A DNA stretch of 64,000 nt, taken from positions 186,001 to 250,000 of the forward strand of contig JABTUS010000002.1 of assembly GCA_015075305.1 (NCBI GenBank), in the 5' to 3' direction. Made by a program: the position numbers and the translations under genes. Of this stretch, positions 1 through 64,000 are shown piece by piece (position 1 is the stretch's first letter; every line of letters begins with the position of its first letter). The notes beneath the pieces are model-generated. The model made no database searches. It saw nothing but the letters and a program-made list of their open reading frames with translations, and had not been told where the DNA came from. This DNA is from Opitutaceae bacterium (lineage in GTDB: Bacteria; Verrucomicrobiota; Verrucomicrobiia; Opitutales; Opitutaceae).

Positions 1-1
1 G

Positions 2-796
2 GACCCAATCATGGCCGTTGCTCAACGCCATGGCATCAAGGTACTTGAGGACTGTGCGCAGGCCAACGGCGGCTCATATCGGGGCCGCAGGCTTGGCTCG
101 ATTGGACACATGGCCATTTTCAGCCTTCAGCTTAACAAGAACATGACCTGCGGTGAAGGTGGTTTGATTGTCACCAACGACGACAAACTCTACGAACGCG
201 CCTTTTCAGCCCATGACATGGGCATGGTGCGCCGGAACGGACGCCTTGCCCAGCCTGAGGACTATGCGCTTTCCTGGGGCCAGGGCCGACGCATGAGCGA
301 ACTTTGCGGTGCCGTAGCTGGTGTGCAGCTGAAAAAACTGCCGGCTATCCTCGATCGGATGCGCAACTCGAAGCGTCGCATCAAAGCCGGACTCACCGGA
401 ACGGCTGGTTTGGCGTTCCGCAGGATTGTGGACGACAAGGGCGACACCGGTCCGTTTCTCATTCTGCTGCTGGAAAATGCCACAATCGCACAGGGCCTCC
501 TTGTCCAACTGCGGAGCAGCGGCTTTCACAATGCATTCCGCATCGCGGACTACGGCCTTCACATCTATTCGAACATCACCGCATTGGTGAAAAAAACTCC
601 ACTGTCCCCCGCCGGCAATCCTTGGTCGGCACCAGAGAATCGCTCGAGCGTTTACCAATACGCAAAGGGCGCGTGTCCTCTCAGTGACTCTCTCTTCGAA
701 AGATCAGTCCTGCTGCCCATTCCCTCCTGCCTCACAAGCGCCCAGGAAGACACCGCAATTGGGACAATAAAGAAGGCCCTCCGCACCAAGGCATAA
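2..796 (+). CDS. DegT/DnrJ/EryC1/StrS-family aminotransferase, 5'-truncated by the window edge
   Basis: The frame is open from base 2 and ends in TAA at 794-796, so this is the C-terminal 264 residues of a longer protein. The family makes amino sugars or acts as a related PLP enzyme in the cytoplasm. Visible family marks are the VLEDCAQANGG block (Asp that contacts the PLP ring nitrogen), then GSIGHMAIFSLQLNKNMTCGEGG, in which Lys46 of the fragment is the expected PLP Schiff-base lysine before the geGG loop. The rest is the small C-terminal domain and matches less obviously. A secreted glycosidase gene follows 22 bp later on the same strand. The in-frame ATG at base 11 is internal, because conserved residues lie directly after it and upstream sequence is missing. 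The specific sugar substrate cannot be told. Confidence 0.85.
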   Translation, partial: DPIMAVAQRHGIKVLEDCAQANGGSYRGRRLGSIGHMAIFSLQLNKNMTCGEGGLIVTNDDKLYERAFSAHDMGMVRRNGRLAQPEDYALSWGQGRRMSELCGAVAGVQLKKLPAILDRMRNSKRRIKAGLTGTAGLAFRRIVDDKGDTGPFLILLLENATIAQGLLVQLRSSGFHNAFRIADYGLHIYSNITALVKKTPLSPAGNPWSAPENRSSVYQYAKGACPLSDSLFERSVLLPIPSCLTSAQEDTAIGTIKKALRTKA

Positions 797-818
797 TCCG
801 CAGGAACGGGGGAACAGC

Positions 819-3617
819 GTGAATTTTCGTCCTGTTGAAATGCCAGGAGTGACATTGCGAACAAGCCTGCTCGTCCTGGCATTTGCCGTCTGTTCGACCA
901 TTATCGTTGGCCAGGATATGAACCTCGTCGTGAACGGCTCGTTTGAAGAGCGGGTTCACAATCTTCCCGCGGGATGGATGAATGAACTGGACGAGAAAGA
1001 CCAAGCCATAGCGACATGGAACATCGATGGCGGAGCCACGGGGAGCGGCAATTCAGTGAGGATCGACTGCACATCGTCCCCCATGCCAGGAACCAGCTAT
1101 GCGGCACTGCTGCAAAAGGGAATCGCGCTGATTGCCGGGCGGGAGTACACTCTGGTTTTCAAGGCCAGGAGTGCGGCAATCGCGGACAGCGCATTCTCCG
1201 TACAAGTAAAGGACACGCGCAATCTTTCGGTACCAGTCTTTCGGGCGATCGTAAGGGCAGGCACAGAGTGGAAGGAATTCCAGTTTGCATTCAAACCGGA
1301 CCGTGACATGTCGCGGGACAATTCGCTCCTGCAGTTCGTGCTGGCATCGACCGGCACGGTCTGGCTCGATGATGTTTCCCTGCAAAGCACATCGAATGCG
1401 GGTGCCAACGTGGTCGCTGCGCCAAGATTTCAGCCGCGGCTTGCCCGCACTGCCTCAAGAAACCTGATACCGAACGGCTCCTTCGAATGCGGAGGAGACG
1501 GCTGGCTGTCACTAGGCGAGGGACTGCCCTATGGGGGAAACGTTGCCGGCTTGTATGGCAATATTGAGACTGGTCGGTCCCCGGACGGTGCACACTCCTT
1601 TCGAATCGATCATGGGCCCGGTCTCACCCCCGAATCATACTTTGACTGTTTTCCACCACAATACATCCGGCAGCGCCGACTATTGGTCGCCAATCGCGGA
1701 TGGATGGACGTCGAGCCTGGACGCCCCTACACTCTCTCTGCTTTCATGAGATCCGATCGGCCCGGCACAAAGGGGGTCCTGCAGTTTGTCTTCAATGCGG
1801 ATGCAAATAAGTCAATGGAGCCTTTGACAAAGGAAGTGCTGCTCACTGGAGAGTGGCAGCGTTTCTCGTACACTGTGATCGCTCCGGCCGACAGCGTTTA
1901 TATAGCAGTCGGTGCAGACGTCCGCGATGCGGCCATGTCTGCAAACATCATGTTCTGGGTGGATGCCATCCAACTGGAAGCTGGCGAATCAATGAGTTCT
2001 TTTGAACCACGGAACCCCGTTGAATTCGGATTCAATTCAGAGAGATATGGAAATGTCTATTCTGCCGGGCCCTCGCCAACCATCCAGATTGTCGGTCACA
2101 ATACTTCCAGCGTTCCAAAGGAAATCACGTTCGACATCCAGTTGACGGACTACTGGGACCAGCATCTCCCCGCACGCACGATTGCTTTGACACTTCCAGC
2201 CAACGGAAGATCTGTCCTGCCGCTGCCGCTGAACCTTCCAACAGGCTACTATCGTGCGCAATTCTCCTGGAATTTGGACGGCCAGGCGCACATCCATGGG
2301 ATGCAGCTATCGGTCATTGAACCCTACAAGCATGACGATTCTCCATTCGGCCTGAACCATGGACCGACCACCTTGGAAGCCTGCCGCCAGATCAGGCAGG
2401 CGGGTGTGACCTGGATTCGGGATTGGGCGGTGAACTGGGAGTGGGCGGAACCCCAGCGGGGCAAACTCTCATTTGCCCCAATCGATCCACACCTGCAAAG
2501 GCTCCGAAAAGCAGGCATGAACATTCTGAGCCTGCTGCCGTCGAATCCCTCAACAAGTTGGTCTACAACAGCCCCGGATTCCGTGCCAAACAAATCCTGG
2601 TATAGATTGGCCTACGCACCCAAGGATCCAGGACTGCTGTTTGATTTCGTCGCAAAAGCCGCATCGCATTACAAGGGTTTGGTGACATACTGGGAGTTTC
2701 TCAATGAACCGTTATGGGTTCCGGATTTCTGCCTGCCGAAAAAGGGAGGCTATACAATCGAAACCTACATCGGTCTCCTAAAGGGCGCAGCGAAAGCCAT
2801 TCGGTCTTCAAATCCCGATGCAAAAGTCCTGGGTGGTCTGGCAATCCAGCCAGAGATAACCTTCGGCGATGAATTCATCAAGGCTGGCGGTCTTGACTTC
2901 GTCGATATTTTCAATCTCCACCCCTATGCGGGCACGCGCGAACCGGAGTCGTTCATCCCAAATATGGAGCGCATATGGCGCGTGATGGATGAATTTGGCA
3001 TTCGGAAAACGATCTGGGCGACAGAGGCCGCCTACTACGGAATAGATGAATTCCCCTATCTGCCCTGGAGCCCGCCAGTAAACCAGTTCGCTGCCAATCG
3101 ACTCCTAAAGAGCGAGCGACAGGCCGGTGACTATATCGTGCGGTTTTCAACAATCATGCTTTCATACGGTGTGGAAAAGATCTTCTGGCACGAACCGATC
3201 GCCGATGACGCCAACAAGGGGGTCACGGATATCGAAAATCCTTTTGTGGCACCGGGCGGATTTCTCCGCAAGGCATGCGTGGCGCTCTCCGCCTTCACAA
3301 ACTTGCTTGGGCCAAAACCGGCATTTGGCGGGAGACTTCAAGTTCCGAAGCAGGTTTCGGGACAGGGTACAGACAACGTCCATGGCTATGCCTTCGCGAA
3401 CGGCGAATCCTCAATCTTGATTGCCTGGGCCACCGAGAAACGAGGCGAAGCGAATTGGACGATTCATCCCCCCGCACATTCAATGGTCAGAAGCGTAACG
3501 GGCGCCCTTCTGGAAGGCAGCGGAATCAGGCTGTCGGAATCACCTGTCTATATTCAAAGCAATAGCCTCACTCCAGGAGAACTCGCCCGGCAATGTGTTC
3601 TCACCGCGCTCCAGTAG
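819..3617 (+). CDS. Secreted glycoside hydrolase (clan-A-like TIM barrel) with N-terminal carbohydrate-binding modules
   Basis: 932 residues. A signal peptide (TSLLVLAFAVCSTIIVGQ) starts the protein; ATG at 840 is an alternative start. Residues about 30-190 and 210-400 look like two CBM4/9-type jelly-roll modules, each beginning with an (L/V)(V/I)NGSFE motif. Residues about 500-840 form a (beta/alpha)8 barrel: FGLNHGPTTLEACRQIRQAG start, FLNEPL with Glu630 as likely acid/base, and WATEAAYYG with Glu736 as likely nucleophile. These NEP and xxxTE features fit retaining clan GH-A enzymes such as GH39 or GH5-like families; I cannot assign the family number or substrate. The C-terminal 90 residues look like a beta domain. 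It sits between an aminotransferase and a PVC dehydrogenase on the same strand. Confidence 0.8.
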   Translation: MNFRPVEMPGVTLRTSLLVLAFAVCSTIIVGQDMNLVVNGSFEERVHNLPAGWMNELDEKDQAIATWNIDGGATGSGNSVRIDCTSSPMPGTSYAALLQKGIALIAGREYTLVFKARSAAIADSAFSVQVKDTRNLSVPVFRAIVRAGTEWKEFQFAFKPDRDMSRDNSLLQFVLASTGTVWLDDVSLQSTSNAGANVVAAPRFQPRLARTASRNLIPNGSFECGGDGWLSLGEGLPYGGNVAGLYGNIETGRSPDGAHSFRIDHGPGLTPESYFDCFPPQYIRQRRLLVANRGWMDVEPGRPYTLSAFMRSDRPGTKGVLQFVFNADANKSMEPLTKEVLLTGEWQRFSYTVIAPADSVYIAVGADVRDAAMSANIMFWVDAIQLEAGESMSSFEPRNPVEFGFNSERYGNVYSAGPSPTIQIVGHNTSSVPKEITFDIQLTDYWDQHLPARTIALTLPANGRSVLPLPLNLPTGYYRAQFSWNLDGQAHIHGMQLSVIEPYKHDDSPFGLNHGPTTLEACRQIRQAGVTWIRDWAVNWEWAEPQRGKLSFAPIDPHLQRLRKAGMNILSLLPSNPSTSWSTTAPDSVPNKSWYRLAYAPKDPGLLFDFVAKAASHYKGLVTYWEFLNEPLWVPDFCLPKKGGYTIETYIGLLKGAAKAIRSSNPDAKVLGGLAIQPEITFGDEFIKAGGLDFVDIFNLHPYAGTREPESFIPNMERIWRVMDEFGIRKTIWATEAAYYGIDEFPYLPWSPPVNQFAANRLLKSERQAGDYIVRFSTIMLSYGVEKIFWHEPIADDANKGVTDIENPFVAPGGFLRKACVALSAFTNLLGPKPAFGGRLQVPKQVSGQGTDNVHGYAFANGESSILIAWATEKRGEANWTIHPPAHSMVRSVTGALLEGSGIRLSESPVYIQSNSLTPGELARQCVLTALQ

Positions 3618-3724
3618 TTCTCATGGCGAGCACTCATCTCCAGCCAAGGATCAGTCACTTCCTCTCAATCTGTCCATCCAGGCAGCACAATCTACATTGC
3701 TGAATGTCGACGCTGGTTCGAATT

Positions 3725-6427
3725 ATGACCATGAGGCACCTCTTACCCTGGTTCTCTTCAATTGCCGCTTTAATGGTGGCACCGTGTATCGCGCGCAACG
3801 AGACTCCTCCAACTCCACAGGCAACGACGATATCTGAAGGTGACAAGGTCAAGTCACCGGGTAGTCAGGACAAGGAGTGGTGGAAGAACACTGGCCACCC
3901 CAAAGGGCAGTGGTGGCTAACCTATCCCGGATATGAACCCGAAGAGGCCAGAAAGATCTGGGCACGCGTTGGAATTCCGCCTGCACCTGTACTTTCTGCC
4001 GAGGACGCCCTGAAGACGTTTCAGGTCGACCAGGGATTTCGAGTGGAGTTGGTTGCCTGCGAGCCCATGGTGATTCGTCCGGTTTTCATGAGATTTGATG
4101 AAGCTGGCCGTCTTTGGGTCGCAGAAATGCCGGGATATATGCGGGATGTTGCCGGCACGGGGGAGGATGCCCCAACCGGCCGAATAGTGGTGCTGGAGGA
4201 CCTGAATGAAGATGGGCGCATGGACAAGTCGACCGTGTTTCTGGACAAGCTGGTGATGCCACGCACCCTGGCTTTTGTTCCCGGCGGCGTTCTCGTGGTT
4301 GAACCACCCAGGATTTGGTATGCCCAGGACAAGGATGGCGATCTTGTCGCTGACGAACGAATCGTTGTCGCGGAACACTATGGAGAACGCGGCAATCCCG
4401 AACACTCCGCGAATGGGCTCCTGCCAGCAATGGACAACTGGATGTATTCGGCAAAGAGCGCGGAGCGCCATCGATTCTCCGGTGGCCAGCTCATATCCGA
4501 GCCAACTCTCTTTCGTGGACAATGGGGTATCGCACAAGACGATGCGGGTCGACTTTACTACAACTACAATGCCTCACCGCTCCACGCGGACATGGTGCCC
4601 GGCGAATATTTTCTACCTGTCGAGGGGATGGACCTCTCTCAATCGCGGAATCTGAGGGGACCCATGCTGGTGAATGCATCATTGGTGGATGACAATTCAG
4701 TCTATCCGGTTCGGGTCACCCCATTGGTCACGCTAGGAGCATCCGACCTCAGACCCGACGGAACGTTGAAACACTTTACAGCAGCTTCGGCTCCGCATGT
4801 CTATCGCGCGTCATTGTACCCCGAAGACTACCGGGGCAGTGTGTTTGTGGCCGATCCCGTCGGCAATCTGGTGAAGCGCTTCAAGCTTGAGTGGCGTGGC
4901 GGCCAGCCAAAGGCGCTCGCGACGGGTCATCAGCGGGAATTTCTGGCCTCAAGCGACGAACGTTTTCGCCCTGTATTCATGGAAACAGGACCTGAGGGGG
5001 CCCTGTACGTAGCCGACATGTATACGGGAATCGTAGAGCACAAACGATATGTAACCGAATATCTGCGGGAACAGATCCTCAGCAGAGAAATTGGCGCCTT
5101 CGCGCCAACGGGGCGAATCTATCGCATAGTTCCCACACAGGCCCGGGCACCCAAACCAACGAAGCTCGATCATGCTTCTCCTGAGCAATTGGTTCGGCAG
5201 CTTTCGTCGGACAATGGCTGGGTCAGAGATACGGCACAACGACTGCTGGTGCAGGGAAAACCTCATCAAGTGGTTTCCATGCTTCGCGCGATGGCAAAGG
5301 AGGATTCCAACGCCCTCGGCCGTTTGCACGCACTTTGGACCCTCGCCGGTCTGAACGAAATCGATATCCCTGCATGCGAAATTGCATCGCACGACGTTCA
5401 TCCTTGGATTCGATGTGCGGCATTGCGAGTGAGTGAAACTCTTTCCACCACAATGCATCCTTCGTTGATGGATTTGTATCGTCGGATCTCGTCGGATCCA
5501 GACATCGAGGTACGACTGCAACTTGTTCTAACGTTGGGTGCGGTACGCACTCCAATGGCTCTGCAGCTCATGATTGATATGCTTGAGAAGGAAAGCGACA
5601 TGCGGATGGTGAGTGCCGCGGCGGCAGGCATGATATCGGCTCCGATCGAGGCAATACGCGAGCTCATGATGCTTTCCGGTTGGGAACAGGAAACTGAACT
5701 GCGCCATGTGTTGCTCGAGCAGCTTGGACTGATTGTCATGCAGCGTCGAAACGCCTCCATGGTGTCGGCCGTCTTCAGCATCCTGAGTCACAAGGCTGCT
5801 ACGGACTGGCGTGTCAAAGCTGTGCTTCAGGGGCTTGCGTTCAAGGCTGCGAGCGGATCAAGATTGGAATTGCCGGAAGAGCCACGATTGTTTTCTTCGA
5901 TGCGAGGGACTGGGGGCGAATCGGTTGACAAGTTGCTGGCGGATCTCTCCGCGAAATTGACCTGGCCGGGAGACCCCTCGCAAAAGGCTCCAACCCTTCG
6001 CCCTCTGACCCCATCAGAGCAGACATTATTCGAAATCGGGCGCGAACACTATACATCAATCTGTGCCGCCTGCCATCAATCAAACGGACAAGGGCTGAAT
6101 GGTGTGGCTCCAACACTTGTAAGATCGGAGTGGGTCACCAATTCACACGAACTCCCAATCAATATTATCCTGCATGGCGTGAGCGGGCCAATCGAAGTCA
6201 GCGGGGAAAAGTGGAACATGGTGATGCCCGGACTCGGTTCAACTGGCGCGCAGCTTGACGATGAAAAAATCGCGGGAATAGTAACCTATATTCGCCGTCA
6301 GTGGGGTAATATGGATTCACCTGTTTCTCCGGCTGAAGTTGCCCGGATACGCGCGAAATCGCGCAACAGGACTGCGCCGTGGACCGCCGTCGAGCTGATC
6401 AATCTTCAAAAGCCCAACCCCCTTTAA
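3725..6427 (+). CDS. PVC-type membrane-bound dehydrogenase with HEAT repeats and C-terminal cytochrome c
   Basis: About 900 residues with a signal peptide (RHLLPWFSSIAALMVAPCIA); in-frame ATGs exist at 3704, 3725 and 3731, and 3725 gives the neatest signal peptide. Domains in order: a beta-propeller dehydrogenase domain of the Pirellula/Verrucomicrobium type (residues about 80-450; blocks such as MRFDEAGRLWVAEMPGY and GPEGALYVADMY), HEAT-like helical repeats (about 490-690), and a class I cytochrome c domain with CAACH at about residue 780 and a later Met ligand candidate in the VMPGLGS segment. These proteins are exported and are thought to oxidise sugars or similar substrates, but most are uncharacterised. 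It is followed 81 bp later by a ceramidase-like gene. Confident of family, not of substrate. Confidence 0.88.
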   Translation: MTMRHLLPWFSSIAALMVAPCIARNETPPTPQATTISEGDKVKSPGSQDKEWWKNTGHPKGQWWLTYPGYEPEEARKIWARVGIPPAPVLSAEDALKTFQVDQGFRVELVACEPMVIRPVFMRFDEAGRLWVAEMPGYMRDVAGTGEDAPTGRIVVLEDLNEDGRMDKSTVFLDKLVMPRTLAFVPGGVLVVEPPRIWYAQDKDGDLVADERIVVAEHYGERGNPEHSANGLLPAMDNWMYSAKSAERHRFSGGQLISEPTLFRGQWGIAQDDAGRLYYNYNASPLHADMVPGEYFLPVEGMDLSQSRNLRGPMLVNASLVDDNSVYPVRVTPLVTLGASDLRPDGTLKHFTAASAPHVYRASLYPEDYRGSVFVADPVGNLVKRFKLEWRGGQPKALATGHQREFLASSDERFRPVFMETGPEGALYVADMYTGIVEHKRYVTEYLREQILSREIGAFAPTGRIYRIVPTQARAPKPTKLDHASPEQLVRQLSSDNGWVRDTAQRLLVQGKPHQVVSMLRAMAKEDSNALGRLHALWTLAGLNEIDIPACEIASHDVHPWIRCAALRVSETLSTTMHPSLMDLYRRISSDPDIEVRLQLVLTLGAVRTPMALQLMIDMLEKESDMRMVSAAAAGMISAPIEAIRELMMLSGWEQETELRHVLLEQLGLIVMQRRNASMVSAVFSILSHKAATDWRVKAVLQGLAFKAASGSRLELPEEPRLFSSMRGTGGESVDKLLADLSAKLTWPGDPSQKAPTLRPLTPSEQTLFEIGREHYTSICAACHQSNGQGLNGVAPTLVRSEWVTNSHELPINIILHGVSGPIEVSGEKWNMVMPGLGSTGAQLDDEKIAGIVTYIRRQWGNMDSPVSPAEVARIRAKSRNRTAPWTAVELINLQKPNPL

Positions 6428-6508
6428 GCAATCCCGCTTCAATAGTCTCACTCATCATAACGCACCTATCCTCGAGTTTGAGGCTCCGTATTCAAAGTCA
6501 TTTATCAT

Positions 6509-7861
6509 ATGACATCGATTTCATTCTCGGTGTTTTCAAGAGCTCCTGCGCTCCTGATGCCATGCTTGCAACGCGGCGCTGCTTGGGCGCTGCTGCTATT
6601 GCTGGTGTGCACCCGAATGCCTGGTGAAGCCTTTCGGGCGGGGGTGGCGAGAGTGGATGTGACGCCAACCGAATCCAAGCAGCTACTCGGTTATTCCGCA
6701 CGAAAATCTACAGGCATACACGATCGACTCCATCATCGTGTGTTGGTGCTGCACGACGGCTCGACGGAAATTGTCATCGTTTCATCGGATTTCTGCCTGA
6801 TTGCTCCGTCCTTCTACGACCAGGTGGCTGCTCGACTGGAAAGAGAACAAGGCATTCCGCGCATCAATTTCTGGTGGACATTGACACACACCCATTCAGC
6901 CCCGGAGGTGGGTGGTCCCGGACTGCCGGAACAATTCCTGGGACATCGCTACCGGCATCCCGTGGATACAGCCTACGCGGATTTTGTGGAAAGCACTTTA
7001 TTGAATGCGATAGCAGAGGCGCGGAAGCGGCTTGCACCCGCAAAATTGGGTGTTGGATGGGGATACTCCCGTGCGAATATCAATCGTCGGGCAAGGGATC
7101 TGGGTGGGCGCACATCACTGGGGATGAATCCGGACGGAGCGGTGGATAGGAGAATTGGTCTGATCCGAATGGAAAAGGTTGATGGAACCCTTCTGGCACT
7201 GCTGGCAAACTATCCGATCCATGGAACTGTGATGGGGCAGGAGAATCTATTGATCAGTGGGGACGCCCCGGGAACAGTGGCCAACTATGTTGAAGAGAGG
7301 ACCGGAGCAACGATGCTGTTCATCAACGGAGCTGCCGGCAACCTGGCTCCCATCTACAGCGTATATCCTTCCCCGTCAGCCGGGAGACTTGGTCAATTTC
7401 GAGTGTTGCTGGGGGACAAGATCATCGAAGCAAACAACAGAATTGGAGGCATGACTGGCAGAGTGACGTTGAAAGCTGATGAGCTGATTGTCGAAACTCC
7501 CATGAAGGAGGGATTGGCCTGGCCCGAGAGTCTGAAGAGCTACGCAAGACTGCGACCCGACGGCAACACGGCCGTGAAGGTGCCGGTGCGATTCTTGAGA
7601 ATCAATGACGAGATTGCGATCTGGGCGGCGCCATTGGAGCTGTTCTGCGAGATCTCGAACGCCGTCAGGGATCAGTCTCCATTCCCCTACACATTCTATT
7701 TTGGGTACACAAATGGCTGGCTTGGGTACTTGCTCACCGCGGACGAATTATCGATGGGCGGATATGAACCAACGGTATCTCCGTTCACAGCGGCAGCTGA
7801 GGAAGACCTGCGCGAAGCCGTTTCCGGCCATCTCAATGGAGGTTTGATTTCTAGCCGCTGA
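6509..7861 (+). CDS. Neutral/alkaline ceramidase-like hydrolase (PF04734 N-terminal domain type)
   Basis: 450 residues with an N-terminal hydrophobic export signal (GAAWALLLLLVCTRMPGEA). The start of the mature protein, FRAGVARVDVTPTES, and the block LTHTHSAPEVGG are typical of the neutral ceramidase fold; the His residues in THTHS and in YPIHGTVMG correspond to the Zn ligands of the family, and DAPG and NGAAGNLAP follow the expected order. It lacks the C-terminal immunoglobulin-like domain of full-length (about 650-residue) ceramidases, which is common for bacterial relatives found in polysaccharide loci. Whether it cleaves N-acyl sphingolipids or another amide or ester is unknown. It is the last gene before a 780-bp non-coding stretch. 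Confidence 0.82.
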   Translation: MTSISFSVFSRAPALLMPCLQRGAAWALLLLLVCTRMPGEAFRAGVARVDVTPTESKQLLGYSARKSTGIHDRLHHRVLVLHDGSTEIVIVSSDFCLIAPSFYDQVAARLEREQGIPRINFWWTLTHTHSAPEVGGPGLPEQFLGHRYRHPVDTAYADFVESTLLNAIAEARKRLAPAKLGVGWGYSRANINRRARDLGGRTSLGMNPDGAVDRRIGLIRMEKVDGTLLALLANYPIHGTVMGQENLLISGDAPGTVANYVEERTGATMLFINGAAGNLAPIYSVYPSPSAGRLGQFRVLLGDKIIEANNRIGGMTGRVTLKADELIVETPMKEGLAWPESLKSYARLRPDGNTAVKVPVRFLRINDEIAIWAAPLELFCEISNAVRDQSPFPYTFYFGYTNGWLGYLLTADELSMGGYEPTVSPFTAAAEEDLREAVSGHLNGGLISSR

Positions 7862-8113
7862 TTTCGAGTCGAATCCTGGCGATCGCGGACTGCTGCGATT
7901 GGATATGGGATTCCGGGCATCCCACGGATTAGTTTGCTGGAAGCACGTGCGAATTGGCCGAAAGATCCGGAAGTGGAAGGGGTATGATTAGCAGTCGGGT
8001 GCGAAAACAAAAGTCACGGAGAGAGGAAGAACCGCAACCTGTCCAACCGAGGATTCGACGAAAGGAAAACCCGCCCACGAGCGAAGGCGGGGGCTTTTCA
8101 AGGCAGTGAGGCG
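7862..8113. other. Intergenic stretch without a convincing gene
   Basis: No reading frame here shows family resemblance or good coding character. It leads into a hairpin at 8066-8098 and then transposase debris, so it is probably decayed mobile-element flank. Confidence 0.5.
8066..8098. terminator. Candidate bidirectional rho-independent terminator
   Basis: A stem of CCCGCC (8070-8075) and GGCGGG (8086-8091) with a 10-nt loop is flanked by AAAA on the left and GGCTTTT on the right. Read on the minus strand the stem is followed by TTTTCCTTT, a better terminator tail than on the plus strand. It lies about 200 bp after the ceramidase-like gene and just before the transposase remnant, so it may have belonged to the lost element. 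Confidence 0.45.
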
Positions 8114-8320
8114 ATGGGCATCGGCAAGAACGAACGTGCCAGCAAACCCCGGGACAGTCGCGGCGGTTGCTACGTCCGCAGGCTGAAGAGTCAGATCGGT
8201 ACCCTCGAACTGCGAGTGCCGTACGACCGTGGCAGGCTGTATTCCGCGAAGGAGTCCGCCCGTTTCCGGCGCCGCGAGAAAGTGCTGCTGCTCGCAATGC
8301 CCGAATCTTCCGCAGAAACG
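8114..8320 (+). pseudogene. IS256 (Mutator)-family transposase fragment
   Basis: The frame contains, between about 8156 and 8303, a stretch reading RGGCYVRRLKSQIGTLELRVP and then RRREKVLLLAMPE. This matches the conserved N-terminal region of IS256/Mutator transposases (G-Y-R-L-T-IGTLELRVPRDR ... F-YQRREKALLLALxEMY). Homology stops after about 50 residues; the frame then runs on as non-homologous sequence, and the catalytic DDE part is absent. It is a dead remnant. Part of the family motif order is visible directly; the family name rests on memory of the motif. Confidence 0.6.
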
Positions 8321-8322
8321 AA

Positions 8323-8445
8323 TCACTGCTCGGCCTGGCTCGCATCATTCTCTTGTTGGTCGCGGACGCAGCTTTCCAGTTTGGCCAGCGTCTCATCGAA
8401 TGATCCAGCCTCTGGCCGCCGGTGATCTGTGAGATATTAGTGTCA
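8323..8445 (-). pseudogene. Possible C-terminal remnant of an unidentified gene
   Basis: On the minus strand a frame ending in TGA at 8323-8325 reads RRPEAGSFDETLAKLESC then VRDQQENDASQAEQ, an amphipathic helical tail that looks protein-like and has no start codon in reach. It overlaps the far end of the transposase fragment on the other strand. Short inverted hexamers TGTCAG (about 8442) and CTGACA (about 8484) lie next to it and could be worn element ends. Origin unknown. Confidence 0.25.
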
Positions 8446-8642
8446 GAAATTGAGCGCCTAGATGTAGCGAGCTATCCGTGAACCTGACATGCTTCGCGTG
8501 CTTTCAAGGTTCTATCGATGTCGTGGCTGATCGGCCCATTTTGCGGTCGGCTCACGATTAATGGTTTCTCCACCTCCTATCCAAATCCCGAACGGGAATC
8601 TTGGTCACCTCCCATTAAAGATTTTTCCACCTCATTGCCTCC

Positions 8643-11600
8643 ATGAATATCCACTATGTCTGGCTGCCTCGTTCGCTCGCATGCGGACTATTGCTTGTCG
8701 TCGCCCTGTCACCACTGGCCGCTCAAACCGTTCCCGCGGCCCCGTCCAAGCTTCCTCGTACCAGAAACGTTCCAAAACAGGATGAACTTGTTGTACGCAG
8801 CGAAACTGAAAACCTGCTTGATGAAACTCCACTCGTACTATCGCCATTCAGCGTGCAGGGCGACGCAGTGGTGGGCTACCAAGCCAAAACGACCCTGGCA
8901 AGTACGCGGCTTCGCACCAAGGTCGACGATGTAGGCACGGCCCTGCAAATCGTTACCGCGCAATTCCTCAAGGATACCGGCGCGACTGACAATCAGAGCC
9001 TGCTAAGCTATACCACGGGCACCGAGGTTGGAGGTTTTGCCGGAAACTTTGATGGAAACGTCAGGGGGGCGACGATCCTCGAGAATTCGTTGAGCCGACC
9101 CGATTTGAACACCCGCATTCGCGGACTTTCCCGCGCGGACAATACCAGGGAATTTGAATCGACTGACATCAAATGGGATTCCTACAACATTAGCTCCGTC
9201 GAGATCCAGCGTGGAGCGAACACAATCCTGTTTGGGTTGGGCAGTCCATCAGGTTTGATCAACGCCAGCCTCAAGCAGGCGGAATTCAGGAACGCAGGTG
9301 AAGTTTCGATTCGATTCGACGGCGAAGGAAGTATCCGCAGTACCTTGGATTTGAATCAGGTCATCCTGAAGGATCAACTGGGCTTGCGGGTCGACCTGCT
9401 AAAGGACAACAAGAAATACTATCAAAAACCTGCATTCAACAATGATGCTCGCGCTTTCGCGACCATTACATTTGCCCCGGAGATTCTGAACAGACGATCG
9501 GCGCACACGACGCTCCGGGTCAGCTACGAGAAAGGCAAAATCAAATCAGAAAACCCCCGTACTTTGGCGCCGGTGGACATGATCACGCCTTGGTTTAAGA
9601 CCGGCACCTACACGGATCCCAACGGGAAGGTGACCAATAACCTCAACAAAACGACAGTTGATCTGAGATATGGAAATCTATATTTCGCGGACACGCCCGG
9701 TTCCGGGTTCGCGTTGACCTCGTCGCCCAACTATCAGCCCTGGATCGATAGCTTCTACCAAGGCAATTTCGCCTATTTCAGCGACCCAAATTCTGACCAG
9801 CAAACCGGGAAGTACATGATGTCGTCATTCTTCTATCTGGGAATGAACCATGGCATCGGAGCCAACGGCGCTATCGACGGGAACATCGGCGGTCAAAGCA
9901 ATCAAACCATGCGAAACGTCGCGACAAACGCGTTTTGGGCCATTCAGGCAGGCGTTCCCTTTGCGAGCAATTACGTTCAAAGCAGTCTCAGTGACACGAG
10001 CATCTTTGATTTTTACAACAAGCTTATTGATGGTCCATCAAGACGCGAGGGACAGGATTTTGAAGCGATCAACGCCAACCTCAACCAGACATTCCTCAAC
10101 AACCACATCGGACTTGAGGCGCGGTTCGACCGCCAACACTTTCATTCCAGCTATTCCAACCCCTATGGTGGCTCCCTGGCGGGTATCAACGTCGATCTCA
10201 ATCGGTTTCTGACAGATGGATCGCCCAACCCAAATGTAGGACGCGCCTTTCTTCTTGGTGACTATCTATATGGTGGCAACGACAGCAATACAACCAGGCA
10301 GAGCTCGCGGTTGACCGCATTCCTTGACGGCAAGGCCGAAGACCTTCCATTTCTGGGGAAGGACAGTGTCATTGCCAGGATTCTCGGCCGCCATGTACTT
10401 ACCGGAGTCATTTCGGAGAGCTCCAGGAATTCGCGCACAATAAGCGGAGCCTATTCGGCCCTCGCACCAACCGGAGGACAAAGCGATCCCAATGCCATCT
10501 TGGGGAACTCGCTGGATCCGTATCTTCGAATCAAGACAATAAGTTACCTGGGACCTGACATGAGAAGCCTCTCCACTGCCCAGGGATTGAATCTAAGTCC
10601 CGTAGGTGCGGCACGAAAACCAACATCCACTTCTCTGACAGTATTCGATTCAAAGTGGAATAGACCGGCCAACCCGGTCGCTGCGGGCTATGTAAATCCG
10701 GCGGATGCATGGTACAATCCCCTGCTTCGAACAAACTCCACCCAATCGGAAAATCCCGCCAACTATGTCGGATGGGTCACCTTGCCGGTTCAGCCCCTCT
10801 ATTGGGACACCGACATGTACCGCCTCGCGACTCTCGGGTCCTTGGAAAAGCAGACTGTGGATTCAAAGGTCTTTGTCTGGCAAGGATACATGTTTGATGG
10901 CAATCTCATCCCGATCATCGGCTACCGCAGGGACACGGCAAAAGCCTATAGCAAGAGCGCTCCAACACTGTACAACTACGCTCAACTGGGAAGTCCCTCT
11001 TTTGTCCTGCCCGACGCCCCATTCAATACAGTCAAAGGCATCAACCGCACTTACAGCCTGGTAGCTCACACGCCCCAGTTCATTCGCAAGCATCTGCCGT
11101 GGGGAATGACATTCAGCGCTTTCGCCAACAAGTCCAAGGACTTCGAGCCAAGCGCAGGCCGGGTTGACATTCTGAACCAGCCACTGCCGGCACCATATGG
11201 GGAAACCGAGGACTATGGAATTACGGCTTCAGCGTTCAATGGTCGGCTCGCTCTCAAGGTCACCAAATTCAAGACTACCTCAGCCGGAGCAAGCAGTGGC
11301 CTAACTTACATGTGGGTCGCGGGCGCAGATGTCCAGCGAGCCTGGGTTCTTGCCAAACGCTACGAGGCGGGACTGAGCGGCAATCCAACTTATTCCGGTC
11401 CAACCTACAATATTGGAAAGTACGTCAATGGCGTGTATACCATCACGCCGGAAGACCGCTCGAGGCAGCAAGCGATGGTCCAAGCAACCCTTTCGTCACC
11501 CTTCATTAACAATCCGGTGTTCTGGAAGGCTTGGGATATGGAACTCGGTACACCCAAGGGACAGACAGACGCCAGATGGCAAAATCTGGATCTATCAATG

Positions 11601-12305
11601 ACCATCCCACCCGGCATGACCGGCCTTCAGGATGAGGTGTCGGAAGGCTACGAAATTGAAATATATGCCAAACCGACCGACAATTGGGACGTCACTCTAA
11701 ATGTGGCCAAGGTGACCGCCCAGAAGACCAATATTTTCACCGGCGGGGCAAATGGGGCGTTCTTGGCCGAAGGCGACAAGCTCTTTATTGACGGTCTGGT
11801 TGGCCAACTCCCTCGCTATACGGGTGATGCCCCTGTAACGCTCGGTGACCAATGGAAGCAATTGGTGTCAACTCCACTGCAGCAATTGAGGGCGCTCAAC
11901 GGATCGAGCAATGCAGAGATCCGCCCATGGCGTTGCAATCTTGTCACGAGCTACAACTTCAGTGAGGGTTCCTTCAAGGGGACAAACATTGGACTCGGAT
12001 ATCAATGGCAGGACAAAGTTGTCATCGGTTATCCCTCGGTGTTCAAAACAGTCAATGGCGTGAAATCGGAAACTATCGATATCGCGAAGCCGTACTATGG
12101 ACCTAGTGACGATAGCGTCAATCTATGGATCGGATACAGTCGAAAAATTACCAATAAAATTGCGTGGCACATCCAGGCAAACGTCACCAATATTCTGGGG
12201 AAAAACGAACTCATACCGATCAATGTCCAACCTGACGGAAGCCCCGGTGCTTTGCGCATCAAGTTGGGCCCCTCGTGGACGGTGACCAATTCGTTTAGTT
12301 TCTGA
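8643..12305 (+). CDS. TonB-dependent outer-membrane receptor 1
   Basis: 1220 residues, the longest receptor here. A signal peptide ends near LSPLAAQ. After a Pro/Glu-rich spacer comes LSPFSVQGDAVVGYQAKTTL, the conserved lead-in of verrucomicrobial TBDRs, then the plug domain (about 80-240) with IQRGANTILFGLGSPSGLI. The remaining roughly 950 residues form a beta-barrel and end in the aromatic C-terminal strand WTVTNSFSF, the outer-membrane targeting signal. It would import oligosaccharides or other ligands using TonB energy; the ligand cannot be read from the sequence. No SusD-like partner is next to it. It is followed by a second receptor 206 bp downstream, with a clear rise in GC content between them. 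Confidence 0.92.
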   Translation: MNIHYVWLPRSLACGLLLVVALSPLAAQTVPAAPSKLPRTRNVPKQDELVVRSETENLLDETPLVLSPFSVQGDAVVGYQAKTTLASTRLRTKVDDVGTALQIVTAQFLKDTGATDNQSLLSYTTGTEVGGFAGNFDGNVRGATILENSLSRPDLNTRIRGLSRADNTREFESTDIKWDSYNISSVEIQRGANTILFGLGSPSGLINASLKQAEFRNAGEVSIRFDGEGSIRSTLDLNQVILKDQLGLRVDLLKDNKKYYQKPAFNNDARAFATITFAPEILNRRSAHTTLRVSYEKGKIKSENPRTLAPVDMITPWFKTGTYTDPNGKVTNNLNKTTVDLRYGNLYFADTPGSGFALTSSPNYQPWIDSFYQGNFAYFSDPNSDQQTGKYMMSSFFYLGMNHGIGANGAIDGNIGGQSNQTMRNVATNAFWAIQAGVPFASNYVQSSLSDTSIFDFYNKLIDGPSRREGQDFEAINANLNQTFLNNHIGLEARFDRQHFHSSYSNPYGGSLAGINVDLNRFLTDGSPNPNVGRAFLLGDYLYGGNDSNTTRQSSRLTAFLDGKAEDLPFLGKDSVIARILGRHVLTGVISESSRNSRTISGAYSALAPTGGQSDPNAILGNSLDPYLRIKTISYLGPDMRSLSTAQGLNLSPVGAARKPTSTSLTVFDSKWNRPANPVAAGYVNPADAWYNPLLRTNSTQSENPANYVGWVTLPVQPLYWDTDMYRLATLGSLEKQTVDSKVFVWQGYMFDGNLIPIIGYRRDTAKAYSKSAPTLYNYAQLGSPSFVLPDAPFNTVKGINRTYSLVAHTPQFIRKHLPWGMTFSAFANKSKDFEPSAGRVDILNQPLPAPYGETEDYGITASAFNGRLALKVTKFKTTSAGASSGLTYMWVAGADVQRAWVLAKRYEAGLSGNPTYSGPTYNIGKYVNGVYTITPEDRSRQQAMVQATLSSPFINNPVFWKAWDMELGTPKGQTDARWQNLDLSMTIPPGMTGLQDEVSEGYEIEIYAKPTDNWDVTLNVAKVTAQKTNIFTGGANGAFLAEGDKLFIDGLVGQLPRYTGDAPVTLGDQWKQLVSTPLQQLRALNGSSNAEIRPWRCNLVTSYNFSEGSFKGTNIGLGYQWQDKVVIGYPSVFKTVNGVKSETIDIAKPYYGPSDDSVNLWIGYSRKITNKIAWHIQANVTNILGKNELIPINVQPDGSPGALRIKLGPSWTVTNSFSF

Positions 12306-12511
12306 CGACGATATCACATTCAGCGGATCTGAAAGCATTCCCCCCGCGGCTGCGCGTCAGTCGCAGGCAAGCCCCTGAAAGGCAAGTGCCCCCCGTGCGG
12401 CCTCGTCGACGACTGCTTCATCCAAGGCGCGGACTCCTCACGCAATAGTTTGCACGGGGCTCGTGTTGTCGCACGGGGGTGCGCGGGGCCTTCTTGGGCG
12501 CCCTCCCCTCC

Positions 12512-15500
12512 ATGCGCCACGCATCTCCCTTCCTTCCCCTGGCCCCGGGTCGCACGTCCGTCCGCAAGCGCCCTGCCGTTTCTCCACGTTCGTGGTCGAT
12601 CGCCCCCACCGCTCGCGCCGCCCTTGTCCTGGCGCTCGCACCCGTGGCCGCCATCGGCCAGGCTGTCGCTCCGGTGGCAACCGCCGCGCCTCCTCCCGAG
12701 GATGTGCAGGAACTGTCGCCCTTTGAGGTCCGGGCTGAAGAGGACAGCGGCTACACCGCACGGGACACTCTCGCCGGCAGCCGGCTCAAGACTGAACTGC
12801 GCAATGTCGCCTCCCAGATCCAGGTGATGACCCCCGAGTTTCTCCAGGATATCGGCACAGTGTCCGTGGAGGACGCCTTCCGCTACTCCATCAATGTCGA
12901 GAACGTCAGCGAATACACGGCCTATTCGTCCGGCGACTTCAACAACCGGGTCGTCAACCCAAGTTCCGACAACCGAATGCGCGGGCTGACCACCAGCAGC
13001 CGATCGCATGACTTCTTCGAGACTTCCATCTTTCTCGACAGCTACAACTCCGACCGCATCACATACTCGAGCGGCCCCAACGCCATCCTCTTTGGCGTGG
13101 GGAAGCCATCCGGCATCGTGGACATCAGCTTCAACCGGGCTCGCATCGGGCGCAACAGGTACTCCGTCCAGTTGCGCACCGACAACTACGACTCCCTGCG
13201 CACATCCATCGACATCGAGCGCACACTCATCCCAAATCGCCTCGCCATCCGCATCGACGCCCTGCAGCAGAACCAGAACACGTTCAGAACCTATTCCGGT
13301 GAAAACACCCGCCGGCTGTTCGGCGCGTTCACCTTCACCCCGTTCAAGAACACCACCATTCGCGGATGGATGGAGCATGCCGACATCCGCGCGAATCAGG
13401 CCCGCAACACCGTGTTCACGGATCGCGTGACCCCATGGATCAACGCCGGGCGCCCCATCTTCAACAACGGCACCGGCACCTCCGGCACGACACCCGTCCC
13501 GTCCGCCAATGACCCGCTCTTCCGTCGCTACACCACAACGCGCAATGTGTACGTCTTCGGCCAGTCCGCCGCCGATGTCCCCTTCATGGTTTGGGGTGCC
13601 AGTGCCAACCCCGTCACGAGTGCCACGGCCCGCTACTCGGTCACGACAAAGGGCCCCGGCGATCTCGCCGCGGATCCCGATGTCTATCCCTACAGCCTGA
13701 ACGACTCCGGCATCTTTCCATTCGACGTCAATGTGCATGGCAACGGCACAACCAGCTGGATGCGCGGCCGGATCCTCGGAGCGACCGTGGAGCAGCGCAT
13801 CGGACATGACCTCTTCATCGAGGCGAGTTTCAACAAGGAAAAAAACCGCTATGACTTCGTCGACCTCATGCGCGGCAACCAGAACTCGCTCTATGTCGAC
13901 GCAAACCGGTTCCTGCCGGACCGCGTGACGCCAAATCCGAACGTCGGACGCTACTTTTTTGAAGGCAGCGGGCGCGGGGGCATCCGTCGCTTCGAGCGCG
14001 AGGAGGCCCGCGCAACCGTCGCCTACGAACTTGACCTGCGAAAGAGGAACGCATGGCTGGGTCACCATCGTTTCGGCCTGCTCGCGCAGCGCACCTACTC
14101 CGTCGACGGACAACCCGACAGCGACCTGCGCATTGTGCCTGATGGCGTCAATCCCGTGGACAACTGGACCAACGCCACTTACGCGTATCAATGGAGATCC
14201 TATGTCTCCAATCCGCAGGATCCCTCAACCGGCAACGTCTTCTACCTCAACCTACCCTTCGATCCGCTGAAGATAAACAAGATTCCTGGCTACACGATCT
14301 ATGGTCCCGACAATCCGATTGGTTTGACGGCGCGTTCAACAAATCTGCGGAGCATCACGCTGCACGGTGCCGCATTCTCGATGCAGAGCACATTCCTGAA
14401 GGACCGGCTCGTGACAACCTGGGGGCTCCGGCGCGATAGGGTGACCAACTGGAGCGCCATCGACGAACCCGGACTGCTCGGCCGCCTAGGCTCCGGAGGG
14501 GCCAATTCCGCCTGGGCCTCCGTCATGGACATTCCAATAGGCACGCAGAATCAGAAGTTCTACTCTGGAAGCACCTACAGCGCCGGTGCGGTGCTCCACG
14601 TGACGGAGTCGGTCTCTGCGTTCTTCAATCGCTCAACAGGATGGAGCTCCGCTCCAGGCACCCGCTATCCTGACAACTCCCTTCTAAGCGGATCCAAGGG
14701 CGTGGGCACCGACTACGGCCTTCGCTTCAGCCTGCTCGACGGCCGGGTGAGCCTGCGCGTCAACCGCTACGTCAACACTTCGGGTCCCGACCAGTCGGAC
14801 TTCCGCGTGCAATTGCGCAATCCCGTCAACGACATTGAGCTGATCATCGCAAATGCGACGGCGGCGGGCCTCATCAAACCCGCGCCACCGCCGACCACGT
14901 TCGTCACGGGGGCGGTCGCCACCTACGAGGTCACCTCGATGGCCGAGGCCACCGGCTACGAGTTCGAGCTGACGGCGAATCTCACGCGCAACTGGCGCTT
15001 CACGCTCAACGGTACGACCGGCGAGACGATCGAGTCGAAAATCGGCGCACAGTGGATCGACTACATTCACAGCCGGGTGAAGGTCTGGAGCGACAACGCC
15101 ACCCTGACCGATCCGGAATCAACCTCTGCAACGACAATCCGCGACATCGCGCGCACCCTCATCAGCAACATCAATCTCATCAAACAGGCGGACGGCCGCA
15201 CTACCGAACAGGCCCGCGGAAAGCGCCTGAATGTCGTCACCCGCTACACGCTCGATCACGGCAGGTTCAAGGGCGCATTCGCTGGTGCGGGATACCGCTG
15301 GCGCTCCCGCTCCGTTGTCGGCTACAAGTCACAGGTGCTCCCGAATGAATTTCCATTCGCGGGCATTCCCGACCAGATCGCCGTGCCCGACATCAATCTC
15401 CCCGTTTATGGCCGGCCCGTGAACGAGACCGAGCTCTTCTTCGGCTATTCGCGAAAACTCGGCCGCAAGGTCGAATGGCGCGCGCAGCTCAACATCCGAA

Positions 15501-15616
15501 ACGTTTTCGACGACAATGGCATCATCCCGCAGCGGGCGAATTCCGTCGGTGCCGTGACTGTCTTCACAATCCCGGAGCCGCGTTCGTTCGTGCTCACCAA
15601 CACGTTCTCCTTCTGA
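12512..15616 (+). CDS. TonB-dependent outer-membrane receptor 2 (first gene of the polysaccharide-lyase/sulfatase operon)
   Basis: 1034 residues from the ATG at 12512; an in-frame GTG at 12479 would add 11. The long N-terminal region carries a signal peptide (RAALVLALAPVAAIGQA). LSPFEVRAEEDSGYTARDTL and AGSRLKTELRNVASQIQVMT form the typical lead-in and start of the plug; the plug continues to about residue 230 with ITYSSGPNAILFGVGKPSGIV. The barrel ends in SFVLTNTFSF. It shares its architecture with receptor 1 but is clearly diverged. The acyltransferase gene follows 29 bp later, so the receptor probably imports the products of the lyase and sulfatase encoded downstream. Confidence 0.92.
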   Translation: MRHASPFLPLAPGRTSVRKRPAVSPRSWSIAPTARAALVLALAPVAAIGQAVAPVATAAPPPEDVQELSPFEVRAEEDSGYTARDTLAGSRLKTELRNVASQIQVMTPEFLQDIGTVSVEDAFRYSINVENVSEYTAYSSGDFNNRVVNPSSDNRMRGLTTSSRSHDFFETSIFLDSYNSDRITYSSGPNAILFGVGKPSGIVDISFNRARIGRNRYSVQLRTDNYDSLRTSIDIERTLIPNRLAIRIDALQQNQNTFRTYSGENTRRLFGAFTFTPFKNTTIRGWMEHADIRANQARNTVFTDRVTPWINAGRPIFNNGTGTSGTTPVPSANDPLFRRYTTTRNVYVFGQSAADVPFMVWGASANPVTSATARYSVTTKGPGDLAADPDVYPYSLNDSGIFPFDVNVHGNGTTSWMRGRILGATVEQRIGHDLFIEASFNKEKNRYDFVDLMRGNQNSLYVDANRFLPDRVTPNPNVGRYFFEGSGRGGIRRFEREEARATVAYELDLRKRNAWLGHHRFGLLAQRTYSVDGQPDSDLRIVPDGVNPVDNWTNATYAYQWRSYVSNPQDPSTGNVFYLNLPFDPLKINKIPGYTIYGPDNPIGLTARSTNLRSITLHGAAFSMQSTFLKDRLVTTWGLRRDRVTNWSAIDEPGLLGRLGSGGANSAWASVMDIPIGTQNQKFYSGSTYSAGAVLHVTESVSAFFNRSTGWSSAPGTRYPDNSLLSGSKGVGTDYGLRFSLLDGRVSLRVNRYVNTSGPDQSDFRVQLRNPVNDIELIIANATAAGLIKPAPPPTTFVTGAVATYEVTSMAEATGYEFELTANLTRNWRFTLNGTTGETIESKIGAQWIDYIHSRVKVWSDNATLTDPESTSATTIRDIARTLISNINLIKQADGRTTEQARGKRLNVVTRYTLDHGRFKGAFAGAGYRWRSRSVVGYKSQVLPNEFPFAGIPDQIAVPDINLPVYGRPVNETELFFGYSRKLGRKVEWRAQLNIRNVFDDNGIIPQRANSVGAVTVFTIPEPRSFVLTNTFSF

Positions 15617-15645
15617 GCAGCAGCCTCGCGGCGCTGCGATCCATC

Positions 15646-16890
15646 ATGCCCGAACACGCCGCCGCTTCCCCTGTGCAGCCGCAGGCGGCCCTCGAACCCA
15701 AGCCGCAGCGCGTGATGTCTGTCGATGTGCTGCGCGGGTTCGACATGTTCTGGATCATCGGCGGCGATCACCTCGTCAAGGCGCTGAACAAGATGGACGG
15801 CGGTCCGGTTGTCGCCGCGATCGCCTCCCAGCTCACGCACGCGAAGTGGCGGGGTTTCACCTTCTTCGATCTGATCTTTCCGCTGTTCCTGTTTCTCACC
15901 GGAGTGTCCATCGTTTACTCGATGGATCGTTTGCTCGCCTCGGCCGGCCGACGCGCGGCAATGATCCGCATTGCCCGGCGCAGCATCCTGCTGTTTGCGC
16001 TCGGTGTCATCTACTACGGCGGAGTTTCGCAGGGTTGGAGCGACATGCAGTGGGCCGGCGTGCTCCACCGGATAGCGCTCTGCTACTTTTTCGGTGCGAC
16101 TCTTTACGTGCTGATGTCACGCCGCGGCATTGTTTTTGCCCTGCTCGCCTGTCTCATCGGCTACTGGGGGCTCCTCACCTTCGTGCCCGTGCCGGAGCTG
16201 CGTCTCGACAAGGCCGGCGTTGAGCAGCTCGCGGCCAGGGTCGGCAGCCATTCGCCTGCAGCGCTCGCCGCGGCGGTCCCTTCCACCGTTCGCGGCAGCT
16301 ACGAGGAGGGACTCAACCTCACCCACTACCTCGATTTCCGCTATCTTCCCGGACACAAGCGCAACACCTACTACACCAACGAAGGCCTGCTCAGCACCAT
16401 TCCCGCGGTAGCCACCACGCTCTTCGGCATCCTCGCAGGATGGATTCTGACGAGTCCCCGTCACGATGCCCGACGCAAGGCGCTCCTGCTGATCGCCGGC
16501 GGAGCGGCGTGCATCGTGGCTGGCGTGCTTTGGGGACAATCCTTCCCGATCATCAAGCGCATCTGGACCTCCTCTTACTGCCTGGTAGCCAGCGGCGCAT
16601 CATCCGCCCTGCTCGGAGTGTTCTACCTGCTCATCGACGTGTGGCAGGTTCGCCGCTGGACCGCGCCTTTCCTCTGGATCGGCACCAATGCGCTGGTTGT
16701 TTACCTCGCCGTCAACCTGATCGACTTCGAGGCGATCTCCAAGCGACTCGTGGGCGGAGGCATCCAGGAATTCCTGGATTCATCCCTGACGCGCGGTGCA
16801 GGGGCGCTGCTCATTGCGCTGGTTGCGCTCCTGCTGCCGCTCCTCCTTGTCCGGTTTCTGTATCGCAACAAGATTCTCATCCGCCTTTAA
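15646..16890 (+). CDS. Heparan-alpha-glucosaminide N-acetyltransferase-like membrane acyltransferase (HGSNAT/DUF5009 type)
   Basis: 414 residues from the ATG at 15646, chosen because SVDVLRGFDMFWII is the conserved beginning of the family (sLDvlRG) and because it leaves a normal 29-bp gap to the receptor. About ten hydrophobic segments are visible. The diagnostic block LTHAKWRGFTFFDLIFPLFL contains the His that in human HGSNAT carries the acetyl group. The family moves acetyl groups across a membrane onto terminal amino sugars; bacterial members are common in polysaccharide loci but mostly untested. Between a receptor and a polysaccharide lyase, a role in acetylating glucosamine residues of imported or periplasmic oligosaccharides is plausible but inferred. 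Confidence 0.85.
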   Translation: MPEHAAASPVQPQAALEPKPQRVMSVDVLRGFDMFWIIGGDHLVKALNKMDGGPVVAAIASQLTHAKWRGFTFFDLIFPLFLFLTGVSIVYSMDRLLASAGRRAAMIRIARRSILLFALGVIYYGGVSQGWSDMQWAGVLHRIALCYFFGATLYVLMSRRGIVFALLACLIGYWGLLTFVPVPELRLDKAGVEQLAARVGSHSPAALAAAVPSTVRGSYEEGLNLTHYLDFRYLPGHKRNTYYTNEGLLSTIPAVATTLFGILAGWILTSPRHDARRKALLLIAGGAACIVAGVLWGQSFPIIKRIWTSSYCLVASGASSALLGVFYLLIDVWQVRRWTAPFLWIGTNALVVYLAVNLIDFEAISKRLVGGGIQEFLDSSLTRGAGALLIALVALLLPLLLVRFLYRNKILIRL

Positions 16891-16915
16891 TCGGACGCAC
16901 ACCCGGACACAAATC

Positions 16916-17842
16916 ATGCAGCCATTCCATCGCACGCCATCCGTTCCGCTTCTCGCATTCGCAGCGGTGTGTTTGTCGTTCTTCGCGCCTTCGCTCCACA
17001 GCGCGAAAATCAAGGAACGCTCGTTCACCGCCGATGAAGTTTTTGACTATGGAAAGAGGATTCTCTTCCAGGACAATTTCGGCACCGGCAGGTTTGGCCG
17101 GTGGAAGTTTTCCGAGAACGCCTCGTACAACATCGAGTCTCCGCACGCCGATCGACTGGCCATCGTCGACGCGCCCGGGCTCGGACCGGGACGCAAGGCG
17201 GCAAGGTTCGTCGTGCTTCGCGCGCCAAACTCCTTCCGCTCGGAGGTGGCCCTGCCCCACGAGACCGGCAGCCAGGAGCGCTGGTACGGCGAGCGCATCT
17301 TCATTCCGGAGGACTGGGTGATCGATGATGACAAGGGCGACGACATCGTGATGCAATGGCACGCGATACCGGGCAACTGGCGGTCCACATTTCCCAACCT
17401 GGCCATATCGATCAGCGGCGAAAAATGGTGGATCAAGCAGAACTACGGAGCCGCTCAGACCGAGCCCACGCGCACCACCTCCGCACTGACCGATCCTGTC
17501 AGACCCGGCGCCTGGGTGTCATTTGTCGTCCATGCAAAGTGGTCTGCGGAGAAGGACGGTTTCCTGAAAATCTGGAAGGACGGAGTCCTCGTGCATGATG
17601 TGAAGGGACCCAACATCTACACCACCATCGGCGTCGTCTATTCGCCCTATTTCAAGACGGGTATCTACCATCCGACATGGAATCTGAAGACTCCCGAGCG
17701 GCAGGCGGCCTTTGCACAGTCCGGTGGCAGGGCATCCAGGAAGATTATCTACGCGACCGACATCAAAATCGGCGGTGAAAACGCCCGGTACGAGGACATC
17801 GCTCCCGCTCCGCTGAAATCGTCAGACGCTCCCGCAAAGTGA
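16916..17842 (+). CDS. Secreted polysaccharide lyase-like protein (PF14099, heparin lyase I-like fold)
   Basis: 308 residues from ATG 16916, 25 bp after the acyltransferase stop. It has a signal peptide (VPLLAFAAVCLSFFAPSLHSA). Blocks typical of the polysaccharide-lyase jelly roll are RWYGERIFIPEDWVIDD, VMQWHAIPGNW, PGAWVSFVVHAKWSAEKDGFLKIWKDG and the final YFKTGIYHPTW. The family holds heparin lyase I-type and glucuronan or alginate lyase-like enzymes; which uronic-acid bond is cut cannot be told. Its stop codon overlaps the GTG start of the sulfatase (GTGA), indicating translational coupling. Confidence 0.75.
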   Translation: MQPFHRTPSVPLLAFAAVCLSFFAPSLHSAKIKERSFTADEVFDYGKRILFQDNFGTGRFGRWKFSENASYNIESPHADRLAIVDAPGLGPGRKAARFVVLRAPNSFRSEVALPHETGSQERWYGERIFIPEDWVIDDDKGDDIVMQWHAIPGNWRSTFPNLAISISGEKWWIKQNYGAAQTEPTRTTSALTDPVRPGAWVSFVVHAKWSAEKDGFLKIWKDGVLVHDVKGPNIYTTIGVVYSPYFKTGIYHPTWNLKTPERQAAFAQSGGRASRKIIYATDIKIGGENARYEDIAPAPLKSSDAPAK

Positions 17843-19344
17843 CGCCACTCGTCTTCCCTCAAAGGCTTCGGAATCATCGCAGCCACATTTCAAGGCGCGC
17901 CTCGACACGTCTCCTCCAATTTGTCCTTGGTCTTGCCACTCTGATTGCCGCTTCGTCCTTCGGCACCGCCGCACCCGCGCAGCGCCCCAATGTCCTGCTG
18001 ATTCTCGCCGACAACTGGGCCTGGCCCAACGCCGGCGCTCTTGGCGATCCGCTTGCGCACACGCCAGCCTTTGACCGCATCGCGCGCGAGGGCGTGGTTT
18101 TCACGCACACCTTCAATCCCGTGCCATCCTGCTCGCCCACGCGATCCTGCCTGCTCACGGGTCGCATCGCGCACCAACTGGGTGAGCGCGCCAGCCTCTG
18201 GAGCGCATTCCCCAAGGACTCGCCGGTCATGACTGAAATTCTGAAGGCGGCCGGCTACGAAATCGGCTACAGTGGCAAGCCATGGGGGCCGGGAAATCAC
18301 GAAATATCCGGCTGGAAGGACAATCCCGTCGGACCAAAGTACGCCAGCTTCGAGGAGTTCCTCTCACATTCCGGGTCAGCGAATCCGTTCTTTTTCTGGC
18401 TGGGAAACACGGATACCGCCACCAAGGGAGGGCGGCTGCCCTTCCTGGACAAGGCCACCGCTGTCATCAAGGCCTCGCAGATCGTCGTTCCCCCGGAGCT
18501 GCCCGACGCGCCGGAAACGCGGCGTGATCTTCTCAATTACTACGGCGGCGTGATGTCTCTCGACGAAACCGCCGCCCACGCCATCGCCCTGCTGGAAAAA
18601 TCAGGTCAGCTCGACAACACCGTTGTCATCTACACCAGCGACAACGGCTGGCAGATGCCGCGCGGGCTCGCCAACTGCTACGACTCCGGTTCACGCGTAC
18701 CGCTCGCCATCCGATGGGGCGCCCACCTGCGGCATGGGCGCCGGGTCGACCAGTTTGTGAACGTGGCCGAACTCGGGCCCACCATCCTCGAGCTCTGCGG
18801 TGTTCCACCACCGGCATCGATGACGCTGCACAGCGTCCGCAATCTGCTGCTCGGACTTCCGGATTCCACTCCCCGCGACGCCGCCTTCATCGAACGCGAG
18901 CGCCACGCCAATGTCCGCCACGACAACCTCAGCTACCCGATTCGCGCCATTCGCACGCGGGATTTCCTTTATATCCGCAACCTCCGGCCCGACCGCTGGC
19001 CAGCCGGAGATCCCGATGTCCTGTTTGTCCACGGGCGCCCCTACGGCGACGTCGACACCACCCTCACGAAGGACCTGCTGCTGCGCCACTTGAAGGATCC
19101 CGGCTACGCACGCTACATCTCCCTCATCTTCGACAAGCGGCCAGCCGAGGAGCTCTACGACCTATCCAAAGACCCGCACCAGATCGTGAATGTCGCCGGC
19201 CTTCCCGCCTATGAGAATCAGCAGGCCGCCCTGCGCCAGCGCCTCGATCGCTGGATGAACGAAACCCATGACCCGCGCGTTGATCCAGGGTACGATGCCT
19301 GGGACTTCTACCCGTACTACGGCAAACCGCCCAAACTCGACTGA
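17839..19344 (+). CDS. Secreted sulfatase, Cys-type (S1 family) copy 1
   Basis: 501 residues from a GTG that overlaps the upstream stop by 4 nt. Signal peptide about residues 20-45 (LLQFVLGLATLIAASSFGTA). The sulfatase signature CSPTR (C-x-P-x-R) supplies the cysteine that must be converted to formylglycine; VIYTSDNGWQMPRG supplies the later Asp-Asn metal ligands. The N-terminal metal motif reads LADNW where most sulfatases have ADD, so the second Asp ligand is Asn. The overall pattern (TPAFDRIAREGVVFTHTF, GYSGKPWGPGN) resembles sulfamidase/heparan N-sulfatase-like bacterial sulfatases. It is the last gene of the operon with receptor 2, acyltransferase and lyase, and converges on the ROK gene with a 28-bp overlap. 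Confidence 0.9.
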   Translation: MTPLVFPQRLRNHRSHISRRASTRLLQFVLGLATLIAASSFGTAAPAQRPNVLLILADNWAWPNAGALGDPLAHTPAFDRIAREGVVFTHTFNPVPSCSPTRSCLLTGRIAHQLGERASLWSAFPKDSPVMTEILKAAGYEIGYSGKPWGPGNHEISGWKDNPVGPKYASFEEFLSHSGSANPFFFWLGNTDTATKGGRLPFLDKATAVIKASQIVVPPELPDAPETRRDLLNYYGGVMSLDETAAHAIALLEKSGQLDNTVVIYTSDNGWQMPRGLANCYDSGSRVPLAIRWGAHLRHGRRVDQFVNVAELGPTILELCGVPPPASMTLHSVRNLLLGLPDSTPRDAAFIERERHANVRHDNLSYPIRAIRTRDFLYIRNLRPDRWPAGDPDVLFVHGRPYGDVDTTLTKDLLLRHLKDPGYARYISLIFDKRPAEELYDLSKDPHQIVNVAGLPAYENQQAALRQRLDRWMNETHDPRVDPGYDAWDFYPYYGKPPKLD

Positions 19345-20246
19345 GTGTCGGGCATCCGGCGAGCGGCGCCCGCGCGACGCGCCCCAGTCTGTCCAGCGGA
19401 TTTGATCGGAACACGCCGCACAACCGCGGTCAACGCACTGCCCGTGCCGCGGTCGGATGCCGATCGATGTTCATCCCCGTCGCATTGATGGTTTGAATGC
19501 AGCGGGTGCAGCAGTCCGGTCGCCAGCACCGCTGCTCCCACAATCCCCGCATTGTTGCGCAATGCCGCGGGTACAAGCTCCGCACGATGGCGGAGGTGCC
19601 TGAAGAAGCGGGCGTGGTGCACAGCCTGGCCGCCGCCAAAGATGATGAGCTCGGGCCACACGAGGCGCTCCACCAGCTCCAAGAACTCGTTCACGCGCAC
19701 GCACCAGACGGGCCAGCTCAGTTTTTCCGCGGCGCGTCTCGCCGCGGACGCATACAATTCCGCCCGGTCGCCATGCAGGGGCAGCCCGCCGAATTCGCAT
19801 GGAATCACCACGCCGTCATGCGCCAGCGCCGAGCCAATGCCCGTGCCAAACGTGAGCACCAGCGTCTTTTCCGACCGGCCCCGGCCCGCGCCAAAGCGCA
19901 TCTCCGCCCGCGCCGCAGCCTCCGCGTCATTCAGGATGACCACCGGACAGCCGGCCGCCCGAGAGAGCATCCGGGTGTCGACGCCCGCGGTTTCCGGATG
20001 CAGATTGTCCGACGTCACCACGCGCCCCTTCTGCACCACGCAGGGGAAACCGATCCCGACCGCAGCCGCGCGCCCAAAGCTCCGCGCCATCGTCGCAATC
20101 GCCGCCAGCAGTTGTCCCCTCGCAAGCGGGCGCGGTGTCGCCATCGCGCGCGGGTTTTCCAGCAGCCGCCCAGTGACAGGATCAACCGGCGCCGCTTTCA
20201 ACGATGCGACCCCAATATCGATGCCGATGACATGCTCCGCGCTCAT
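19317..20246 (-). CDS. ROK-family sugar kinase, polyphosphate-glucokinase-like
   Basis: 309 residues. The N-terminal phosphate loop HVIGIDIGVASLKAAPVD, the block VVILNDAEAAARAEMRFGAG (catalytic Asp) and LTFGTGIGSALAHDGVVIP match polyphosphate or ATP glucokinases of the ROK family. The usual ROK zinc cysteine cluster is not seen, as is normal for the polyphosphate-glucokinase branch. The last 55 or so residues (after VLATGLLHPLH) are low-complexity, Arg-rich and without homology, and run into the convergent sulfatase gene, so the tail may be dispensable. The start ATG lies 5 bp after the upstream sulfatase stop, an operon pair. It likely phosphorylates a monosaccharide released by the locus. 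Confidence 0.78.
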   Translation of the reverse strand: MSAEHVIGIDIGVASLKAAPVDPVTGRLLENPRAMATPRPLARGQLLAAIATMARSFGRAAAVGIGFPCVVQKGRVVTSDNLHPETAGVDTRMLSRAAGCPVVILNDAEAAARAEMRFGAGRGRSEKTLVLTFGTGIGSALAHDGVVIPCEFGGLPLHGDRAELYASAARRAAEKLSWPVWCVRVNEFLELVERLVWPELIIFGGGQAVHHARFFRHLRHRAELVPAALRNNAGIVGAAVLATGLLHPLHSNHQCDGDEHRSASDRGTGSALTAVVRRVPIKSAGQTGARRAGAARRMPDTQSSLGGLP

Positions 20247-20251
20247 GCAAT

Positions 20252-21781
20252 CTAGTGCGTGAAGAGGTGCGCGCCATCGAAGTTGTCTTTATCCCACGTG
20301 TTGACGTCGCCGTGGTAAAAATAGTGATCGATGCTGTCATCACCGGGGTTGAGTCGCGGGTCGTTGGTTGCGCGCATCCAGTCCATCACGCGCTGCTTCA
20401 GTGAGCTCTGAACCGCGGCATATTCCGGCTTGTCGGCGACATTGACCAGTTGGTCCGGATCCTTTCGAAGATCGTAAAGCTCCACGGCGGGCCGATGTTC
20501 GAAAGAGAGCTCAAAATAGCGCTGCATTCCGGGATCGTTCCGCTTGTTCATGAGAAACGTCTTGATCGGTCCGTTGTCGATGTCGCCATACGGTCCGACC
20601 GACTGGTGCTTCACCGGATCTCCCGCCGGCCAGCGGTCGGGTCGGAGATTGAGCAGCAGCAGGTAATCACGGGTACGGATCCCTCGAATCGGATAACCCA
20701 GATCTCCGGCGCGCACATTGGCATGGCGTTCGCGCTCGACGAAAACGGCGTCCCGCTTGACGGAATCCTTCTTCCCCTCGATCAGGCTCGCAAAGCTGCC
20801 GCACGTCATCGACGCCGGCACGGGCAGGCCGGTCAGTTCGAGCACGGTCGGCGCAAATTCGCTCAAATTTACGAAGCCATCGACCCTGCGTCCGCCGGCG
20901 ATTGATCGACCCCACACCGCCATTGGAACCTTGAGTCCGTCGTCGTAGCAGTTCGCCAGCCCCCGCGGAATCTGCCATCCGTTGTCGCTGCAGCAGATCA
21001 CGATGGTGTCCCTGGCAAGCCCATGCTTCTCCAACGCCTCCATGGCCGCACCAACCGCCTGATCGAATCGTCGCACGCCATTGTAGTACGCCAGCAGCGC
21101 GGCGCGGACCTCGGGTGTATCCGGCAGGTGCGAGGGAACCTTCACCGAGGCGGGATCAAGTCCCCTGGCCGCCTCGGCATGGTAGTCCCACTGCCCGATC
21201 GCGGTGTCGAGATTTCCGAGCCAGAAGAAGAACGGCTGTCCATCTGACCGTTGTTTCAAGAACGCGCCGAAATCGGCAAACCGGCGGCCAACGGGATTCT
21301 CCGCCCAGCCGCTGGCGACATAGTTGCCCGGCCCCCAGCCCTTGCCCGAGTAGCCCGTGACATAACCTGCGCGCCGCAGCAGATCCGACAGCAGCGGATA
21401 CTCCGAGGGAAGCGAACTCCACAGATTCACCGCCTCTCCGAGCTGGTGGGCGTAGCGCCCCGCGAGCATGCTTGCGCGTGTCGGTGAGCAGGACGGCACG
21501 GGACAGAATGCATTGTCGAAATAGACGCCTTCGCGCGCGAGGCGGTCGAAATTGGGCGTGCGCACGGTGCGATCGCCCGCAAAGGAACTGTGCGGCGCGG
21601 CCCAGTTGTCGGCGAGGAGCAGAAGAATGTTGGGACGCCGCGGCTGCGCGCCGTCCGGGCCCGATGGCGCGGACCATCCCATGCCTGACCCGAAACACAG
21701 CCACCCCGCGAGAAGCATGCAGAATCGGACAAGAATTCGATCGTTCCGACGATCGAGGATCGGTGGGGGATGCGGAGCCAT
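20252..21781 (-). CDS. Secreted sulfatase, Cys-type (S1 family) copy 2
   Basis: 509 residues from the ATG at 21781, which gives a signal peptide (VRFCMLLAGWLCFGSGMGWSA) and keeps the gene clear of the divergent LacI gene; a start at 21862 is possible but would overlap it. CSPTR is the formylglycine site, and VICCSDNGWQIPRGLANCYD parallels copy 1 almost word for word, as do LWSSLPSEYPLLSDLL and SGKGWGPGNYVASGW. Like copy 1 it has LADNWA instead of ADD at the first metal motif. The two are close paralogues but not recent duplicates. It begins an operon with the ROK kinase gene. Confidence 0.9.
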   Translation of the reverse strand: MAPHPPPILDRRNDRILVRFCMLLAGWLCFGSGMGWSAPSGPDGAQPRRPNILLLLADNWAAPHSSFAGDRTVRTPNFDRLAREGVYFDNAFCPVPSCSPTRASMLAGRYAHQLGEAVNLWSSLPSEYPLLSDLLRRAGYVTGYSGKGWGPGNYVASGWAENPVGRRFADFGAFLKQRSDGQPFFFWLGNLDTAIGQWDYHAEAARGLDPASVKVPSHLPDTPEVRAALLAYYNGVRRFDQAVGAAMEALEKHGLARDTIVICCSDNGWQIPRGLANCYDDGLKVPMAVWGRSIAGGRRVDGFVNLSEFAPTVLELTGLPVPASMTCGSFASLIEGKKDSVKRDAVFVERERHANVRAGDLGYPIRGIRTRDYLLLLNLRPDRWPAGDPVKHQSVGPYGDIDNGPIKTFLMNKRNDPGMQRYFELSFEHRPAVELYDLRKDPDQLVNVADKPEYAAVQSSLKQRVMDWMRATNDPRLNPGDDSIDHYFYHGDVNTWDKDNFDGAHLFTH

Positions 21782-21836
21782 GGCTGTGAGGGCTGCAAGC
21801 GTCCGGAATTCGTTTGAAAAAACGAGGGGGCTCTTG

Positions 21837-21850
21837 TGCAAAGTATTGCA
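21837..21850. promoter_or_regulatory. Imperfect inverted repeat overlapping a LacI-family start codon
   Basis: TGCAAAGTATTGCA is a dyad with 5-bp arms (TGCAA/TTGCA) and lies in the 68-bp divergent space between sulfatase copy 2 and the LacI gene, its last base being the A of the ATG at 21850. The position suits an autoregulatory operator, but the centre lacks the CG usual for LacI operators. Confidence 0.3.
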
Positions 21851-22890
21851 TGCCGGGACCACGGACCAGCATGAACCAGTTGGCGAAGGCTGCGGGGGTG
21901 AGTGTGTCGACCGTCTCGCGGGCCTTGCGCAGCCAGTCCTCCATTCCGGAGGAGACGAGGCGTCGCATCCAGCAGCTGGCGGACAAGCTGGGATACAGGC
22001 CCGATCCGATGTTGAATGCGCTCTACTCGTATCGCCGTGGAATCACCAAGGCTGAATACCAGCCGACGCTCGGCATGGTCGCGACAAGCGCCGACTGGAA
22101 ACTCAGCCTCGCCTGTCGTCTCTACCATGAGGGAGCCGGGCGCCGCGCGGAGGACCTCGGCTACCGGGTCGAGGTGTTTGTCGTCGAGCCCGGCAGACTC
22201 ACTGCGCAGAGGCTCGCAGGCATACTGGAAACGCGTGGCATCCGCGGTGTCATGACCCTTCCGATCCTGGATGCCTCGGCGAACCTTGACCTGCTCCCGC
22301 AGAAATTCGTCGTCGTGGCGCTCGGTTACAAATTCCAGGCGTCGTCGATCAACCGGGTTTCGATCAATCATTTTTCTGCGATGGGCCAGGCCTTGGAGCA
22401 ACTCGCCGCACTCGGGTACCGCAGACCCGGACTCGTGCTGCGCGCCGAGAGCCCCAGGATCGCGCCGACCGGCGTGACACACGTCGGCAAACTCTGGGAA
22501 GGCGGTTACCTGGCCGAACGCGCAAAACTTTTCCCCGAATTGGACATACCCGCCATCAAGACAGCCGATGCGCGCCACCTCAACGCCTGGTTGGGTCGAT
22601 ACTCTCCCGACGTCCTGATTTCGCAGGACCGCGATGTGCGCCGTCTGCTGGACCGTGCGAACACCGGCTTTCCAGTCGCCTACACGATGGTCGACGACGA
22701 CACCACGCTGACCGGAATCCACCAGAATTCACTCCAAGTCGGGCGCCGCGCAGTCGATCTGCTGGTGGCGGAACTCTACCGCCCCGAAACAGAATCGTCC
22801 GCCGCCCCGGTGACCCTCCTGGTGGGCACAACTTGGAACAGTGGGACCGCCGCGTGCTTGGAACACACGCGCATGGGACACAAGCCATAG
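21850..22890 (+). CDS. LacI-family transcriptional regulator 1
   Basis: 346 residues from ATG 21850; ATG 21871 and TTG 21814 are alternatives. The N-terminal helix-turn-helix is MNQLAKAAGVSVSTVSRALRS followed by the hinge-type ADKLGYRPDPMLNAL. The remainder is a periplasmic-binding-protein-like effector domain. It is divergent from sulfatase copy 2 with 68 bp between starts and converges on LacI regulator 2. The sulfatase-ROK pair is its likely target; whether it also controls the receptor 2 operon cannot be seen, since no shared site is evident ahead of 12512. Confidence 0.88.
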   Translation: MPGPRTSMNQLAKAAGVSVSTVSRALRSQSSIPEETRRRIQQLADKLGYRPDPMLNALYSYRRGITKAEYQPTLGMVATSADWKLSLACRLYHEGAGRRAEDLGYRVEVFVVEPGRLTAQRLAGILETRGIRGVMTLPILDASANLDLLPQKFVVVALGYKFQASSINRVSINHFSAMGQALEQLAALGYRRPGLVLRAESPRIAPTGVTHVGKLWEGGYLAERAKLFPELDIPAIKTADARHLNAWLGRYSPDVLISQDRDVRRLLDRANTGFPVAYTMVDDDTTLTGIHQNSLQVGRRAVDLLVAELYRPETESSAAPVTLLVGTTWNSGTAACLEHTRMGHKP

Positions 22891-22946
22891 ACACAATAGT
22901 GTCAGTCTTGGATATTCCTCGTCTCGGGGCCGGCTCCAAGGACTTC

Positions 22947-23984
22947 TCATGCGGACCGGGTCATGCACGGCCCATCTGATTTTCGAGGCACCAGAACCAC
23001 AGGTTCTAGATAATGAATATCCTCGGGTCGAGCCAGACCACGAAGAAGTCGAAGCAGGCTTTGTCCAATGTGGCGACCATTCTCAAAAACCTGATGATCC
23101 ACCGTGGTCAGAGGGGGGTCGCAGAAAGCCGAGGCGCTTGTGTTTCCATAGCCCGCAATTGAAACATCCATGCCAATTCTAAGCCCGCGTTCCCGGCAGG
23201 CTGCAATCGCACCAAACGCCATCGCATCGGTCGCGCAGATGATGGAAGTCGGCGGGTGTGCGCTGACCAGCAGCGAACGACAAAGGGCGTATCCGCTGGA
23301 TTCGCTCAGCTCGCCGTTGAGCATCCTCAAGGAATCTACCGGCAATCGGCTCTCCTCGATGGCGCGGACATAACCCTGCTGGCGCAGCTGCGCGAAATAG
23401 TAGTGAAGGGGCCCGTTCAGCAACGCGATGCGTGCATGTCCGAATTCAATCTGACGCCGTGTGAGCAGGTAGAACGCCTTTTCGTTGTCGGTATCGACCC
23501 ATGCGTACGGTTCGGTGTCGCCGGTTCGTCCATAGGTGACGAACGGAATCCCCGCCTTACGGGCGAGTTCCACCCGGGGATCCTCAATCCGGGTCCGGCC
23601 GATGATGAGTGCGTCGACCCAGCTTCCGCGCACCAAATTCTCATACAGGGCTGTTTCACGCGCCGGATCATTGCGGGTCTGAATCGTTGCGATCAAATGA
23701 TAGCCCGCGTCCTCCAATTCAATCGCCGCCCCTCCCAGGAGACCGGAATAGACTGAGTCAACCCCATGATTTCCCTCGCTGACAGCGGGCAGAATCATTC
23801 CCACCGCCGATGTGGTTCCTGATTTCAGACGTCGTGCGCCCGGGTTGGGGCGATATCCGATCTCGGTCGCGCGTCTCCTGATGCGTTCCCGCGTTGCAGG
23901 AGAAACATCCTTATACCCATTCAACGCACGAGACACGGTTGAAATGGAAAGTCCCAAGTCGCGGGCTAGCGAAACGATCGACAT
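22947..23984 (-). CDS. LacI-family transcriptional regulator 2
   Basis: 345 residues from the ATG at 23984, where the helix-turn-helix begins directly (MSIVSLARDLGLSISTVSRA, LNGYKDVSPATRERI, then IGYRPNPGARRLKSG as hinge). The effector-binding domain follows with typical VGMILPAVSEG, TSIICATDAMAFGAIAA and SIAGYGNTSASAFCDPPLTTV blocks. It is transcribed away from the GH65-GH63 gene. Two CAAAAAC-type dyads lie in the space between them, the natural candidates for its operators and for autoregulation. A sensed sugar cannot be inferred. Confidence 0.9.
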   Translation of the reverse strand: MSIVSLARDLGLSISTVSRALNGYKDVSPATRERIRRRATEIGYRPNPGARRLKSGTTSAVGMILPAVSEGNHGVDSVYSGLLGGAAIELEDAGYHLIATIQTRNDPARETALYENLVRGSWVDALIIGRTRIEDPRVELARKAGIPFVTYGRTGDTEPYAWVDTDNEKAFYLLTRRQIEFGHARIALLNGPLHYYFAQLRQQGYVRAIEESRLPVDSLRMLNGELSESSGYALCRSLLVSAHPPTSIICATDAMAFGAIAACRERGLRIGMDVSIAGYGNTSASAFCDPPLTTVDHQVFENGRHIGQSLLRLLRGLARPEDIHYLEPVVLVPRKSDGPCMTRSA

Positions 23985-24118
23985 GTGTATCCGAAATGGC
24001 CGCGTGCCAGTCTCCAACCTTCAGTTTCCGACCCAAAGGGGGTCCCCAAGGCGGAGACATGACAGCGTTGCCTCGTGGAGCGTCGACCCAACATCAGCGG
24101 ATGAAAAGGAAATATTGA

Positions 24119-24132
24119 CAAAAACCTTTTTG
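24119..24132. promoter_or_regulatory. Near-palindromic LacI-type operator, distal copy
   Basis: CAAAAACCTTTTTG differs from a perfect dyad only at its central two bases. It lies 111 bp (centre to centre) from the perfect site at 24228-24245 and overlaps a TTGACA hexamer at 24115-24120 that could be a plus-strand -35 element. Confidence 0.55.
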
Positions 24133-24227
24133 TGGCGGGAAATGCTCAAACACCCCTCTCTCATTCCCCGCGTTCAGCCATGTGATTTTTCGCATCGATC
24201 CGAAGCTCTGAATTTCTCATTTTCATA

Positions 24228-24245
24228 AACAAAAACGTTTTTGTT
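24228..24245. promoter_or_regulatory. Perfect 18-bp palindromic LacI-type operator over the gene start
   Basis: AACAAAAACGTTTTTGTT is a perfect dyad with the central CG of LacI-family operators. It spans the TTG codons at 24241 and 24244 that are the only usable starts for the downstream gene, so bound repressor would cover the translation start region. It lies 244 bp upstream of the divergent LacI regulator 2 start. Confidence 0.75.
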
Positions 24246-27200
24246 GAATTCGATCCCATCACCTTCATTCGACCCCCGCATCGATTGCGGTTACATCCTC
24301 GAACACCAGCTCGTCGAGCCCAAGGCCTATCATCCGCTTCTGCTCTCGAACGGCCATTGGGGCTTCTACAGCTCGATTCGTGGAAGCGATGCAAGCCTGG
24401 GACATATGGGCGGCTTGATCGATAGAACGCCCGAAGACGTGTCCCGTCCGGTCTCCCTTCCTGATTGGAACAACGCGGACTACTTCAATGGCTGCGCATG
24501 GCTCAACTCCAGCGAGCTTTCCGCCAACGTGCTTCGAAACTATCGGCAGATTTTGAACATGAAAGGGGGGGTCCTGGAAACCCGCTACGACTGGCACGAT
24601 TCCAACGGCACAAGCTCAGTCGAATGCACAAGTCTTATCAGTCAGGCGCAACCCCATCTGGCGGCATCCCGCTTCAGCGTAACCCCGCATAGGTCCGGCC
24701 CCGCGCGTTTCCGGTTTTCGCTCGGCACAACTTGCAAGGAACCGGCTCGTCTGGCCCTGGCTCGACTCTCATGGGAGCAGCTCAAGGACGTGCTTGCCAA
24801 TGGGGAGGCAACGATACCGTCCGGTGTTTCGCCAGACAAGCGCCCAGCTCCACCAACCGAGATCCTGACCTGGATGGACCTGCAGCTCGCCCTGGCCGCC
24901 GAAGGCAGGGCATTGCGCATCAACAGCCTCACCGCACCCTCACGCGCCGCCCTTTGGTATTCCGGCGTGGCGGATATCGAGCGGCTGCACGTCGACCAGG
25001 AACGCATGATCCTGTCATTGAAGGGCCGCGCACGGCATGGTGTGTCTTTTGGGCAGGCGCTGGCCGTGGATGTGCCAAGTGGCTTGGATATCCATGGGGT
25101 TCGATCATGGATCGATGGAGAATGCGCTTTTCTTGAGATCGACGCCCACCTGACAGCTGGAAGCCCCTGCTCCTTCGTCCGCCATGTCTCAGTGTCGCGC
25201 GAAGACTGGGATTTTTCCAAGGATGGCGACGTCGAGCGTGTCCACGACGCCCGCCAGCAAGGATGGGAACACGCGCTCGGCGCGCAGCGGGCTGAGTGGG
25301 AGCAACTATGGCGGGCCGACATCGAAGTGGACGGTGATCCGGATTTCCAACGCGTGATCCGTTCGGAAATCTTCCAACTCCTGCAAATCTCAACCCGGGA
25401 CTATTTTGCCGGAGTCGGCGCCTGCGGAATTTCCTCCTCGTACTATGGCCATGTCTTCTGGGATGCGGATAGCTGGCTTTTTCCAGTCCTCCTGCTCCTT
25501 CATCCACAGCGCGCCCGAAATCTCGTTGAATTTCGCTTCCGCACGCTGACCTGGGCAAAGGCCAACGCCGAGCGCCAGGGTCTGCGTGGCGCAAAGTATC
25601 CATGGGAGTCGGATGCGGTGATGGGTACGGAGCAAACGCCTCACTTCGCCGGGGTGAACGGGGAGCGTGAGATCCTGTTGAATGGCTGCATCGCCATCGC
25701 CCAATGGCAGTACTTCATTGCGACGCAGGACCGTGAGTGGCTGCGCGATCGCGGCTTTCCCGTCATTGCCGCAACCGCCGACTTCTGGCTCAGCCGCGGG
25801 ACGCGCGGCTCCAACGGCGAACAGTTCGACATTCTGGCCGTAACCTCGGTTGATGAAAAGTACACGCACGTGAACAATGAGGCGTTCACAAACGCTGTTG
25901 CTCGTCGAAATCTGGAAATTGCAACCCTGGCGGCCCGCGAACTTGCGCTTGAGCCCGACCCGTTGTGGCAGGCGGTCGGCACCCGCATCAATCCGCCATT
26001 CTCCGAGACCGAGAACCGTCACCGTGTCTTTGACGAGAACGTGCCGCATGACCGGCGCACCTGGATGGCAGGATCGCTGACATTTCTCAGTTCGCCCAGT
26101 CTCGATCACCCCATGTCGCGCGACGTGCGACAGAACAACTACCGCTACGCGCTGGAAAAAAACAACGCATTGTCGCCGGAACCCAACCAGATGATGCAAA
26201 GCATGCTGGCTGCTCACGCCGCACAGCTGGGGGACGGAGACGCCGCGCTGCACTGGCTCACCCATGGACAGGAGTCCTTTCTCAAACCCCCTTTCCTGCT
26301 GCGCAGTGAAACCGCGGGCAACAACTGCACCCATCACTACGCGGCCGGAAGCGGCTTTCTTCAAAGCGTGATCTTTGGATTCACGGGGCTGCGCATCTCC
26401 GATGACGGCCTGCAGGGCAGATACGCCCCGGTGCTTCCCTCCACCTGGCGCTCGTTGACTCTGCGGGGACTCCAGTTTCGTGGCGCACGTTTTGACATCG
26501 TGCTGTCGAGAAACCCATCGGGCCTCGTCACGCTCGACAGGCAACCCGGGACGGACGGGAAATCCGCAACGGATGCGTTTTCGGCGCTTGCCCGCAAGTC
26601 GTGCGAGGTGCTCGATGCGAACTGGAGGGACGGATACACGATTCCTTCCGCACGGCTCTATCCGTTCCAATGGAACTGGGACTCCGGTTTCATCGCCCTC
26701 GGCCTTGCCTGCCATCGGCCGGAACGGGCCGTCGCCGAAATCCGAAGCCTGCTCAAGGGACAATGGCGAAGCGGTCTGCTTCCACACATCGTGTTTCACC
26801 GCGATGACCCGAATTATTTTCCGGGGCCCGATGTCTGGGCGACGGACAACATTCCCGACGGTCCGCAGGGGGTGCGCACCTCTGGAATCGTTCAACCACC
26901 GGTTCTCGGCTTCGTCGTGGATCGCATCGCCTCAACCCCGATGGGAAGGACGCCTCTTTGGAATGCATTCGAAAGGGAAATCTTTCCGCAGCTTGTCGCC
27001 TTTCACCGCTATCTTTACGAGCACCGCGATCCCGGGCGGGAGGGATTGGTCTGCATCCGGCACAACTGGGAGGCCGGCACGGACAACTCCCCTCCATATG
27101 ACACCGTTCTTGAGACAATCGACCCACGTCAGACACGCGATGTCACCGCGTTGCGGCGCGACCTGAGGAGCATTTCTGAGGGCCAGCGCCCGAGCCACGA

Positions 27201-27888
27201 CAACTATCGCCGCTATATCCACCTCGTCGATCTGTTCGTTCGGTGCGGCTACCGTGAAAAGGCCATCGCGGATGAATCGCCGTTTCTCGTTCAGGACGTG
27301 CTGTTCAACTCACTGCTGGTCCGCTCAAACTCGGCCCTGATTGCGATGGGCAGGCGCCACGGCCTTGACACATCTGAACTCCAGCACTGGTCCGCGCGGA
27401 CGATTGAGGCGATGAACCGCAAGCTGTGGGATGAACGTGACGGGTTCTACTATTCCTACGATCTGAGCGGGGAACGGCGGCTGCCCATCAAGACATCCTC
27501 GGGTTTCATGCCCCTGTTTGGAGGCGTTCCGAGCCAGGCCCAGGCAGCCAGACTGGCCGGCCACCTCCATGAATCGTTCATGCCGGGCAGGGACTGGCGC
27601 TTGTGCGCGTCAACGGCGCCATGCGAAACGTCATTTGATCCCATCAAATACTGGCGCGGACCCGTTTGGGTGAATCTCAACTGGATGCTCCATCATGGAC
27701 TGAATCGATATGGTTTCCACAGCGCCGCTTCACGGGTGAAATCAGACACGCTGCGGCTTCTTTCGGAAGGCGGACTGTTTGAATATTTTGACCCAAGGCC
27801 CGGCGCCGCGCGCGGCCTCGGATCAGACAACTTTTCCTGGAGTGCGGCACTGGCGCTGGACCTGCTGCACAATCCCAACCCGCTCTGA
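24241..27888 (+). CDS. GH65-like / GH63-like two-domain glycosidase or phosphorylase fusion
   Basis: 1215 residues, no signal peptide, so cytoplasmic. Residues 1 to about 770 follow GH65 (kojibiose/maltose phosphorylase and trehalase clan): GHVFWDADSWLFPVLLLLHP, GAKYPWESDAVMGTE, and SVDEKYTHVNNEAFTN with Glu539 at the place of the general acid. Residues about 790-1215 follow GH63 mannosyl/glucosylglycerate hydrolase-like enzymes: YPFQWNWDSGF (807), HNWEAGTDNSP (941, Asp candidate), YWRGPVWVNLNW (1137) and FEYFDPRPG. Both are alpha/alpha6 barrels. The start must be TTG 24241 or 24244: a stop lies at 24226 and conserved GH65 sequence begins by residue 17. No clear ribosome-binding site is present. 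A symporter gene starts 4 bp after its stop. Substrate unknown. Confidence 0.85.
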   Translation: MLNSIPSPSFDPRIDCGYILEHQLVEPKAYHPLLLSNGHWGFYSSIRGSDASLGHMGGLIDRTPEDVSRPVSLPDWNNADYFNGCAWLNSSELSANVLRNYRQILNMKGGVLETRYDWHDSNGTSSVECTSLISQAQPHLAASRFSVTPHRSGPARFRFSLGTTCKEPARLALARLSWEQLKDVLANGEATIPSGVSPDKRPAPPTEILTWMDLQLALAAEGRALRINSLTAPSRAALWYSGVADIERLHVDQERMILSLKGRARHGVSFGQALAVDVPSGLDIHGVRSWIDGECAFLEIDAHLTAGSPCSFVRHVSVSREDWDFSKDGDVERVHDARQQGWEHALGAQRAEWEQLWRADIEVDGDPDFQRVIRSEIFQLLQISTRDYFAGVGACGISSSYYGHVFWDADSWLFPVLLLLHPQRARNLVEFRFRTLTWAKANAERQGLRGAKYPWESDAVMGTEQTPHFAGVNGEREILLNGCIAIAQWQYFIATQDREWLRDRGFPVIAATADFWLSRGTRGSNGEQFDILAVTSVDEKYTHVNNEAFTNAVARRNLEIATLAARELALEPDPLWQAVGTRINPPFSETENRHRVFDENVPHDRRTWMAGSLTFLSSPSLDHPMSRDVRQNNYRYALEKNNALSPEPNQMMQSMLAAHAAQLGDGDAALHWLTHGQESFLKPPFLLRSETAGNNCTHHYAAGSGFLQSVIFGFTGLRISDDGLQGRYAPVLPSTWRSLTLRGLQFRGARFDIVLSRNPSGLVTLDRQPGTDGKSATDAFSALARKSCEVLDANWRDGYTIPSARLYPFQWNWDSGFIALGLACHRPERAVAEIRSLLKGQWRSGLLPHIVFHRDDPNYFPGPDVWATDNIPDGPQGVRTSGIVQPPVLGFVVDRIASTPMGRTPLWNAFEREIFPQLVAFHRYLYEHRDPGREGLVCIRHNWEAGTDNSPPYDTVLETIDPRQTRDVTALRRDLRSISEGQRPSHDNYRRYIHLVDLFVRCGYREKAIADESPFLVQDVLFNSLLVRSNSALIAMGRRHGLDTSELQHWSARTIEAMNRKLWDERDGFYYSYDLSGERRLPIKTSSGFMPLFGGVPSQAQAARLAGHLHESFMPGRDWRLCASTAPCETSFDPIKYWRGPVWVNLNWMLHHGLNRYGFHSAASRVKSDTLRLLSEGGLFEYFDPRPGAARGLGSDNFSWSAALALDLLHNPNPL

Positions 27889-27891
27889 TCG

Positions 27892-29463
27892 ATGAACGCA
27901 CTCGATTACGGCCTGGTCGCCGCCTACTTCATTTCGATGATCTGGTTCGGATTCCGGTTCAGGCGGAGCCGCGGGGGAACCGAGTACTTTCTGGGTGGAA
28001 AGACGTTTGGAGCCTTCTCGTTGTCCATGTCCACGATGGCCACGCAGCTTTCGGCGATCAGCTTCATTTCAGCGCCTGCGTTTGTCGGTCTCAGGCCCGG
28101 AGGAGGAATGCACTGGCTCACGTTCGAATTCGGCGTCCCCCTCGCGATGGTCGCGATCATGATGATCATCGGACCAATGCTCTATCGATCGGGCGTCCTG
28201 AGCGTCTATTCGTTTCTGGAGAACCGATTCGACGGCACCTCCCGCATGCTTCTCGCCAGCTTGTTCGTGATCATGCGCACATTCGGCGCGGGCATCTCCA
28301 TCGGCATGGTGTGCATGGTGCTTTCCACGATCACCGGAATGGCGTTCTGGAGCATGATGGGGCTGCTTGGCGCAATCACCGTCATCTACTCTCTCGAGGG
28401 AGGAATGAAGGCGATCGTTTACAGTGAAGTCGCCCAGATGATCATCAAGTTTCTCGGAATACTCGCAATTGTGGGGGCGGGATTCCACTACATCGGGGGC
28501 TGGGATGCCTTCGTTCAACACGTGGACCGCGGTCGCTTGCGCGTGGTTGATTTCTCCAACGTCGGATTCGACGGGCGCGAGTTTGGATTCTGGCCCATGC
28601 TGGTGGGGGGCTTCTTTCTCTACGTGTCCTACTACGGGACTGATCAGACACAGGCGCAGCGCATCCTTTCAGCAAAAGACGAGCCCACTGTGCGACGGCT
28701 GCTCTATTTCAACGGGCTGTTCCGCTTTCCCGTCGCGTTCTGCTACTGCATCGGCGGACTCGTGCTCGGAAGCTTCGCCTTGGCCAACGCCGGCTTCGCG
28801 GATCAGATACCGGCCGCCAAACCAGACATGATGATACCGGTCTTCGTGGCCGGCTATCTTCCCCATGGAGTCATCGGGATGATCGTGATTTCGCTGATCG
28901 CGGCCGGCATGTCATCCTACAGCTCGACCATCAACTCGGTGAGCGCTGTGGTGATGGAGGATTTCGTCACACGCTTCCGAGCCGTTCCACGGGACAAATA
29001 CGTGAAATGGAGCAAGTGCGTGGCGCTCACATTCGGCATCCTGACCATGGCCCTGGGATTTCTTGCCGACCGTATTGCTCCAACCGCAATCGAGGCGATC
29101 AACAAGGTCGGGTCGCTTGTATACGGTCCGATCGCAGGAATCTTTCTGCTCGCGGCCTTGGGGTCCTGGGTCCGACCCGGAGCTGCAAACATCGGTGTCG
29201 TTGCGGGCGTGCTGGTCAATCTTTACCTGTGGCTGGCGTGCAAGCAGATCTTCTGGCTGTGGTGGAACGTCACAGGCGCCACGGTGACCGTGCTGCTTGG
29301 AGTCGCTCTAAGCATAGCCCTGCCGCGACATGCATCAACGCCGCTGGTGTTCGGCGGATTCCTGCGGCAGCAGCCAGGACGCGAAGGTGTGATCCTCCTG
29401 CTATATTTCGGCGCCATCCTGGCGCTATCCTTGGTTCTGCCACACTTGATCGCCGCTTCCTGA
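27892..29463 (+). CDS. Sodium:solute symporter (SSS family)
   Basis: 523 residues with about 13 hydrophobic segments. The beginning LDYGLVAAYFISMIWFGF and then GTEYFLGGKTFGAFSLSMS are typical of SSS proteins, as is GMSSYSSTINSVSAVVMEDF in the middle, the sugar/Na+ symporter hallmark near TM8-9. It starts 4 bp after the GH65-GH63 gene and is followed by a TBDR gene after 22 bp. It likely carries into the cytoplasm the oligosaccharide that receptor 3 brings across the outer membrane and that the fused enzyme then breaks. Confidence 0.92.
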   Translation: MNALDYGLVAAYFISMIWFGFRFRRSRGGTEYFLGGKTFGAFSLSMSTMATQLSAISFISAPAFVGLRPGGGMHWLTFEFGVPLAMVAIMMIIGPMLYRSGVLSVYSFLENRFDGTSRMLLASLFVIMRTFGAGISIGMVCMVLSTITGMAFWSMMGLLGAITVIYSLEGGMKAIVYSEVAQMIIKFLGILAIVGAGFHYIGGWDAFVQHVDRGRLRVVDFSNVGFDGREFGFWPMLVGGFFLYVSYYGTDQTQAQRILSAKDEPTVRRLLYFNGLFRFPVAFCYCIGGLVLGSFALANAGFADQIPAAKPDMMIPVFVAGYLPHGVIGMIVISLIAAGMSSYSSTINSVSAVVMEDFVTRFRAVPRDKYVKWSKCVALTFGILTMALGFLADRIAPTAIEAINKVGSLVYGPIAGIFLLAALGSWVRPGAANIGVVAGVLVNLYLWLACKQIFWLWWNVTGATVTVLLGVALSIALPRHASTPLVFGGFLRQQPGREGVILLLYFGAILALSLVLPHLIAAS

Positions 29464-29485
29464 TCCCACTTGAGTCTCCAAAATC

Positions 29486-32400
29486 ATGAATACCTCATCA
29501 AATCCACCCACCGCCCTGCCCTTCAGGTGTTTCGCATCCATGCGCAGTCTCGTGATCTACTTCCTCCTGATGTCGGCCATTGCGGTGCCCCGCGACGCAA
29601 TGGGCGCTGAAACCGGAGAGATAGAAGGGAGAATCCTGAATTCAACCACAGGAGATTCCCTTGAAAAGGCGCGCATCTCCGTGGAGGGCACAACAATCGA
29701 GGCGTTCAGCGACCAGGGTGGTTATTTCCGCATTTCCGACCTGCCAGCAGGCAAAGCCCGCGTGAAGGTTTTTTATACCGGACTCACCCCTGAGTTCAGG
29801 GAGATCGAGGTGCAGCCGGGCCGTGCGTCCCAGCTCAACGTGAATCTCGTCTCCATCGCGGCCCGGGGGATGAAGATGCACGACAGCGACACCGTGGAAC
29901 TCGCGAAGCTTGTCGTCAGCACCTCGCGCGAAATGTCCGGAGCCGCGATCGCAATCAACGAACAGAGGTTTGCACCAAACGTCACAAACGTGGTCGCAGC
30001 TGATGAATTTGGCTACGTGGCGGAAGGTAACGTCGCCGAGTTTCTCAAGTACCTGCCCGGGGTCGCGGTCGACTTTATCGGAGGAAACGCTCTGGAGATC
30101 TCACTTCACGGAGTCCCGTCCGCCAACGTCCCGGTCACGGTCGCCGGCTTCAATCTTGCGGCCGCGGAAGGTACGGGAACCTCACGATCGGTGCAGGCCG
30201 GATTCGCCTCAACCAACAACCTGTCCCGGATCGAGGTGTCGTTCACCCCCACCCCGGAAAGCCAGGGGGCCGCGCTGGCCGGAACCGTCAACCTGGTTCC
30301 ACGCAGCGCATTCGAGCGCTCCAAGCCGGCCTTCGGCGGAAGCGTCTACATGAGCATGCGGGACAATGCGCGCGACTTCCACAAGACGCCCGGACCACTC
30401 GACAAGCCCACCCGCAAGGTTCATCCGGGATTCGACTTTTCACTCATCTACCCCGTGAACAAACATTTTGGCTTCACGCTCTCAGGGGGGCGCTCGACGC
30501 AGTACGTCGAAGGATCGCTGCTCAGCAACACCTGGCGCGGCACAACCGTGGGGACAAACGGGACCACTTTCCCAAACACCACGCCGGACCAGCCATACCT
30601 TTCCACCCTTCTCGTGAGCGATCGACCCAAGAATCAGGAGCAGGCCTCGTTTGGAGCAACCATGGATTTTCGTCTGTCATCCCGGGACCAGATTTCCTTC
30701 TCCTTTCAATACTCCTCATACGAAGAGACAAACATCCTGCGCTCGGTCACCTTCAACGTGAATCGAGTGCTGCCGGGAAATTTCTCCTCCACATTCACCA
30801 GGGGAGCCGTGGGCGCCGGAGACCTGGTGCTCGCACGCAGCGGCCGCAATCGCACGAATCAAAACTACACGCCCACGCTGGTCTGGCGCCACAACGGCCC
30901 CATCTGGCGTGCGGAAGCCGGAATTGGAAGCTCGCGTGCCGTCTCAAGAAATCGAGACCTTGAAAACGGGTTTCTCAACACCACTCAGGCTCGACGCACC
31001 GGTGTCACCGTCGCCTTTGAAGACTACACAACGATGAGACCCCGGGTGATCTCAGTCACCGATGGCACAACGGGCACCCCCGTTGATCCCTACAGCCTCT
31101 CCAGTTATGCTTTGACTACGATGACCACGACCAACCCCCGAAATGTGCAGGATCTTCAGACGGGGGCGTATGCCAGCATCGGGCGAAGCTTCAACTGGCG
31201 CGTGCCATTCTCGCTGAAGGCTGGAATCGACCTGCGAAAAACGGAGCGCAACAATCTTGGCAGCACGACGACCGCGACGTTCGTTGGCGCCGATGGCCGT
31301 GGCAGCACGACTCCTTTGGGTGGCAGTGATGATCTCGCCGTGCCGTTCCTGGATGCCAGCTTCTCGCAGCGCACCGCACCCTATGGATTTCCAAGGATCC
31401 AATGGATCAGCAATGAGCTCCTTTGGAAGGACTACAATGCCAACCCCTCCCACTTCGTGATCGATCGAAATGCAGAATACCGCTCAATTGTCAGCACCTC
31501 AAAATATGCGACCGAACTGATCTCCTCCGCCTATCTGCGTGGCGACCTGAGCCTGATGAACCGCCGCCTGCGCATGGTCGGTGGGCTGCGTGCAGAGCAG
31601 ACAAATGTGGAGGCGCTCGGACCACTCAGTGACCCAACCCTGAACTATCAGCGCAATTCAGATGGCAGCGTCATCCTTGGTTCCAACGGCAAGCCCCTGC
31701 TCAAGGTTCCGACCACCGATGCCCTGGGCGTCTCCAAGCTCACCTACATCGAGCGGGGCATGAAGGCGGAGAAGGAGTACCTGCGTCTTTTCCCGAGCAT
31801 CAACGTCAGCTACAACGTCCTCGACAACTTGATCGCACGCGCCGGCTACTACCATTCGGTCGGTCGTCCGGATTTCAATCAGTATGCCGGGGGCGTCACG
31901 CTTCCTGACACGACGGCCGCCCCGAGCACATCCAATCGAATCACTGTAAACAACGCCGGTATCAAGGCGTGGAGCGCGCAGTCAATGAACGTGCGGCTGG
32001 AGTACTACTTCCAAGGCGTCGGCCAGATATCGCTTGGAGCCTTCAGAAGAAGCTTCAACAATCTTTTCGCCGGAACCCTGTTCCGGCCAACACCGGAATT
32101 CCTCGCCCTCTACGGGCTGGATGAGGCCACATACGGCCAGTACGACGTTTCCACCCAGTACAATGTTGACGGCAAGGTCTACATCCAGGGACTGGACTTC
32201 AGCTACAAACAGTCGTTGACATTCCTTCCCAGCTGGGCGCGGGGCCTGCAGGTCTTTCTGAATGCAAGCGCGCAACGCACCACGGGGGCCAACCTGGGAA
32301 GCTTCACCGGAGTGAACTCACTGCCGCGCAGCGCAAGCTGGGGAGTGAGTCTGACCCGGCAGAAGTTCAACGTACAGGTGAACTGGAGCTACCGGACAAG

Positions 32401-32659
32401 GCAGCGTCGGGCACCCGTTGCAGCGGCGCCAAGCATTGAGCCGGGAATGTATAATTGGATTGGTGAACGCCTCTTTGTCGATGTCATGGGGGAATACCAC
32501 CTCTGGAAGAGGATCTCGGCGTTCGCAAACTTCCGGAATCTGCTTGGGGTGCCGGAGAATCTGGAGATTGCCGGCCCAAGCACCCCTGATCACGCCCGCT
32601 TTCGGAGCCGGCAGGAATACGGTGTGCTCTGGACATTTGGCCTCCGTGGGCGCTTCTAG
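29486..32659 (+). CDS. TonB-dependent receptor 3 with N-terminal carboxypeptidase-regulatory-like domain
   Basis: 1057 residues. Signal peptide (LVIYFLLMSAIAVPRDAMGA), then a CarboxypepD_reg-like beta-sandwich at about residues 46-125 (GEIEGRILNSTTGDSLEKA, GYFRISDLPAGKARVKV), a plug domain (about 150-270, including RIEVSFTPTPESQGAALAG) and a 22-strand-type barrel closing with GVLWTFGLRGRF. The extra N-terminal domain separates it from the other three receptors in the window, which lack it. It sits between the symporter gene and the phosphodiesterase gene in one transcription unit (gaps 22 and 14 bp). Confidence 0.92.
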   Translation: MNTSSNPPTALPFRCFASMRSLVIYFLLMSAIAVPRDAMGAETGEIEGRILNSTTGDSLEKARISVEGTTIEAFSDQGGYFRISDLPAGKARVKVFYTGLTPEFREIEVQPGRASQLNVNLVSIAARGMKMHDSDTVELAKLVVSTSREMSGAAIAINEQRFAPNVTNVVAADEFGYVAEGNVAEFLKYLPGVAVDFIGGNALEISLHGVPSANVPVTVAGFNLAAAEGTGTSRSVQAGFASTNNLSRIEVSFTPTPESQGAALAGTVNLVPRSAFERSKPAFGGSVYMSMRDNARDFHKTPGPLDKPTRKVHPGFDFSLIYPVNKHFGFTLSGGRSTQYVEGSLLSNTWRGTTVGTNGTTFPNTTPDQPYLSTLLVSDRPKNQEQASFGATMDFRLSSRDQISFSFQYSSYEETNILRSVTFNVNRVLPGNFSSTFTRGAVGAGDLVLARSGRNRTNQNYTPTLVWRHNGPIWRAEAGIGSSRAVSRNRDLENGFLNTTQARRTGVTVAFEDYTTMRPRVISVTDGTTGTPVDPYSLSSYALTTMTTTNPRNVQDLQTGAYASIGRSFNWRVPFSLKAGIDLRKTERNNLGSTTTATFVGADGRGSTTPLGGSDDLAVPFLDASFSQRTAPYGFPRIQWISNELLWKDYNANPSHFVIDRNAEYRSIVSTSKYATELISSAYLRGDLSLMNRRLRMVGGLRAEQTNVEALGPLSDPTLNYQRNSDGSVILGSNGKPLLKVPTTDALGVSKLTYIERGMKAEKEYLRLFPSINVSYNVLDNLIARAGYYHSVGRPDFNQYAGGVTLPDTTAAPSTSNRITVNNAGIKAWSAQSMNVRLEYYFQGVGQISLGAFRRSFNNLFAGTLFRPTPEFLALYGLDEATYGQYDVSTQYNVDGKVYIQGLDFSYKQSLTFLPSWARGLQVFLNASAQRTTGANLGSFTGVNSLPRSASWGVSLTRQKFNVQVNWSYRTRQRRAPVAAAPSIEPGMYNWIGERLFVDVMGEYHLWKRISAFANFRNLLGVPENLEIAGPSTPDHARFRSRQEYGVLWTFGLRGRF

Positions 32660-32673
32660 CCTGGATCATCCTC

Positions 32674-34038
32674 ATGCATCGCGTGCGAATCATTTCACTC
32701 CTGCTCGCTCTCTTGCTGGTGCCATTGGGAGCTGAGCCGCGTGCGGATCGCCATGTCATCTTGATCACCATCGACGGATTTCCCGCCCACCTTTGGCCGG
32801 ATCCCTCCCTTCCATTGCCCAACCTTCGTGCAATGGCCGCCCATGGTGCGCGGGCCAGGGCGTTGTCATCCAGCAACCCAACCGTCACATGGCCCAATCA
32901 CACCACACTCGTGACGGGCGTGAGTCCGCGCCGCCATGGCGTTCTTTTCAACGGATACGTCACTCGCCAGGGCCCGGGTCGTCCCACCCACAATGAGCCG
33001 TGGACCGACAAGTCGATCATGGTGCGCGTGCCCACCGTCTATGATGCCGCCCACGCCGCAGGGCTTGGCACCGCGGAGTGCGACTGGGTCGCCATCAGCA
33101 GGGCCGGCACCATTGACTGGAGTTTTGCAGAGTTGCCGGATCCAAATGGAAAGGTTGCGCGGGAGATGGTTGATGCGGGAATAGCCTCCTTGGATGAGAT
33201 CGTTGCAGCACACGGTGGCAAACAGCAGCGGAACATCGTCTGCAGGGATGAGCTCTGGCTGCGTGCGGCTCAGTTCATATTTGAACGTCATCGCCCCAAT
33301 CTTCTCCTGCTTCACCTGCTCAACACCGATTCCACGCATCATCGATATGGTCCCGGATCGCTGGCCGGTTATTCGGCCCTCGCCCTGGCGGACCGTCTGG
33401 TCGGAGAATTGGTTCGCACCGTCGACGCCACCGGTCTCCTGAAGCAGACAACATTTATTGTAACGACGGATCACGGCTTCAAGAAGGTGCAGACCCACCT
33501 GTACCCCAATGTCACCCTGAAGCGCGCGGGTTTGCTGCGCAGTGCCGGAGCGCGCATCGTGGACTGCGCCGCCTACGCTGGGGCACAGGGTGGGATCGCT
33601 TTCATTTATGTCACGGATCCGGCTCGCAGAACGGAGCTGATTCCCAAGCTGAAAAGCCTCTTTGTCGGTGCCGAAGGGGTGGATCGGGTCATTGATGGAA
33701 CCTCTGCGCCCGGCCTGGGCATGCCCGGGCCGGATGAAAACCAAGCCATGGGCGACTTGATCCTTTTCGCCAGGGCCGGATTCTCTTTTTCCGGCTCCGC
33801 GGCGGGGGAGGTTGAATCGCATCCGTCGGTGGACTACGGTGGATCGCATGGCTATCCAGCCGATGATCCTGAAATGGACGGGATTTTTGTCGCCAGCGGC
33901 GGAGGCATCCGCGAGGAGGTTGTACTGGATCGAGTGAGCAACATGGATGTGGCACCCACCATCGCTCATCTTCTCGACGTGCCCCTGCCAAACGTCGAGG
34001 GTCGCGTGATTGATGAAATCCTGAAGCCGGACCCATGA
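32674..34038 (+). CDS. Secreted type I phosphodiesterase/nucleotide pyrophosphatase (alkaline phosphatase superfamily)
   Basis: 454 residues, signal peptide (IISLLLALLLVPLGAEP). The metal and nucleophile motifs of the NPP/AP superfamily are in order: LITIDGF (Asp), SNPTVTWPNHTTL (nucleophile Thr), LLNTDSTHHRYG (Asp and His), TTDHGF (Asp-His) and a final SHGYPADDPEMDG (His). It would split phosphodiester or phosphonate bonds in the periplasm or outside. Its place as the last gene of the GH65-GH63/symporter/receptor unit hints that the imported substrate carries a phosphodiester or other substituent that must be removed. Confidence 0.88.
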   Translation: MHRVRIISLLLALLLVPLGAEPRADRHVILITIDGFPAHLWPDPSLPLPNLRAMAAHGARARALSSSNPTVTWPNHTTLVTGVSPRRHGVLFNGYVTRQGPGRPTHNEPWTDKSIMVRVPTVYDAAHAAGLGTAECDWVAISRAGTIDWSFAELPDPNGKVAREMVDAGIASLDEIVAAHGGKQQRNIVCRDELWLRAAQFIFERHRPNLLLLHLLNTDSTHHRYGPGSLAGYSALALADRLVGELVRTVDATGLLKQTTFIVTTDHGFKKVQTHLYPNVTLKRAGLLRSAGARIVDCAAYAGAQGGIAFIYVTDPARRTELIPKLKSLFVGAEGVDRVIDGTSAPGLGMPGPDENQAMGDLILFARAGFSFSGSAAGEVESHPSVDYGGSHGYPADDPEMDGIFVASGGGIREEVVLDRVSNMDVAPTIAHLLDVPLPNVEGRVIDEILKPDP

Positions 34039-34461
34039 ATTTTCGCCGATACCGGTGTCGGGCCCGGCAATATCCATTGCAGCAGCCATGGTATGCGGCT
34101 GGCCTGCACTGGGTGGTTTCATCGGCGACGAATGAACACACTCCCCGGCTCTCCGATATCAGTGCATTCCAAGGATTTCGATCGATGGTGATCCCTTTCA
34201 CAATGGATTTCGGATGGCATTATTTCTTTAAGACCAGTCATTTCGGGAAATCACCCGTCGACGTCACCTCGATTACAAAGAGCCACCAGCTCGTTCCGAG
34301 GCCTGAAGTCGGCTCCGAGGTGCCGAAACATCCAGTCGCGAAGGACGTGTAACGGATTTGCTCCGGCATCGCATCGTAAGATCAGGCGCACATGCACTGG
34401 CGCCAACCGTTGACTTGCGATGCCCTCCTCGATCGCGAAACCAATCCGTCCCTCCCACCGC
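34039..34461 (+). other. Intergenic stretch without a convincing gene
   Basis: A 105-codon plus-strand frame (34035-34352) and a minus-strand frame opposite are open here, but neither resembles a family and both have poor coding character. I see no terminator or repeat. It may contain the promoter of the DUF4038 gene. Confidence 0.4.
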
Positions 34462-34863
34462 ATGACTCGCCACTTCTGCCTTCTGCTGCTGTCGCTCGCC
34501 TGCGGCGTGACGGCTTTGACCGCCACAACGGATGCGGGATGCCTTCCGGTCACCATAAGCGCTGACAACCGATACCTGGTCGGATGCGACAAGAGGCCCT
34601 GGCTTGTGCATGGTGACACCGCATGGTCCCTGCTTGCTGCTCTAACCACGGAAGAAGCCGAGCGCTATCTCGAGGATCGAAGGCGGCATGGCATCAATGC
34701 CGTGATCGTGAACCTGATCGAGCACAAGTTCGCGCCCGCCGCCCCCAGGAACCGCGCCGGCGACGCTCCATTCCTGAGCCCGACCGATTTCTCTACACCC
34801 AATGAGGCGTATTTCCGGCACGCCGACCGGATCCTGAAGCTCGCCGGCGAAAAGGGCATCCTA

Positions 34864-34886
34864 GTGTTCTGTTGCTGAAATGACTA
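34864..34886 (+). repeat. Left terminal inverted repeat of the IS630-family element
   Basis: Begins GTGTTCTGT and ends GAAATGACTA; differs from the reverse complement of 36044-36066 at two positions (T/C at 10 and T/G at 13). Confidence 0.92.
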
Positions 34887-34919
34887 GACTTAAAAGTCGT
34901 TATCGTTCAACCTGCAAGC

Positions 34920-36035
34920 ATGAGCAGGAAACCGACGATTCTGACGGTCACGGCAGACCAACGTGGCGTTTTGGAGCGCTGGGTGGGCGCGCACGGTACG
35001 CCCCAGCAGGTGGTGAAGCGCTGCCGGATCATTTTGCGCAAGGCCGAAGGGCTGGACGATGCCACGATTGCGGAGGAGCTGGAGGTGAACCGGCACACCT
35101 GCCGGCTGTGGCGCCAGCGCTTTGTGTCCGCAGGTCCGCAAGGATTGTGGGACGTGGCGAATGGCCGCGGGCGCAAGCCGCGCCGAGGGCTGGCGAAAAG
35201 GATCGTCGAAGCGACGCTGCACACGAAGCCGCCGGGGCGGACGCACTGGAGCGCGCGAACCCTGGCGAAGGCGCAGGGCGTGCATGCGAGCACAGTCGCG
35301 CGTATCTGGCAGGAGCATGGGTTGCAGCCGCACCGACAGGAGACGTTCAAACTCTCCCGCGATCCACAGTTTGTGCCCAAACTGCTCGATGTGGTGGGCG
35401 TTTACCTCAACCCACCGCAAAACGCGGTGGTGCTCTGCGTGGACGAGAAAAGCCAGATTCAGGCGCTGGATCGCACGCAACCAGGCCTGCCGCTGAAGCG
35501 CGGTCGCTGCGGCACCTGGACGCACGACTACGTGCGCCATGGCACGACCACGCTGTTTGCCGCATTGAACGTGGCCGCCGGCAAGATCAGCGGCCACTGC
35601 TTCCCGCGCCACCGGCACATCGAGTTCCTGAAGTTCCTGCGACAAATCGACGCGGAATATGCCGAGGCGGACGAGCTCCATCTTATCGTCGACAATTACG
35701 GCACCCACAAACACGAGCGGGTGCAGCGCTGGCTCGCCCGGCGTCCACGCTTCAAACTGCACTTCATTCCCACCAGTTCGAGCTGGCTCAATCTGGTGGA
35801 GCGCTGGTTTGCCGAACTCACCGGCAAGGCGGTGCGTCGCGGCAGCTTCTCCAGTGTTCCCGATCTGATCAACTCGATCACCCGCTTCATCGAGCAATGG
35901 AACCAGGAGCCCACGCCATTTGTTTGGACCGCCAAGGCGGAGGACATCCTTGCCAGGATCGAACGCTGTCGTCGCCGGCTCGAGGCCATCCAGCCCGGTT
36001 GCACCCGGCGAAAGCCGCGCAAGAAGGCCGCATGA
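34920..36035 (+). CDS. IS630-family transposase
   Basis: 371 residues. N-terminal helix-turn-helix region (GLDDATIAEELEVNRHTCRLWRQRF) for end binding, then a DDE catalytic domain with Asp175 in CVDEKSQIQALDR, Asp258 in IVDNYGTHKH and Glu294 in SSWLNLVERWF, the spacing and flanks of IS630 transposases. The C-terminus is basic (RRKPRKKAA). The gene is intact and fills the element, leaving 56 bp before it and 31 bp after it inside the terminal repeats, so the element should be able to move. Confidence 0.95.
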   Translation: MSRKPTILTVTADQRGVLERWVGAHGTPQQVVKRCRIILRKAEGLDDATIAEELEVNRHTCRLWRQRFVSAGPQGLWDVANGRGRKPRRGLAKRIVEATLHTKPPGRTHWSARTLAKAQGVHASTVARIWQEHGLQPHRQETFKLSRDPQFVPKLLDVVGVYLNPPQNAVVLCVDEKSQIQALDRTQPGLPLKRGRCGTWTHDYVRHGTTTLFAALNVAAGKISGHCFPRHRHIEFLKFLRQIDAEYAEADELHLIVDNYGTHKHERVQRWLARRPRFKLHFIPTSSSWLNLVERWFAELTGKAVRRGSFSSVPDLINSITRFIEQWNQEPTPFVWTAKAEDILARIERCRRRLEAIQPGCTRRKPRKKAA

Positions 36036-36043
36036 TATATGTA

Positions 36044-36066
36044 TAGTCATTTCCGCGACAGAACAC
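36044..36066 (-). repeat. Right terminal inverted repeat of the IS630-family element
   Basis: Reads TAGTCATTTC ... GACAGAACAC, the inverted partner of 34864-34886, followed directly by the TA target duplicate at 36067-36068. Confidence 0.92.
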
Positions 36067-37154
36067 TAGTTTTTCTGTTTCCGTGCTACTGGGGCTATGA
36101 CGGCAAGAACGAGGGTTTCTGGCATGAACTTATCGCGAATGACGCGGCGCAGTGCCGCGCCTACGGACGATTCCTCGGCCAGCGCTACCGGAGCTTTACA
36201 AACATCGTCTGGGTGCATGGCGGAGACTTCTCCCCTCCGGACGATTCTCCAGGCGTGGCGCTCGGCCTCGAAATCCTGCTCGGGATAAAGGATCGCGATC
36301 GCCCCGGCCGGATGCACAGTTTTCACGGCAAGCGTTCGACCACCGCCTTGGACCACCACAGGTTCGCCCCGCATCTCGACCTCGATTCCATCTACACTGG
36401 CGATGAGTTCGTCCAGAGAGGGCCCGCCGAGCCCTGGAGACTCTCCCTCCATGCCTACAATCGGGCCAATCACCGGCCGGCCTTCCTCGTGGAGGCCCGC
36501 TACGAAAACGAGGCTCAGACAAATCCGGTGCTCATCGTCATCGGGGCCAGGGAGCGCATCCGGCGGCAGCCCTATTGCGCGCTGCTGAGCGGCGCGATGG
36601 GGCACTTTTTGGGCAATGACGCGGTCTGGCAGTTCAAGGCGGGCTGGGACGGCCCAAGGGGCATCCACTCGCCAGCCAACGCGGACTTGGTCCATTTTCG
36701 CGAAGTGTTCGCAACCCGCGCTTGGGAAAAACTCGTGCCCGATCAGGCCCACCAGACTGTCGTAGCTCACTACGGTGCGCCCAACGCACTCGACTATGTG
36801 GTCGCCGCGCGTGCCGCCGACGGCAGCCTTGTCATTGGCTACGTGCCCTCCACGGGCACAGAGTCACGGACAATCAGTGTCGATCTATCCCGGCTCAGTG
36901 GAACAGTGAACGGGCTCTGGTTCAATCCAACTTCCGGCACCTGCACAACCGTCAAGGGATCCCCCTTCGCAAACGTGGGAGTGCGGGAGTTTGCAACACC
37001 AGGGGACAACGGCACGGGGACCAACGACTGGGCCTTGATTCTGGAATCCGTACCAGCCCGGTAGAAGACGCAGCCCGGCACGGGCGATCCGCCTGCGGTT
37101 CGGACGGATCAAGGCTGGCGGACGAGCGTCGCAGCACGTCGCGCAGGGTCTGAT

Positions 37155-39242
37155 TTACGGAATGGCGACGATGCGCAGCAGGCTTGCGCCGTGGAACGGC
37201 ACTCGCGTGGTAAACTGCTGTGAAAACTCCCCGAGATCCAACTGGCGCCACACGTCGCGCACCCGGAAGCGACCGCTAAGATCAAGCTCCGCAGCCGACA
37301 CCGAGACTTGTACGGATTCGCCCCAGTCGACGTAGGCCACTGGATCGCCCATATCCTGCGCAGTAGCATGCGGTTTGATGCCCGCAAGCTGCATTTCCTT
37401 GCTTTGGGCGAATCCCGAGGGATCACCCACAGGGCCGGTGATATGGAAGAGCCCGATGGCCTTCGCGCCACCCTCGAGCTCCTTGACCATGATCATCTGG
37501 TTGTCGCGGTCCCGGAGCACCCGACCTTGGCTCCCGGATGGATCCTGGTTGATCGCAATCACCTCGTGATTGCACAGCACGTTGAGCAGAAAGGGATCAA
37601 GCCGGGCAATGTCGCCACCGAAAACAAGTGGCGCGGCCATCAGCGACCACATGGACATGTAGAAATAGTGCTCGCTCGGGCTGAGGTCAGCTTTGAACAC
37701 CTCGTTCTTGCGGAATGAATCGCGAACATACCCCGCAAGGATGTAATCGGGATCATTCCACTGCCCCGGCCGCGCATGCTCCCAGTAGTCCGCATTGATC
37801 CGGCCGACATAGAAGAATCCCGGCATCGCTTGGCGCGCCTTCCAGCCCAGATCGTCGGTCGTGCGCCAGACCTGGCTCATCCCGCCCGCCCAGGTCCATG
37901 CTTTGCCCATCCCGTACTGGCAGATGGTGAAGACGATGTCGCGATCCTGCCGCCCGAGTTCCGCAGCCATAAGCCGGAACGGTCGCTGTAGCTCGCGCAG
38001 CGAATGATTTGGGGCAATCTTCTCGTAGGAGCACCAATCGTACTTGAGCAAATCGTAGCCCCATTCCGCAAACGTGCGCGCATCAATCGCCTCGTGTTCG
38101 TAACTCGCGGCAAAGCCGGCGCAGGTCGTTCGACCGGGCGAGCTATAGAGCCCGGCTTTGAGGCCCTTCGAGTGAATGAAGCCAGCCAGTGCCTTCATGT
38201 CGGGAAAGTTCCTGTTGCCAAGGAGACGGCCGGCAGCGTCGCGCGAAGGTCCATCCGTCGCCGGATCGCCGCCGTCCACCCGCACGGACCAGCAATCGTC
38301 GATGCTCACGCAATCATAGCCGTAGTCGGCCATGCCGGACGCGATCATGGCTTCAGCCGCCCCGCGGATGATTGCGTCGGTAACGGAACGTTTGTGAGCA
38401 TACCAGCTGTTCCAACCCATGGGCGGCGTCAGCGCGAGTTGATCGCCGATGACAAGGGTGAATGCGCGCGAGGAGGCACCGTGAGCATTTCTCGCCTCCA
38501 GGTGAATCGCATGACGGCCGCCGGACGGAGCACGGCCGCGAATCATGCCCGTGGATTCGTCGAGCTTCAACCCTGCGGGCAGTCCTCGAGCTCCAAAGGC
38601 GATCGGTCGCTCTCCCGTACAGGGAATGCGAAACTGAAAAGGCGAGCCGGGACGCGCGCCAACGACCATCGGCCCGTTGATGCGCGGTGTGACAGGAGGC
38701 GGCGGAGTCAGCAGGTATGGCCGCTCCTCAAGCCAGGGCGCGGGGGCTGGCGGCCGTCCGCGATAGGTGATAGAGACGTCCAGCCAATCCGCGAAATCCG
38801 TGCGGTTGCCATCACCGGCATCGGTGACGAGAAACACGAGGATACGGACGCCGGCAAGGGGAATTGAGAACGGCCGTGCCTGTTCGCCCGCACGCATCAG
38901 ACCGCTGTCCCAGAGGACACGGCGGTCTCCGAGCACATGGAGCCGAACGGTTGCATCCCTGCCCGCATCGTCAGCACCCGCCCAGCCGGTGAGCAGCTCC
39001 GCGCATCCATCGAGTTCAAGGATCAGCGTGCTGAACGCCCGCGTGCCGACACCGGTGTCGAACTGCCGGCCCGCGACGCTCAACAGCCCTCCGGCGACCG
39101 ATCGATTGGCCAGCGCCGTACCGCGTCCAGTGCCGGAAGTCATCGCCGACAGGTCGATTTCATGCAGACCGATTCTGCCCGACTGGTGCGCTTGGACCGC
39201 TGCTGAGACCATCGCAAGGGCGATCAGAAACCCGTGATTCAT
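37155..39242 (-). CDS. Secreted GH27 alpha-galactosidase with NPCBM and Ig-like domains
   Basis: 695 residues with a signal peptide (FLIALAMVSAAVQA). Domains: NPCBM carbohydrate-binding domain about 28-160 (RQFDTGVGTRAFSTLILELDG), a He_PIG Ig-like domain about 190-268 (GLPAGLKLDESTGMIRGRAP), and a GH27 barrel from about 270 (LTPPMGWNSWYAH). The nucleophile is Asp402 in LLKYDWCSY; Asp463/464 in WRTTDDLGW hold the acid/base. It would release terminal alpha-galactose from galactans, galactomannans or similar chains in the periplasm. Its ATG overlaps the stop of the CE15-like gene (ATGA). It is the last gene of the M14/CE15/GH27 operon and converges on the interrupted DUF4038 gene. Confidence 0.92.
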   Translation of the reverse strand: MNHGFLIALAMVSAAVQAHQSGRIGLHEIDLSAMTSGTGRGTALANRSVAGGLLSVAGRQFDTGVGTRAFSTLILELDGCAELLTGWAGADDAGRDATVRLHVLGDRRVLWDSGLMRAGEQARPFSIPLAGVRILVFLVTDAGDGNRTDFADWLDVSITYRGRPPAPAPWLEERPYLLTPPPPVTPRINGPMVVGARPGSPFQFRIPCTGERPIAFGARGLPAGLKLDESTGMIRGRAPSGGRHAIHLEARNAHGASSRAFTLVIGDQLALTPPMGWNSWYAHKRSVTDAIIRGAAEAMIASGMADYGYDCVSIDDCWSVRVDGGDPATDGPSRDAAGRLLGNRNFPDMKALAGFIHSKGLKAGLYSSPGRTTCAGFAASYEHEAIDARTFAEWGYDLLKYDWCSYEKIAPNHSLRELQRPFRLMAAELGRQDRDIVFTICQYGMGKAWTWAGGMSQVWRTTDDLGWKARQAMPGFFYVGRINADYWEHARPGQWNDPDYILAGYVRDSFRKNEVFKADLSPSEHYFYMSMWSLMAAPLVFGGDIARLDPFLLNVLCNHEVIAINQDPSGSQGRVLRDRDNQMIMVKELEGGAKAIGLFHITGPVGDPSGFAQSKEMQLAGIKPHATAQDMGDPVAYVDWGESVQVSVSAAELDLSGRFRVRDVWRQLDLGEFSQQFTTRVPFHGASLLRIVAIP

Positions 39243-40051
39243 TTCGACTTCATCCCGATCCTGCGGCTGCCGCGCAGCCGGTCGGCAAAATCAAAGAAGC
39301 GCTCCCAGTCATACGCGGTGATCGCATGCCTGCCAGTGCGAACATGATAGCCGATCTGACGCCCAATCGGCACATCGGGCGCAGGCCATTCAGTTGTGCC
39401 GAGTCCTTCGATTCCAAAGAGGCGGTAGGCCGGCTCGGCGTGCACGGCACCCAGGAACTCGCCGCGTGGATCAGCCCAAAGATCCTCCGTCGCACTGGCC
39501 ACGTATAGCGCCCGGGGGGCGGCTAGGGCGAGGAGCATGTGCTGATCCGTCGCGCGCGCCAAGGCGCGACCGGCGAACTGGCTGTAGTTCTCGCAGTACC
39601 AAAACGGAAATGTGCGGACGGAATCGGCGATGGTTTCACCGAAGTCGCGGCGGCCAAGCGACGCGCCGCCTTCGCCGCTGTCGTTGGAGATCACCAGTGC
39701 GAAACGCTCGTCCTGCGCACCAGCCCAAAGGGCCGTCTTGCCCTGGCGCGAATGCCCCAGAACCGCGATGCGCCCCGCATCAATAGCGGGATTAGTTTCA
39801 AGGTAGTCGACGATGCGGCTGAGTCCCCAAGCCCAGACTCCGATGGCACCCCACTCATCCGGCTCCCGCGCAGTGCGTTCCGCCCTCTTCATGAGGTAGC
39901 CGCGCAGGCCTGTCCGCCAGCCGTCACGCTGATCCGGCTCAAGCTCGCCATAGTAGTAGGTGGCGACCGCATAACCGCGCCGCAGCGCGAGCGCGAGCGG
40001 CCAGGATGCACTCCCCTTGCCGCGGGTGGCATCGGTCGTGCGATTGATCAT
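39239..40051 (-). CDS. CE15 glucuronoyl-esterase-like protein lacking the N-terminal part
   Basis: 270 residues, alpha/beta-hydrolase. GHSRQGKTALWAGA carries the CE15 nucleophile Ser (GHSRxGK), NDSGEGG follows, and GYHVRTGRHAITAYDW holds the likely catalytic His. Family members are about 400 residues and secreted; here the homology begins at once after the start (ATRGKGSASWPLALALRRGYAVATYYYGELEPD aligns with the middle of CE15 proteins), so a signal peptide and about 130-150 residues are missing. The ATG overlaps the upstream M14 gene stop (ATGA) and the stop overlaps the GH27 start. It may be a truncated, possibly inactive copy, or a short form that stays in the cytoplasm. Confidence 0.75.
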   Translation of the reverse strand: MINRTTDATRGKGSASWPLALALRRGYAVATYYYGELEPDQRDGWRTGLRGYLMKRAERTAREPDEWGAIGVWAWGLSRIVDYLETNPAIDAGRIAVLGHSRQGKTALWAGAQDERFALVISNDSGEGGASLGRRDFGETIADSVRTFPFWYCENYSQFAGRALARATDQHMLLALAAPRALYVASATEDLWADPRGEFLGAVHAEPAYRLFGIEGLGTTEWPAPDVPIGRQIGYHVRTGRHAITAYDWERFFDFADRLRGSRRIGMKSK

Positions 40052-41367
40052 GGCTGGACCGCACCAAGGTATTCATAAAGCACCTCGGCGAGATTCGCCC
40101 CATAGTCCTCCCAATGCCGGCCGGACGTAAAGTCCTTCACGCCGGCGATCCAGTTGCTGGCGAACTCGTGCACGACCCCGTCAATGCCGAAACGCTCGAG
40201 CCAGCCGTCGCCAAGCGTGCCGGGATTGCGGAAGCTCGTGCTGGTTGAGCCATCGGTGAACCAAGTGTGCTGGCGCAGAAGCCTTTCCAGCACGGCCATT
40301 CGATCGCGGTAGCGCGTCAAGTCGGGTACGGACGGAGCGCTCAGGTGAAGTTGGCCCTGCTGATGGTCGTTGTGGAGCTCAAGGGCAAGGTGCGGCTTCC
40401 GCCCGGAGGCGATCATGCCCTCGAGCCACCTTTCGAGAGCCGCGTTTTCTGGAGCGCTGCGGGCGTCGATGGGGCGGTCCCAGCCTCGGTTGAGATCACT
40501 GCCAAGCGCGTTAAAACGCGTGCGGCCGAGCGCGACTCCGTCCTTGTTCGCCATGGGCATCGCGTAGACGCAATAGCGTTCGAGGAACCTCCTTGCGTCC
40601 GCATCGTTGGCCAGCAGACGGCGCACGAGGCCTTGCAAGACCCAGTTCCCCACCGGTTCCCAAGGGTGGGCGCGGGCCCGGATGAAGACGCGATAAGGCG
40701 CATGCAGATTGCCGATGCGGAGAATCTCCAGACCGCGGCCGAGGACCGTGCGGCCGATCGGCATGATCTTCACGAGGGGATGACCGCACACGGAAGCGAG
40801 GAAGCGGTCAAGGTCGGACACCCGATAGGGTTCGAGGCGCGCCACGTAAAGTTGCGGCCCCGGCATCGTGAGGTGGAGCCGAACCCGGTCATCAGGCAGG
40901 TTATCGAGTGAAACCCCGCGCCAGCTGCGGCCGTCCTCAGAGACAAGGACACTCCTAAAATACCGGCCGTACAGGCTGGGGCCGCCGTTCCAGACATTTT
41001 CAAGATTGCGAAACTCAAAAGTGAGCTTCGTGCCGGGTTGGGCTTGGATCAGGAAGTGCACATGGCCCGAGGCCCGGTTCGGCGACTCGCGCTCGTGATC
41101 GTAGATCAGATGCAGGTCAATCGACCCGTCCGGCGCCTGCTCATACCAGAGCGGAGAGGCATTTTCGAAACTGGTGTCTATGAAATCGAGGACTGGGATG
41201 CGTGGAATCCGCCTCGTCGCAGGCGCCTTTCCAGACCCAGGCTGGTCCACGGCCGATAGCATGGACGGCAAGGCCAGACAGAAAAGAAATGCCAGCAAGG
41301 CTGCACGGACCCCCGAGTGCGGTGGAGGCTGGCCGAAACAATAGGCTGGGCGCAATGGAAGCGGCAT
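40048..41367 (-). CDS. Secreted M14-family zinc carboxypeptidase with N-terminal beta domain
   Basis: 439 residues from the ATG at 41367, chosen for a signal peptide (VRAALLAFLFCLALPSMLSA); a start at 41427 would add 20. Residues about 50-185 form the beta-sandwich found ahead of cytosolic-carboxypeptidase-like M14 domains (IDTSFENASPLWYEQA). The M14 domain shows the zinc motif in RARAHPWEPVGNW (HxxE), substrate-binding NALGSDLNRGWDR and the third ligand in ALELHNDHQQGQLH, with GVVHEFASNW near the catalytic Glu position. A peptidase at the head of an esterase/alpha-galactosidase operon is unusual; it may strip peptide or amide groups from a glycoconjugate. Confidence 0.8.
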   Translation of the reverse strand: MPLPLRPAYCFGQPPPHSGVRAALLAFLFCLALPSMLSAVDQPGSGKAPATRRIPRIPVLDFIDTSFENASPLWYEQAPDGSIDLHLIYDHERESPNRASGHVHFLIQAQPGTKLTFEFRNLENVWNGGPSLYGRYFRSVLVSEDGRSWRGVSLDNLPDDRVRLHLTMPGPQLYVARLEPYRVSDLDRFLASVCGHPLVKIMPIGRTVLGRGLEILRIGNLHAPYRVFIRARAHPWEPVGNWVLQGLVRRLLANDADARRFLERYCVYAMPMANKDGVALGRTRFNALGSDLNRGWDRPIDARSAPENAALERWLEGMIASGRKPHLALELHNDHQQGQLHLSAPSVPDLTRYRDRMAVLERLLRQHTWFTDGSTSTSFRNPGTLGDGWLERFGIDGVVHEFASNWIAGVKDFTSGRHWEDYGANLAEVLYEYLGAVQP

Positions 41368-41679
41368 AACGTTGGGCTGAAGGGCGGTCGCGCCCGCGAT
41401 ATTCAGGGCAGCAGGAGCAATGGACAAGGGATCGAGTTGTCAGAGATTGAGGAAGGGACCCGAAGAACCTGGGTCTCCTGACGAACGATGCTTCCGGGCC
41501 GGGAATCAACTACCCAAATATTCGCCAAATTGCGTTTCAAATGACCACTTCCTGTCCGCGCGGGCAGGCCGCAGGCTTTTCCCTGGCGGCCGGCCAGAAT
41601 GCCCGGCGTGCTGCCAAGGGATTGTCGCAAGCTGCGCTGTTGGCGCTTGTCAACCCCGACCCCAGCGACCGACCTGGGA

Positions 41680-42921
41680 TCACGACCCGGCCGCTGCCCT
41701 GCCCTCGATCGCAATTCCCGACGCCAGCAACCGTCCGTAATCCTCATCGCTCACGCCGCATTCCGCCAGCAGCTCACGGTTGTGCTGGCCGAGCGCCGGC
41801 GCGGGCGTGCGGATCGCCCCCGGCGTTCCGAGCAGCCGCGGCACGACGGGATGCATCGGAAGCGGCTTCACCTCCTCATCGGGGTAATCAGACACGATCT
41901 CGCGCTCGATGAAATGCGGGTCCTCGAGAATCTGCGGAATCGCATAAATCGGTCCAACCGTCACACCAACCTTCTCGAAATAGGCGACATTCTCCCGCTG
42001 CGTGTGGCGGCTGATGTACGCTCCGATGATGGCATCGAGTTCCTCCGCATGCTTCACACGGTCGATGTTCGTCCTGAACCTCGGGTCATCGATCAGTTCG
42101 GATCGCCCGATCGCCTCAAAGATGCGCTCCGCCATGCCCTGCGTTGAGCCGGAAAGCGCCACATAGCCGCCATCACTGCAACGATACGCATTGCGGGGCG
42201 CGGAGTTTGTCGAGCGGCTGCCCGTGCGGGGCTTCACCGTGCCGTTGAGGCGATAGTTGGCCGCTTGCGGACCAAGTATGGCAAACAGCGGATCCAAAAG
42301 CGGCAGATCAATGACCTGTCCCTGACCGCCATTCTGCTCGACTGATCTGAGCGCGATCATCACCGCAGACGCACCATAGAGTCCCGCCACCCCGTCCGCC
42401 AGATACATCGGCGGAAGCACGGGTTCGCGGTCGGCGAATCCATTCATCGACGCAAATCCCGACATTCCCTCCACAATCGTGCCAAAGCCCGGACGCTGAC
42501 TGTACGGTCCGTCCTGTCCCCAGCCGGAAATTCTCACGATTACAAGCCGCGGGTTCAGAGCGAGAAGCTCCGCGGGGGCCAACCCCATTTTTTCCAAAAC
42601 ACCAGGACGAAAGCTCTCGATGAACAGCTGCGCAGTCGGCGCCAGCCGGCGCAGCAGGTCGATGGACTCGGCTCGGCGCAGATCGAGCGCAAGGCTCTTC
42701 TTGTTGCGCGCATAAATTTTCCAGTGCGTCGACACCCCCTCCGTCCGCCAGGCGCGCAGCGTGTCGCCTTCCGGTGGCTCAACCTTGATGACCTCCGCCC
42801 CGAAATCCCCGAGAATCTGCGTGAGCACATTGCCGGCAAACAGCCGCGAAAGATCCAGCACGCGAAGGCCGGTAAGCGGCCCGCGTGCATCGGGGGTGTA
42901 GTCGCGTTGCTTGAGCGGCAT
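41680..42921 (-). CDS. Family III CoA transferase (CaiB/BaiF type)
   Basis: 413 residues, cytoplasmic. LTGLRVLDLSRLFAGNVLTQ and LGDFGAEVIKVEPPEGD are the classic beginning of family III CoA transferases; Asp176 in MYLADGVAGLYGA is the expected catalytic Asp that forms an acyl anhydride. SGWGQDGPYSQRPGFG is also conserved. It moves CoA between organic acids; the acids cannot be told. Its ATG overlaps the stop of the CitE-like gene (TGATG), so the two are translationally coupled. A pair of CoA transferase and CitE-like lyase commonly activates and then splits a C4-C5 hydroxy acid such as malate, citramalate or mesaconate derivatives. Confidence 0.9.
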   Translation of the reverse strand: MPLKQRDYTPDARGPLTGLRVLDLSRLFAGNVLTQILGDFGAEVIKVEPPEGDTLRAWRTEGVSTHWKIYARNKKSLALDLRRAESIDLLRRLAPTAQLFIESFRPGVLEKMGLAPAELLALNPRLVIVRISGWGQDGPYSQRPGFGTIVEGMSGFASMNGFADREPVLPPMYLADGVAGLYGASAVMIALRSVEQNGGQGQVIDLPLLDPLFAILGPQAANYRLNGTVKPRTGSRSTNSAPRNAYRCSDGGYVALSGSTQGMAERIFEAIGRSELIDDPRFRTNIDRVKHAEELDAIIGAYISRHTQRENVAYFEKVGVTVGPIYAIPQILEDPHFIEREIVSDYPDEEVKPLPMHPVVPRLLGTPGAIRTPAPALGQHNRELLAECGVSDEDYGRLLASGIAIEGRAAAGS

Positions 42922-43772
42922 CAGGTTTTCTCCGAACCCGCGTGGGAAACAATCATCCGCGCCCGGCGCAGCGAGGGGGCGTCGATCATCCGGCCATCGA
43001 CAACAAACGCGCCGTCGCAGGATTTTTCCGCAGTCGCCACCACGCGCCGCGCAAAGGCAATCTCATCGGCGGTTGGTTGAAACACCTCGTTCACGATCGC
43101 TATCTGGCTCGGGTGAATGCAGGTCTTGCCCGAATAGCCGAGTCGCCGCGCACCCAGCGCCTCGGCGCGGCAGCCATCCGCATCCTTGATGTCCGCAAAC
43201 GCCGCATCGAAGGCCCAAAGCCCCGCCTCCGCCGCGGCCAGGCGCACCGCGAGTTGCACGTGCATCACGGCGGCAGCGTTCGCACGTTCAATGCCGGATG
43301 GATCGAACAGATCCACCAGTCCGAGCTGCAAACCGGCCACGCGCGGATCCGCCGCCGCAATTTCCGAAGCGAAGCGCAACCCGCGGGGCGACTCAATGTT
43401 CAGGAGAAGGCCGATCGGCCGGGAGATTCCGCACGCTTCCTCGATGCGTGCGAGCACTGCCACGGCCGCGTGCACCTCGGCGGGAGACTCAACCTTGGGA
43501 AGATTGATCAAATCTATTCGCGGCGAGACCGCCGCGGCGAGGTCGGCCTCGAAATGCGGCGAGCCAGTCCTGTTCACACGCACAATGACGATCTTGTCCG
43601 AGGAAACCAGTCCGGGTGAACCCAGCGCCGCCGCCACGTGTCTGCGCGCGGCATCCTTCTGCGCCTCAGCCACGGCGTCCTCAAGGTCGAATGACAGTGC
43701 ATCGGCGGCCGTCACAAGCGCCTTGGGAAAAAGCTCGGGACGCGAACCGGGGACGAAGAGTTTGCTGCGCAT
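42921..43772 (-). CDS. CitE/HpcH-HpaI-family CoA-ester lyase
   Basis: 283 residues. MRSKLFVPGSRPELFPKAL and ALSFDLEDAV begin the protein just as in citrate-lyase beta subunit-like proteins and malyl-/citramalyl-CoA lyases; LLLNIESPRGL carries the Mg-binding Glu, and GYSGKTCIHPSQI is the conserved CoA-binding tail. There is no citrate-lyase alpha or gamma gene nearby, so it is a stand-alone lyase rather than part of citrate lyase. It lies between the glycosidase-FGE-like gene (19 bp upstream) and the CoA transferase (overlapping), all one minus-strand unit behind the palindrome at 46039. Confidence 0.88.
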   Translation of the reverse strand: MRSKLFVPGSRPELFPKALVTAADALSFDLEDAVAEAQKDAARRHVAAALGSPGLVSSDKIVIVRVNRTGSPHFEADLAAAVSPRIDLINLPKVESPAEVHAAVAVLARIEEACGISRPIGLLLNIESPRGLRFASEIAAADPRVAGLQLGLVDLFDPSGIERANAAAVMHVQLAVRLAAAEAGLWAFDAAFADIKDADGCRAEALGARRLGYSGKTCIHPSQIAIVNEVFQPTADEIAFARRVVATAEKSCDGAFVVDGRMIDAPSLRRARMIVSHAGSEKT

Positions 43773-43791
43773 CGGAACCTGTTCCGGAAAT

Positions 43792-45951
43792 TCAAACGGA
43801 ATCCTTCACACAGCGAAATCCAAGCATGCCGCTGCGATCCCTGCCCGGACTCATCAGCAGGTACTTGCCGTGCTGGTCGAGCTGGTACGCCTGTGGAAAA
43901 TACCAGTGCGACGTCTGCGGCTGGTAGGCGCTCCCGCCGCGCAGCACCGCGGCCCGCGTGTGTTCATCCGCAAATTCATCCGTCCATTGCCAGACGCCGC
44001 CGACGAGATCCATGACGCCAAATGGACTCGCGCCGGCGGGATGCAGTCCGACATCCTCCGGCGGCACAAGCGTGCGCCCGCGGTTCGGAGCCGGCATGTT
44101 CGCGGGGTTCCAGTCATTGCCCCATGGATACAGCCTTCCGTCCGTGCCCTGCGCCGCGTACTGCCACTCCCACTCATGGGGCAGGCGTTTGCCGGCCCAT
44201 GCGGCGTACGCACGCGCATCCTCAAGCGAAACCCATGTGACCGGCTTGTTCTCCCATCCACGCGGAGGCGCGCCGCGTTTCCAATCGCGCAGGAAATTGT
44301 GATCGTCAGCCGGCCGGTAGCCCGTCGCCCGGACGAAATCCCTGAACGCCGCATTCGTCACCGGGTGGCGGTCGATGTGAAAGGCGTCGATCCTGAGCCG
44401 ATGCAAATGGGAGCGGCGCGGGGACGGTTCCCAAGGATACTGGACGTCAAGTCCGTCCCAGGTGAAACCCTCAATCTCAACGCCGGTCACCCGAAATTCA
44501 AACGTCGCCGATGGAATCCTTACCATGCCTTCCGGCGCATTGACAACGGGCTTGGTGCGGACGACGGGAGTCATCCGTTGCAGAAGCGGTCGCCACTCCG
44601 CGGATAGCGACCTCAGCGGCGCGCGTGTGAGCGCGCGGCGTTCCCGCAGAAACCCGTCCAGGTTCAATGGCCTTGCGCCCGGCTCGACGGCGAGCACGGC
44701 GCCAAACCCCCGTGGCTCAAGCGGAAACTCCAAAGTCGCCTGACCATCCTGCACCCGCGGGCGCAACTCGACGCCGCGCCAGGCATCGTAGTATTTCCGA
44801 GACTGCACATGGTCGACGCGCAACTGCCCTCCCGCCAGCGCGTACTCGTTTCGATTCACGACTGTCCAGAGCGTGGCCACTTTCCCCGGAAACATTGAGG
44901 CGAACACATTCTGCTGCAGCGTCTGCGCATAGGGTTCCCAGTCCAAACTCACGAGCAGGTCGGAAAAGCGGCGGAACAAGTGAGAAATTCTCCGGAGCGC
45001 CGCCGCATCGCGTGGCGTGAGCTGGTTCCAAATGCCCCAGATGTTCTCCCAGGCATTGTAACCTGTGCCGTTGAAAAAAATGTAGTGAAAGTCATTGGTG
45101 CGGTCGCGGCCCCAGCGGTTCTCCAGATTGGTCATGTGGCGGGGCTCGAGCCACTTCAACTTTGAGACCGGAAGGACGACCTCGCTGGGCAGGAGCTTGC
45201 CCCAGCTTTGAAGATTCCATGCCAGCGCCTCGTCCGACAGTGGAACCGCCTCCGGTTCGAAGACGAGCGGATGCCCCCGCGCCTCCGCCGCGTCGAAGAA
45301 TGCGCGGGGCACGCCGCTGTAGGTGTCGCCATTCACCCCGTCCGCCCCGATCGCCGCGGCCAGTTTGGCGATCGCCTCCCAGTCCGGCACGCCCGCCGGA
45401 CGCGTCCCGTTGTCCCACGGCATGGTCGGAATGAAAACCTTCACGCCGCGCCGGTGAAAGTCCCTCACGATCCGCTTCAATCCGGCCAGTCCTCCGGGCA
45501 GGTCGGCCGCGAGATCGAACTGATTCCGGTCGTCGATGCCGATGTTTGGATAGACATACCAGAGCAGCACGCTGTCGATTCCGCCGTACCGGCTCTTCAG
45601 GTCGTCGAGGTAGCGGTCAACCGTGTACCTGCGGGTGACGGGATCGTAAAAGTAACGGTCCTCGACCATCATCTGCGCATGGACGAAATTCCTCCGGGTC
45701 CATTGGAACTCCCGGCGCTCATAGTTCGCGCCGGAGTAGCCGATGCGCAGCAGGTGCTCGCGCCGCCATTCCTTGAAATCGCGCCGCCAGGCCGGGGCCG
45801 CCGCATTCACGTTCTGCCTCCAGTGGCCGATCGACTGAAACGGCCAGCCTGGCGCCCCGACCGGCAGCGGAAGGTGCGGGCCGTTGCGCGCGTGCGAAAG
45901 CTGAAACTCGGCGATGCGAGGTGACGGGGCGGCTTGCGGCTTGCGGTTCAT
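43792..45951 (-). CDS. Putative TIM-barrel glycosidase fused to an FGE-like (formylglycine-generating enzyme fold) domain without the catalytic cysteines
   Basis: 719 residues from ATG 45951, chosen so that the gene stops short of the divergent LacI gene and its operator; the frame is open further to 46125. No clear signal peptide from this start. Residues about 70-480 look like a barrel hydrolase: GIDSVLLWYVYPNIGIDDR, FHRRGVKVFIPTMPWDNG, GADGVNGDTYSG and HPLVFEPEAV would hold the acidic pair, but I cannot name a GH family. Residues about 490-719 follow the FGE-sulfatase fold (FHIDRHPVTNAAFRDFVRATG, LPHEWEWQYAAQG, PFGVMDLVGGVWQWT, VLRGGSAY, MLGFRC). The active-site cysteine pair expected after RGGS is absent, so it is unlikely to activate sulfatases. 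Confidence 0.78.
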   Translation of the reverse strand: MNRKPQAAPSPRIAEFQLSHARNGPHLPLPVGAPGWPFQSIGHWRQNVNAAAPAWRRDFKEWRREHLLRIGYSGANYERREFQWTRRNFVHAQMMVEDRYFYDPVTRRYTVDRYLDDLKSRYGGIDSVLLWYVYPNIGIDDRNQFDLAADLPGGLAGLKRIVRDFHRRGVKVFIPTMPWDNGTRPAGVPDWEAIAKLAAAIGADGVNGDTYSGVPRAFFDAAEARGHPLVFEPEAVPLSDEALAWNLQSWGKLLPSEVVLPVSKLKWLEPRHMTNLENRWGRDRTNDFHYIFFNGTGYNAWENIWGIWNQLTPRDAAALRRISHLFRRFSDLLVSLDWEPYAQTLQQNVFASMFPGKVATLWTVVNRNEYALAGGQLRVDHVQSRKYYDAWRGVELRPRVQDGQATLEFPLEPRGFGAVLAVEPGARPLNLDGFLRERRALTRAPLRSLSAEWRPLLQRMTPVVRTKPVVNAPEGMVRIPSATFEFRVTGVEIEGFTWDGLDVQYPWEPSPRRSHLHRLRIDAFHIDRHPVTNAAFRDFVRATGYRPADDHNFLRDWKRGAPPRGWENKPVTWVSLEDARAYAAWAGKRLPHEWEWQYAAQGTDGRLYPWGNDWNPANMPAPNRGRTLVPPEDVGLHPAGASPFGVMDLVGGVWQWTDEFADEHTRAAVLRGGSAYQPQTSHWYFPQAYQLDQHGKYLLMSPGRDRSGMLGFRCVKDSV

Positions 45952-46038
45952 CAAAGGGACATGGGGACTGGCACCGATCCACAGGCTTGCGGAAACAACC
46001 GGCAAAAGCCATCCAAACCTGCGCTGGCATCCGGCGAA

Positions 46039-46050
46039 GCAAACGTTTGC
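46039..46050. promoter_or_regulatory. LacI-type operator GCAAACGTTTGC, site 1
   Basis: Perfect 12-bp palindrome with central CG, located in the 206-bp divergent space, 88 bp ahead of the glycosidase-FGE-like gene start and 108 bp ahead of the LacI regulator 3 start. Identical in sequence to sites at 47206, 50130 and 50262. Confidence 0.85.
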
Positions 46051-46157
46051 CCGACCGGAAGCCCCTGTCGATGCAAATCGTGACTTGCCTGTTGCGGGCG
46101 CATGGCGGAGGGTGGCGTCCTGCATTCCGGCGGGCGCACGCGCCGTCCATTCCAGCG

Positions 46158-47162
46158 ATGAAGAAAAACGCCAGCCTGATCGATGTGGCCCGCCGGGCCA
46201 GGGTCAACATCTCCACCGTCTCGCGCACGATCAACAAGACGGGCAAGATCGGCGCCGACACCCAGGCCCGCGTGCTCAAGGCCATGCGCGAACTGGGCTA
46301 CAAGCCCAACCGCGTCGCCCGCCGGCTTCGCACGCGCGACAGCAGCAGTTTCCTGCTGGGTCTCATCATTCCCAACATCCAGAACATCTTTTTCGCCGAC
46401 CTCGCCCGAGGCGTCGAGGACGTCGCCTTCCGGAGCAACTATGCCGTGCTGCTCTGCAACTACGACGAGGACGAGGCCAAGGAGCGCTTCTACCTCGACG
46501 TGATGCAGCTCGAGTCCGTCGACGGCATCATCCTGCCGCCCATTCACGAGGAGGACGACGCCGTCCTCCAGGTCGTTCGCAACGGCACCCCGGTGGTCTG
46601 CGTCGACCGCAGCCTCGCCCGAGGCGGCCTCGACAAGGTGGAGATCGACAATCATCTCGGGGCCCTGCGCGCCGTCGAGCACATCATCTCCCAAGGGCAC
46701 CGCCGCATCGGCCTGATCGGCGGACCAGCCGACTCCTCGACAGGCCGCGAGCGTTTGCGCGGCTACAAGGATGCGCACACCCAGGCGGGCATCCCGCTGA
46801 AATCGGAACTGATGCGCTTTGGCGATTTCAAGCAGGACAGCGGCCAGACCCTGGCGCACGAGCTTCTAGGTCTGGCAAACCCTCCCACAGCGCTTTTTGT
46901 CTGCAACGGCCTGATGACCATTGGCGCGCTCGAGGCGATTGCCGCGCGCGGACTCAGGATTCCGAAACAGGTCGCCATCGTCGGCTTCGACGAACTGCCC
47001 CTCGCAGGCGTTTTCAACCCGCCACTCACCGTTGTGCGTCAGCCGGCCTACGAAGTCGGCAAATGCGCGGCAGAACTTCTGCTCAAGCGCATTGAGGATT
47101 CCGACCGCCCGGCGACAAGCCTGAAGCTGCACCCGGATCTGGTCGTGCGGAAATCGTGCTGA
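46158..47162 (+). CDS. LacI-family transcriptional regulator 3 (controller of the GCAAACGTTTGC regulon)
   Basis: 334 residues from ATG 46158, where the helix-turn-helix starts (KKNASLIDVARRARVNISTV, SRTINKTGKIGADTQARV) followed by hinge LGYKPNRVARRLRTR. The effector domain has FLLGLIIPNIQNIFFADLAR, GIILPPIHEED, RRIGLIGGPADSSTGRERL, ALFVCNGLMTIGALEA and VGFDELPLAGVFNPPLTVV, all standard. A longer frame upstream (to 45921) lacks homology and would run across the operator. The gene lies inside a cluster of four identical palindromes that fit a LacI protein, one of them in its own promoter region, so autoregulation is likely. Confidence 0.92.
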   Translation: MKKNASLIDVARRARVNISTVSRTINKTGKIGADTQARVLKAMRELGYKPNRVARRLRTRDSSSFLLGLIIPNIQNIFFADLARGVEDVAFRSNYAVLLCNYDEDEAKERFYLDVMQLESVDGIILPPIHEEDDAVLQVVRNGTPVVCVDRSLARGGLDKVEIDNHLGALRAVEHIISQGHRRIGLIGGPADSSTGRERLRGYKDAHTQAGIPLKSELMRFGDFKQDSGQTLAHELLGLANPPTALFVCNGLMTIGALEAIAARGLRIPKQVAIVGFDELPLAGVFNPPLTVVRQPAYEVGKCAAELLLKRIEDSDRPATSLKLHPDLVVRKSC

Positions 47163-47205
47163 GCACCAGCTCGCGGGAAAATGTTGCGCTTGACGCCGGA
47201 GCTGA

Positions 47206-47217
47206 GCAAACGTTTGC
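47206..47217. promoter_or_regulatory. LacI-type operator GCAAACGTTTGC, site 2
   Basis: Perfect 12-bp palindrome in the 81-bp gap between LacI regulator 3 and the PfkB gene, ending 26 bp before the PfkB start at 47244. It shows the kinase gene has its own controlled promoter rather than depending on the LacI transcript alone. Confidence 0.85.
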
Positions 47218-47243
47218 GTCACAGTCAGGCCCCTATTCCAATC

Positions 47244-48209
47244 ATGCCCTCCTCCCCGGTCGTCGTCGTCGGCAGCATCATGCAGGACCTGAGCCTCGCC
47301 TGCGCTGAGTTTCCCCTGGCCGGACAGACGATCTTGGGCCGCCTCAAGGTCGGACAGGGTGGCAAGGGCTCGAATCAGGCCATCGCGTGCGGACGCACCG
47401 GAGTCGGCACGACTTTCGTGGGCGCGATGGGGCGTGACGCCTATGCTGCGCAGGTTGAGGCGTTCTACCGTCGCGAGGGCATCGGCTGCAGGCTGGCACT
47501 GAAATCCGGCGTGCCCACGGGCACCGCGGTCATTCTTCTGAATCGCCGGGGCCAGAACATGATCGCGATTGATCCCGGTGCCAACACCCGGCTCGCACGC
47601 GCGGACATTCCTCCCGCCTTGATGCGCAACGCCCGCGTCGTGGTCGCGCAACTGGAGGCGAATCCCCAGGCCAGCGGGCACGCCCTGCGGCTCGCGCGCC
47701 GCGCAGGCGCTGTGGCTATTCTGAATCCCGCGCCCATGCGCGACGACTTCGATGCTTCGCTGCTCCGGCACGTCGACATCCTCATTCCCAATGAGAGCGA
47801 ATTTGTAGCGCTCGTGAGGCGCCTTGCAGGTTCACGTCGGACGAAGTTCGACGAGGCGGCCCTGCATCGGCTGAGTCCGGGGGAACTTCACGCCCTGTGC
47901 CGGCGGTTTGAAGTTCCCACCCTGATCATCACGCTGGGAAGCCGGGGCTGCTTCATTTCGTCTCCTGAGGGATCTCACGCTCTGCCCGCCCACCGCGGCA
48001 TGCGCGTGGTGGACACGACGGGGGCGGGCGATGCCTTCTGCGGCGGTTTTGCCGCAGGCCTCGTGCGTCACGATGGCGACGTTGTAGCCGCGGCGCGCCT
48101 CGGCACCGCCGTCGCCGCGCTATCCATCACCAAGGCCGGCGCCGCCGATGCGATGCCCACGCGGCGCGAACTGGAAAGATTCCTCAAGAAGCGAGGCGTC
48201 GTTTCCTAA
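47244..48209 (+). CDS. PfkB-family sugar kinase, ribokinase-like
   Basis: 321 residues from ATG 47244, which clears the operator. VVVVGSIMQDLSLACAEFP and GQGGKGSNQAIACGRTG form the substrate-binding beginning seen in ribokinases; VVDTTGAGDAFCGGFAAGL holds the catalytic Asp and anion hole, followed by GTAVAALSITKAGAADAMPT. It phosphorylates a furanose or pentose in the cytoplasm; next to a GH127 (beta-L-arabinofuranosidase-type) enzyme an arabinose or related pentose product is a reasonable guess. It converges on GH127 with a 4-nt stop overlap. Confidence 0.88.
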   Translation: MPSSPVVVVGSIMQDLSLACAEFPLAGQTILGRLKVGQGGKGSNQAIACGRTGVGTTFVGAMGRDAYAAQVEAFYRREGIGCRLALKSGVPTGTAVILLNRRGQNMIAIDPGANTRLARADIPPALMRNARVVVAQLEANPQASGHALRLARRAGAVAILNPAPMRDDFDASLLRHVDILIPNESEFVALVRRLAGSRRTKFDEAALHRLSPGELHALCRRFEVPTLIITLGSRGCFISSPEGSHALPAHRGMRVVDTTGAGDAFCGGFAAGLVRHDGDVVAAARLGTAVAALSITKAGAADAMPTRRELERFLKKRGVVS

Positions 48210-50059
48210 GGCGCCTCCCGCCGCGGCGCAAGTTGCAGCCAGGTCAGGCGCCAGGCTCCGTCCCCGCGGCCGCCCGCCTCGAAATAGGGCAGGAAAGTGA
48301 TGGCAGGGCGATAGCCGAGGTTGAGCGTGACTGGCAATGCACCGCTCTCGGTCCGCTCGGATCCCAGTTCAAGCATGCCTGGCGTTGGTGGTTCCGGCAG
48401 TCGGATCGTCTCCTCGGTCTTGAATCCATCAATTAGTCCTGTCGCATAAACCAGGGGACCGCAGGTTATCGCGACGTAGTCGAAGCGCAGCACCTCCTGC
48501 CTCACGTGCGAGCCGTCCGGTGCGCGCGACTCCTGCACATTGCGATTCATCCGCCGATGAAAGCGCGGAATCATGGGCAGGTGAAGGCTGACAACATCCC
48601 CAGCCTGCCACACGCGCTCGATTCGCGCGTACTCACCGGGCTCGATTGGAAAATCAACCGGAGCTCCATTGACTTCCAGTCGCGCTGAATCCGCCCACGA
48701 TGGAATGCGCAGGCGCAATCCCCAGCGCCCTTCGCGAGCAGGACGGACGAGGATCCTCACATCGCCTTCGAAGGGGAACCGCGTTTCCTGCACGAGTTCG
48801 ACATCTCCCGCCACCTTCGATGGGAGCACGGCCCGCCCCGCACAGTAAAGGTTCACTGAAAGATCGCCATCTTCCAAAATGCCGCAGGCCACCTCAGGCA
48901 GTTCCTCCAGCGCGCAAGGTCCACTTGACTTGCAGCATCTCCAATAGGTCGTGAAGACGCGCCGTCCGTTCGGAAACGAATAGTAGCACCAGTTGTCCCC
49001 CGCGGGCGCCTGTGCACCGAGAAGATCGTTGTAGGCGGACTTTTCGATCTCCTCCGCGTACTTTGCCGCTCCCGTGATCGAGAGCAGTTCACGGTTCAAT
49101 TGAATCCACGAAAACGTCGAGCAGGTTTCGACATAGCCATAAGGGCTGAACACTCCCGGCGGATTGAAGACCTCGCGCGATCGATGTGCCACGCCTCCCC
49201 ATGGTCCGCCACCGAGGGTCAGGTGATGGTCGCGAATGCTCTGCCAGGCGAGTTCGACCGCCCGCAGGTGCGACGGGTGGCCCGCCACCCGGTGGAGTTT
49301 GGCAAGTCCGACGAGATTCCAGCAGAGCTGATAGGCCTTGCCGGTCGCTATGAAAGCCACGTCAACACCTGCCAGCAACTGGCTGACAAGCTCCAGCGCC
49401 GGAGCGCAACTCGCCTGCCGAAGGATGAGTTCCGCCAGCTTGAGATAGCGCTGCTCGCCTGTGACGTGGTAGAGCTCCACGGCCGGATCCAGCAGGACCG
49501 TGGCCGAAAGCCCGTGATGATTGCCAAACCTTGTGATGTCGGCGCCCTCATCCCCCAGGACCCGCCAGCACAGATCGCCGATTCGACGGGCGGCATCGAT
49601 GAAGGCGCGCTGCTTCAGCACGCGGCCGCTTTCGAGCAGGCCAAGGATCAGGTAGCTGTGCACCCACACATCCCAGGTGCGCTCCGCGGGCGCGCCATCC
49701 CAAGTGCGCGAGGGCGGCCCCGGCCGGCAGGTGAAGCGCCTGCTCCGGGAATAGGTTCCCAGGTACCCGTCGTCCTCCTGAACACTGAGCAGATACTCCG
49801 CCACCCGCAGCAGATTCGAACGAAGGACCTCGTCGCCGGTTCGATCGACAGCGCGGGCCGCCGCAACCATCCACTTGCCGGCATGTTCGCCGTACCAGTC
49901 TCCCTCATTATTCCGCTCGCGGCACTCACGACAGAACAGCGCGATCGGAGGGCTGAGCTCATCGCGGATGAAAGCGCCCAGATGGGCGGACTGGCTTGCG
50001 GCGATCGCCGTGCCGAGCAGACCATCCAGGCGGATGCAGGCGGGTGAGGGGAATTCCAT
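48206..50059 (-). CDS. GH127-family glycosidase (DUF1680, beta-L-arabinofuranosidase type)
   Basis: 617 residues from ATG 50059; a TTG at 50116 could add 19. No signal peptide is evident, so it acts in the cytoplasm. The alpha/alpha6 barrel has NNEGDWYGEHAGKWMVAAAR and the catalytic zinc site: YVETCSTFSW (Glu and Cys ligands) and WRCCKSSGPCALEE (the adjacent Cys pair, one being the unusual cysteine nucleophile of GH127). A C-terminal beta-sandwich follows with LRLRIPSWADSARLEVNG. It releases beta-L-arabinofuranose or a similar sugar in known members. The gene is divergent from receptor 4 with two identical palindromes in the space between. Confidence 0.92.
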   Translation of the reverse strand: MEFPSPACIRLDGLLGTAIAASQSAHLGAFIRDELSPPIALFCRECRERNNEGDWYGEHAGKWMVAAARAVDRTGDEVLRSNLLRVAEYLLSVQEDDGYLGTYSRSRRFTCRPGPPSRTWDGAPAERTWDVWVHSYLILGLLESGRVLKQRAFIDAARRIGDLCWRVLGDEGADITRFGNHHGLSATVLLDPAVELYHVTGEQRYLKLAELILRQASCAPALELVSQLLAGVDVAFIATGKAYQLCWNLVGLAKLHRVAGHPSHLRAVELAWQSIRDHHLTLGGGPWGGVAHRSREVFNPPGVFSPYGYVETCSTFSWIQLNRELLSITGAAKYAEEIEKSAYNDLLGAQAPAGDNWCYYSFPNGRRVFTTYWRCCKSSGPCALEELPEVACGILEDGDLSVNLYCAGRAVLPSKVAGDVELVQETRFPFEGDVRILVRPAREGRWGLRLRIPSWADSARLEVNGAPVDFPIEPGEYARIERVWQAGDVVSLHLPMIPRFHRRMNRNVQESRAPDGSHVRQEVLRFDYVAITCGPLVYATGLIDGFKTEETIRLPEPPTPGMLELGSERTESGALPVTLNLGYRPAITFLPYFEAGGRGDGAWRLTWLQLAPRREAP

Positions 50060-50129
50060 CGTTTGGACCACGGGACGAGCCACGACAAAAAAGTTGACAC
50101 GCGGAGGCAAAACCAAAATATCACCGCGT

Positions 50130-50141
50130 GCAAACGTTTGC
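50130..50141. promoter_or_regulatory. LacI-type operator GCAAACGTTTGC, site 3, with an adjacent half-site
   Basis: Perfect palindrome 70 bp ahead of the GH127 start. A half-site ACGTTTGC follows at 50151-50158, 17 bp away centre to centre. Site 4 lies 132 bp further on (centre to centre), so repression by looping between them is possible. Confidence 0.85.
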
Positions 50142-50261
50142 CCGAAAGCGACGTTTGCCTCACCACCACCCCGACAATCTCAAATCCCGCAGGCTCAACC
50201 CCGATCCTCATCAGGCTGTCGCCACCGCCTTGCCCATGAAGTCATTCCGTCCAAATTTTAC

Positions 50262-50273
50262 GCAAACGTTTGC
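50262..50273. promoter_or_regulatory. LacI-type operator GCAAACGTTTGC, site 4
   Basis: Perfect palindrome ending 12 bp before the ATG of receptor 4 at 50286, where bound repressor would block the transcript start or early elongation. Preceded by an AT-rich CCAAATTTTAC stretch. Confidence 0.85.
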
Positions 50274-50285
50274 TCTCCACCCAGC

Positions 50286-52469
50286 ATGAAATCCAAACTT
50301 GCCCGACACCTGTCCCTCGCGACGCTTCTGTCGCTCGCCCTGGCTCATCTTTCCCCCTCCACCTTCGCCCAGGCCGTGCCTGCCGCTCCGCAGGACGCCC
50401 AGTCGAAGGACAAGGACAAGGACAAGGACGAGACGATCGAAATGCAGAAGTTCACTGTGACCACAGGCTACCGCTCACCCAAGGCGATCGACCAGATTCC
50501 CGGAGCGATCAAACTCATTTCCTCCACCGAGATTGCGCAGACCAAACTGCTGACGGACGACGCAACAGCGGTGCTTGCCCGAACGATTCCAGGCTATGCT
50601 CCAGCGACGCAGTCCATGAACAATACCGGTGAGACTCTGCGGGGACGCGTGGCTCTCCGGCTCTTCGACGGCATCTCCCAGACCACTCCCTTGCGCGAGG
50701 GGAGCCGGAACGGAACCTTCACCGACATGGATATCGTCGAGCGCATCGAGGTCATCAACGGACCCTCAGCCTCTGAGGGCATCGGCGCAGTCGGCGGTAT
50801 CATCAACTACATTTCCAAGAGTCCGACAAAGGAAGGCAGCGAGGCCGTTCTACGCACGAAATTCTCGGGCCAGGGCTATGATGACAGCTTCAACTGGCGA
50901 GTCGGGCTCAACTTTTTCCACAAGGCCGACAACAAGGACATCGTCGTCGGCACCTCTTTCAGCGACCGCGGCATGTCCTACGACGCCCATGGCCGCCGCC
51001 AGGGCATGAGCCAGAGCGGTTCGGTGAACGACTCGGACTCGCACAATCTCTTCATCAAGGGTGGATTAAACTTCGGGCCTGGCGAGGCTCAGCGGGTCAC
51101 GCTGACGATCAGTCAGTTTCATATTGAAGGCAAAGGAAACTACGTCATTGAACTGGGCGATCGTGCACGTGGCATCACCGATAGCGCGCGCCGGCAGAAG
51201 CCGCTGAACTCCAAAGCCGAATTCAACGACTTCAAGCAGTACGCCCTGGCCTACAATCACTCCAATCTGTTCGGAGGTTCGCTCAATCTCCAGATCTACA
51301 AGGCCAGTCAGGGCATGCGCTTCCTGGCTGAGGACGGCGCCGACAAGCAGGACCCCGACATAGCGCCGCTTGGAAAGCTGGTCGATCAATCGGAGATCAA
51401 TTCCCAGAAGAAGGGATTGCGCAGCTCCTGGTCGAACAAGGAGCTCTTCGGCGTCGCCGGTCTCGAGGCGAACATCGGCTACGACATCCTCAAGGAAACG
51501 GCCCAGCAGATCCTCGCGCTGACTGACCGCGTGTGGGTGCCGCCGATGAACTATACAAGCCATGCCCCGTTTCTGCAGACCTCGTACACGCGCGGTCCCG
51601 TGACAGTGAGCGGAGGCCTGCGCCGCGAGAACGGCGAACTCCAGGTCGACAGCTACACCACCACCTATTTCCGAAACCGCGTCCGCGTCACCGGCGGCAC
51701 GCTGGATTACTCCGAAACCATTCCCAACGCCGGCGTCATCGTGCGCTTGCCGCGCGACTGGTCCATCTTCGGCTCCTACAGCAAGGGCTTCACACTTCCC
51801 AATGTTGGCATTCCGCTGCGCAATGTGAATACTCCCGGCCAGTCTGTGGACGGCATTCTCGACCTGCAGGCTGTGATCGCCGACAACAAGGAGGTCGGAG
51901 TGACCTGGCAGGGAAAGATGGGCGGCTTCAGCGCCTCGCACTACAAGTCCTACTCTGATTTCGGAGTCAGCCTTACCGTGGATCCCGTCACACGCGACTT
52001 CGTCATGCAGCGCCGCCCGGTCGATCTAAAGGGATGGGAGTTTTCCGGGGAATTCCGCCCCAGCAAATCCTGGAGACTCGGTGCCAGCTATTCACGCGCG
52101 GAAGGCAAGACACGAACGACGGAAACCGGCCCGCTGACCCGGGAGATCGGCATGGCCTCTCTGAGTCCCGACAAGCTCAACCTCTCCGCAACCTGGAAAG
52201 CTACAGACGACGTCAGCGTGTCCGTTTTCATGGACAACCTGTTCAAGCGGGACATCAATGTCGGCGCTCCAGGCGAAGAGCACACCTCGGGCCTGACGCT
52301 CTTCCATGTGACGGTCAACTACAGCACGAAGTGGGGTGACTTCTCCGTGGGTGTGGAGAACGCACTCGACAAGTACTACATCCTCCCCTGGTCGCAGATT
52401 GACCAATTCCTGAACTACTTCGCCGGTCGCGGCCGGGTCATCTCCGTCGCCCACACGCTAAAGTTCTAG
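50286..52469 (+). CDS. TonB-dependent outer-membrane receptor 4
   Basis: 727 residues from ATG 50286, directly behind operator site 4; upstream codons in the same open frame belong to the antisense of GH127 and the operators. Signal peptide SLATLLSLALAHLSPSTFAQA, a DKDKDKDKDE spacer, IEMQKFTVTTGYRSP lead-in, plug domain about 60-180 (IVERIEVINGPSASEGIGAVGGI) and a barrel that ends RVISVAHTLKF. It is shorter than the other three receptors, closer in size to siderophore-type receptors, but its setting next to a propeller-SSS transporter (38 bp downstream) and GH127 argues for a carbohydrate ligand. Confidence 0.92.
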   Translation: MKSKLARHLSLATLLSLALAHLSPSTFAQAVPAAPQDAQSKDKDKDKDETIEMQKFTVTTGYRSPKAIDQIPGAIKLISSTEIAQTKLLTDDATAVLARTIPGYAPATQSMNNTGETLRGRVALRLFDGISQTTPLREGSRNGTFTDMDIVERIEVINGPSASEGIGAVGGIINYISKSPTKEGSEAVLRTKFSGQGYDDSFNWRVGLNFFHKADNKDIVVGTSFSDRGMSYDAHGRRQGMSQSGSVNDSDSHNLFIKGGLNFGPGEAQRVTLTISQFHIEGKGNYVIELGDRARGITDSARRQKPLNSKAEFNDFKQYALAYNHSNLFGGSLNLQIYKASQGMRFLAEDGADKQDPDIAPLGKLVDQSEINSQKKGLRSSWSNKELFGVAGLEANIGYDILKETAQQILALTDRVWVPPMNYTSHAPFLQTSYTRGPVTVSGGLRRENGELQVDSYTTTYFRNRVRVTGGTLDYSETIPNAGVIVRLPRDWSIFGSYSKGFTLPNVGIPLRNVNTPGQSVDGILDLQAVIADNKEVGVTWQGKMGGFSASHYKSYSDFGVSLTVDPVTRDFVMQRRPVDLKGWEFSGEFRPSKSWRLGASYSRAEGKTRTTETGPLTREIGMASLSPDKLNLSATWKATDDVSVSVFMDNLFKRDINVGAPGEEHTSGLTLFHVTVNYSTKWGDFSVGVENALDKYYILPWSQIDQFLNYFAGRGRVISVAHTLKF

Positions 52470-52507
52470 ACTCTCGCCGATTTTGTCGGCTTCGCTGCAC
52501 GCCTGCC

Positions 52508-54919
52508 ATGATGCGTCGTCTGACACGCTCGTGCATTCTTTTCTGCCTCGCATGGACAGCAGCCCATGCAGGCGCCGACAACCTCGTCACGGTCAGTACC
52601 GGATCCCTTCCTGCTCCTCCCGGGAGCGGACCGCTGCAGTGTCTGGCTGGGGCCAGCGGACAGCCGCTCGCCATTCGTGACGGAGCCGCCTGGGAGTATG
52701 ACGAGCGTGCGAAGGTCTGGAATCCCCTCGCCTTTCGCACGAGCGGCGCCGTGGCGCCCAGCCCGATCATTGTGGGCTCGGGTATCTGGCTCCTTACCGG
52801 TCAATCTGAAGACGGGATTGGGACGAGTCTTGTTCCCATCCTGGCACCTGCCGCTCCGGCGCCGATCCTGCCTTCGCTGCCGATCCCGCTGAGGCAACTC
52901 CGAGGCGCCACCTCGGGCGGCGCACTCCACCTCGCCGGCATCGATGGAAACGGCGCGGCCCACTGGTTGTCGCTCGACCTGTCGGTGGAGGGCGCGCCAT
53001 GGAAATCCCTGCCTCCATGGAGCGCATCGCCTCGCTCCATCAGCACCTTGGTCGCCCAGGATGCCTCGCTGCTGCTGACCTCGCCCGATGCGTCAGGCGA
53101 GCGCGACGAGGTCTGGCGATGGACTGCGGCGGACGGATGGCAGTCAAAGCACCTGCTTCCGGGGCGCGTCGTCACCGGTGCCGCACAGGCACTCGGACAG
53201 GCACACGTGATCTACCTCGTGCAACTACCGACCCTCCCGGACGGATCCCGGCGCCTGCAACTGGTCACCTTTCACACCGTCACGGCGACAATCGCCACGC
53301 AGGGGGCACCCTGGAACGGCGAAGCGCATCTCGGCGCAGGGTGGCGTCACGGTCTGATCTGGGATCGCCCGGATGGTTCCCTGTCCTCCGCGGAAATCCA
53401 GGGCGGAAAGGAACTGCTTCGCCCACTGGACTGGGTGATGCTCCTGGCCTACTTCGGCCTCATCGCCTGGATCGGGGCGTACTGCTACCGGCGCGAAAAG
53501 AAGCGGTCGACCGAGTCGTTCTTTGTCGGCAGCCGATCGATTCCCTGGTGGGCCGCGGGCATCAGCCTCTACGCCTCGAACTCAAGTTCCATCGGCTACA
53601 TTGCGACAACAGCCAAGGCATACACCACGAACTGGCAGTACTTCCTCAGCAACGTGGTCAATGTCTTCGCTCTCCTCTTCGTCGCCTTCGCCATTGTGCC
53701 GCTGCTGCGCCGCCTGCAGCTCGTGTCGGTTTTTCACTACCTGGACCAGCGCTTCCACCGCTCCGTGCGCATGTGCGCAAGCGCCCTGTGCATTCTCATG
53801 CACCTGGGCGGGCGCATGAGCGTCATCCTGTTTCTGCCGTCGCTCGCCATCTCGACCGTCACCGGCCTCGATGTCACCTGGAGCATCCTGATGATGGGCG
53901 TCGTCACCATCGCCTACACCGCCCTTGGAGGCATGAAGGCGGTGATATGGACCGACGTAGCCCAGGTGATCGTGAAGTTTGGCGGGCTTTTCTTCGCTCT
54001 GGGATTCATCCTCTGGGCGCTGCCGCACGGCACGGACGAATTCATCTCGATCGCGAGGGCGGATGACAAGACCCGCATGATCGACTGGAGCTTCGATCTG
54101 ACGAAGGCCACCATCTGGACGTTTATCTTCCTCCAGATCATGGAAACCGTGCTCACGTTTCCCAAGGACCAAGTGCTCATGCAGCGGGTCTTCGCAACCA
54201 AGTCCGAGCAGGAGGCGAGGCGCTCAGTCTGGGTCTTCGCTGTGATCGTTCTTCCCGGCAGCCTGATACTCTACCTTATCGGCACCGGACTTTACGTGTA
54301 CTACCACACGTTTCCAGAGCGCATGAATCCGCTCCTGCCCCACGACGCCACGCTGCCGCTGTTTGTCGCGGCGGAACTGCCCGCGGGGGTCACCGGTCTT
54401 GTGCTGGCCGGGCTTTTTTCCGCAGCGATGGGAACGCTTTCGAGCATCCTCAACAGCGTCTCAACCCTCGTGTCCGTGGATTTCTATGAAAAGCTCTCAA
54501 AGCATCCGAATCCGGCGACAAGCATCCGCATTGCCGAATGGGTGACGATCCTCGCCGGGGCCGTCGGCATCGGCTGCGCGCTGCTGCTTTCGCGCTTCAA
54601 CATCAGCTCCTACCTCGACCTCGCGATCGAGTTCGCCGGCCTGTTCGGCGGCTCATTCGGAGGCGCGTACACGCTGGGAATGTTCACCCGCCGAGCCAAC
54701 TGGCAGGGCGTAATCATCGGCATGGGAACGAGCTTCGCGGCCACGTTCGCGATCTGGTGGCACCACCTCGTGCATCCCTTCCTGTACCTCGGCATTTCCA
54801 TCCTGATCTCCATCGTGGTGGGCTGGTTCGCGAGTCTCTTCTTCCCTCCTCCGCCGGAAACATGCATCCAGGGCCTCACCGTCTTCAACGCGGGTCGGCC
54901 GGCCGCGTCAGGCGGTTGA
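52508..54919 (+). CDS. SSS-family sodium symporter with an N-terminal periplasmic beta-propeller domain
   Basis: 803 residues. A signal peptide (SCILFCLAWTAAHAGA) leads into about 290 residues of beta-rich repeats with WxxL/W patterns (AAWEYDERAKVWNPLAF, EVWRWTAADGWQSKHL), resembling kelch-type mutarotase (NanM-like) propellers. From about residue 305 (RPLDWVMLLAYFGLIAWIGA) a complete SSS transporter follows with KRSTESFFVGSRSIPWWAAG, MGVVTIAYTALGGMKAVIWTD and LFSAAMGTLSSILNSVSTLV. The exported domain may bind the sugar or convert its anomer before uptake. It forms a unit with receptor 4 under operator site 4, and its 3' end overlaps the convergent esterase gene by 35 bp. Confidence 0.88.
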   Translation: MMRRLTRSCILFCLAWTAAHAGADNLVTVSTGSLPAPPGSGPLQCLAGASGQPLAIRDGAAWEYDERAKVWNPLAFRTSGAVAPSPIIVGSGIWLLTGQSEDGIGTSLVPILAPAAPAPILPSLPIPLRQLRGATSGGALHLAGIDGNGAAHWLSLDLSVEGAPWKSLPPWSASPRSISTLVAQDASLLLTSPDASGERDEVWRWTAADGWQSKHLLPGRVVTGAAQALGQAHVIYLVQLPTLPDGSRRLQLVTFHTVTATIATQGAPWNGEAHLGAGWRHGLIWDRPDGSLSSAEIQGGKELLRPLDWVMLLAYFGLIAWIGAYCYRREKKRSTESFFVGSRSIPWWAAGISLYASNSSSIGYIATTAKAYTTNWQYFLSNVVNVFALLFVAFAIVPLLRRLQLVSVFHYLDQRFHRSVRMCASALCILMHLGGRMSVILFLPSLAISTVTGLDVTWSILMMGVVTIAYTALGGMKAVIWTDVAQVIVKFGGLFFALGFILWALPHGTDEFISIARADDKTRMIDWSFDLTKATIWTFIFLQIMETVLTFPKDQVLMQRVFATKSEQEARRSVWVFAVIVLPGSLILYLIGTGLYVYYHTFPERMNPLLPHDATLPLFVAAELPAGVTGLVLAGLFSAAMGTLSSILNSVSTLVSVDFYEKLSKHPNPATSIRIAEWVTILAGAVGIGCALLLSRFNISSYLDLAIEFAGLFGGSFGGAYTLGMFTRRANWQGVIIGMGTSFAATFAIWWHHLVHPFLYLGISILISIVVGWFASLFFPPPPETCIQGLTVFNAGRPAASGG

Positions 54920-55826
54920 GCACAAGCACCAGTCCCTCGACAAAGAGCGGACGCCACGCCCGCCAGTCGTGGCCTCCATCGATCACGCGCAATTCAGCAC
55001 GAATGCCAGGCACGCGCCGCAGCCGGTTGTAGAGCGAATGTGCCTCGTAGTCGAGATCGTGCCGGGCGAGAAGCGGATCGGCGTTGGCGTATTCGTCGTC
55101 GCCCACGCCGATGAATATGTCCAGCGGTAGCGCTTTTACCGCAAAATGCGGCAGAATTGCCGGATAATTTTTCGCAACATAGGTTTCATCCAAGAATCGT
55201 TCCCGGCCACGACCAAACGCACCGAACTCCCTCGCGCTCGAGTCCGGAGGCGGCAGCGGCACGTAAACCGCCGGACTAAGCACGATGGCCGCGCCAAATA
55301 TTTCCGGATGCGCCAGGGCAAAGCGCAGCGCTCCATAACCTCCCATGGAATAGCCCGCCACAAAGCGCCCGTTTCGAACAGCGCGTGTCGGATACTCGGC
55401 GTCGATGTGGGTCACCAGGTCGCCAGTGAAGGCACTTTCGACCGTCTCCCCCGGCGGAAGGCCTGGCTCGCCGCCAAACTCGGAATCGACATAGTAGCCC
55501 GCCCGGCGACTCGACGGCGCATCCGGCATGACGGCGATGAACGGCGGCACCCTGCCTTCGTGAATCAGCCGGTCCACATCCGGCTTTACCGTTGTCCACG
55601 CGCGGAAATTGTCCCCCCGCCCGTGCAGCAGGTACAGCACGGGATAGCGAACGGAACCATCCGCCACATAGGACGGCGGGAGATAGAGGAGATAGTCGAT
55701 CTCATGACCAAGCGCTTCCGACTTCGTTGATCGCGCAAGGATAATGCCATCCGCAGACCAAAGGTGTCCCCAGGCCAAGGCGACGAATCCGGAAAGGAGG
55801 GATGTCATTCGAAGTGCTCGCCTCAC
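54885..55826 (-). CDS. Secreted esterase of the PF00756 (esterase D/feruloyl-esterase-like) family
   Basis: 313 residues from GTG 55826 (ATG 55808 is the alternative). Signal peptide MTSLLSGFVALAWGHLWSA. PVLYLLHGRGDNFRAW is the oxyanion region, GYSMGGYGALRFALAHPE the nucleophile Ser, and VIDGGHDWRAWRPLF the catalytic His. It would take acetyl, feruloyl or similar groups off polysaccharides in the periplasm. The N-terminal codons ALR..T.LLSGF are repeated in a vestigial copy at 56765-56839, which favours the upstream start. It lies just outside the palindrome regulon, and I see no GCAAACGTTTGC site ahead of it. Confidence 0.85.
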   Translation of the reverse strand: MRRALRMTSLLSGFVALAWGHLWSADGIILARSTKSEALGHEIDYLLYLPPSYVADGSVRYPVLYLLHGRGDNFRAWTTVKPDVDRLIHEGRVPPFIAVMPDAPSSRRAGYYVDSEFGGEPGLPPGETVESAFTGDLVTHIDAEYPTRAVRNGRFVAGYSMGGYGALRFALAHPEIFGAAIVLSPAVYVPLPPPDSSAREFGAFGRGRERFLDETYVAKNYPAILPHFAVKALPLDIFIGVGDDEYANADPLLARHDLDYEAHSLYNRLRRVPGIRAELRVIDGGHDWRAWRPLFVEGLVLVLNRLTRPADPR

Positions 55827-55988
55827 AAATCAATCATCCTCGCGCACCCGCCGCCTTGCAATCCGCGAAACACGCCGGAATTCCTTCTGATTGCCGCGTC
55901 CGGAAACCACCGCAGCTCTGCAGAATCGGGGATCACATGCGCCATCGAATTCACATCGGGCGGAAAGAGCGGATGTGGAACGCGCACC

Positions 55989-56016
55989 TTGACGCCAGAA
56001 GCCGTCTGTTTAAGTT
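55989..56016 (+). promoter_or_regulatory. Candidate sigma-70 promoter for a leaderless vapBC transcript
   Basis: TTGACG at 55989-55994 and TAAGTT at 56011-56016 are 16 bp apart. The expected start of transcription, about 7 bp later, falls on the ATG of vapB at 56023, and no ribosome-binding site is present, so the message would be leaderless. Confidence 0.4.
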
Positions 56017-56022
56017 CTGTGT

Positions 56023-56289
56023 ATGCCCTTCAAGACGATCAGTGTCGACCTGGAAGCCTATCGCGCGTTGAAATCCGCCAAGTTGTCCGGTCGGGAATCC
56101 TTTTCCGCGGTCATCAAGCGTGTGGTCGAGCCGCCGCCGGCGGCGAACCTTGCCGCCCTTCTGGGACAGCTGCAGGAAATCGCCGGCAAGGGCGTCTTCA
56201 CCGCGGCCGAGCGGGCCGAACTCCGGCGACGTCAACAGCAGCCGCTTCGCTCCCGCCCGCGCGCAAAGCGACCCGTCCATGCTTCTTGA
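56023..56289 (+). CDS. vapB: VapB-type antitoxin
   Basis: 88 residues. MPFKTISVDLEAYRALKSAK followed by LSGRESFSAVIKRVVE is the ribbon-helix-helix type of DNA-binding start seen in small antitoxins of PIN-toxin pairs; the C-terminal half, rich in Ala, Glu and Arg, would wrap the toxin. Its stop overlaps the start of the PIN-domain gene by 11 nt, the usual antitoxin-first arrangement with translational coupling. The promoter candidate lies directly upstream and antitoxin autorepression is expected for the family. Confidence 0.8.
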   Translation: MPFKTISVDLEAYRALKSAKLSGRESFSAVIKRVVEPPPAANLAALLGQLQEIAGKGVFTAAERAELRRRQQQPLRSRPRAKRPVHAS

Positions 56290-56668
56290 TTCGAGCTACC
56301 TGATCGATCTGGAAGAGGAGATTGCCGGGCGGAAGTTCGGCCCGGCCATGGCTTTCGCTCATGCTCACCGCCGTTTCGCCCCGCGCATCAGTATCATCAC
56401 GCTCGGCGAACTCGCCGCCGGAGCGGCTGACGAAGCCGGCACCCGCCGCTTCCTGGCGCGCTACCGTGTGATCACGCTAAAGCCGGAGATCGGCTACCTG
56501 GCGGGTCGGCTGGAGCGCGCGCTCGCCGCAAAGGGCCAGCGGCTCGGGGAGAATGACAACTGGATCGCCGCGACCGCCCTGTACTACGGCGAGCCCATCG
56601 TCACGAACGACAACGATTTTTCACGAATAGTGCGTGCCGGGCTCCCACTCAAGCTGCTGCATTACTGA
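56279..56668 (+). CDS. vapC: VapC-type PIN-domain toxin (ribonuclease)
   Basis: 129 residues from ATG 56279, inside the end of vapB. The acidic metal-binding residues of PIN nucleases are present in order: MLLDSSYLIDLEEE (Asp4), ITLGELAAGA (Glu), LGENDNWIAATALYYG (Asp) and VTNDNDFSRI (Asp). It would cut RNA, in known VapCs often an initiator or other tRNA or rRNA loop, unless held by VapB. Full family length, no disruption, so the pair is probably working. A fragment of an esterase gene follows on the other strand. Confidence 0.88.
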   Translation: MLLDSSYLIDLEEEIAGRKFGPAMAFAHAHRRFAPRISIITLGELAAGAADEAGTRRFLARYRVITLKPEIGYLAGRLERALAAKGQRLGENDNWIAATALYYGEPIVTNDNDFSRIVRAGLPLKLLHY

Positions 56669-56764
56669 ACGCGCGACCTTGATCCATCAGATCGCGAAAG
56701 CCGGATGCGACCTCCATCTCAAGCGAAGATTGCGATTCAGGGATCTCGTCAGTTCGATCACAAA

Positions 56765-56839
56765 TCAAGCCATGACGTCTTTTGGCGCCCCCGACGCAAG
56801 GAATCCGGAAAGGAGAAATGTCGATCGCAGCGCCCGCAT
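56765..56839 (-). pseudogene. Vestigial second copy of the esterase N-terminus
   Basis: The minus strand reads MRALRSTFLLSGFLASGAPK then DVMA and a stop. This matches the beginning of the esterase at 55826 (RRALRMTSLLSGFVALAWG). At DNA level 56802-56822 and 55786-55806 agree at 19 of 21 bases. The rest of the copy is gone, and the vapBC pair now lies between the complete gene and this remnant. Confidence 0.6.
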
Positions 56840-56869
56840 TTCAGTCCATGGCATCGCCATGGGATCCGC

Positions 56870-57487
56870 TCACTCGTCAAGCTCGACGTTCCAGTAGGCG
56901 AGGTCCAGAAAGTCCTTCCAGCGCTCGCGTTCGCGGTTGCCCAGGACGAACGATATGACCGGGCGCCACTTCGGGCGGACAGGTTTGCGGACAAGGCGCA
57001 TGTGCGCCTCGTGAGGCAGCCGGTTGGCCTTGCGGGAATTGCAGCGCACGCACGAACAGACGATGTTCTCCCAGGTCGTCTTGCCGCCACGGTCCCGCGG
57101 AATCACATGGTCGAGGTTCAGCTCTTCGCGCGGGAAAACCCTGCCGCAGTACTGGCAGTGATTCCTGTCGCGCTCGAAGACATTGTTGCGCGTGAGCTTC
57201 AGTTCCTTGCAGGGAAGCTTGTCGAAATAGGTCAGCAGGATCACCCGAGGCAGTCGGATCGTCGTCCGAGGCGTGCGTACCGTGTCCATCTCGGTCAGCG
57301 GCGGATTCGACTGCGAGAAATCCACCCAATCCATCAGATTGAACACCCGAAAATCATCAATGTGGTGATGGACCACGCTCGCATGCCCGCGCGCCAGCAG
57401 CGCAAATGCCCGACGCGCACCAATCACATTGACCGCCTGCCACAGGCGGTTCAACACCAGCACGGATTGATCGAGCACAGCATCCAT
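56870..57487 (-). CDS. HNH endonuclease family protein
   Basis: 205 residues from ATG 57487, where the conserved beginning MDAVLDQSVLVLNRLWQAVNV of this widespread family starts; the frame extends upstream to 57526 without homology. The C-terminal HNH nuclease domain has HCQYCGRVFPREELNLDHVI (first Cys pair and catalytic His), PRDRGGKTTWENIVCSC and VRCNSRKANR (second Cys pair), i.e. a zinc-supported betabeta-alpha-metal fold. The biological role of this stand-alone, chromosomally conserved group is not established. It lies 66 bp after the amidase gene on the same strand. Confidence 0.88.
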   Translation of the reverse strand: MDAVLDQSVLVLNRLWQAVNVIGARRAFALLARGHASVVHHHIDDFRVFNLMDWVDFSQSNPPLTEMDTVRTPRTTIRLPRVILLTYFDKLPCKELKLTRNNVFERDRNHCQYCGRVFPREELNLDHVIPRDRGGKTTWENIVCSCVRCNSRKANRLPHEAHMRLVRKPVRPKWRPVISFVLGNRERERWKDFLDLAYWNVELDE

Positions 57488-57553
57488 ACGGATCTCTGCG
57501 GTATCGGGCGGGACATGCCATGTCAAGGCGCGGACCCCGCGGTGCCGCCAGAC

Positions 57554-58609
57554 CTATTGCTTCCTCGCAGCGTCAAGGCGCGAGGCGTAGGCCGAGATTC
57601 CATCGACGATGCCGACCGCGATTTCGGAGCGATAATCCGCCGAACTGATTTTCCTGGCCTCATTGGCATTGGAAAGGTAGCCCGCCTCAAAGAGGACGCC
57701 CGGACAATTGACAAGCGTCAGCACCTTGAACCTCGCAAACTTGAGCCCGCGGTCGAACGTGCCGAGCTTCTCCCTGGTCTGTCGATGCATCGAGTATCCG
57801 AGCACTGCATTCCACGGATCCATGGCATTCCCCGGAAGTGAAATACTGTCCGCCGTTTCACGCTTCGTCGCACCCGTCGAGCGCTGGGTGCGACGCGTCA
57901 GAATATAGGTCTCCGTTCCCGCGATGGACTCCTGGGGAAACGAGTTGAAATGGATCGATACAAAGAGATCGGCCTTCGCGCGATTCGCGATGTCCGCGCG
58001 ATCTTCGAGCTCGATGAAACGGTCGTCCGTGCGCGTCATGACCACCCGGTAGCCCTGCCCCTGGAGGAGTCGCTGGACGCGCTGAGCCACATCCAGGGTC
58101 ATGCGTTTTTCCTCCAGCTTGAGAGACTTGTTCTGCGTGCCGGTGTCGTTGCCACCGTGTCCCGCGTCAACACATATGACCTTGAGTTTTGGCGTGGGGG
58201 AGGCGATTCCAGCCGGACGCAGTATCGGGCCAAGAAGTTCGCGCGCATCGATGGCGCCTATCCAGAGCGATCCCCTTGAACTCACAACGGGCTCGCCGAG
58301 AAACACCCTCAGATTGTTGATCGTCATCTCGCGGCGATCCTCCTCGACCTGGATCTTCGTAAAGGCACTTTCCAACCTGAGGCTTTTTCCCGGCTTCAGC
58401 CACGCGGGTGTCAGCCCAAAGCGGGCCGCCCATGGCGCAAGTTCGATGTAGCCGGCACCCATGAAGGTCTTCACAGGCATGCCGTCCACTGATGCAGGGG
58501 ATGCTGTGGGTCGACTGCGCGCAGCGGCCGCCGCCCGGACCGTTCCGCTCACCAATGCAGCACCGGCTGCAAATGACAGGAATAGCCGCGCAAAAAACAA
58601 ACGGAGCAT
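57554..58609 (-). CDS. N-acetylmuramoyl-L-alanine amidase (Amidase_3 / AmiC type)
   Basis: 351 residues from ATG 58609, which clears the infC stop and starts a signal peptide (RLFFARLFLSFAAGAALVSG). Residues about 40-140 are a beta-rich N-terminal domain (AMIN or copper-amine-oxidase-N-like; LRVFLGEPVVSSRGSLWIG). The Amidase_3 domain has zinc ligands in VICVDAGHGGNDTGTQ (His), LEEKRMTLDVAQRV (Glu) and LFVSIHFNSF (His), and the late catalytic Glu in VLFEAGYLSNANEA. It cleaves the amide between MurNAc and the stem peptide in the periplasm, for daughter-cell separation. It is 16 bp downstream of infC. Confidence 0.92.
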   Translation of the reverse strand: MLRLFFARLFLSFAAGAALVSGTVRAAAAARSRPTASPASVDGMPVKTFMGAGYIELAPWAARFGLTPAWLKPGKSLRLESAFTKIQVEEDRREMTINNLRVFLGEPVVSSRGSLWIGAIDARELLGPILRPAGIASPTPKLKVICVDAGHGGNDTGTQNKSLKLEEKRMTLDVAQRVQRLLQGQGYRVVMTRTDDRFIELEDRADIANRAKADLFVSIHFNSFPQESIAGTETYILTRRTQRSTGATKRETADSISLPGNAMDPWNAVLGYSMHRQTREKLGTFDRGLKFARFKVLTLVNCPGVLFEAGYLSNANEARKISSADYRSEIAVGIVDGISAYASRLDAARKQ

Positions 58610-58625
58610 GCCTCGGGCCGAGGCG

Positions 58626-59288
58626 TCAATCGTCGTCCGTGTCGGAATCAGAACGGGAACCCGCATCATCGATCGGCTCTTCATCGGGCTCGATCGCATA
58701 CTTCCGCTTGCGCTTGTTCGGCGGATGCGGCGTGAGCATCACATTGATCTGCTTTCCCAGCAGCCGGGGTTCACTGTCGGCGTGCCCCATGCCGCTGAGT
58801 TCGGCCAGCGCATTGCTGATGACCTGGAATCCGATCTCCGTGTGCGCGAGCTCGCGACCGCGGAACTTCAGGCGCAGCTTCACCTTGTTGCCCTTGTCGA
58901 GAAACTCCTCCGCATGGCGGATCTTCGTATGGAAGTCATTCGCCGCGATGCGCGCCGAAAACTCTATCTCCTTGAGCTTGCTCGCGGTCGACTTGACGTG
59001 GCTGACCTTTTTCTGCTCCTCGTACACATACTTGCCGAAATCCATGATCCGGCAAACCGGGGGAACCGCGTTCGGCGCCACTTCCACAAGGTCGAGGTTG
59101 AACTGCTGCGCCAGCGCCAGCGCCTTGTCGGTCTGCATGATCCCCAACTGGGTGCCTTCCGGAGAGATCACACGGATCTGCGGAACTTTGATACGCTGAT
59201 TGCGACGGATGCTCGCAAACGGGTCGACATTGCGACGCTTGTAATAGCTCGAGCGATTGCCACCGCTCGACGGAAAGGAATTTGCCAT
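58626..59288 (-). CDS. infC: Translation initiation factor IF-3
   Basis: 220 residues from ATG 59288; a TTG directly before it is the only other choice, since a TAA precedes both. The N-terminal domain is RRNQRIKVPQIRVISPEGTQ with LGIMQTDKALALAQQFNLDL and VCRIMDFGKYVYEEQKK; the C-terminal domain has KEIEFSARIAANDFHTKIRH and VKLRLKFRGRELAHTEIGF. A further 40-residue acidic tail (EPDEEPIDDAGSRSDSDTDDD) extends beyond the usual 180 or so residues, as in several PVC bacteria. IF-3 guards start-codon choice and splits ribosomal subunits. The usual rpmI-rplT neighbours are not downstream; an amidase gene is. Confidence 0.97.
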   Translation of the reverse strand: MANSFPSSGGNRSSYYKRRNVDPFASIRRNQRIKVPQIRVISPEGTQLGIMQTDKALALAQQFNLDLVEVAPNAVPPVCRIMDFGKYVYEEQKKVSHVKSTASKLKEIEFSARIAANDFHTKIRHAEEFLDKGNKVKLRLKFRGRELAHTEIGFQVISNALAELSGMGHADSEPRLLGKQINVMLTPHPPNKRKRKYAIEPDEEPIDDAGSRSDSDTDDD

Positions 59289-59293
59289 CAATT

Positions 59294-59302
59294 AAAGGAG
59301 GT
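59294..59302 (-). promoter_or_regulatory. ACCTCCTTT element in the infC leader (copy of the 16S rRNA 3'-tail sequence)
   Basis: On the infC sense strand, 5 nt before the ATG, the leader reads ACCTCCTTT, the same sequence as the anti-Shine-Dalgarno end of 16S rRNA, where a Shine-Dalgarno would be expected. It cannot pair with the ribosome tail but could pair with AGGAGGU-like sequences. Confidence 0.4.
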
Positions 59303-59635
59303 TCTTAGTATAGGTCCCAAAGGTCATCACGTGGCGGAATGGTTAAGACAACTTCAATCTCGCCGGGTGTCGCTTTCATCTCTCCGTCCATGCGGGCGAC
59401 AAGCTTGGGTGGCTCAATAGACAGGCATAGGTCTTTTCGCCGCGGATTGATCATAAATCGCTTATCGCTAGTTTGTTAGAAAAATCGATCGCGCATCGCA
59501 ACTGCGATTTTGACGCATTTCCACGAATCCCTGCTTGTTACACCTCAGGAAAATGACCGACCGTCGAGGACTGTCGCCAGAAAAGTTCCGACGATGGGGC
59601 ATCACTCCGTCGCAGGGCTCATGGCAGAATCCCAT
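59303..59635. other. infC upstream region without a convincing gene
   Basis: Between infC and the IscA-like gene (both minus strand) I see only AT-rich, promoter-like sequence around 59450-59520 (TTATGATCAAT and TTTTTCTAACAAAC on the minus strand) suited to drive infC. A short plus-strand frame at 59535-59726 is antisense to the IscA gene and not convincing. Confidence 0.5.
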
Positions 59636-60049
59636 TCAAACACTGAAGCTTTCTCCGCAAGAGCAACTGGCCTTGGCGTTGGGATTTGAGAATTTGAAGC
59701 CTCCGCCAACCATCTGGTGGGAGTAGTCGAGAAGGGTTCCCTTCAGGTAAAGTGCGGTTTTCGCATCGACCAGTACCTGGGCTCCTGCGGACTCGACCAG
59801 GATGTCGCCGCGTTTGGGCTCCGCGACGAATCGAAGTTTGTAGCTCAGCCCGTTGCATCCGCCGCCAGTGATGGCGATCCGCAAAAAACCGCCTTTAGCC
59901 TCGCGCAGGCTCAGCGAGATCGCCTTTCTGCCCGCGCTCTCGGTCAGTCGGACAAGGTTCTCGTTTCCCCTGCGCACGCCATCTCCGGTACCCATCGGCG
60001 AGGAAAGGGTGACGGGACTGGCGGATTCTGCCTGAGAACCAGGAGACAT
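59636..60049 (-). CDS. HesB/IscA/ErpA-family iron-sulfur carrier protein
   Basis: 137 residues from ATG 60049 (the frame is open to 60115; ATG at 59995 would give a 119-residue form closer to normal). The A-type carrier motifs are RIAITGGGCNGLSYKLRF (first Cys) and KASCSCGESFSV at the very C-terminus (Cys-x-Cys). LTESAGRKAISLSL is the usual beginning of the domain. It takes Fe-S clusters from a scaffold and passes them to target enzymes in the cytoplasm. No suf or isc genes are adjacent within the window. Confidence 0.9.
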   Translation of the reverse strand: MSPGSQAESASPVTLSSPMGTGDGVRRGNENLVRLTESAGRKAISLSLREAKGGFLRIAITGGGCNGLSYKLRFVAEPKRGDILVESAGAQVLVDAKTALYLKGTLLDYSHQMVGGGFKFSNPNAKASCSCGESFSV

Positions 60050-60173
60050 GGCGCAACGCAAGCGCAGGATTGGCTTCGGTGCAAGCGCTGCATCCCTGTG
60101 GGCGCGTTCGAACACCCATGCAAAGTCCCGTTGGATCGCCCCTACAGGGCTCGCCTCAATGGCTGATCAAAAT

Positions 60174-60375
60174 ACCCAAGGCGCTGCCTTGGGCTGCCAT
60201 GGACTGCGCCGTTGGCGCGCTGATCCGGCCCACCCAAGGCGCTGCCTTGGGCTGCCATGGGTTGCGCCGCTGGCGTGTTTCCGAAGCCCCGAAGGGGCGC
60301 AACATCCCCAGCCCATGGCAACGCCATGGGTCACAGGTGAACCAAGATGGAGAGCCCTGAAGGGGCGGCCCACTT
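60174..60375. repeat. Cluster of GC-rich palindromic intergenic repeats
   Basis: Two tandem units start at 60174 and 60232 (period 58 bp). Each begins with ACCCAAGGCGCTGCCTTGGG, an 8-bp-stem hairpin, then GCTGCCATGG and a second small stem around TGCGCC/GGCGC. After them come AAGCCCCGAAGGGGCGCAAC (about 60285-60303), CCCATGG..CCATGGG (60312-60330) and AGCCCTGAAGGGGCGG (60353-60368). The CCGAAGGGGCGCAAC-type phrase is known to me as a common intergenic repeat of PVC-group and related genomes. It fills the gap between the IscA-like and dehydrogenase genes; transcribed, it would fold into several hairpins. Confidence 0.7.
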
Positions 60376-60386
60376 GCGCCACCGCC

Positions 60387-61358
60387 CTACACAATACGAT
60401 CGATCATCTCCGCACCGCGCCTGAACGCATCCAGATTGGCGAGGAAATGCGCAACCATGGCCTCATATTCATCGCGGCGACCGCCCGCTATGTGCGGTGT
60501 GATGTGGCAGTTCGGCGCTTCCCGGAGCGGATGCGACGCTGGCAGCGGTTCGGGATCCGTCACATCCAGGTACGCGCCCGCAAGCCTGCCGCTGTGCAAC
60601 GCCTCGGCAAGCGCAGCCTGATCCACCGTGGTGCCGCGACCGATGTTGTAGAAAAAGGCCCCCGGCTTGAACGCAGCCAGCCGCCGCGCATTGACGTAGT
60701 TGCGCGTGGAGTCGTTCTCGGGCAGAAGGTTGACGACGTGGTCCATCTCCTGAAGCAGCGCGGTCAGTTGCTCCTCGGGTATCACCGTCAGCCCGCGCTC
60801 GCTCCTCACCTGGCGGCGCACCGCATGGAGTTTCACGTGAAGCGGCGCCAGGAGCTCCGCCAGCCGCCTGCCAATCGCTCCATAGCCAAGGAACAGCACC
60901 TTCTGCCCGGTCAGCAGCATCGTGCCATGCCGGCGCTCCGCGTAGTTCCAGGCGCGGCCGTTGATCTGGTCAAGCTGCGCGGGCAGGAGCTGGCGCGAAA
61001 ATGCAAGGATCATCGCCAGCGCATGCTGCGCGCAGGGATCGGCAAACACCGACGACATGTTCGTGAGGATCGACCCGCGCTCTCGAAAGGCCTCCATGAA
61101 CGCGGGATTGTCGAAACGCGTGTAACCCGCGCTGGTCAGCGCGACCCATTTCAGCCTGTCGTGTTTGAGGCACGACTCAACCGCGGGCTGCCCGAGGACG
61201 ATGTCCGCATCGGCAGGCGCATCGTCATGCCGGACCGGAGACCGCCCCGGTGTCGTCGTTCGCTCCGCGATGACCAGCGTGTGATCGCTGAGGCCTTCGC
61301 GCAGCATTCGCGTGGCGGATTCCGAAAGGGACGTGTTTGACCAGATCGTGAGCTTCAT
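60387..61358 (-). CDS. D-isomer-specific 2-hydroxyacid dehydrogenase
   Basis: 323 residues. The Rossmann NAD(P) motif is VLFLGYGAIGRRLAELL at about residues 154-170. Catalytic residues of the family can be seen: Arg in YNIGRGTTVD, Glu in LDVTDPEPLP and His in CHITPHIAGGRRDEY. It reduces a 2-keto acid to the D-2-hydroxy acid or the reverse (glyoxylate/hydroxypyruvate reductase or phosphoglycerate dehydrogenase-like), in the cytoplasm; the substrate is not clear. It is 18 bp downstream of the adenine phosphoribosyltransferase gene. Confidence 0.9.
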   Translation of the reverse strand: MKLTIWSNTSLSESATRMLREGLSDHTLVIAERTTTPGRSPVRHDDAPADADIVLGQPAVESCLKHDRLKWVALTSAGYTRFDNPAFMEAFRERGSILTNMSSVFADPCAQHALAMILAFSRQLLPAQLDQINGRAWNYAERRHGTMLLTGQKVLFLGYGAIGRRLAELLAPLHVKLHAVRRQVRSERGLTVIPEEQLTALLQEMDHVVNLLPENDSTRNYVNARRLAAFKPGAFFYNIGRGTTVDQAALAEALHSGRLAGAYLDVTDPEPLPASHPLREAPNCHITPHIAGGRRDEYEAMVAHFLANLDAFRRGAEMIDRIV

Positions 61359-61376
61359 GCGGGAAATGCAGGAGGC

Positions 61377-61928
61377 CTACTCGTTCTCAGTGAATTCGCA
61401 GAGGGCATGCACGCGCAGGCCTCCCGCGCGAAGCCGCCTCGATCCACCGAGCTCCGGCAGATCTATTATGGCGGCGACGCCCACCACTTCGCCGTGGAGA
61501 ACCTGAAACAGTTTCGCCGCCGCCATGAGCGTGCCACCCGTGGCGATGAGATCGTCCACGATCAGTATCCTGTCCCCGGGCCTGCACGCATCGGCATGAA
61601 TCTCCACCGCGGCCGTGCCGTATTCGAGGTCATAGTCCTCTGAAACAGTCTTGTACGGCAGCTTGCCCTTCTTGCGCACGAGCACAAACGGCTTGTGCAA
61701 CTGGTACGCCAGTGCGCCGCCAATGATGAATCCCCGCGCATCGACCGCAGCGATGAGATCCACGTTCAAACGCGTGCAGTCGAGCGAGAACGCCTCCACC
61801 ATCACGCGAAACGCCTCCGGATCGTGGAACAGGGTTGTCACATCACGAAAATTCACCCCGACCTTGGGCCAGTCGCGCACCGTGCGAATGCGAGGCTTGA
61901 GGTAGGAGTTGAAGTCGTACGAGTTCAT
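61377..61928 (-). CDS. apt: Adenine phosphoribosyltransferase
   Basis: 183 residues from ATG 61928, where MNSYDFNSYLKPRIRTVRDW starts the Apt-type N-terminus; the open frame upstream has no homology. WPKVGVNFRDVTTLFHDPEA matches the conserved FPkpGilFrDitpll of Apt. The PRPP-binding loop is RILIVDDLIATGGTL, and VDARGFIIGGALAYQL and VRKKGKLPY are the usual purine and flexible-loop blocks. It salvages adenine to AMP with PRPP. The spacing to the dehydrogenase gene (18 bp) suggests one transcript. Confidence 0.95.
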   Translation of the reverse strand: MNSYDFNSYLKPRIRTVRDWPKVGVNFRDVTTLFHDPEAFRVMVEAFSLDCTRLNVDLIAAVDARGFIIGGALAYQLHKPFVLVRKKGKLPYKTVSEDYDLEYGTAAVEIHADACRPGDRILIVDDLIATGGTLMAAAKLFQVLHGEVVGVAAIIDLPELGGSRRLRAGGLRVHALCEFTENE

Positions 61929-62019
61929 GCCGGAAGAAAATCCATGACGCCTTCGACACCGCTCCGGAGCAAGCGTGGAGTGAAATCTCAGACAACAGCG
62001 GACTGCGACCGGCCGCACT

Positions 62020-62631
62020 TCAGCGATCGGGCCGGCGCATGCTGAAAACGTCGCGCGTACGCGTGTAGCTTTCACCCCCCATGCGCCCGATTGCGTCAAG
62101 CTTCGCCGCATCGACATGGCCATGCTCATCGAGGATCGCATCGTCGATGTGGGCGAGGCGTATCAACCCAAAAACGACATTGGCTGCCAGCGGCCCCTCC
62201 CCCAGGCGCACGATGGAATGCAGCGCGCATTCAAAGGATACCGGCGCGAGCGCAACTCGCGGAGGTCGGATGGTCACGCTGGGCGCCGCCTCGATCCCAA
62301 ACGCATCGAACTCACTCTCGCCATGCGGCAGGAGCGAGGCCGAGGCGTTCATCTTCTCCGCAAGTGCAAAGGAGCAGATGGAAACGACAAACTCCGGCAC
62401 CTCCTCAATGTTGCGCACCGTGTCTTTCTTCGTTCCATCCTTCTTGTTCACGGGAACGACCATCAATGTCGGCGGGTTTGCCGTGACACCCTGAAAAAAC
62501 GAAAAGGGCGCGAGATTGGACCGACCTTCCTTCGAAATGGTCGACACCCAGGCGATTGGACGCGGGAGAATCGTCGATACCATCCATTGATAGGCATGAC
62601 GCGGCTCAAGCCGCGTGAAATCGAGATGCAT
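62020..62631 (-). CDS. Flavin reductase-like FMN-binding protein
   Basis: 203 residues from ATG 62631, chosen because MHLDFTRLEPRHAYQWMVST is the usual family N-terminus; the frame is open to 62745 without homology. TILPRPIAWVSTISKEGRSN then LAPFSFFQGVTANPPTLMV and KKDTVRNIEEVPEFVVSIC are the FMN-binding split-barrel blocks of the DIM6/NTAB flavin reductase group. Role: NAD(P)H-dependent reduction of free flavin or an unknown oxidoreductase reaction. It lies 91 bp upstream of apt on the same strand. Confidence 0.88.
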   Translation of the reverse strand: MHLDFTRLEPRHAYQWMVSTILPRPIAWVSTISKEGRSNLAPFSFFQGVTANPPTLMVVPVNKKDGTKKDTVRNIEEVPEFVVSICSFALAEKMNASASLLPHGESEFDAFGIEAAPSVTIRPPRVALAPVSFECALHSIVRLGEGPLAANVVFGLIRLAHIDDAILDEHGHVDAAKLDAIGRMGGESYTRTRDVFSMRRPDR

Positions 62632-63007
62632 GTCGGCGTTCAATTGAGCAAGGTCGGCACCTTCGCGCGAGAGTTTACGGTGTTCCGGTTTGTCCAGCCC
62701 GGGAAACCAGCCTCCGAACGCCGCACGTAACCCTCGCAGATACAAGTGCGTCTCATGAATGAAACTGAAGAATCGGTTCGGCGTTTATCCAGTAACTACG
62801 ATTTTTGCGCAATCCCGGCGCAAATCAGTCATGCAATCAAAATGCATAAATTCCGTTTCATCACATCCGTCCTTCCTCCGCTATTCGACAATAAATTGAA
62901 ACCATGTTCCGCTTTGGGGTGTATCCGCAATATGCTCAATTCCGATTGATGACCGCCGGCAATTTATCGATAATACAATCATCCCCGCATCATTGTCCGC
63001 TCACGTT
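62632..63007. other. Divergent intergenic region
   Basis: Holds no convincing gene. It becomes AT-rich from about 62750 onward and must carry the promoters of the flavin reductase gene (minus) and the secreted repeat protein (plus). I see no clear operator or hairpin. Confidence 0.5.
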
Positions 63008-64000
63008 ATGAACAATATGAAACCGCGCTTTCCTGCGTGTGCATTGGTTTTCATCGCCTGTCTTGTGATCGTTCCCCTGGTCCCTGGTGCCCAGTTCGGT
63101 CAGCGCCTCATCAACATTTCCACCCGCGCCAGGGTCGGCACCGGTGACGCCAACGCGCTGATTGCCGGCTTCATCATCAGCCCCGGCACATCCAAGCAGG
63201 TTCTCATTCGCGCCTCGGGCCCGAGCCTGACGCAGGCCAGCATTGGTCTGCCCAGCTCACTGGTCCTCGCGAATCCACGTATCGAGGTCTACAATGGCGA
63301 TTCGATCAAGATTTTCGAGAACGACAACTGGAAGGTTTCCAGCGGTGGCTCGCTCGCCACTGCGGCGGACTTCAGCTCAGTCGGTGCCTTTCCTTTCACA
63401 AGCGACAATGACTCGGCTCTGCTTGCCACCCTTGCTGCGGGCAGCTATACGGTGAAGGTTACGAGCGCCAACGCCGGAACCGGACTGGCCCTCGTCGAGG
63501 TTTACGATGTCTCGGGGGCCTCCGAGCTCATCAATCTTTCGTCGCGCGCGGAGGTTCAAACCGGCGCAAACATCGTCATTTCCGGCATCGTCGTTGCACC
63601 CGGCTCCGGTACCCGCCGGGTACTGTTCCGCGCGATCGGGCCGACTCTGGCCAATTTCAACGTACCCAATCCTCTGGCCAATCCCACGATGGCCATTCTC
63701 AACGGTTCGGGCGTGCAGATCGCCGGCAACGACAACTGGGGCTCCAGCGGAAACACCTCCTCGCTCGCCACAACCTTCGCGTCCGTCGGTGCCTTCGCTC
63801 TCGCCAGCACCAGCAGCCTCGATTCGGCCCTGATCGTCGATCTCGCGCCAGGATCCTACACGATACAGGTGAGTGGGGTGGGCGGAACCAGCGGTGTCGC
63901 ACTGGTCGAGGCCTATGACCTAACTCCCTCTTCGCTGCCACTTGTCAGCGTGCTCGCCTCCAAGCCCTCGACCGATACAGCCGGGGCGAGCCCGGGTGTG
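63008..64000 (+). CDS. Secreted repeat protein of verrucomicrobial type, 3' end beyond the window
   Basis: 331 codons are visible and the frame stays open at the window end. The signal peptide is FPACALVFIACLVIVPLVPGA. Two tandem beta-rich repeats of about 130 residues follow: both begin with LIN(I/L)S(T/S)RA.V.TG, continue with VLIRASGPSLTQ / VLFRAIGPTLAN and NDNW, and close with AAGSYTVKVTS...GLALVEVYD / APGSYTIQVSG...GVALVEAYD. Such repeats are common in large exported proteins of Verrucomicrobia, often ahead of immunoglobulin-like or choice-of-anchor domains. The function is unknown; a cell-surface or secreted role is inferred. A cleft in the second repeat toward LPLVSVLASKPSTDTAG suggests another domain starts there. 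Confidence 0.8.
   Translation, partial: MNNMKPRFPACALVFIACLVIVPLVPGAQFGQRLINISTRARVGTGDANALIAGFIISPGTSKQVLIRASGPSLTQASIGLPSSLVLANPRIEVYNGDSIKIFENDNWKVSSGGSLATAADFSSVGAFPFTSDNDSALLATLAAGSYTVKVTSANAGTGLALVEVYDVSGASELINLSSRAEVQTGANIVISGIVVAPGSGTRRVLFRAIGPTLANFNVPNPLANPTMAILNGSGVQIAGNDNWGSSGNTSSLATTFASVGAFALASTSSLDSALIVDLAPGSYTIQVSGVGGTSGVALVEAYDLTPSSLPLVSVLASKPSTDTAGASPGV

Follow-up and report, generated by a model that had tools for sequence, protein, structure and literature searches.

Four identical copies of a 12-bp palindrome, GCAAACGTTTGC, are set among sugar-related genes around the gene of a LacI-family regulator, termed regulator 3 here, in the 64,000-nucleotide stretch of DNA that was analysed (the window). 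The locus raises the question whether these copies are the operators of this regulator and, if they are, which pathway would be placed under its control. The genes for the CoA transferase, the CitE-like lyase and the GH13/FGE protein are close-packed on the minus strand, followed by those for LacI and PfkB on the plus strand, GH127 on the minus strand, and the receptor and symporter on the plus strand. The features are as follows:

41680..42921, minus strand: class III CoA transferase, most similar to the succinate-hydroxymethylglutarate/glutarate type (PF02515; PDB 4ed9, 9br7)
42921..43772, minus strand: CitE-like CoA-ester lyase of the HpcH/HpaI family (PF03328; PDB malyl-CoA lyase 4l9y, CitE 1sgj and 6aq4)
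43792..45951, minus strand: predicted GH13-clan-fold domain fused to a C-terminal FGE-sulfatase domain (GH13/FGE; AlphaFold2 model)
46039..46050, no strand: candidate operator a, GCAAACGTTTGC, between the divergent GH13/FGE and LacI genes
46158..47162, plus strand: LacI-family regulator 3, HTH (PF00356, 56.2 bits) and periplasmic-binding-protein-like sensor (PF13377, 129.1 bits)
47206..47217, no strand: candidate operator b, GCAAACGTTTGC, between LacI and PfkB
47244..48209, plus strand: PfkB-family kinase, closest to ribokinases (PF00294; PDB ribokinases)
48206..50059, minus strand: GH127 glycosidase (PF07944, PF20736; PDB 6ex6, 4qjy)
50130..50141, no strand: candidate operator c, GCAAACGTTTGC, ahead of GH127
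50262..50273, no strand: candidate operator d, GCAAACGTTTGC, ahead of the TonB receptor
50286..52469, plus strand: TonB-dependent receptor (PF00593, PF07715)
52508..54919, plus strand: sodium:solute symporter (SSS; PF00474 at residues 338-739)
54885..55826, minus strand: feruloyl-esterase-like putative esterase (PF00756; PDB 7xrt; synteny)

A pattern scan of the window found exactly four exact copies of GCAAACGTTTGC, at 46039, 47206, 50130 and 50262, as a first-pass annotation had claimed, and no one-mismatch copy elsewhere in the window. Four two-mismatch matches were scattered over the window, one of them within the LacI gene itself. The annotation had expected such a 12-mer far less than once per 64 kb, and about 0.003 exact copies were computed from the base composition. 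Among the 18 distinct perfect 12-bp palindromes of the window only GCAAACGTTTGC is repeated, and in 100 simulated windows generated by a first-order chain every palindrome stayed at or below two copies. The word itself was found in the available text of one paper, on DNA topology. That each copy stands just ahead of a unit also held, as the site centres lie 93, 113, 32, 76 and 18 bp from the start codons of GH13/FGE, LacI, PfkB, GH127 and the receptor, respectively. In local LacI regulons, sites are mostly located 140 to 30 bp before the start codons (Ravcheev 2014, PMC4052901), a range that takes in the first four of these distances, with the receptor site lying nearer. The sites at 46039 and 47206 fall within the longest possible reading frames of their flanking genes; the starts at 45951 (GH13/FGE) and 47244 (PfkB) were set on the basis of the sequence and of the point at which the proteins of the relatives start aligning, and with these starts both sites are upstream of their genes. 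A promoter scan identified no sigma-70-like promoter adjoining the sites, with 0.4 expected from shuffled sequences.

The search for related loci returned 45 loci, 15 of which (L009-L023) carry regulator 3 orthologues with 77-90% identity, the other 30 having a distant LacI protein. L091 and L094 from other genomes were added, resulting in 17 relatives for the site count, from which L092, L093 and L095 had been dropped as being the same contigs as L011, L017 and L016. The locus of G074, whose cluster has four exact copies, stands outside this count. The 17 loci are not fully independent, as sites and coordinates nearly coincide between L013 and L014, and a single MAG is the source of both L014 and L023. 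The cluster is syntenic in all of them as far as the contigs reach, with only partial coverage in L021 and L016, and every one of the 61 sites carrying no more than one mismatch falls in a gap homologous to one of those in the window. A site ahead of LacI, in the gap of operator a, occurs in 15 of the 17 relatives (14 exact, one with a single mismatch) and in 15 of the 16 for which 200 bp or more is available there; L018 has no site in the ~205 bp available ahead of LacI, and L021 covers only 66 bp at this position. The gap of operator b between LacI and PfkB bears a site in 17/17 relatives (14 exact, three one-mismatch). The gap before the receptor bears one or two sites in all 15 relatives with data: 13 possess two, and L015 and L018 a single one on the GH127 side, operator d being absent in these two of 15. 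DNA looping between operators c and d was considered and rejected, as their spacing varies from 100 to 195 bp without a constant helical phase.

The 12-bp core is an even, CG-centred palindrome, to which a conserved purine and pyrimidine two bases outside are added, giving 16 bp in all. Among 57 sites, read in both orientations, A or G occupies position -2 in ~98%, with a pyrimidine at +2, and at the other flanking positions no base exceeds 50%. The esterase gene is syntenic in the relatives and has no operator of its own. Extra genes of the relatives encode a GH13 protein (L012, L013, L014, L091) or sulfatase-family proteins (L018, L023, L094). On the other side of the cluster, the region 37158-41427 contains an alpha-galactosidase-like protein with an NPCBM domain and a short glucuronyl-esterase-like protein adjoining an M14 peptidase. 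The downstream M14 peptidase and glucuronyl-esterase-like genes (39239-41427) were rejected as members of the unit, as they had no match in L009-L053 where flanks are available.

More distant loci were also analysed. The LacI proteins of the 30 distant loci are 30-37% identical to regulator 3, and in four of these loci (L028, L038, L040, L043; 33-35% identity) the exact 12-mer is located 55-56 bp before the start of their own LacI gene. The four proteins appear to be closely related among themselves. Beyond these four copies, the 30 loci contain no site with up to one mismatch. No such site was found in L116-L119, which have a GH13/FGE protein of 59-65% identity and no regulator orthologue, L118 and L119 being cut by contig ends. 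A fifth distant GH13/FGE locus, L120, carries GCCAACGTTTGC ahead of its own LacI gene (34% identity). Nine sister regulators (L082-L090) share 57-62% identity with regulator 3, and the operator form GTAAACG(T/A)TTAC precedes only two of them (L085, L087). A link between the recognition helix (ISTVSR vs IATVSR) and the form of the site is suggestive only.

Site and regulator were further compared across 150 family genomes, the window's own genome included. Ten genomes with an orthologue of regulator 3 (at least 77% identity) contain 39 exact copies, of which the cluster accounts for 37, compared to four copies of the reversed control in the same ten genomes. The 140 genomes without an orthologue contain 21 exact copies, which are spread over 17 genomes. 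In each of the four inspected out of these 17 (G006, G115, G123, G133), the copy adjoins another LacI gene; GCAAACGTTTGC is not private to regulator 3, and cross-talk between LacI regulators is possible. An orthologue of GH13/FGE (at least 75% identity) occurs in the same ten genomes, and a fragment of it in the incomplete genome G068. The 4.87-Mb assembly to which the window belongs (17 contigs, 97.6% complete) has five exact copies of GCAAACGTTTGC, four of them in the cluster, and a single exact occurrence of the reversed control word. The genome scan with one mismatch allowed, which the annotation had put forward as a check, found only one exact copy outside the cluster but no one-mismatch enrichment, with eight places up to one mismatch versus 16 for the reversed control. 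The one-mismatch genomic sites look like background because the reversed control has more places (16 vs 8). The three such sites were considered as regulon members and rejected, one lacking the central CG and two lying inside open reading frames.

As far as sequences can tell, a local LacI regulon is strongly supported by the copy number in the genome, the conservation of the gaps, the co-occurrence and the sites of the four distant LacI genes, and we put the probability that the four copies are the operators of regulator 3 at about 0.9. The annotation's proposal of a local regulon is thereby upheld, by the conserved gaps in 17 relatives and by the co-occurrence of site and regulator in 150 genomes, the binding itself being predicted. 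The conserved site preceding the regulator's own gene leads us to predict autoregulation. Regulator 3 would repress its own gene and four units, namely GH13/FGE-CitE-CoA transferase, PfkB, GH127 and TonB receptor-symporter, as long as no inducing sugar is available; we infer that it binds the sites, represses rather than activates and is released by the sugar.

The proteins of the cluster suggest what these units may do. The CoA transferase scored 256.7 bits against NF052585, below the cut-off of 750. SUGCT-type CoA transferases and CLYBL/CitE-type lyases act in the breakdown of itaconate and related acids, and the same two protein families stand side by side here; different from that system, no hydratase is present among the cluster proteins scanned, and scores remain below the equivalog cut-offs. 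The AlphaFold2 model of GH13/FGE (mean pLDDT 69.3, 50 sequences, weak at residues 235-287) places a barrel and sandwich resembling those of alpha-amylases at residues 56-424, with an FGE fold predicted for ~467-719, and on this model the N-terminal domain is assigned the alpha-amylase-like fold of the GH13 clan. No Pfam family, GH13 included, matched this N-terminal region at E 0.001. The protein belongs to a large family, as a comparison with its first 470 residues gave matches for 6308 of 7999 scored candidates. Xanthomonadaceae are among the 120 matches listed, with 59-65% identity for those named there. The best model for the PfkB kinase is TIGR02152 (ribokinase) at 242.8 bits, below the equivalog cut-off of 299.65. 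The catalytic domain of GH127 scored 132.5 bits in Pfam versus a gathering threshold of 24.9, placing the protein within the family, and the enzyme is probably cytoplasmic because no signal peptide was seen by eye. Known GH127 members are HypBA1 and the aceric acid hydrolase BT1003, with which it shares the catalytic and middle Pfam domains; it differs in scoring only 100 bits with the aceric acid hydrolase model (cut-off 950) and in that two relatives have an ADP-ribosylglycohydrolase-family protein instead. The N-terminal extension of the symporter, ~300 residues in length, reads as propeller-like.

Based on these assignments, a glycoside would enter via the TonB receptor and be trimmed in the periplasm by the GH13/FGE protein and probably also by the esterase, and the symporter would import the remainder. 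In the cytoplasm, GH127 would cleave a furanoside, and the sugar so released would be phosphorylated by PfkB, with ribose or a ribose-like pentose as its likeliest identity. The CoA transferase would turn a carboxylic acid part into a CoA ester, which the CitE-like lyase would split into acetyl-CoA and a second product. The acid may be citramalate, hydroxymethylglutarate or another candidate; the acid arm is deduced from the two CoA enzymes alone. Malate was not preferred, as it would need no CoA route.

The same set of genes was identified on plasmid pSFD01 of Sphingopyxis sp. FD7. Here, receptor (49% identity), kinase (37%), GH13/FGE (58%), GH127 (54%) and CoA transferase (31%) form one run. 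Across the start of the record, this run is adjoined by CitE (46%) and the symporter (44%), after which come a LysR-type protein and a carboxylesterase. Common to both clusters is the presence together of receptor, kinase, GH13/FGE, GH127, CoA transferase, CitE, long symporter and esterase. In contrast, on pSFD01 a LysR-type gene is next to the symporter and the LacI gene is ~9 kb off in another gene group, the CoA transferase is only 31% identical, and the carboxylesterase is of another family. The pSFD01 loci L096 and L098 have no copy of the palindrome with up to one mismatch, and two two-mismatch matches in L096 correspond to the chance level. As the gene set recurs on pSFD01 beside a different regulator gene, it is the gene set and not the regulator that is the conserved unit, which supports the annotation's reading of the cluster as one pathway.

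With regard to the sugar, a ribose-like furanose is the leading guess, which we hold tentatively. In L019 (12048-13181) and L022 (12167-13171), genes of the ADP-ribosylglycohydrolase family, on opposite strands and with operators nearby, are present where GH127 is missing. The sister regulators L078 and L080 adjoin a nucleoside hydrolase and a PfkB kinase, and for L079 and L081, which are similar to them, the neighbours that were scanned had no match in Pfam. In the two loci scanned out of the nine sister loci L082-L090 (L085 and L088), ABC genes match best as ribose-type, below the cut-off, and in seven of the nine a second gene matches the sensor part of regulator 3 only, as a periplasmic binding protein would. 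The protein following the ABC genes of L085 scored 346.8 for inositol 2-dehydrogenase (cut-off 355), and this transporter may serve inositol; the guess of a ribose-like sugar was kept somewhat below even odds because of this gene. The annotation had suggested arabinan-type substrates, and a cluster serving arabinan or arabinofuranosyl glycans would agree with the name of GH127, beta-L-arabinofuranosidase, which several of its PDB matches carry. We consider this unlikely, as none of ten proteins scanned in or beside the cluster matches the arabinose isomerase or alpha-L-arabinofuranosidase families, the kinase is ribokinase-like, the gap of GH127 is occupied by an ADP-ribosylglycohydrolase-family protein in two relatives, and two sister regulators stand beside nucleoside hydrolases and two beside the ribose-type, below-cut-off ABC genes. 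Arabinan is not specifically supported, resting only on the GH127 family name, and the neighbours hint at a ribose-like furanose and, in one case, at inositol. Extending the ribose-like guess, the cluster might be a catabolic cassette, shared by two phyla under different regulator genes, for a ribose-like furanosyl glycoside bearing a hydroxy-carboxylic acid. GH127 would then act as a ribofuranosidase instead of an arabinofuranosidase, an ADP-ribosylglycohydrolase-family enzyme could take its place, and the acid would leave via the CoA-transferase/CitE-lyase branch; in this full form the proposal is doubtful. To our knowledge, such an acid branch is known from no glycan locus.

How far the regulon may reach beyond the cluster depends on the fifth exact copy of GCAAACGTTTGC in the genome (C6:20337). 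The annotation's statement that the word occurs nowhere else in the window is true, but it does not extend to the genome. The fifth copy is located 8 bp past the stop codon of another LacI gene, and downstream of it lies an operon of a TonB receptor, an SOGP-type glycoside phosphorylase and GH3 (L054, G000:C6, 1313-11443). The identical 12-mer and these glycoside genes would be in agreement with a wider regulon in which regulator 3 also controls this operon. We regard this as improbable, as the flanks, with C at -2 and G at +2, misfit the extended motif with the purine and pyrimidine of the cluster sites, and the position directly behind another LacI gene also argues against it. Of 19 other orthologues of that LacI protein in the 150 family genomes, 18 have a site with up to two mismatches in a stretch of ~4 kb, and such sites are also present where a regulator 3 orthologue is lacking, for example in G006 and G123. 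Most orthologues of this regulator bear more degenerate sites. Judged by these comparisons, the fifth copy most likely belongs to the adjoining LacI, leaving regulator 3 with the four sites of its own cluster. That a global LacI-type regulator encoded elsewhere, CcpA-like or PurR-like, owns the sites with regulator 3 as a bystander is very improbable, as the genome has no more than five exact copies and the cluster contains four of these, the copy number tracks the regulator 3 orthologue, and the site precedes the regulator's gene in nearly all relatives with sufficient sequence. In favour of this alternative stand the resemblance of GCAAACGTTTGC to PurR and RbsR operators and the proximity of regulator 3 to CcpA and PurR chains in the PDB comparison.

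Another palindrome of the window, AACAAAAACGTTTTTGTT, is a perfect one of 18 bp at 24228-24245, ~230-250 bp upstream of a second LacI-family gene (23073-23996, minus strand) and where a GH65-type glycosidase frame (24229-27885) begins. It probably serves as a local LacI operator in its own right. At 24120 there is a similar word, AAAAACCTTTTT, which lacks the central CG. A frame with a LacI-type HTH (21790-22887, plus strand) overlaps the edge of a sulfatase frame (20255-22042, minus strand).

Under the preferred reading of a local regulon of regulator 3, the regulator is akin to the RbsR/PurR/CytR branch of the LacI family, from which it has its best NCBIfam scores (CytR 237.4, PurR 230.6, RbsR 225.8 and 224.6 bits) and whose operator word is very similar; different from that branch, it scores far below the equivalog cut-offs of 382-531 bits. 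PurR is an example of a regulator that kept its motif on arising from RbsR (Ravcheev 2014, PMC4052901). The local autoregulated LacI regulons described in that study share with the present one the CG-centred even palindrome, the predicted autoregulation, and the transporter and catabolic genes beside the regulator; they differ in that the term 'Verrucomicrob' has no occurrence in the main text as available. Regulator 3 likewise has the LacI HTH and the periplasmic-binding-like sensor, and its sites are even palindromes with a central CG, few per genome, adjacent to sugar genes and conserved in relatives. A local autoregulated LacI regulon is an ordinary, known kind of system, and the pathway is of more interest.

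Within the library searched, no paper joined Opitutaceae or Verrucomicrobia, LacI regulation and terms for TonB or polysaccharide use, and the locus adds a well-bounded predicted regulon with its operator in a probably verrucomicrobial genome. If the exchange between GH127 and the ADP-ribosylglycohydrolase-family protein reflects a shared substrate, the specificity of GH127 would be extended. The operator would link seven catabolic and transport genes to one regulator, by which the pathway becomes directly testable.
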